Source: an uncultured Faecalibacterium sp. (GTDB lineage: Bacteria > Bacillota > Clostridia > Oscillospirales > Ruminococcaceae). From it: a stretch of DNA of 22,607 nt. The translations under genes were made by a program, and so were the position numbers. The notes beneath the pieces were generated by a model. It ran no database searches, had not been told where the DNA came from, and was given only the letters and a program-made list of their open reading frames with translations. The stretch spans positions 1 through 22,607 of the forward strand of contig CAKTGS010000026.1 in the NCBI GenBank assembly GCA_934561485.1, read 5' to 3'. This document shows positions 1 through 22,607 of the stretch, in pieces; within the stretch, counting starts at the first letter, position 1; each line of letters opens with the position of its first letter.

Positions 1-1185
1 GCTGTGGATGATGTCCTCGCGGCTGACCGGGCGGGCAAAGCCGGCGGTCTTTTCGGCCAGAATGGCATCGCAGTGCTCATAGAAGCCGTTCTTCTTCAGC
101 TCTTCCAGATTCTCGCCCAGGGTCTTGCCAGTGACGGTCATCACGTCCAGATGCAGCATGGACTTGATCTCTTCCATCACGCGGGGCACGCCGCCTGCAT
201 AGTAGAAGTACTGTGCGGGCCAGTCGCCGGAGGGACGGATGTTCAGCAGATAGTGTGCGCCGCGGTGCATCCGGTCAAAGGTGTCGGCATCGATCTCAAT
301 GCCGAACTCGTGGGCGATGGCGGGCAGGTGCATGGTGGCGTTGGTAGAGCCGGAAATGGCAGCGTGCACCATGATGGCGTTCTCAAAGCTCTTCTTGGTC
401 ACGATGTCCTTGGCGGTGATGCCCTTCCTGACCAGCTCCATCAGCTGCTTACCGGCATCGTAGGCGGCCTGCTTCAGTTCCGGGGCGGTGGCGGGCATCA
501 GAGCGGTGCCCGGCAGCATCAGACCCAGTGCCTCGGCCATGATCTGCATGGTGGAGGCGGTGCCCATGAAGGAGCAGGCACCGCAGCTGGGGCAGGCGTT
601 GTGCTTGTAGTAGTCCAGCTGGCTGTTGGGGATGACGCCGGTCTTTTCCCATGCGTCAAACTTGCCGATCTGCTCCAGGGTCAGCAGCTCGTTGATGGCG
701 CAGGCGGGGTCGTTGACCACATATTCTTTCGGCAGGGTGTGGGCTTCCATGACGCCGCCGGTGACCACGATGGCGCTCATGTCCTTCAGGCGGCCGATGC
801 TCATCAGCATGGCGGGCATGGACTTGTCGCAGCTGGCGATGAACACGCCGCCATCGTATACGCTGGCGTTGGCCTGTGCTTCCACCAGGTTCACAATGGC
901 ATCCCGGTGGGGCAGCGAGTAGTTGATGCCGTCATGACCCTGTGCGATGCCATCGCACATATCGGTGGCAAAATAGCGGGCAGCCTTGCCGCCGTTGTCG
1001 TTGACGGCCTGCACAGCCTCCTTGACGAACTGATCCAGATGGGCGCTGCCGGGGTGGCTGTCGCCGAAGGTGCTCTCCACCATGATCTGGGGCTTGGAAA
1101 GGTCCTCGACCTTCCAGCCCATACCCATCTTCAGCGGGTCGTTTTCGGGTGCTAATGTGCGGACGTTCTGTGAACGAAGTTCCAT
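1..1185 (-). CDS. IlvD/Edd-family dehydratase, divergent (partial, C-terminus outside window)
   Basis: This is an Fe-S dehydratase of the dihydroxy-acid / 6-phosphogluconate / sugar-acid dehydratase family, which removes water from a 2,3-dihydroxy acid to give a 2-keto acid. The minus-strand frame is open for 395 codons and runs off the window start. The family cluster cysteines are visible: C77 in MCDGIAQGHDG, C119 in CDKSMPAM, and CPSCGACSFMGTASTMQ from C198. SYSLP-like substrate residues appear as NYSLPHRD. The N-terminus and the CDKSMPAM box differ from canonical IlvD (CDKxxPGM), so a sugar-acid substrate is as likely as branched-chain amino acid synthesis. The start is ATG at 1185, with GGAGG at 1194-1198, 8 nt upstream. 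A sigma-A promoter and a FadR-type palindrome lie upstream, and a FadR-family regulator gene is the next gene, which favours regulated carbohydrate-acid use. Family assignment is firm; substrate is inference. Confidence 0.88.
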   Translation of the reverse strand, partial: MELRSQNVRTLAPENDPLKMGMGWKVEDLSKPQIMVESTFGDSHPGSAHLDQFVKEAVQAVNDNGGKAARYFATDMCDGIAQGHDGINYSLPHRDAIVNLVEAQANASVYDGGVFIASCDKSMPAMLMSIGRLKDMSAIVVTGGVMEAHTLPKEYVVNDPACAINELLTLEQIGKFDAWEKTGVIPNSQLDYYKHNACPSCGACSFMGTASTMQIMAEALGLMLPGTALMPATAPELKQAAYDAGKQLMELVRKGITAKDIVTKKSFENAIMVHAAISGSTNATMHLPAIAHEFGIEIDADTFDRMHRGAHYLLNIRPSGDWPAQYFYYAGGVPRVMEEIKSMLHLDVMTVTGKTLGENLEELKKNGFYEHCDAILAEKTAGFARPVSREDIIHS

Positions 1186-1257
1186 ACAAAAAACCTCCAA
1201 TGCTCTCTTTTTACGCTTTGCATTCCGTCCTTTTTCTGTCGGACATCTTACGTATTC

Positions 1258-1286
1258 ATTGTAATTCAGCAAGGTTCCTTTTGCAA
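1258..1286 (-). promoter_or_regulatory. sigma-A promoter of the IlvD/Edd-family gene
   Basis: Read on the minus strand, a -35 TTGCAA (1281-1286), a 17-bp spacer and a -10 TACAAT (1258-1263) lie about 70 bp before the ATG at 1185. The predicted transcript starts near 1250 and has a leader of about 65 nt. Confidence 0.7.
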
Positions 1287-1408
1287 GTTGTTCCAGGCAG
1301 AACCTACTATATGCTAAAATTCACCCCAGATTTTTGATTACTTCTTTCAAAAATCTTGGATACATCAAACAAAACGGAGCGTTCTCTCACGTTTTTTATT
1401 TGTTTGTC

Positions 1409-1435
1409 GCAAAAAGTTGTCAGACAACTTTTTGC
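1409..1435. promoter_or_regulatory. 27-bp perfect palindrome, likely FadR/GntR-family operator
   Basis: Two perfect 13-bp arms (1409-1421 and 1423-1435) flank a single central base. The core reads TTGTCTGACAA on the minus strand, which is the form of operator used by FCD-domain (FadR-type) GntR regulators. It lies between the terminator of the GntR gene (1483-1521) and the promoter of the dehydratase (1258-1286). The one-base centre and AT-rich ends argue for a protein site rather than an RNA terminator. Binding by the adjacent regulator is inferred. Confidence 0.6.
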
Positions 1436-1482
1436 GGCAGCAAAGTTCCGGCAAAGAAAGCGGCCCTGCGTGCCGCAGGCGC

Positions 1483-1521
1483 AAAAAACCGCCGCACAGA
1501 AAACACCGTGCAGCGGCTTTT
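1483..1521 (-). terminator. Rho-independent terminator after the regulatory operon
   Basis: On the minus strand CCGCTGCAC (1508-1516) pairs with GTGCGGCGG (1489-1497) with one mismatch, followed at once by six T (1483-1488). It lies about 20 bp beyond the stop of the GntR-family gene and ends that transcript. Confidence 0.8.
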
Positions 1522-1539
1522 GTCTGATGGTTCCGGCGG

Positions 1540-2250
1540 TCATTCCTTCACCGGTTCTCCATCGTAAAGTTTTTTGATATAGGTGCGGTTGAAGTTGAGG
1601 TGCATCACCATGGCCGACCGCGCCCCGATGGGGTCGTGGTGCGCAATGGCTTCGGTGATCATGCGGTGGGTCTGCACCGTTTCCTCGATCAGCTTTTTGT
1701 GGGTGACGTTCACAAACATCATCACCGCCGTGTCAATGATGGGGATCAGCTGTTCCACCACCATGTTCTTGCTGCTCTCGGCAATGCAGGTGTGAAAGGC
1801 AATGTCATCCTCAATGTACAGGTCCCCGTGGTAGATCTTGCTCTCCACCCGGTCGCACAGGCGGCGGATGCGCTCAATGTCCTCATCGGAAGCGTTCAGC
1901 GCTGCCATCTCGGCAATGCCCGGCTCCAGCAGCAGGCGCACGTTCACCAGATCCAGCGCCAGCGCGTTCTTGTCCTGCACGCTGCGCAGGTTCAGCGGGT
2001 CCGAAAGGCCCTTGGCCGTGGTGACCACATAGGTGCCGGAACCGCGCCGCACCTCTACGATGCCCTTGCTGGACAGCAGCTTTACCGCCTCGCGGATGGT
2101 GCTGCGCCCCACGCCGAACTTTTCGCCCAGCTCAAACTCGTTGGGCAGCTTGGCCCCGGGTTCCAGCGGGGTATCCAGGATGTAATGGTACAGCTGGTCC
2201 TCCACCTGTTCGGCCAGCAGCTTGTTTTTCAAATGGGAAAATTCGCTCAT
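1540..2250 (-). CDS. FadR/GntR-family transcriptional regulator (FCD domain)
   Basis: This 236-residue protein has an N-terminal winged helix-turn-helix (about 10-78; LPNEFELGEKFGVGRSTIRE recognition region and the RRGSGTYV wing) and a C-terminal all-helical FCD ligand domain (about 97-225). The FCD metal site is intact, with D149, H153, H195 and H217 in the usual spacing. Proteins of this type usually repress sugar-acid, lactate or amino-acid genes and are released by a small carboxylate. The gene starts 36 bp after the stop of the sensor kinase on the same strand, so it is probably co-transcribed with the two-component system. The next gene downstream is a sugar-acid-type dehydratase preceded by a TTGTCTGACAA palindrome, the likely target. 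The start ATG at 2250 has a purine-rich GAGAGGGTGGA upstream. Effector unknown. Confidence 0.9.
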   Translation of the reverse strand: MSEFSHLKNKLLAEQVEDQLYHYILDTPLEPGAKLPNEFELGEKFGVGRSTIREAVKLLSSKGIVEVRRGSGTYVVTTAKGLSDPLNLRSVQDKNALALDLVNVRLLLEPGIAEMAALNASDEDIERIRRLCDRVESKIYHGDLYIEDDIAFHTCIAESSKNMVVEQLIPIIDTAVMMFVNVTHKKLIEETVQTHRMITEAIAHHDPIGARSAMVMHLNFNRTYIKKLYDGEPVKE

Positions 2251-2286
2251 CGGTCCACCCTCTCTGCAGCGTTTTGCGGGTCGTGC

Positions 2287-3816
2287 TCAGTCCAGCGGCA
2301 GCATTTCGCTGGCGGGCAGGTCGTTCATAATGAACCAGAAAATGGTGCCCTTGCCCACGGTGCTCTGCACCCCGAAGCGAAAGCCGTGCTGCTGGAAGAT
2401 GGCCTTGGTGATGGAAAGTCCCAGGCCGGTGCCCTGCTTACCCGCATCTGAGCGGGAGCGGTAGTACCGGTCAAAGATGTAGGGCAGGTCCTCGGCGGCA
2501 ATGCCGGGGCCGTGGTCCTCCACTTCCACCCGCACGCCCTCGGTGCAGCGGGATACCCGCAGCACAAAGATGCCGTCCGGGCCGATGTGATGCATGGCGT
2601 TGCCCAGCAGGTTGTGCAGGGCGCGCTGCATCATGTCCGGGTCTGCATACACCGGCAGTTCCTCGTCCGGCAGTTCCAGCTGCAGCTGCCAGCCGTTTTG
2701 GGCACAGATGGCCTCGTACCGCTCGCTCACCTCATCGCACAGCTGGCCCATATCAAAGTGCACCCGCTCGCATTTGTCCGCGCCGCTGGTCACCTTGCTC
2801 AGTTCCATCACGCTGGACACCAGCGCCGTCAGGCGGTCGGCTTCATCCACAATGATGTTCATCTGCTCATCGCGGTGGGCCTTGTCGTCTCCGGTCAGGT
2901 CGCGCACGGTTTCGGCATAGCCCTTGATGAGGGTCAGCGGAGTGCGCAGGTCGTGGGAGACATTAGCCAGCAGGTCGCGCTGCATCTGGGCGGCACGCTG
3001 CACCTCAGCGGCCATGTGGTTGAAGTCCTCCGCCAGGGTGCCCAGTTCATCGGCACGGCGGCTGTCCACATACACGGCGTAGTTGCCCTGCGCCATCTGC
3101 CGTGCCGCCCGGGAGAGCTGGCGCAGCGGCTTTGTGAACCACTCACTGAACAGCCACGCCGCCGACAGCGCAAACACAAAGATCAGCGCCGCCGCCAGCG
3201 GCAGCAGGGTGCTGAGCACCTTGCCGGCTTCCGACACATGCACCAGGCTGGTGGTGACCAGAATGGTATAGCTGCCGTCTGCCGTGGTGCGCCCCGCCAG
3301 CAGCTGGGCCGAGCCGGACAGCCGCGGCGGGTTCAGCGTCTGCACAAAGCTGCCGGTGGTGCGGCACTTGCGGCGCATGGCAATGGCGGTGTTCACCACC
3401 TGGTTGGTGGCCGAATCCGAAAGATAGGTCTCGTGCAGGTTGCAGTAGGACTGGTTTTCAATTTTGTAAATCTGCTTCAGCGTGGAATCCGAAATATCCA
3501 CGCAGAAGCTGCTCAGGGTGCCGCCGGAGTACAGCTGCATGGCCAGCTTTTCAAAAAAGCCGGTGTTGACGTACAGCCGCCCGAAGGACCAGCTGGACAG
3601 CACCTCGCCGTTTTCCAGCGCCGTGTCCAGCTGCGAAACAATGGTCTCGGCCTGGCTGGTGAGTTGCTTTTCAATGTGCTTGGTGTACAGCGGCTCCAGC
3701 AGCTGGGTGGATAAAAACCAGAACAGCCCCAGCAGGAGCAGGCAGATCGAGCACAGAAAGCACATCAGCTGCCCGCGGATGCCCGGCAGATGGCGTGTTT
3801 TTTGGGTTTGCCGCAT
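2287..3816 (-). CDS. Membrane sensor histidine kinase (HisKA/HATPase_c, HAMP)
   Basis: This is a sensor kinase of about 509 residues that autophosphorylates on histidine and passes phosphate to the response regulator encoded just upstream. The order is TM1 (about 16-38), an extracytoplasmic sensor region of about 165 residues, TM2 (about 201-223), HAMP, a HisKA H-box with H288 in SHDLRTPL, and a HATPase_c domain with N-box N406 (LLGNAMHH), G1 DHGPGI (434-439), F-box IFDRYYRS and G2 GTGLGLSI (462-469). I prefer ATG at 3816 to the in-frame GTG at 3825, because the GGAGG at 3828-3832 is 11 nt from the ATG but almost touches the GTG. The RR stop (3835) is about 20 bp before this start, so the pair is coupled. 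There is no PAS domain; the sensor region has no fold I recognise, so the signal is unknown. Confidence 0.93.
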   Translation of the reverse strand: MRQTQKTRHLPGIRGQLMCFLCSICLLLLGLFWFLSTQLLEPLYTKHIEKQLTSQAETIVSQLDTALENGEVLSSWSFGRLYVNTGFFEKLAMQLYSGGTLSSFCVDISDSTLKQIYKIENQSYCNLHETYLSDSATNQVVNTAIAMRRKCRTTGSFVQTLNPPRLSGSAQLLAGRTTADGSYTILVTTSLVHVSEAGKVLSTLLPLAAALIFVFALSAAWLFSEWFTKPLRQLSRAARQMAQGNYAVYVDSRRADELGTLAEDFNHMAAEVQRAAQMQRDLLANVSHDLRTPLTLIKGYAETVRDLTGDDKAHRDEQMNIIVDEADRLTALVSSVMELSKVTSGADKCERVHFDMGQLCDEVSERYEAICAQNGWQLQLELPDEELPVYADPDMMQRALHNLLGNAMHHIGPDGIFVLRVSRCTEGVRVEVEDHGPGIAAEDLPYIFDRYYRSRSDAGKQGTGLGLSITKAIFQQHGFRFGVQSTVGKGTIFWFIMNDLPASEMLPLD

Positions 3817-3834
3817 AAACCGCACTTCCTCCGC

Positions 3835-4521
3835 TTACCGGTTGGCATCCGGGTCAAACTTGTAGCCGATGCCCCACACGGTGGCAATGTAGCCCCGGCA
3901 CTTGCCCAGGTGGCCCCGCAGCATCTTGACGTGGGTGTCCACGGTGCGGTCCTCGCCAAAGTAGTCGTAGTTCCACACCTTCTGCAGGATCTTTTCGCGG
4001 CTGAGGGCAATGCCCTTGTTGGAAGCCAGAAACACCAGCAGGTCAAATTCCTTGGGGGTCAGGGCAACATCCTCGCCGGACACCCGCACGGTGTGGCTGG
4101 CCGTGTCGATGGTCAGCTCGCCAAAGGTCATGGTCCCGGCAGAAGCTCCCGGATGCGGCATGGTGCGGTTGAGCACGGCCCGCACCCGGGCCACCAGCTC
4201 CCGGGGGGAGAAAGGCTTGACCACATAGTCGTCCGCGCCGCCTTCCAGGCCGGCCAGCTTGTCATACTCCTCGCCGCGGGCGGTCAGGATGATCACCGGG
4301 GTATTGATGTGGCGGGCACGCATCTCCCGCAGGCAGGTCATGCCGTCCATAAAGGGCATCATCAGATCAAGGATCACCAGGTCAAAGCCGCCGCCGGACA
4401 GCAGCGAAAGCGCGGCCGAGCCGTCCCCGGCTTCTTCGCAGACGTAACCGGCATACTTCAGGTGTTCCTGGATCAGCTCACGGATCCGAGGTTCATCGTC
4501 AACGATCAGGATCTTGGCCAT
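3835..4521 (-). CDS. OmpR/PhoB-family response regulator
   Basis: This 228-residue two-component regulator has a receiver domain (acidic pocket DDE at 8-10, phospho-acceptor D52 in LDLMMP, T80, K102 in VKPFSP) and a C-terminal trans_reg_C winged helix (about 130-225, ending GIGYKF). It acts as a DNA-binding dimer on direct repeats. An in-frame ATG exists at 4560, but the receiver begins exactly at the ATG at 4521, which has GAGGA at 4531-4535, 9 nt away, so 4521 is chosen. It is the first gene of the operon RR > HK > FadR-type regulator. Four half-sites with an 11-bp period sit 10 bp upstream of its -10 element, the arrangement expected for autoactivation by a PhoB-type regulator. Confident on family; regulon unknown. 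Confidence 0.95.
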   Translation of the reverse strand: MAKILIVDDEPRIRELIQEHLKYAGYVCEEAGDGSAALSLLSGGGFDLVILDLMMPFMDGMTCLREMRARHINTPVIILTARGEEYDKLAGLEGGADDYVVKPFSPRELVARVRAVLNRTMPHPGASAGTMTFGELTIDTASHTVRVSGEDVALTPKEFDLLVFLASNKGIALSREKILQKVWNYDYFGEDRTVDTHVKMLRGHLGKCRGYIATVWGIGYKFDPDANR

Positions 4522-4584
4522 AAAACAGACTCCTCTCAGGGTAAATGGATCAACATCCATAGTGTATCATTGGAATATAAGCTT

Positions 4585-4639
4585 ATCTTACGCAAAGAAT
4601 TGGAAATTTTGGTGAAGTTTGCGTGAAGCATTTGGAAAA
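4585..4639 (-). promoter_or_regulatory. PhoB-like direct repeats and -10 box: autoregulated promoter of the two-component operon
   Basis: Reading toward the regulator gene, TTTTCC (4639-4634), CTTCAC (4628-4623), CTTCAC (4617-4612) and TTTCCA (4606-4601) recur with an exact 11-bp period; the two central copies are identical. A -10 TAAGAT (4590-4585) follows 10 bp later, and no good -35 exists at the 17-bp position. This matches activator-dependent promoters of PhoB/PhoP-class regulators, whose dimers bind 11-bp direct repeats. Binding by the adjacent RR is inferred. Confidence 0.65.
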
Positions 4640-4715
4640 TGCCCCCACACACCCTCAGTATACCACAGAACCCCCGGCCTGCACAGGCGTATTTTGCTGC
4701 AGCGGGCCGCTGCTC

Positions 4716-4744
4716 TTGCACTGCCCGGCCGGGAATGTTATACT
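4716..4744 (+). promoter_or_regulatory. sigma-A promoter of the TatA/B-like propeller operon
   Basis: TTGCAC (4716-4721), a 17-bp spacer and TATACT (4739-4744). The transcript should start near 4751 and so begin almost at once with a perfect 8-bp GC hairpin (4755-4762 with 4766-4773, 3-nt loop), followed by an AAAAGGA ribosome site before ATG 4807. The hairpin has no T-run and would act as a 5' stabiliser or structured leader rather than a terminator. Confidence 0.75.
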
Positions 4745-4806
4745 GAAGCGATAAGGGCAGGCCCCGCCTGCCCCACAAGTTTTGAACGGAAAAGGAAACA
4801 ATTTCC

Positions 4807-6123
4807 ATGCGGATCGGACTGGTTGAATTTTTGCTCATTCTGGCCATTGCGTCTCTCACGGTGGGGCCGCAGGTGGCTCTGTTTGTGGACCGCTGGGTGC
4901 GGCGCGCCAACCGCGCCAATGCCCGGGCTGCACGCCTCCGGGCGGAGTACGCAGCCCAGGCCGCTGCCGAGCGGGACGCCCTGCTCAAGCGGTTCCGCAC
5001 GGCCAGCACCGTGTTCGGGGTGTGCATCCTGCTGGCACTGGTGTATGCGCTGGTGTTTCGGCCCATCGACACCCCGCCCCAGGCCTACCGGGCACCGGAC
5101 CTCCGGCAGAGCACCAGTGCCGTGCAGACGGCGCTTTCCGCCGACAGCAGGGACGCCTGGGATCTGGGCGAATACCAGGGCGTGGACTGCATCCGCGCAC
5201 AGGACGGCTTTGTGTATGCGGCAGCCTGGAACGGCGCCGCCCTGAAAAAGCGCACAAGCGACCTGGTGCGCACCGATGGCGGCCACGATGCGGCCATTCT
5301 GAGCGTGGACGGCGAGCTGACCAGCTTTGCCTTTGACAGCAATGGCGACCTGTGGCTTGCCGTGCTCACGCCCGCTGGCGGCAGCCTGTGCCGCGCCGCC
5401 CACGACAGCTGGGGCACCGCCGTGGAACAGGTGGTCACCCAGATGGACGGGGCAGCCCTGGGCGCGATCTCAGCCGTGGAAGCCGGCCCGGACGGCAAGA
5501 TCTACTTTGCCGTGGCAGCCGATGCCAGCGCCGCCGCCGGACTGGAAAGTGCCCTGCGCACCGAGCTGCTGGCCCACACCGGCACCGGCTGGGTGTACGT
5601 GTACGACCCGGCAGACCACTCGGTACAGCGGGTGCTGGGCGGTGTGGCCGGGGCTTCCGGCCTGGCACTCTCGGCGGACGGCAGCACCCTGTACGTCTCG
5701 GATCTGGGCAGCCGCTGTGTGTGGAGCGTGGATGCCGCCGCCCGGGAAGTGACGGCAGGCGGCAAAAACTGCCAGAGCTTCGTCTCCGGCCTGCCCGGCT
5801 ACCCCGGCGCGCTGGCCCTGGACACAGACGGCACCCTGTACGTCAGTTACCGCTGGGGGTACAGCCGCTGGCTGGAACGGAACGCAGGCAGCACCTTCCT
5901 GCGCGGCATTGCACTGCGGGTGGGGCAGTCCATGCAGGAAAAGCTGTTCGGCCTGGCGGCGGACGCCCCCTGCGCGGAAGCGGTGAGCCTGCAGACCGGC
6001 CAATGGCAGCGCACCCTTACGGGCGGCAGGCGTCTTGGCAGCTGCACCGCGTTGTGCCCGGTGGGCAGCAAAGTGTATTTTGGTGCGGCAGACAGCGCAG
6101 TGCTGCTGTCTGCCCGTGTATAA
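4807..6123 (+). CDS. Membrane-anchored strictosidine-synthase/SMP-30-like beta-propeller with TatA/TatB-like N-terminus
   Basis: This 438-residue protein has two parts. Residues 1-62 read as a Tat A/B module: an IG-x-x-E start with E7, a short hydrophobic helix (8-19), a GP hinge at 20-21 exactly 13 residues after the Glu as in TatB, then a long charged amphipathic helix (22-62). A second transmembrane helix (about 66-84) leads to an extracytoplasmic propeller (about 115-438) with blade repeats such as GLALSADGSTLYVSDLGSR and a GLPGYPGALALDTDGTLYVS stretch, typical of strictosidine-synthase-like/SMP-30 sugar-lactonase folds. It is the first gene of an operon with a UPF0340 protein (15-bp gap) and YggS. 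I do not know its substrate. The propeller call is good; whether the N-terminus works in Tat transport or only resembles it is open. Confidence 0.75.
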   Translation: MRIGLVEFLLILAIASLTVGPQVALFVDRWVRRANRANARAARLRAEYAAQAAAERDALLKRFRTASTVFGVCILLALVYALVFRPIDTPPQAYRAPDLRQSTSAVQTALSADSRDAWDLGEYQGVDCIRAQDGFVYAAAWNGAALKKRTSDLVRTDGGHDAAILSVDGELTSFAFDSNGDLWLAVLTPAGGSLCRAAHDSWGTAVEQVVTQMDGAALGAISAVEAGPDGKIYFAVAADASAAAGLESALRTELLAHTGTGWVYVYDPADHSVQRVLGGVAGASGLALSADGSTLYVSDLGSRCVWSVDAAAREVTAGGKNCQSFVSGLPGYPGALALDTDGTLYVSYRWGYSRWLERNAGSTFLRGIALRVGQSMQEKLFGLAADAPCAEAVSLQTGQWQRTLTGGRRLGSCTALCPVGSKVYFGAADSAVLLSARV

Positions 6124-6138
6124 AAGGAGTGTTTTGAA

Positions 6139-6699
6139 ATGACCGAAGCATTCAAAAAACAGATCGAGGCCGAGGCCCGGCAGGCTGTGACCGAACTGCT
6201 GGCCCAGGCAAAGCTGAAAAAAGGCGATGTGTTTGTGGTGGGCTGCTCTTCCAGCGAGATCGTGGGCGGCCGCATCGGCAAGGATTCCAGCCTGGAAGCC
6301 GCCCAGGCCGTGTATGCGGGCATTGCCCCGGTGCTGGCCGGGCAGGGCATCTGGCTGGCGGCCCAGTGCTGTGAGCACCTGAACCGTGCCATTATCCTCG
6401 AACGGGAAGCCGCCGAAAAGTACGGCTGGGAGGAAGTGTGCGTAGTGCCCCGCCCCCATGCCGGCGGCAGCTGGGCCACCACCTGCTGGAAGAATTTCCA
6501 GGACCCCATTGCCGTGGAAGAGATCCGCGCCCATGCAGGCATCGACATTGGCGGCACCCTCATCGGGATGCACCTCAAACGGGTGGCCGTGCCGGTGCGC
6601 CTGACCCTGAACAAGATCGGCGAAGCCAACATTTTGTGCGCCCGCACCCGCCCGAAGCTGATCGGCGGCGAGCGCGCCAAGTATACCGAGGAGGACTGA
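6139..6699 (+). CDS. ywlG: UPF0340 / TIGR01440 family protein (YwlG-like)
   Basis: This is a 186-residue soluble protein of the conserved Bacillota family typified by Bacillus YwlG; its biochemical role is not established. It shows the family hallmarks VVGCSSSEIVGGRIGK near residues 34-50, WLAAQCCEHLNRA near 73-86, the VPRPHAGGSW segment, and AHAGIDIGGTLIGMHLKRVAVPVR in the C-terminal half. Length is as expected for the family. The ATG at 6139 is preceded by AAGGAGTG, 15 bp after the stop of the propeller gene. Its own 3' end carries the GAGGAGG that serves the next gene, yggS, 6 bp downstream, so the three genes are translationally linked. The conserved cysteines and glycine-rich loops suggest ligand binding, but no activity should be assumed. 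Confidence 0.88.
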   Translation: MTEAFKKQIEAEARQAVTELLAQAKLKKGDVFVVGCSSSEIVGGRIGKDSSLEAAQAVYAGIAPVLAGQGIWLAAQCCEHLNRAIILEREAAEKYGWEEVCVVPRPHAGGSWATTCWKNFQDPIAVEEIRAHAGIDIGGTLIGMHLKRVAVPVRLTLNKIGEANILCARTRPKLIGGERAKYTEED

Positions 6700-6705
6700 C
6701 GACCT

Positions 6706-7425
6706 ATGGCAGAAAAGACGTTGGAACAGATGAAGGCAGCCGTGGCCGAGCTCCGCGAAAAGATGGCCGCTGCCGCCCGGGAAGCGGGCCGCGACCCGAC
6801 CGCCGTACAGCTGTGCGCCGCCTGCAAGACCCGCACCGCCGCCACCGTGGCCGCCAGTGCAGCCCTGCCCATTGACGTGTTCGGCGAGAACCATGTGCAG
6901 GAGCTGTGCGCAAACTACGATGCCGGAGCCTACTGCGGCAAGCCCAGCCACTTCATCGGCCACCTGCAGACCAACAAGATCAAAAAGGTGCTGGGCCGCG
7001 CCAGCCTGATCCAGAGCGTGGACAGCGAGCATCTGCTGCTGGCCATCGAGAAGGAAGCCGCCAGGGCCGGCATCGTGCAGGACATCCTGCTGGAAGTGAA
7101 CATCGGCGGGGAAGAGAGCAAAACCGGCGCAGCACCGGAGGCTCTGTGGCCCCTGCTGGATGCCGCCGCTGCCCAGGAGCACATCCGGGTCAAAGGCCTG
7201 ATGGCCATTCCACCCGTGAACGATGATGACGCCCAGAACCGCCGGTATCTGGCCCAGGTGTACAAGCTGTTTGTGCAGGCCGGAGAGCGCGGCTATCAGA
7301 ACGTGGCCATGGAGACCCTTTCCATGGGCATGAGCGGCGACTTTGAAAACGCCATCCGCGAAGGTGCCACCCTGGTGCGCATCGGCACCGCCATTTACGG
7401 CGAGCGGGATTATAGTAAAAAATAA
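6706..7425 (+). CDS. yggS: YggS/YlmE-family pyridoxal 5'-phosphate homeostasis protein
   Basis: This 239-residue cytoplasmic PLP-binding protein (PLPBP/PROSC family) has a single alanine-racemase-like TIM barrel and no catalytic partner domain; it buffers free PLP and affects amino-acid and keto-acid balance. The Schiff-base lysine is K41 (CAACKTR; the family more often reads VSKT). Other family boxes are FGENHVQEL, HFIGHLQTNKIKKV, LEVNIGGEESKTG, GLMAIPP and the phosphate-binding LSMGMSGDFENAIREGATLVRIGTAIYG at the C-terminus. In many Bacillota the gene sits beside sepF in the division cluster; here it ends the propeller-ywlG operon instead, and no sepF is nearby. The ATG at 6706 uses the GAGGAGG inside the 3' end of ywlG. 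Confidence 0.94.
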   Translation: MAEKTLEQMKAAVAELREKMAAAAREAGRDPTAVQLCAACKTRTAATVAASAALPIDVFGENHVQELCANYDAGAYCGKPSHFIGHLQTNKIKKVLGRASLIQSVDSEHLLLAIEKEAARAGIVQDILLEVNIGGEESKTGAAPEALWPLLDAAAAQEHIRVKGLMAIPPVNDDDAQNRRYLAQVYKLFVQAGERGYQNVAMETLSMGMSGDFENAIREGATLVRIGTAIYGERDYSKK

Positions 7426-7432
7426 ATAGCAA

Positions 7433-7680
7433 CCGATGAGGGGCAGGCAAGCGGCAGCTTGCGGGAAATTACCTCTCATCCGGCGCTACACGCCACCTTT
7501 CCCCCTTTTGTCGCTGTGCGACATTTTCCCCCGGCCGGGGGAAATCTGTCCCCAAGGGGTGAAGGCTTCAGCGGCGGTGACAAAGTTTCCGGTCAAGCCG
7601 TAAAGTTTGCCGTACTAAAAGGCTTTCCCCGGTCGGGGGAAGCTGTCACCGCAGGTGACTGATGAGGGCGCGGACTTAGC
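7433..7680. repeat. Modular palindromic (REP/MITE-like) intergenic repeat, copy 1
   Basis: The 295-bp gap between yggS and the ABC gene holds no gene but is packed with symmetry. GATGAGGGG and its inverse ACCTCTCATC flank a first module; a 20-bp perfect palindrome TTTCCCCCGG/CCGGGGGAAA lies at 7525-7544; CTTTCCCC-GGTC-GGGGGAAG lies near 7622-7641, then GTCACC-GCA-GGTGAC and GATGAGGG. The same module order (C-run/G-run hairpin, GTCA..TGAC hairpin, GATGAGGGG) recurs at 21371-21535. No transposase is present. Confidence 0.7.
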
Positions 7681-7720
7681 GGCTCTATTGAAAAACAAAA
7701 ATCAACAAAACGGAGGAACC

Positions 7721-9511
7721 ATGCCGAAAAATAAGACCAACGACCCCGGGGCGCACCATGCAAGCAGCGGTGCGCTGATCCGGCGCTTTCTGCCTTACCT
7801 GGCCAAGTACAAAAAGACCCTGTTTCTGGACCTGTTCTGTGCAGCCCTTACCACTTTGTGCGACATCGTGCTGCCCAAGATCATGAGCACCATTACCAAC
7901 TCCGCCATGGGGGTGGGCATCACCCTGACGGCGGGCATCGTGCTGCGGCTGGCGGCGCTCTACTTTGTGCTGCGTGTCATCGACGGCGCAGCCAGCTACT
8001 ATATGTCCAGCATCGGCCACATCATGGGCGTGCACATTGAAACCGATATGCGCCGCGATGCCTTTGACCACCTGCTGCGGCTGGACCACACCTACTACAA
8101 CAACACCAAGGTGGGCACCATCATGGGCCGCATCACCAACGACCTGTTCGATGTGACCGAGTTCGCCCACCACTGCCCGGAGGAGTTTTTCATTGCGGGC
8201 ATCAAGATCGCGGCGTCCTTTGTCATTTTGTGCCGCGCCAGCATCCCGCTGACCTTGGCAGTGTTTGCCTGTGTGCCCCTGATGGGCATTGTGTCGGTGT
8301 ACCTGAACGGCCGTCTGCGGGCGCGGTTCCGTCAGCAGCGCGTTCAGATCGGCGAGCTGAACTCCACCATCGAGGACAGCCTGCTGGGGCAGGGTGTGGT
8401 CAAGGCCTTTGCCGCCGAGGGCCAGGAGCGGGAAAAGTTCGCCAAGGGCAACCAGGATTTTGAGCAGATCAAGACCCTTGGCTACTACGCCATGGGTGCC
8501 TTCAACACCTCCACCCGCCTGTTTGACGGCCTGATGTATTTGGTGGTGATCCTGGCGGGCGGCCTGTCGCTGGTGTACGGTAAAATTACCGCCGGTGACA
8601 TGGTGGCGTATATGCTCTACGTCACCACCCTCATCGCCACCATCCGCCGCATTGTGGAATTTGCGGAGCAGTTCCAGCGCGGCATGACCGGCATCGAGCG
8701 CTTTGCCGAGATCATGGACACCCCGGTGACCATCCAGGACGCCCCGGACGCCGTGCCTCTGCAGCCCGGCCCCGGCGAGATCCGGTTTGAAAATGTCAGC
8801 TTTGAGTACCCGGACGACCACAACAAGGTGCTGCACAACGTCAGCCTGAACATCCGCGCCGGAGAGCGGCTGGCGCTGGTGGGTGCCTCCGGCGGCGGCA
8901 AGACCACCCTGTGCAACCTGATCCCCCGCTTTTACGAGGTGACCAGCGGCCGCATCCTCATTGACGGGCAGGACATCCGCCATGTCACCCTCAAGAGCCT
9001 GCGCGATGACATTGGCATCGTGCAGCAGGACGTGTACCTGTTCAGCGGCACGGTGGCCCAGAACATTGCCTACGGTAAGCCCGGTGCCACCCGGGACGAA
9101 ATTCTGGAAGCCGCCCGCCTGGCCGGTGCCGAAAAATTCATCCTTGCCCTGAAAGACGGCTTTGACACCTACGTGGGTGAGCGCGGCGTGAAGCTTTCCG
9201 GCGGCCAGAAGCAGCGCATTGCCATTGCCCGGGTATTTCTGAAGAACCCGCCCATCCTCATTCTGGACGAAGCCACCAGCGCCCTGGACAACGAGAGCGA
9301 GATCCTGGTGGGCCAGAGCCTGGAAAAACTGGCCCATGGACGCACCACCCTGACCATTGCCCACCGCCTGACCACCATCAAAGATTACGACCGCATCCTG
9401 GTGCTGGGCGAGGAGGGCATTGTGGAAGAAGGCACCCATGCCCAGCTGCTGGAACACCAGGGCGTGTATTACCGCCTGTGGAACCAGCTGCCCAGCGGGG
9501 ACACCCTGTAA
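7721..9511 (+). CDS. ABC-type exporter, fused permease and ATPase (half-transporter)
   Basis: This 596-residue half-transporter of the MsbA/multidrug-lipid export type has an N-terminal six-helix membrane domain (about 20-325) and a C-terminal nucleotide-binding domain (about 345-590). The NBD has Walker A GASGGGKT (388-395), signature LSGGQ (492-496), Walker B ILILDE with D516 and E517, and an H-loop H548. One such subunit must dimerise; no partner half-transporter is adjacent, so a homodimer is likely. The frame is open from 7655, but the first 22 codons lie in repeat DNA, and the ATG at 7721 has CGGAGG 4-5 nt upstream, so 7721 is the start. Substrate cannot be told from sequence. A 58-codon Mac-domain ORF follows 13 bp downstream. 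Confidence 0.93.
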   Translation: MPKNKTNDPGAHHASSGALIRRFLPYLAKYKKTLFLDLFCAALTTLCDIVLPKIMSTITNSAMGVGITLTAGIVLRLAALYFVLRVIDGAASYYMSSIGHIMGVHIETDMRRDAFDHLLRLDHTYYNNTKVGTIMGRITNDLFDVTEFAHHCPEEFFIAGIKIAASFVILCRASIPLTLAVFACVPLMGIVSVYLNGRLRARFRQQRVQIGELNSTIEDSLLGQGVVKAFAAEGQEREKFAKGNQDFEQIKTLGYYAMGAFNTSTRLFDGLMYLVVILAGGLSLVYGKITAGDMVAYMLYVTTLIATIRRIVEFAEQFQRGMTGIERFAEIMDTPVTIQDAPDAVPLQPGPGEIRFENVSFEYPDDHNKVLHNVSLNIRAGERLALVGASGGGKTTLCNLIPRFYEVTSGRILIDGQDIRHVTLKSLRDDIGIVQQDVYLFSGTVAQNIAYGKPGATRDEILEAARLAGAEKFILALKDGFDTYVGERGVKLSGGQKQRIAIARVFLKNPPILILDEATSALDNESEILVGQSLEKLAHGRTTLTIAHRLTTIKDYDRILVLGEEGIVEEGTHAQLLEHQGVYYRLWNQLPSGDTL

Positions 9512-9524
9512 GGAGAAACAAGCA

Positions 9525-9701
9525 ATGACTGAACGCGAAAAATGGGAAGCCGGCCTGTGGTACGATGCCAATTTTGGCCCGGAACTATGCACCGAGCGCG
9601 AAAAAGCAGAGGAGCTTTATGCGGAGTTCAATCAGACCCGCCCCTCTGAAAAGGCAAAGCGGGCAGAGCTGCTGCACAAGCTGCTGCCCGGCATCGTGTG
9701 A
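9525..9701 (+). pseudogene. Stand-alone Mac domain: remnant of a maltose/sugar O-acetyltransferase
   Basis: This 58-codon frame starts with ATG at 9525 after AAGGAG and reads MTEREKWEAGLWYDANFGPE, then ELYAEFNQTRPSEKAKRAELLHKLL, which is the N-terminal Mac helix-turn-helix cap of maltose/galactoside O-acetyltransferases. The left-handed beta-helix that carries the acetyl-CoA site, normally about 130 residues long, is absent: the frame stops at 9701 and I see no hexapeptide repeats in any frame before 9900. It is probably the broken 5' end of such a gene; a functional micro-protein is possible but less likely. It follows the ABC exporter gene by 13 bp. About 200 bp after it (9702-9911) hold nothing I recognise. 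Confidence 0.65.
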
Positions 9702-9906
9702 ACGATGGCGGAAGCGGAAGCAGCTTTTTCTTTTTTGCAAAGATAAGACCGGACTAGTATTGACGACTGTGGATGGGCAGGACGATGTGCTGGTGATGGC
9801 AGGCTATGACCCGGCAGACCCGGAACCGGGCACTGCAGCCACTACAACGTAAATCACGTTCCGGCTCTGCAGCTGCACGGCTGCAAGCAGCCATGGACCG
9901 TACCGA

Positions 9907-9960
9907 AAAACTGCCCGCTCGCCTGAGACGTTCTCAGGCAAGCGGGCATTCCGCATTTTT
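9907..9960. terminator. Bidirectional terminator between convergent genes
   Basis: A 17-bp stem with one G.T pair (9912-9928 with 9932-9948, 3-nt loop) is flanked by five A on the left (T-run for the minus strand, 9907-9911) and a T-run starting 7 nt after the stem on the right. It serves the Mac-domain frame on the plus strand and the EIIA gene on the minus strand. Confidence 0.8.
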
Positions 9961-10364
9961 TACTCGTCCTCTTCGCAGTCGGCATCCAGCACAAGGGTGT
10001 TCATCAGAACCAGGTCTTCCCGTGCATTGTCCAGGATCTCCTGCAGGCTTTCGGCGGTCACATGGTCCTCCATCTGCAGCTGCAGCAGCACGCTCAGGTT
10101 CACCCCGGCAACCAAAAATGTATTGGGGCGGGCGATCAGTGGATACGCCGTCTGATTTGCACTGCCGCATTTCAGATCCGAGCAGATCACCACCTGCTCT
10201 TCGCCCCATTCCTCCAGGTAACGCCGGGCAGCCTCCATCATATCACCGGTGCCGCCCTCCGGGGTAACGCAGGCGGAGTAAACATTGTCCGCCCCAAAAA
10301 AGGTTCGGAGGGTGCTGCACATTCCGGCAGCAAAGTCTCCGTGGCTGATGATCAGAATTTTCAT
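9960..10364 (-). CDS. PTS EIIA component, mannose/fructose (EIIA-Man) family, orphan
   Basis: This is a 134-residue single-domain protein of the EIIA-Man fold, which takes phosphate from HPr on a histidine and passes it to an EIIB. It begins MKILIISHGDFAAGM with the phosphorylatable H8 and has the family segment DLKCGSANQTAYPLI followed by FLVAGVNLSVLLQLQ, equivalent to the GGSPFN...AGVNxPML region of ManX. The tail is acidic (DADCEEDE). No EIIB, EIIC or EIID gene is adjacent. Its ATG (10362-10364) overlaps the TGA of the preceding ceramidase-like frame in an ATGA arrangement, so its translation was built to be coupled to that gene. It may be a PTS regulatory protein or serve a distant EIIBCD. 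Family is confident; role is not. Confidence 0.88.
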   Translation of the reverse strand: MKILIISHGDFAAGMCSTLRTFFGADNVYSACVTPEGGTGDMMEAARRYLEEWGEEQVVICSDLKCGSANQTAYPLIARPNTFLVAGVNLSVLLQLQMEDHVTAESLQEILDNAREDLVLMNTLVLDADCEEDE

Positions 10365-11461
10365 GCTTCATGGTCCTCCTGTAAAAGTGGTTCCTGGCAG
10401 CTCCAGCGGCCCAGGATTTCCCAGAGCTGCCTGCGCATCCGGTCCGAAAAGCCGTTCAGCGACCCGTGGATGGACAAACGGCGGAGATACCAGCCGGTCA
10501 GGTAGTGTTCAAACCCGTTGGAGATGGTGGCAATGGAGCAGCGGCTCTTGTTGACTGCACCGTAATATTCGCTGTACAGCTCAAACGGCTCAAAAATGAT
10601 GGAATACTCCTCCGAGATGATCAGGTGGGAAACATGGTATTCGTCCACCCGCTCAAAGGGGCGCAGCTCCCGGCGGGGATGCTGCGGGGCAATGCCGTCC
10701 AGACGGGCCAGCACCTTCTGCTCATCGGCGTTGAGCCGGGCGGGAATTTCCATCCGGCTGCGCTCCACGGGCACCAGCTCTTTGGGAAATGTGGTATGCT
10801 CAAAGCGCAGATGCACCAGTTTCCGTGCTTCCGGGCGCTGGGCCTTGAGCTGGGCATCAAACTCCTGCCGCAGCAGTTCGGCCAGACGGATCATTTCTTC
10901 ATACGAGCGGTCTTTCCGCACAAAATGGGGACTGATGTCGCCCGCAGGCCCCAGCAGGAAGGTAAAGAACTCGCCGGGGTACTCCTGCCGCAGCTGCTCG
11001 ATGCAGTAACCGGGATATTCCGCGGTAAAGTCGCCGACCCAAAGTTCTTTGGTGGTGGGGTGGACGTTGTGCATCAGAAAGGTCAGCACCCGCCTGCCGT
11101 CCCCGTAAAGCGACAGGGTCTCGGCGTAGAGGTGTGGGGTAACATAGTCCATGACCCGGCTTTTGCCCACCTTGTCAAAATAGTGGTACTGGTACTGATA
11201 CTGCACCTCCCGGTAGGTGTGCAGCGTGATCTCCGCCACGCCCTGCCGGATCACATCAAGCACATAGTCCACATAGGCATCATCGGTGGTCATGCAGGGG
11301 CAGTTGTGCGAGTGGGTGGCCGAGCAGATGCAGTGAATGTCTCTGCCCAGCGCTTCCGTGATGACCTGCGTGATGCGGTCCTCACGGTCCTTCCACAATT
11401 CCACCGTGTCGATGGAAACATGATAAAATGGCAGGTCGTTTTCCGGGTACAGTGCAGCAAT
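10361..11461 (-). CDS. Neutral/alkaline ceramidase-like protein, 5'-truncated (possible pseudogene)
   Basis: About 365 codons match the N-terminal domain of the neutral/alkaline non-lysosomal ceramidase family, zinc amidohydrolases: YHVSIDTVELW, CSATHSHNCP (zinc-ligand region), TFLMHNVHPTT, VGDFTAEYPGYCIEQL and FLLGPAGDISPHF. Similarity starts abruptly at IAALYPEND near 11461. The roughly 40-50 residues that should precede it, with the first zinc histidine, are missing, because a tRNA terminator and tRNA-Lys occupy that DNA. The frame stays open through both, but between them and the conserved part there is no ATG, GTG or TTG with a ribosome site; the first in-frame ATG after the tRNA is at 11293, beyond the ATHSH motif. 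I read it as 5'-deleted. The remaining frame is undamaged and still overlaps the EIIA gene by 4 bp, so the loss may be recent, or an unusual start is used. Confidence 0.7.
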   Translation of the reverse strand: MAALYPENDLPFYHVSIDTVELWKDREDRITQVITEALGRDIHCICSATHSHNCPCMTTDDAYVDYVLDVIRQGVAEITLHTYREVQYQYQYHYFDKVGKSRVMDYVTPHLYAETLSLYGDGRRVLTFLMHNVHPTTKELWVGDFTAEYPGYCIEQLRQEYPGEFFTFLLGPAGDISPHFVRKDRSYEEMIRLAELLRQEFDAQLKAQRPEARKLVHLRFEHTTFPKELVPVERSRMEIPARLNADEQKVLARLDGIAPQHPRRELRPFERVDEYHVSHLIISEEYSIIFEPFELYSEYYGAVNKSRCSIATISNGFEHYLTGWYLRRLSIHGSLNGFSDRMRRQLWEILGRWSCQEPLLQEDHEA

Positions 11462-11488
11462 GCAAGGAAAAACACGGCTTTCCCGCCG

Positions 11489-11519
11489 GTGTGCAAAAAG
11501 TGTGCAAAAGTGTGCAGAG
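11489..11519. repeat. Triple GTGTGCAAAA tandem repeat
   Basis: GTGTGCAAAAA, GTGTGCAAAA and GTGTGCAGAG follow each other with a 10-11 bp period between the tRNA-Lys terminator and the truncated ceramidase-like frame. The helical-turn spacing could suit a protein-binding array, or it may mark a recombination scar. Function unknown. Confidence 0.6.
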
Positions 11520-11520
11520 C

Positions 11521-11570
11521 CCCAGAAAAAGGAAAATCCCACGAAGAATCTTACGATTCTTCGTGGGATT
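11521..11570 (-). terminator. Terminator of tRNA-Lys
   Basis: A perfect 16-bp stem (11535-11550 with 11555-11570, TTAC/GTAA loop) starts immediately after the tRNA CCA end. On the minus strand it is followed by TTTTCCTTTTT. Confidence 0.88.
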
Positions 11571-11571
11571 T

Positions 11572-11647
11572 TGGTGCGCTCGAGGGAACTCGAATCCCTG
11601 GCCCTCTGATTAAAAGTCAGATGCTCTACCGGCTGAGCTACGAGCGC
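11572..11647 (-). tRNA. tRNA-Lys (anticodon TTT)
   Basis: A 76-nt cloverleaf on the minus strand. The acceptor stem GCGCTCG pairs with CGAGCGC; the D arm is GCTC-AGCCGGTA-GAGC; the anticodon stem TCTGA/TCAGA holds the loop CTTTTAA with anticodon TTT (Lys, AAA/AAG codons); the T arm is AGGGA-TTCGAGT-TCCCT. The 3' CCA is encoded (complement of 11572-11574). It has its own promoter and terminator and is a single-gene unit. Its 3' end points at the truncated ceramidase-like frame. Confidence 0.97.
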
Positions 11648-11679
11648 ATAATTCCAGCATGAAATCATACTGCCGAATA

Positions 11680-11708
11680 ATATTACCACAACTTGCAGAA
11701 AAAAGCAA
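11680..11708 (-). promoter_or_regulatory. sigma-A promoter of tRNA-Lys
   Basis: On the minus strand TTGCTT (11703-11708), a 17-bp spacer and TAATAT (11680-11685) give a start near 11673, about 25 nt before the mature tRNA 5' end. Confidence 0.8.
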
Positions 11709-11767
11709 GAGCAGGCTTTGAAAAACGGGCAAAAAACTTGCACACGGCAAATGGTGCCAACTTTCTC

Positions 11768-11796
11768 TTTACAAACCCGGGAAGAATCGCTACAAT
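11768..11796 (+). promoter_or_regulatory. sigma-A promoter of the DUF3048 lipoprotein pair
   Basis: TTTACA (11768-11773), a 17-bp spacer and TACAAT (11791-11796), with a predicted start near 11803 and a leader of about 80 nt ending in GGAGGT (11871-11876) before ATG 11884. It is divergent from the tRNA-Lys promoter 60 bp away. Confidence 0.78.
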
Positions 11797-11883
11797 CAAA
11801 GCAAATCAAACCGATCCATCCGGCATCGGCTCTGCGGCCGGGCCGTTCTGATTTATCACTCTTGGGAGCAGGAGGTTTTTGCT

Positions 11884-13122
11884 ATGAAGATCACCCGCCG
11901 TGCCGTTCTTCGTCTTACCGGCATCACCGCCGCTTCGCTGGCGCTGACCGGCTGCCGTGTGTCCGGCAGCCTTGCACTGGGCAGCAATCTGCCCGGCTGG
12001 CTGCAGAAAATGTTTGGCGGCAGCGCCGCTTCCTCTTCGCAGGCCGGTTCCGCCGCCGCAGGGGAAGCGCCGGCTGCCTCGGAAGCGGATGCTTCTTCCG
12101 CTGCCAGCGAGGAACCGGCAGCTTCCAGCCTGCTGCCCGCCTACGATGCCGACCCGCTGACCGGCGAAGCCAACCGCAGCAGCGGCCGTCTTGTGGGCGT
12201 TATGGTCAACAACATCAGCTATTCCGAGCGGCAGAATGCCCGGCCGCAGCGCGGCCTTTCCTCCGCCGACCTGCTCATTGAGAGCAAGGTGGAGGGCGGC
12301 ATCTCCCGCTTCTGCGCCGTATACCGGGACGCCGACAGCATCCCCGAGGTCGGCCCCATGCGTTCCGGCCGCGACCAATTCCTGCAGCTGCTCATGCCCT
12401 GGCAGGCGCTGTACTACCACGATGGCGAGAGTGCGCCCTGCACCAAGTTCATCAGCGTATACAACTATTCCGGGCTGAACATCGGCGGCAAAAACTACTT
12501 CAACACGCCCACCCACCCGCACGTTGCCCACCGCAACAGCCGGGGCCGCAATGTGGCCTACGAGCACACCGAGTTCACCTCCGGCACCGAGGTCAAACAG
12601 GCGGCAGCCAATGCCGGCATCGGGCTGACCTATCCCTATGACGCCACCTTCTTCCGCTTTGCGGACTACCGCACCGGGGCCGAAAACGCCATGCGCGGTG
12701 CTGCTTCCGGCAAAAGCGTGAACATTGAGCACTCGGCCAACTACAAAACCAGCTTTACCTACAGCCTGCTGAGCCGCAGCTACAAGATGCAGATGTACAG
12801 CCACGCCGCCGGCGGATACGAAAACACCGTGGACGAGCTGACCGGCAAACAGCTGAGCTTTGACAACCTGCTCGTCTGCTTTGCCCCCATTGCCGCTTAC
12901 CCCGGAGACTCCGGCGATGTGCAGCAGGTGGACTATGCAGCCGGCGGCGAAGCCTACTTCTTTACCCGGGGCAGCGTGCAGGTGGGCCGCTGGGAAAAGC
13001 CTTCGCCGGAGCATCCGCTCAAGGTCTACGATGACACCGGGGCCGAGATGCTGTTCAACCGCGGCAAGACCTACCTTGCCATCGTGGACGATGACGAGTG
13101 GTCCAACTTCCGCTATCAGTAA
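11884..13122 (+). CDS. DUF3048 (YerB-like) lipoprotein with twin-arginine signal
   Basis: This 412-residue surface lipoprotein has a signal with TRRAVLRLTG and a lipobox LTGC at C24, then a low-complexity Ala/Ser/Glu linker (about 48-86) and a DUF3048 domain. Family hallmarks are VGVMVNNISYSERQNARPQR, SADLLIESKVEGGISRFCAVY, EVGPMRSGRDQFLQ and, near the C-terminus, the LSFDNLLV...GGEAYFFTRGS block, as in Bacillus YerB. The function of DUF3048 proteins is not known; all are exported. The ATG at 11884 has GGAGGT 7 nt upstream. It is followed by a shorter paralogue after 13 bp. The twin arginines with a hydrophobic stretch containing Ala/Gly/Thr suggest Tat export, but Sec export cannot be excluded. 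Confidence 0.88.
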   Translation: MKITRRAVLRLTGITAASLALTGCRVSGSLALGSNLPGWLQKMFGGSAASSSQAGSAAAGEAPAASEADASSAASEEPAASSLLPAYDADPLTGEANRSSGRLVGVMVNNISYSERQNARPQRGLSSADLLIESKVEGGISRFCAVYRDADSIPEVGPMRSGRDQFLQLLMPWQALYYHDGESAPCTKFISVYNYSGLNIGGKNYFNTPTHPHVAHRNSRGRNVAYEHTEFTSGTEVKQAAANAGIGLTYPYDATFFRFADYRTGAENAMRGAASGKSVNIEHSANYKTSFTYSLLSRSYKMQMYSHAAGGYENTVDELTGKQLSFDNLLVCFAPIAAYPGDSGDVQQVDYAAGGEAYFFTRGSVQVGRWEKPSPEHPLKVYDDTGAEMLFNRGKTYLAIVDDDEWSNFRYQ

Positions 13123-13135
13123 ACGAGGAAACAAG

Positions 13136-14230
13136 ATGAAACACAACTGGATGCAGGCTCTGGGCGCGCTTGTGCTGTGCGCAGTGCTGCTCACCGGCTG
13201 CACGCTGTCCGGCGGCACTCCGGCGGACAGCACCGCTTCCGCCGACCCGCTGACCGGGCAGGAGCTGCTTTATCCCGGCCAGCGCATTGCTGCCGTTGTA
13301 ATCGACAATTCTGCCAGCAGCGTGCCGCAGTGGGGCATTGGCAGCGCATCGGTGGTGCTGGAAGCCCTGACCGCCGCCGATGCAGCCCCCAGCCTGTGTC
13401 TGGTGTATCCATCGCTGCAAGCCATGCCCACCGTTGGCCCGGTCACTTTGGGGGAGGACTTGTACTGGCGGCTGCTCAGCGGCCAGCAGGTGCTGCCCAT
13501 CCAGCGCGGGGCAGGGCAGTACACCCGCAGCTATCTGGAATACTACAACATCCGCGCCGTGGATGCGCTGGAAGTAGGCCGCAACGCCTTCAGAAGCGGC
13601 ACCGAGTGGGCCACAAACCCCGCCTGGCGCACCAGCGGGGCAGATGCCGCCGCCGTTTTGCCGGACCTTGGCATTTCCTCCGCGCTGAGCAGCATCACCC
13701 TTGCATCCTCGGCAGCCGCCTCGGAGACCGAACCGGACACGCCGGTGGTGCCGCCCCTGCTGCCCCTGCAGATGAACGGCCGCCTGCCGGACGCCGATGC
13801 CGCCGATGCGGTGCGGGTCACGGTGAACTTCCAGTCCCTGGGCAGCACCGGCTTCGTCTACCAGGCCGAGCAGAGCACCTATGCCATGCTGCACGCAGAC
13901 GGCACCCCGCAGACCGATGCCAACACCGGCCAGCAGGCCGCCTTTGACAACCTGCTGATCCTTTACAGCACGTCCGCCCTGCGGGACGATGAGCGCACCC
14001 TGGACTACGATCTGTCCATGGGCGGCGGCGTGTGGCTGAACGGCGGCCACCTGTGGCACATCACCTGGACCCAGGGCACCGACTCCACCTTTGCCCTTTA
14101 CGACTCCGATGGCCGCCCCCTGACGCTGGAAAGCGGGCGCAGCTACATTGCGCTGCTCTCCAGCCTGACCGGCCAGGAACTGGCGGTACAGAACTCCGCT
14201 GGGGAAGACCTGCTGGCCGTGGAAGAATGA
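13136..14230 (+). CDS. Divergent DUF3048-like lipoprotein (paralogue of the preceding gene)
   Basis: This 364-residue protein begins with a Sec-type lipoprotein signal (LCAVLLTGCTL, lipid Cys C22) and the same DPLTG-x-E lead-in as its neighbour. The DUF3048 pattern is recognisable but worn: VVIDNSASSVPQWGIGSASVVLEA, LCLVYPS, PTVGPVTLGEDLYWRLL, then AAFDNLLILY and a GGGVWLNGGHLWHITW block that matches the YFFTRGS/WEK region of the first copy. The arginine-rich motif after VGP (MRSGR in copy 1) is VTLGE here, so the two copies probably do different jobs. The ATG at 13136 has ACGAGGA upstream and starts 13 bp after the first gene's stop. Tandem duplication followed by divergence is the simplest history. 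A terminator follows at 14253. Confidence 0.8.
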   Translation: MKHNWMQALGALVLCAVLLTGCTLSGGTPADSTASADPLTGQELLYPGQRIAAVVIDNSASSVPQWGIGSASVVLEALTAADAAPSLCLVYPSLQAMPTVGPVTLGEDLYWRLLSGQQVLPIQRGAGQYTRSYLEYYNIRAVDALEVGRNAFRSGTEWATNPAWRTSGADAAAVLPDLGISSALSSITLASSAAASETEPDTPVVPPLLPLQMNGRLPDADAADAVRVTVNFQSLGSTGFVYQAEQSTYAMLHADGTPQTDANTGQQAAFDNLLILYSTSALRDDERTLDYDLSMGGGVWLNGGHLWHITWTQGTDSTFALYDSDGRPLTLESGRSYIALLSSLTGQELAVQNSAGEDLLAVEE

Positions 14231-14252
14231 TCCCCCTTTGGCACTGCACGCA

Positions 14253-14290
14253 AAACGCCCCTGCGCACAAATGTGCGCAGGGGCGTTTGT
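14253..14290. terminator. Bidirectional terminator between DUF3048 pair and Tat-exported protein
   Basis: A perfect 17-bp stem (14253-14269 with 14272-14288) with a 2-nt gap at its centre, flanked by AAAA on the left and TTT on the right. It lies between convergent genes ending at 14230 (plus) and 14300 (minus). Confidence 0.82.
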
Positions 14291-14299
14291 ATTGCTGTT

Positions 14300-14905
14300 T
14301 TACAGGTCCACCACGCTGCCCACCTCTGCGGGAGAGGCCGGCACCGGGCCAAGCGAGACCTCGTCTGCGGTGCGGTGCACCGTAAAGGCCACGCTGCGGC
14401 CGGATGCAAAATCCGGCTGGTAGGTCAGCTCCAGCGTCTGCCAGTTTTCCGGCACGGCGCAGAAGCAGTGCAGCAGGGCACCGCGCCCCGCCGCCAGGTT
14501 CAACGTAAAGATGGAAGCGTCTGCCGCGTTCTCGCCGTACAGCGGCGCGGCAAAGCTGCCGCAGCGCACCGGCTGGCCGTTGCAGGCTGCGGTCACCCCG
14601 CTGCCCATGCTGTACAGGTCGGCACGGGTGCGCACCTCGCGGCTCTGCAGGTAGCTTGTGCCCACCGGCAGGCTGCCGGCGGAAAGGTTTTCCACCGAAA
14701 GATATACCAGCACGCCGCCCAGCTCCTGTGCCGGGGCATAGCCCAGCAGCTCCACGGCGGCTTTGCCGTCCAGCAGGGCCGGCTGGCCCGCAAGGCACAG
14801 CTGTTCTGCCGCCGCAGATACACCGGTGAGCAGCGCAGCCGCAAGGCTGACGGCACCGGAGCCGGCATATTTCAGGAATGACCGGCGGGAGATGGATTGC
14901 GACAT
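14300..14905 (-). CDS. Tat-signal exported protein, DUF4352-like fold (no lipobox)
   Basis: This 201-residue protein has a clear twin-arginine signal (SRRSFLKYAG, then a moderately hydrophobic Ala/Leu stretch) ending in an AxA-type site near VSAAAEQ, so it should be cleaved by signal peptidase I and released rather than lipid-anchored. The mature part is beta-rich and is related to the protein at 17586: both have a YLSVENLS / LVTVANRS strand, a CNGQPVRCG / CDGQSVLCG loop with two cysteines, and a W-Q-x4-TY-x-P-x-FA C-terminal strand. That pattern suggests a DUF4352/immunoglobulin-like domain; partner unknown. ATG 14905 has AAGGAGG upstream and a strong promoter at 14946-14974. The pair of cysteines could form a disulphide outside the cell. 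Confidence 0.78.
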   Translation of the reverse strand: MSQSISRRSFLKYAGSGAVSLAAALLTGVSAAAEQLCLAGQPALLDGKAAVELLGYAPAQELGGVLVYLSVENLSAGSLPVGTSYLQSREVRTRADLYSMGSGVTAACNGQPVRCGSFAAPLYGENAADASIFTLNLAAGRGALLHCFCAVPENWQTLELTYQPDFASGRSVAFTVHRTADEVSLGPVPASPAEVGSVVDL

Positions 14906-14945
14906 GGGACTTCCTCCTTGATGCGATGAAAAGTGGTTCCTTTAT

Positions 14946-14974
14946 ACAATAAAGGATTGTGTTTCTTCTGTCAA
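14946..14974 (-). promoter_or_regulatory. sigma-A promoter of the Tat-exported protein gene
   Basis: On the minus strand a consensus TTGACA (14969-14974), 17-bp spacer and TATTGT (14946-14951). The -10 region TATTGTATAA allows a shift of a few bases. Predicted start near 14939, leader about 34 nt. Confidence 0.75.
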
Positions 14975-15014
14975 GGGCTTCCCCCGGATTGTAACCGTTT
15001 CTTTCCGGCGCTGC

Positions 15015-15689
15015 TTATTCGTAGGCCTCGTTTTCTTCGGTTTCGGCCTGGCCGCGCAGGGTGTCGGCGTAGCCGTCCGGCACAATGTCAATGGCTTCCA
15101 CCAGGCGGTCGCGCATCCATAGCTGCACATCGGTCTGCACGGTATAGCCGCAGCCCGGGTCTGCCATCCACTGCTCGGGGCGGCGGCTGGGCAGGGCACG
15201 CTGGCTGAGCATACTCATGATCACGCCGCCGTGGGTCACACAGGCAGCTTCGGTCACGTCCATGCGGATCATATACTCAAACAGCTTCAGCAGGCTTTCG
15301 GCGCAGCGGGCGTGGAACTGCTCGGTGGGTTCAGCTCCTTCCGGCACAAAGCCGGAACCCGGAGTGATCCACTTTTTGAAGTCCTCGTCATGCACCAGTT
15401 CCTTCACCGGACGATTCTCAAATTTGCCAAACCCGGCTTCCCGCAGATCGTGCACCGTAAACTGGTGCGCTGCGTTGGGGAACAGAATGTTCGCGGTTTC
15501 CACTGCGCGCAGCATGGGGGAGGCGAACACGGTATCCACCTGCGGATACACAAAGCGCTCCTTCAGCTCGGCCAGCTGGGCACGGCCCTCATCGCACAGC
15601 GGAATGTCCGTTCCGCTGCCAATGTACAGGCCCTGCAGGTTGCCCGCCGTCATGCCGTGGCGGATGAGATGAAGCTTAAAGGTTTTCAT
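15015..15689 (-). CDS. Histidine phosphatase family protein (phosphoglycerate-mutase-like)
   Basis: This 224-residue cytoplasmic enzyme belongs to the histidine phosphatase superfamily branch 1. It has the catalytic IRHGMT motif (R10, H11), the second arginine R61 in ASPMLRAVET, an acid/base glutamate E84 in LREAGFGKFE, and the second histidine H153 in CVTHGGVIM. Such enzymes hydrolyse or transfer small phosphate esters through a phospho-histidine; CobC-like alpha-ribazole phosphatases and general phosphatases look alike at this level, and no cobalamin genes are nearby, so the substrate is unassigned. The C-terminus is acidic (TEENEAYE). ATG 15689 has GAGGTG upstream. It lies between two exported-protein genes on the same strand, but I see no sign of a shared role. 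Confidence 0.9.
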   Translation of the reverse strand: MKTFKLHLIRHGMTAGNLQGLYIGSGTDIPLCDEGRAQLAELKERFVYPQVDTVFASPMLRAVETANILFPNAAHQFTVHDLREAGFGKFENRPVKELVHDEDFKKWITPGSGFVPEGAEPTEQFHARCAESLLKLFEYMIRMDVTEAACVTHGGVIMSMLSQRALPSRRPEQWMADPGCGYTVQTDVQLWMRDRLVEAIDIVPDGYADTLRGQAETEENEAYE

Positions 15690-15753
15690 GCAAATACACC
15701 TCTTATCTTGTATGGAAATCGCCCGTCAGCCGCGCACCCCCGCCAAAAGGGGA

Positions 15754-16320
15754 TCATTCGTAGCGGTTGATCTCCACGGTGGCGGGGAACACGTTCAGGT
15801 CGATGCGGCAGTTATTGCGCACGGTCACGCTGGTCAGGGCATTGCAGTCCTTGAAAGCGCCGACCTTGATGTAGCCCACGCTCTCGGGAATGGTGATGTC
15901 GGACAGAGCGGTGCAGCCGTTGAAGGCAGCCGCCTCAATGTACTCCACGGTGCTGCCCAGGGTGACGGTGGTCAGGTTGGTGCAGCCCTTGAAGGAGCTG
16001 CCGCCCACGGTGGTAATGCCGTCCTCCACCACAACAGCGGTGATCTCATCTGCCTGGTCGGCCCAGGGAGCGGGGCTGTTGCTGTTGTAGTCGGTCATGC
16101 GGCCGGTGCCGCTCACGGTCAGGGTGCCGTCTGCCAGGGTCCAGGTGGCGTTCTCGCCGCAGGTGTTGTCACCGGCAGCAGCCACGGTGGAAGCAGCGGT
16201 GCTGGTGCTGGAAGCAGCAGAGCCTGCGCTGCTGCCGCAGCCGGTCAGGGCAAAGCAGCTTGCAGCCAGCAGAGCAGCCACAGCCAGGCTGCACAGACGG
16301 GTTTTACGATCGATCTTCAT
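15754..16320 (-). CDS. BspA-type leucine-rich-repeat (LRR_5) lipoprotein
   Basis: This 188-residue surface lipoprotein has a Sec signal with lipobox ALTGC (C28), a Ser/Ala/Thr spacer (about 30-60), then the BspA lead-in CGENATWTLADGTLTVSGTG and about three LRR_5 repeats of the form SFKGCTNLTTVTLGSTVEYI, AFNGCTALSDITIP, AFKDCNALTSVTV. BspA-like proteins act in adhesion or matrix binding in mouth and gut bacteria; this one is very short, near the minimum for a repeat solenoid. An upstream in-frame ATG at 16353 exists, but ATG 16320 has GAGGA about 9 nt before it and starts a proper signal peptide. Promoter at 16413-16418. The signal is Sec-like; its arginines are not paired. Confidence 0.88.
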   Translation of the reverse strand: MKIDRKTRLCSLAVAALLAASCFALTGCGSSAGSAASSTSTAASTVAAAGDNTCGENATWTLADGTLTVSGTGRMTDYNSNSPAPWADQADEITAVVVEDGITTVGGSSFKGCTNLTTVTLGSTVEYIEAAAFNGCTALSDITIPESVGYIKVGAFKDCNALTSVTVRNNCRIDLNVFPATVEINRYE

Positions 16321-16412
16321 AATGTGTATCCTCTTTCCTATCAAAATAAACAATTTCCGGCCCGGCTCCGCGGCGCGAGTGTGCGCCGGGCAAGGACAGG
16401 TGCCAAGGATGC

Positions 16413-16418
16413 ATTATA
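16413..16418 (-). promoter_or_regulatory. Extended -10 promoter of the BspA-type lipoprotein gene
   Basis: On the minus strand TGCTATAAT gives a consensus -10 with an extended TG element; the -35 is weak. Predicted start near 16405, giving a leader of about 85 nt that contains a CCCGGC...GCCGGG stem. Confidence 0.6.
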
Positions 16419-16479
16419 GCACAAACTGTGGAAAGATGGAATAGCCATTTGGTTATTTTTTCGTAAACCGCCGCTGCAG

Positions 16480-16513
16480 GGCAGTTTTCTGGCAGAAAAG
16501 CCAAAAAACTGCC
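16480..16513. repeat. Long inverted repeat in the 438-bp divergent intergenic region
   Basis: GGCAGTTTT (16480-16488) pairs with AAAACTGCC (16505-16513), continued after a 1x1 mismatch by TGGC (16490-16493) with GCCA (16500-16503) around a 6-nt loop. It sits 60 bp upstream of the lipoprotein -10. It is not followed by a T-run on either strand, so it is more likely an operator or a decayed terminator. The rest of 16514-16664 is AT-rich with no gene seen. Confidence 0.55.
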
Positions 16514-16664
16514 AAAAATTTTCCGTTCCGGCATTTTTTGCCCGCTGCGCCGCGCCACAAAATGTATGTGGTAATACCCATAGTTTAGCATAGATATGGT
16601 GTGCCGCACAAGGCTTTTGACAAAAATGACGAAAATTGAAGAAAAATATCGTCACTTTTCTTGC

Positions 16665-16693
16665 TTTACAAGTCGTTTTCCATTGTGTATAAT
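16665..16693 (+). promoter_or_regulatory. sigma-A promoter of the XRE regulator gene
   Basis: TTTACA (16665-16670), 17-bp spacer and a consensus TATAAT (16688-16693). Start near 16700, leader about 58 nt with GAGGAG before ATG 16759. Confidence 0.82.
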
Positions 16694-16758
16694 CAACCTG
16701 CTGTAAACCAAAAATCAAGGATGTTCCCCCGAAATGTGAACATTGAGGAGCCAAGATC

Positions 16759-17454
16759 ATGGAATTCAATCGTATCATCAAACTGCTGCGCAAAGAGCGC
16801 GGCATCACCCAGAAGCAGGCGGCCGAGGACCTGGGCGTTTCGCAGGCCCTGCTTTCTCACTACGAAAAAGGCATCCGCGAGTGCGGGCTGGACTTTGTGG
16901 TGCGCGTTGCGGATTATTATAATGTTTCCTGCGATTATCTGCTGGGCCGCAGTGCTGAGCGCAACGGCATGATGCTGTCGGCGGAGGATATCCCCAACCC
17001 CGACAAGATGAAGGACAACATCTACCACGGCAGCGTGCTGCCCACCATGAACAAAAAGCTGATCTCCAACAGCCTGAACGTGCTGTATGCCAAGATCGGC
17101 CAGTGCCACAGCAAGGCCCTGACCACCGAGGTAAGCGCTTACCTGATGATGGCCGTGGCCAAGATGTTCCGCCTGCTCTACTCCGCCGAGCCGCACAACG
17201 CTGCCAGCATGTTCAGCATTGATCCCATCCGCTGGCGTGGCTGCTCGGACGCTGTGATGCGCATGTCCGAGTCCAACGTGGAATCCCTGCTGGACGGCCA
17301 GGACGTGAACGGCGGCGAGGGCGTGAAGGACACCGCTGCCCTGGCCATGACCACCGAGAGCCTGACCCGCGAGTTTCCCCTGTATACCCCCAGCCTGCTG
17401 AACCTGGTCAAGACCAGCGAGACCCATGTAAAGGGCCTGACCCCGGAGCAGTAA
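16759..17454 (+). CDS. XRE-family helix-turn-helix regulator
   Basis: This 231-residue protein has an N-terminal Cro/CI-type HTH (about 5-62: IIKLLRKERGITQKQAAEDL, VSQALLSHYEKGIREC, then VADYYNVSCDYLLGRS) and a helical C-terminal region of about 165 residues without a domain I recognise. Longer XRE proteins of this layout often bind a ligand or partner protein with the C-terminal part. It has no peptidase (LexA/ImmA) motif, no HipB partner and no nearby prophage genes, so a chromosomal regulator is more likely than a phage repressor. ATG 16759 follows GAGGAG at a normal distance and a consensus promoter. The following two genes have promoters of their own; control by this protein is not shown. 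Confidence 0.9.
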   Translation: MEFNRIIKLLRKERGITQKQAAEDLGVSQALLSHYEKGIRECGLDFVVRVADYYNVSCDYLLGRSAERNGMMLSAEDIPNPDKMKDNIYHGSVLPTMNKKLISNSLNVLYAKIGQCHSKALTTEVSAYLMMAVAKMFRLLYSAEPHNAASMFSIDPIRWRGCSDAVMRMSESNVESLLDGQDVNGGEGVKDTAALAMTTESLTREFPLYTPSLLNLVKTSETHVKGLTPEQ

Positions 17455-17498
17455 CGGCCCTTCTCTGTGAAAATGCTGTAAATTATGGCGGCATTGTC

Positions 17499-17527
17499 TT
17501 GCATCTGCACCCCGGAAAGGCTATAAC
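17499..17527 (+). promoter_or_regulatory. sigma-A promoter of Tat lipoprotein gene 1
   Basis: TTGCAT (17499-17504), 17-bp spacer, TATAAC (17522-17527); start near 17534 and a leader of about 50 nt with AGAAGGAGGA before ATG 17586. No terminator was seen between the XRE gene and this promoter. Confidence 0.7.
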
Positions 17528-17585
17528 TAGAGTAGAAGATTCTGGAACGCGCAGGCTTTGCCCTGCCAGAAGGAGGACCCATACC

Positions 17586-18200
17586 ATGTCGAATCCCATT
17601 TCCCGCCGTACATTTCTCAAGTGCACCGGTGCATCCGCTGCCGCCGTGGGCGCAGCCAGCCTGCTGGGCGGCTGCAAGCAGAACGGCAGTTCCACCGTGG
17701 TGCAGGTAAAGGTGGGCGATAAGGTCAGCAACTGGAACAACCTGGGCGTGCAGCTCACCAGCCTGTACAAGCTTACCAGCGACCCCCAGCAGGCCGGTTA
17801 CGAATACATCGCCGTGCTGGTTACCGTGGCAAACCGCTCCAAGACGGAGACCTTTGCCATCGGCGCACAGAACCTGGCCGAGATCAACGCCGCCTACCCG
17901 GTGCCTCCGCTGGAAAACCTGGACGCCAACTTCCAGGCCCTGGCGGAAGCTTCCACCGACTTTGCCGCATCCTGCGATGGCCAGAGCGTGCTGTGCGGCG
18001 CCAACATCTCGCTGTACAACAAGAACTCCCAGAGCTTTTCGGACTCCACCAGCCTGCCCCCCCAGGGCACCGGCTACCTGCAGCTGGTGCTGATGGTGCC
18101 CACCGGCTGGCAGCAGATGGACGTGACCTACATGCCCACCTTTGCCCCCGACAAGACCCTGACGTTCACCATGACTTCTGCAGATGTGACCCGCGCATAA
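17586..18200 (+). CDS. Tat-signal lipoprotein, DUF4352-like
   Basis: This 204-residue protein has a textbook twin-arginine motif (SRRTFLKCTG) followed by a lipobox LGGC at C30, so the mature protein should be folded before export and lipid-anchored. The mature part has a VKVGDKVS...LGVQLTSLYKL opening and YEYIAVLVTVANRSKTETFAIG, the usual form of a DUF4352/immunoglobulin-like beta sandwich, with a two-cysteine loop CDGQSVLCG and a C-terminal GWQQMDVTYMPTFAPDKTLTF strand pair. It is a paralogue of the AxA-cleaved protein at 14300-14905. An AAGGAGGA site precedes ATG 17586. A short 8-bp hairpin (18205-18226) follows the stop but lacks a T-run, so transcripts may continue into the next gene. Confidence 0.82.
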   Translation: MSNPISRRTFLKCTGASAAAVGAASLLGGCKQNGSSTVVQVKVGDKVSNWNNLGVQLTSLYKLTSDPQQAGYEYIAVLVTVANRSKTETFAIGAQNLAEINAAYPVPPLENLDANFQALAEASTDFAASCDGQSVLCGANISLYNKNSQSFSDSTSLPPQGTGYLQLVLMVPTGWQQMDVTYMPTFAPDKTLTFTMTSADVTRA

Positions 18201-18278
18201 CGCCACGAATTTCCATTAAAATTCGTCTAAAATGTACGTTCTTGCCACAAAACGTTCACAATTATTTTGCAAAAAGCA

Positions 18279-18307
18279 TTGACTTTTGCCCCCGTTTCGC
18301 CTATTGT
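18279..18307 (+). promoter_or_regulatory. sigma-A promoter of Tat lipoprotein gene 2
   Basis: TTGACT (18279-18284), 17-bp spacer, TATTGT (18302-18307), with start near 18314 and AAAGGAGGA before ATG 18363. Confidence 0.75.
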
Positions 18308-18362
18308 ATAGGTAACGCCTTATGGCACAAACTGTACGTACATTCCAAAGGAGGAACGAAAT

Positions 18363-18920
18363 ATGTCTATGGTATTTTCCCGCCGCTCTTTCCTGAAATA
18401 TACCGCCGTTGCCGCTGTGGCTGTGGCAGGCTCCAGCCTGCTGAGCGGTTGTGATGGTGTCTTCTCCAACCCCAACCGTCCCACCGGTGTGGCTGGCCAG
18501 ACCCTGACCCTGGAAGGCTCCCACAAGCTGGAGAACCCTATCTACACTGCTTCCACCAAGACCCTGACCTGTGATATGACCCTCAAGTGCACCAGCGCCA
18601 ACGGTCTGTCCGTCATGTCCTCCAACTTCTCCGTGAAGGTCACCGACAAGGACGGCAAGGTCAAGGCTGATTACAACACCCTGGGCACCACCAACAACGG
18701 TGTTTCCATCAGCTCCGGCACCCAGAACCTGAGCAAGGGCCAGTCCATGACCACCAAGCTCACCGTGACCGGTTTTGCATTTGAAGAAACCGATACCGTT
18801 GCGGTGTGCTACTGGCCGCGCAAGTACGCCACTGCAACCGGCGACCCCCTGCAGGACGTGTATGCAACCTGGGTTCTGCAGAACCCCGCCAAGAAGATCG
18901 CCGACATCAAGACCGTTTGA
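18363..18920 (+). CDS. Tat-signal lipoprotein, beta-rich, unknown function
   Basis: This 185-residue protein has SRRSFLKYTA followed by an Ala/Val stretch and a lipobox LSGC at C30: a Tat lipoprotein signal almost identical in form to that of the preceding gene. The mature part is Ser/Thr/Lys-rich with alternating beta strands (TLTLEGSHKL, TLTCDMTLKC, SNFSVKVTDKDGKVKADYN, SMTTKLTVTGFAF) and fits a single immunoglobulin-like sandwich; I recognise no named domain. The codon choice is narrower than in neighbouring genes (mostly ACC, TCC, CTG, AAG, AAC), and the ribosome site is near-perfect, which points to high expression. It has its own promoter and a strong terminator at 18939-18968. A role as an abundant surface lipoprotein is inferred; partner unknown. 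Confidence 0.8.
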   Translation: MSMVFSRRSFLKYTAVAAVAVAGSSLLSGCDGVFSNPNRPTGVAGQTLTLEGSHKLENPIYTASTKTLTCDMTLKCTSANGLSVMSSNFSVKVTDKDGKVKADYNTLGTTNNGVSISSGTQNLSKGQSMTTKLTVTGFAFEETDTVAVCYWPRKYATATGDPLQDVYATWVLQNPAKKIADIKTV

Positions 18921-18938
18921 TCCCGGTTCCGCTTTTCC

Positions 18939-18968
18939 GGCCCGCGCAAAAACTGCGCGGGCCTTTTT
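18939..18968 (+). terminator. Rho-independent terminator
   Basis: GGCCCGCGCA (18939-18948), 5-nt loop, TGCGCGGGCC (18954-18963), then five T. It ends the Tat lipoprotein transcript. Confidence 0.92.
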
Positions 18969-19051
18969 GTTTGCCCGGCAGCAGGGCAAGGGAACGCCCA
19001 TTTTCGGCAAAGTGTTGCAAAGCGCGCAAGGTTTTTTAGTTGTTTTGTTTC

Positions 19052-19080
19052 TTGTGCACAGATGCATTTTCCGGTACAAT
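19052..19080 (+). promoter_or_regulatory. sigma-A promoter and structured leader of the PRTase-like gene
   Basis: TTGTGC (19052-19057), 17-bp spacer, TACAAT (19075-19080). The leader of about 97 nt can fold: GATGCGC (19101-19107) pairs with GCGCATC (19147-19153) around an inner CAGCGG/CCGCGCTG hairpin. No T-run follows, so any control would be at translation rather than by attenuation. Confidence 0.7.
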
Positions 19081-19183
19081 AAAGACAACACCTTGTGCAG
19101 GATGCGCAGCGGCCCCGGCGACCGCCGCGCTGTTTTGTATTTTACGGCGCATCTGCGCCCGGCTGAAAAGGAGTGCTGCCTGT

Positions 19184-19819
19184 ATGATCAACATGGTCAA
19201 ACTGCCCACCAAGAAAAGCGATCTGTTCCTGCGCGTTGCCAAGGGACATTTTGCCACCAGCCACAGCCACATCAACTATTACATTGACGTGACCACCCAG
19301 AAATCCCGCCTGTCGGAAGCCAAGGCCGTGGCCAAAGAGCTGGTCAGCGCCTACCAGCACAGCACCATCGTGGACACCGTGCTCTGCCTGGACGGCACCC
19401 AGGTGATCGGCACCTGCCTGGCCAATGAGCTGACCAAGGACGGCTTTGCCAACATGAATGCCCACCAGACCATTTACGTGGTCACCCCGGAATACACCAC
19501 CGGCAGCCAGATCATTCTGCGCGACAACCTGGCCCCTATGGTCAAGGGCAAGCACGTGCTCATTCTGGCCGCTTCCATCACCACCGGCTACACTGTGCAG
19601 GCCGCTGTGGAAGCCGTGAACTACTACGGCGGCACCGTGGCCGGGCTTTCGGCCATTTTTGCCACCACCCACGAGTGCCTGGGCTACCCGGTCACCTCCA
19701 TTTTTGACCCTTCCAGCCTGCCGGACTATGCCAGCTTCGACAGCCGCGAGTGCCCCCTGTGCAAGGCCGGTCAGCGCATTGATGCGCTGGTGAACAGCTT
19801 TGGCTATTCGGCGCTGTAA
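19184..19819 (+). CDS. Orotate-phosphoribosyltransferase-like protein with degenerate PRPP motif
   Basis: This 211-residue protein has the type I phosphoribosyltransferase fold: VDTVLCLDGTQVIGTCLANEL, then the PRPP-loop position reading VLILAASITTGYTV, then a GLSAIFATTHE strand. In active PRTases the loop is normally hhhhDDhhTTGgT; here both acidic residues that hold the PRPP ribose are alanines (LAAS), while the phosphate-binding TTG is kept. The C-terminal CPLCKAGQRIDALVNSFGYSAL adds a Cys pair not usual in PyrE. It may bind a nucleotide or PRPP as a sensor, or be an altered enzyme. The frame is open from 19040, but the promoter -10 lies inside that stretch, so the start is ATG 19184 with AAAAGGAG upstream (a second ATG is at 19193). 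No pyr genes are adjacent. Confidence 0.75.
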   Translation: MINMVKLPTKKSDLFLRVAKGHFATSHSHINYYIDVTTQKSRLSEAKAVAKELVSAYQHSTIVDTVLCLDGTQVIGTCLANELTKDGFANMNAHQTIYVVTPEYTTGSQIILRDNLAPMVKGKHVLILAASITTGYTVQAAVEAVNYYGGTVAGLSAIFATTHECLGYPVTSIFDPSSLPDYASFDSRECPLCKAGQRIDALVNSFGYSAL

Positions 19820-19850
19820 TTTTCTTCATCTGTCCGCTTCGTTTGCATTC

Positions 19851-19878
19851 AGCTCTCCCGGAAGGGGGAGCTTTTTTT
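19851..19878 (+). terminator. Terminator of the PRTase-like gene
   Basis: AGCTCTCCC (19851-19859) pairs with GGGGGAGCT (19864-19872, one G.T), followed by a run of T to 19878. Confidence 0.88.
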
Positions 19879-19897
19879 CGTGCAGCCCATACCATGC

Positions 19898-19923
19898 AAA
19901 AAAGCCCTCCCTTTCGGGAGAGC
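19898..19923 (-). terminator. Terminator of the MATE transporter gene
   Basis: On the minus strand GCTCTCCC (19916-19923), GAAA loop, GGGAGGGC (19904-19911), then six T (19898-19903). It lies back to back with the plus-strand terminator 20 bp away. Confidence 0.88.
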
Positions 19924-19951
19924 CTGCATCACACCGTACGGATGGAACGGA

Positions 19952-21328
19952 TTATTTTTTGGTTCTCGGGAACACAAAGGTCTCGCGCCGGTACACTGCA
20001 ACCAGGTACAGGGTCATCACACACCAGATCACCGGCTCGCACAGGATCACCGCATTGTAGGCAAAGCGCGGGATGAACACCAGCACGAACACCACCTTGC
20101 CCAGGAACTCGATGACACTGGAAAACAGCGGCAGCACCTTTTGGCCCAGGCTCTGCAGAGCATAGCGGGTGGCCAGCAGCACACCCAGCACGGCATAGAA
20201 CGGTGCGTTCCAGATCAGGTAGCGGGCACCGTTTTCCAGCACGATGGCCTCGCTGGAACCGGAAATGAGCTTGACCATGAATGCAGCCCCAAAGTGCATC
20301 CACACCACTTCCAGGGCGGCCACCACCAGCGAATACAGGTAGATCTCCCGCATTCCCTTGCGGATGCGCTGGGGCTGGTTTGCGCCGTAGTTCTGGGAAA
20401 CAAAGGTGGACGCCGCGCTGGCCATGGCGATCATGGGCATATCGGTAAAGGCAAACAGCTTGCGCGCTGCGGTGTGGCCCGCAATGGTCAGGGTGCCCAG
20501 GCCGTTGATGCCGTACTGCAGCACCACCGAACCGGCCGACACGATGCTGCTCATCAGGCCCATGGAGATGCTCTGGGTGAACAGGTCGGTGTACAGCTTG
20601 CGGCCCACCCGGAAGTGCGGACGGCCCGGAATGAGGATGCGCACCCGCGCCAGCACATACAGAATGCACAGCACCACCGACACGCCCTGCGCGATCACCG
20701 TAGCCACGGCAGCGCCACGCACACCCATGCCAAGGCCCGCAATGAACCACAGGTCCAGTACCACGTTCAGCACAGAGCTGATGATCAGGAACACCAGCGG
20801 CATTACGCTGTTGCCAATGGCCCGCAGCAGGCCCGCACAGAGGTTGTACAGGAACATGACCAGCACGCCCAGGTCAATGACAATGATGTAGCGGTAGGCA
20901 TCTTCCAGGATCTCGGCGGGGGTGTCCAGCAGCTGCAGCAGGGGATGCAGGCCGAAATAGCCCGCCGCCGTAATGGCCAGGCTGGCCAGCAGACCGATGA
21001 CCAGCGAACCGGCCACCGTGCGCTTGAGCAGGTCCTCGTCCTGTGCGCCGTAGGCGCGGGCCGCCACAATGGCAAGGCCGTTGCCAATGCCCAGGCCAAA
21101 GCCCACCAGCAGCTCATAAATGGAGCCGCAGGAGCCAATGGCGGCCAGAGCGGTATCGCCCAGCACATTGCCCACAATCATGGTGTCCACGGTGTTGTAC
21201 AGCTGCTGGAACAGGTTGGAAACCAGGATGGGCAGCATGAACAGCACCAGGCTTTTGAAAATGGAGCCGTGCAGCAGGTCTACGTTCAGGGTGCTTGTGC
21301 TTTTTTTCCGGGGTTGTGCCTGGGTCAT
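19952..21328 (-). CDS. MATE-family efflux transporter
   Basis: This 458-residue integral membrane protein with about 12 helices belongs to the multidrug and toxin extrusion family, which exports cationic drugs or metabolites using a Na+ or H+ gradient. Family signs are the first-helix MLPILVSNLFQQLYNTVDTMIVGNVLG, GFGLGIGNGLAIVAARAYGAQ, the RAIGNSVMPLVFLIISSVLNVVLDLWFI segment and the second-half equivalent AMASAASTFVSQNYGANQPQRI. The two halves repeat, as expected. An in-frame ATG at 21412 lies in repeat DNA; ATG 21328 has AAGGAA before it and begins a plausible cytoplasmic tail (MTQAQPRKKS), so 21328 is chosen. Substrate is unknown. Its terminator is at 19898-19923. Confidence 0.94.
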   Translation of the reverse strand: MTQAQPRKKSTSTLNVDLLHGSIFKSLVLFMLPILVSNLFQQLYNTVDTMIVGNVLGDTALAAIGSCGSIYELLVGFGLGIGNGLAIVAARAYGAQDEDLLKRTVAGSLVIGLLASLAITAAGYFGLHPLLQLLDTPAEILEDAYRYIIVIDLGVLVMFLYNLCAGLLRAIGNSVMPLVFLIISSVLNVVLDLWFIAGLGMGVRGAAVATVIAQGVSVVLCILYVLARVRILIPGRPHFRVGRKLYTDLFTQSISMGLMSSIVSAGSVVLQYGINGLGTLTIAGHTAARKLFAFTDMPMIAMASAASTFVSQNYGANQPQRIRKGMREIYLYSLVVAALEVVWMHFGAAFMVKLISGSSEAIVLENGARYLIWNAPFYAVLGVLLATRYALQSLGQKVLPLFSSVIEFLGKVVFVLVFIPRFAYNAVILCEPVIWCVMTLYLVAVYRRETFVFPRTKK

Positions 21329-21370
21329 AGAATTCCTTTCCTTACACAATAAAAAGCCGCACCAGCCCAA

Positions 21371-21535
21371 AAGCCTTCCCCCCTCGGGGGGAAGGCGGCA
21401 TGGCGCAGCCATGACAAATGAGGGGCAGCTGCGTAAAATCGCTCTTGTCAGAAGCGATCATCCATTGCTTCCCCTCATCCATCGGTTCACATTCGTTCAA
21501 TGACAGCTTCCCCCAAGGGGGAAGCCTTTTTGCCT
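21371..21535. repeat. Modular palindromic (REP/MITE-like) repeat, copy 2 (inverted pair)
   Basis: The 208-bp gap between the histidinol phosphatase and MATE genes holds two modules facing each other. The left one is GCCTTCCCCCC/GGGGGGAAGGC (21373-21396), a CATGGC-GCA-GCCATG hairpin and ATGAGGGG. The right one is TTCCCCTCAT, an AATGACA arm and GCTTCCCCC-A-AGGGGGAAGC followed by CTTTTT. The centre also holds CGCTC..GAAGCG. The layout matches copy 1 at 7433-7680. No gene is encoded. Confidence 0.7.
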
Positions 21536-21536
21536 T

Positions 21537-22361
21537 TTACAGTTCCTGGGTCTCAAAGCCGTTTCCGGTCAGCACTTCCACGCTGGTAAAACCGGCAGCC
21601 TTCACGGCAGCGGCTGCTTCCTCAAAGCCAAAGGTCAGGCTGGCCGTGTCGTGGGCGTCCGAAGTAATGATCACCTTGCCGCCCATCTTCTGCCACTCGC
21701 CCAGCAGCCAGGGGCCGGGGTAGAAATCCTTGCGGTAGCCGCGGTACACGCCGCCGGTGTTCACTTCCAGCAGGCAGTCGTTGTCCTTGGCGGCCTGCAG
21801 GGCCTTGAGGGCGGCAGCCTTGTAGCGGGGCGACTCCTCATCAAAGAACTCCCCATCGGCATTCAGCTTTTTGATCAGGTCGATGTGGCCCAGGATGTCC
21901 GGCTTTTTGGCGGCCACCTTTTCCACCTCGGCAAAATAGGCTTCCACAGCGGCCAGCGGGTCGCTGTCAAAGTCATCGTTGATGCAGTCCCACAGATCCT
22001 GCGGGCGGAAGTCGATCTCGTAATACTTGCCGGTGTTCTTGCCGTACAGGTAGTGTGCACTGCCGATCCAGTAATCGTAGCTTTCAAACTTATCTTCGCT
22101 CAGCAGGTCCCACTCGATGCCGCACAGGATATCCACCTTGCCCTTGTACTCGGTTTTGAGCTTGGCAATGGTGGCCTTGTACTGGGCGGTGCGGCTGGGG
22201 CTCATGCAGTATTCACGGTCCCGCTGAGTGTAGCTATGGCCGGTGAAGCCCAGGGTCGTCAGCCCCTGCGCGCACGCAGCAGATGCCATTTGCTGCAAGG
22301 TGTTTTTGCCATCGCACATCGTAGAGTGGCAATGCACACTGGACTTCTTATAATCTGCCAT
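21537..22361 (-). CDS. hisK: PHP-domain histidinol-phosphatase (HisK type)
   Basis: This 274-residue enzyme of the PHP metallophosphoesterase family removes phosphate from L-histidinol phosphate in the histidine pathway. Metal ligands are in place: H10 and H12 (VHCHS), D17, H42 (TGHSYT), E83 (GIEWD), H103 (GSAHY), H159 (GHIDL), D235 and H237 (TSDAH). Length is as usual for the family. It starts at ATG 22361, 6 bp after the stop of hisE, so the two form part of a his operon read on the minus strand, which supports the histidinol-phosphatase assignment over other PHP functions. The ribosome site AAAGGA lies within the hisE tail at a slightly long distance (about 14 nt), consistent with translational coupling. 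Confidence 0.92.
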   Translation of the reverse strand: MADYKKSSVHCHSTMCDGKNTLQQMASAACAQGLTTLGFTGHSYTQRDREYCMSPSRTAQYKATIAKLKTEYKGKVDILCGIEWDLLSEDKFESYDYWIGSAHYLYGKNTGKYYEIDFRPQDLWDCINDDFDSDPLAAVEAYFAEVEKVAAKKPDILGHIDLIKKLNADGEFFDEESPRYKAAALKALQAAKDNDCLLEVNTGGVYRGYRKDFYPGPWLLGEWQKMGGKVIITSDAHDTASLTFGFEEAAAAVKAAGFTSVEVLTGNGFETQEL

Positions 22362-22367
22362 AGATAC

Positions 22368-22607
22368 TCACTGCATCCTTTCCTGTTTGACCTTGTGGTC
22401 AATGACGTGGCGTTTTTCCAGCTCACGGGTCACGTCCTCCACCGTGATGCCGGCACTGACCATCAGCACCAGTACATGATAGGCAAGGTCGCTGATCTCG
22501 TAGACCGTTTCTTCCTTGTCCTCTTTTTCTCCTGCAATGATGACCTCGGTGCACTCTTCGCCCACCTTTTTCAGGATCTTCTCCTTGCCCTTTTCAAACA
22601 GGTAGGT
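22368..22607 (-). CDS. hisE: Phosphoribosyl-ATP pyrophosphatase HisE (partial, N-terminus outside window)
   Basis: The last 79 codons of hisE (or of the HisE half of a HisIE fusion) are present; the 5' end is beyond the window. The residues [26 protein letters not shown], then [19 protein letters not shown] carry the acidic metal site of the all-alpha MazG-like fold (E-x-x-E and E-x2-D). The enzyme hydrolyses phosphoribosyl-ATP to phosphoribosyl-AMP and pyrophosphate, the second step of histidine synthesis. It is followed 6 bp later by the PHP histidinol phosphatase gene. Whether it is fused to HisI cannot be seen here. Confidence 0.95.

Follow-up and report, generated by a model that had tools for sequence, protein, structure and literature searches.

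The gene at positions 4807 to 6123 of the forward strand of the window (the whole 22.6-kb stretch of Faecalibacterium DNA that was analysed) encodes a fusion protein whose N-terminal module, judged from its sequence, is homologous to TatA/TatB and precedes a further membrane helix and a propeller. Full-length copies were found in 30 of 31 genomes of Faecalibacterium, an abundant human gut commensal. We put at about even the chances that the fusion is a lineage-specific addition to the TatA/TatB family, its third member, docking on TatC with its propeller at the exit side; the Tat role, the docking and the exit-side role are what we infer from the evidence below. To our knowledge, little is understood of the fate of a folded protein once it reaches the exit side of Tat. 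If this reading is true, a Tat-family helix with its own presumed exit-side domain, present in those 30 genomes, would offer a handle on the exit step, and TatA/TatB proteins would not always be small and one-helix.

Architecture of the fusion protein

The earlier note's description of the 438-aa open reading frame was exact in its coordinates. The sequence I3-G4-x-x-E7 followed by G20-P21, 13 residues past the Glu, was confirmed in the window protein, and the claimed identity of spacing with E. coli TatB also held, as chain 2mi2 aligns in register (I4-G5-x-x-E8 ... GP). The TatA/B-type membrane helix (residues 4-21; 4816 to 4869, forward strand), delimited from alignments and profiles, leads into a charged helix (residues 22-64 with 11 K/R and 4 D/E; 4870 to 4998, forward), which is presumably cytoplasmic and is amphipathic in part of the family. 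A second membrane helix had been proposed to follow, and a hydrophobic stretch was indeed found at about residues 65-86 (4999 to 5064, forward); its hydropathy peak lies at scanning windows starting at residues 65-73, and the AlphaFold2 model (mean pLDDT 86.6) is helical to residue 84. The C-terminal part (residues 105-438; 5119 to 6120, forward) matched Pfam SGL with 45.3 bits (cut-off 26.3), in agreement with the strictosidine synthase/SMP-30 type propeller expected there. For the topology, we infer an N-terminus outside, residues 22-64 in the cytoplasm, the second helix crossing back and the propeller outside the cell.

The short N-terminal helix, the I/L-G-x-x-E motif, the spacing to the GP hinge and the charged post-hinge helix are common to the fusion and to TatB and TatA (PF02416, TIGR01410 and TIGR01411). 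Unlike these one-helix proteins without an extracytoplasmic domain, the fusion has the added second hydrophobic helix and the propeller, scores mostly below the curated cut-offs and mostly lacks the F-K/R pair. The trans-side domain that is proposed here for the Tat core complex has a parallel in the atypical TatC proteins of Myxococcus xanthus and Nitratifractor salsuginis, which have large periplasmic inserts (PMC13323110). There the extra domain is inserted in TatC, whereas here it would be carried by a TatA/B-family protein.

Similarity of the N-terminal module to TatA and TatB

The earlier note had proposed comparing residues 1-65 with PF02416. The window module itself had no match to this Pfam profile and a weak one to TIGR01410 (TatB; E 0.027); the case rests on the family, whose profiles do match Tat proteins. 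Rejection of the Tat likeness would have followed from Pfam on the window module alone and was reversed by these family profiles.

When ten N-termini, including that of the window, were tested with PF02416 (E≤10), six had matches, all starting at residue 3 and ending at 21 or 22, the best with an E-value of 3.1e-4 and 20.4 bits against a cut-off of 21. At E≤1 the profile matched 13 of the 31 modules. A six-frame PF02416 search of the 31 genomes (E≤10) detected the fusion in 13 of the 30 genomes having it and missed it in the remaining 17. Where it was detected, the fusion ranked directly behind the TatA-like and TatB-like genes in 12 genomes, with a narrow margin in G006, and second in G307; the cut-off was passed in G316 (22.9 bits) and G007 (21.1 bits with its neighbours). 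TIGR01410 matched all 31 modules at E≤1 (best 5.1e-8, L057), the best module score being 33.3 bits against a curated cut-off of 56.5. Two divergent genomes had an additional short PF02416 match at a distance from their tat genes, at G316:C1:125166-125309 and G090:C13:75243-75386, and the latter could be the missing tatB of G090 or another copy.

When the module profile was compared with all PDB chains, seven matches were obtained at E≤10 and the top five were TatA or TatB: TatB 2mi2 (E 2.1e-4), TatB 9dzz (2.5e-4) and TatAd 2l16 (0.0041), followed by the weak matches TatB 9e03 (0.28) and TatB 9e02 (0.43). With hhalign, the module aligned to TatA of the genus with a probability of 97.0 % (score 52.7) and to TatB with 95.9 % (44.3); as a reference, TatA against TatB of the genus gave 98.2 % (67.4). 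Likeness at the motif positions is favoured in this comparison because the 24 TatA and 15 TatB sequences were collected from loci by a pattern requiring G-x-x-E and the GP motif. The PF02416, PDB and TIGR01410 searches, and the search of another genus with the full-length profile described below, are independent of that pattern.

As to a TatA or TatB origin, hhalign with the genus profiles favours TatA, and NCBIfam ranks TatB first in five of the six listed modules. The 26-28 comparable residues are too few for a tree that would decide between the two.

Distribution of the fusion

The earlier note had asked whether the genome has tatC and a separate tatA, and had named absence of tatC as speaking against its proposal. 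At the level of the genus, rather than of the window's own strain, both were found: tatC in 30 of 31 genomes (all except G008, a metagenome bin) and TatA/TatB-type genes over the Pfam cut-off in 30 of 31, so that separate TatA and TatB genes are kept besides the fusion. No tatC was recognised within the window. The sole genome of the genus without a full fusion, G320, has a contig (L082) that appears to begin inside yggS; the fusion would be expected just upstream, and its absence may therefore be an assembly gap.

Among 297 genomes sampled from the family (at most 5 candidates scored in each), the full-length fusion was present in 5 and TatC over the cut-off in 12, one of the latter being a frame with stops. 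All 5 fusion-bearing genomes were among these 12, and the 6 others with an intact TatC had no full-length fusion. As the fusion is a trait of one clade, its co-occurrence with Tat counts once. In the stretches covered from these six genomes with an intact TatC (L113-L118; one stretch is 3.9 kb long), BLAST recognised tatA and tatC but no fusion, DUF436 or yggS. Compared with these loci, where tatA and tatC alone were seen, Faecalibacterium and the G607 genus have tatB, tatA and tatC. In a sample of 394 genomes of the order (up to 4 candidates scored per genome), no full-length relative was found beyond the genus; there were weak propeller matches, with a best E-value of 2.4e-8 (G373).

Protein-database searches, of which the best 120 of 668 and the best 120 of 690 matches were listed, included among those best 120 a homologue 98 % identical to the window protein. 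In a word-limited search with residues 1-62 of L057, two of 107 candidates were proteins of 0.55 to 1.75 times the length with this N-terminus, and both belong to this fusion family. One of the two (P0168) carries precomputed PF02416 and PF08450 domains, and the combination is thus visible in a database; no description of a TatA/B-propeller protein was found in the titles and abstract openings of the part of the literature results that was covered. None of 28 pattern matches in viral contigs was a relative. A full-length copy with 79 % identity is found at 5039-6349 of the phage record MT837344.1 (7 kb, Bacteriophage sp., human faeces), which may be mislabelled host DNA.

Genomic neighbourhood

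The fusion and tatC lie on one contig in 14 genomes and are 2.8-9.7 kb apart in 8 of them, 71-136 kb in 3 and more than 600 kb in 3. All 8 close cases have the two genes convergent and within 10 kb, in the order fusion, DUF436, yggS, ABC transporter and then, on the other strand, tatC, tatA and tatB (the ABC transporter was not recognised in L084, nor was tatB in L085, whose contig starts there). The first part of this order is seen in the window, where the fusion is followed on the forward strand by a DUF436 protein 15 bases downstream (6139 to 6699; PF04260, E 1.2e-78) and by two further conserved neighbours, a YggS-like PLP protein (6706 to 7425; PF01168) and an ABC transporter (7655 to 9511; BLAST), after which the tat genes come next in several relatives. 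Of 25 fusions aligned to that of the window, the three least identical (L058 31 %, L030 32 % and L057 38 %) are all among the 8 close cases, which suggests that the closeness is ancestral. The closeness may also be hitch-hiking, given that the genes are at least 71 kb apart in 6 of the 14 genomes.

Conserved residues and the proposed docking site on TatC

Residue constraint was analyzed in an alignment of 26 full-length sequences; it leaves out five further copies whose modules resemble those of close relatives in the alignment. The residues G4, E7, L10, I14, G20 and P21 are identical in all 31 aligned module rows (29 distinct), and the conservation of Glu and GP in homologues, on which the earlier note had staked its proposal, was thereby borne out. 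Six of 18 columns are invariant in the first helix (residues 4-21) and one of 22 in the second (65-86; one-sided Fisher p 0.024). By their spacing, E7, L10 and I14 would share one helix face.

According to PMC13323110, TatB of E. coli lies with its E8 face against helix 5 of TatC, where T208 bonds to the side chain of E8 and Q215 to its main chain. The same source gives TatA and TatB equivalent positions between the three TatC subunits of a complex that is likely TatA1TatB2TatC3. A further family member that keeps the docking residues could occupy one of these positions. In the single Faecalibacterium TatC compared (G003), T208 and Q215 are kept, and M205 of the polar cluster is replaced by Ala.

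The post-hinge helix had been described as long, charged and amphipathic. Its charge is evident, and its amphipathicity is partial: of 26 sequences, 10 have shuffle p values below 0.05, 7 have values of 0.05-0.11 (among them the window with 0.051) and 9 have values above 0.2, compared with 0.001 and 0.020 for TatA and TatB of the genus. F followed by K/R within residues 29-50 occurs in 3 of 31 modules. The docking features of the module thus appear better kept than those associated with TatA pores.

In the proposed mechanism, the Tat helix of the fusion would dock at the TatB/TatA site between TatC subunits, where Glu7 would meet the TatC polar cluster. The second helix would cross back and hold the propeller outside, at the translocon's trans face. 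There the propeller could bind or shield Tat cargo that leaves in folded form, a large share of which is predicted to be lipoprotein. The more specific proposal of an extra Tat core subunit on the TatA/TatB site, with a non-catalytic propeller that serves as chaperone or release factor on the trans side in a bacterium with many Tat substrates, is advanced tentatively and is less probable than the general one.

The chief rival is that the module is a Tat-derived anchor only. A tatA or tatB 5' end would have been copied in front of a propeller gene, and the product would bind an extracellular ligand or polymer and have no Tat role. This is a serious possibility, although a less probable one. In its favour, the fusion lies far from the tat genes in 6 of 14 genomes, neither amphipathicity nor the TatA F-K/R pair is generally kept, and the second membrane helix would by itself suffice to tether the propeller. 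Against it, an anchor needs hydrophobicity and not an invariant Glu and GP, and it is the second helix that has so few invariant columns.

The propeller

The propeller belongs to the same fold class as SMP-30/gluconolactonase/strictosidine synthase-like propellers (PF08450 and PF03088), and TGW6 and strictosidine synthase could be aligned to its model across approximately residues 105-438 (VIA-align; rows 104-438, C-terminal part only). It differs from these propellers in being borne by a Tat-type module and in the replacement of two aligned metal-ligand positions. When compared with luciferin-regenerating enzyme, A-N-G corresponds to A283-S284-G285 and P-D-G to P333-G334-A335 of the window protein, which puts S284 and G334 at positions whose N and D we take to be the SMP-30 metal ligands N154 and D204. 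In all 26 sequences the first position is S, A, G, T or P and the second G, A or T, with no N or D there.

One database names the protein as an enzyme of SMP-30/gluconolactonase or strictosidine synthase type. A membrane-held enzyme of this type with an incidental N-terminus is improbable in view of the replacement of both ligands in every sequence aligned. The site may have been remodelled, as the third ligand (presumably Glu18 of SMP-30) was left unplaced in the alignment. Binding or scaffolding seems likelier for this domain than classical hydrolase activity.

Non-Tat matches and controls

Non-Tat models also matched some modules. GspH (TIGR01708, E 0.034) came close behind TatB (0.027) for the window module, TIGR02596 (0.05) ranked above TatB (0.064) in L028, and the ATP synthase b model reached 2.3e-5 in L058, where TatB had 6.1e-7. 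Genuine TatA, however, also matches the ATP synthase b model (0.043).

In a control, the helix columns were permuted 60 times with composition kept. The highest hhalign probabilities of the shuffles were 64.1 % (TatA) and 68.7 % (TatB), and their maximum scores were 26.2 and 26.7, against 52.9 and 45.3 for the module in the control orientation. When the full-length fusion profile was run on the G607 genus of the same order, 15 matches were found in 13 of 32 genomes, all covering profile position 1 to 29-38 and lying in open frames of 66-161 aa. Seven of the 15 (six loci and G607) were inspected and all were tatA or tatB, adjoined by tatC in six cases (the exception is L120).

Pseudopilins need a Glu at +5 after the Gly. 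That the likeness is due to chance, and would be shown by any short N-terminal helix with a charged helix behind it (pseudopilins and the b subunit of F-type ATPases, for example), is very improbable in spite of the non-Tat matches and the PF02416 miss of the window module, and both identities were set aside in view of the far lower shuffle scores, the tatA/tatB matches in the other genus and the Glu at +3 in the fusion. With six residues invariant among proteins that are as little as 31 % identical to that of the window over their whole length, and with scores well above those of the shuffles, the likeness to Tat is more than chance.

Twin-arginine proteins in the window and the genus

Four proteins with twin-arginine signals had been claimed for the window. 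Two of them passed the TAT_signal profile (PF10518) and are predicted Tat lipoproteins, at 17499 to 18200 (forward strand, 26.1 bits) and 18363 to 18920 (forward, 23.9 bits). The twin-arginine-motif protein at 14300 to 14905 (reverse) fell below the cut-off (14.6 against 22.7 bits), and that at 11884-13122 showed the pattern only. In L088 (G304), homologues of three of these proteins sit between the ABC transporter and tatC: that of 14300-14905 (77 % identical) beside tatC, and those of 17499-18200 (58 %) and 18363-18920 (36 %) between the fusion and tatC. With these three homologues near tatC, the window block looks like a rearranged form of the L088 neighbourhood. The L088 block (10989-17602), which also contains xre, PGM and PRT, adjoins the tat genes; the same block is found at 14300-19819 of the window in inverted order and without tat genes.

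TAT_signal matches at E≤1 numbered 30-50 per genome in the seven genus genomes G001, G003, G304, G305, G313, G322 and G316, and some of them may be chance; many of those listed are in frames of 300-500 aa. By these counts Tat cargo looks plentiful, and Tat may be a main export route in Faecalibacterium. The one mention of Tat in Faecalibacterium found in the literature covered, in PMC8200495, concerns SNPs.

Two consecutive DUF3048 proteins were also observed at 11884-14230 of the window. As listed, the second frame begins within the first; it probably starts at a later position in reality.
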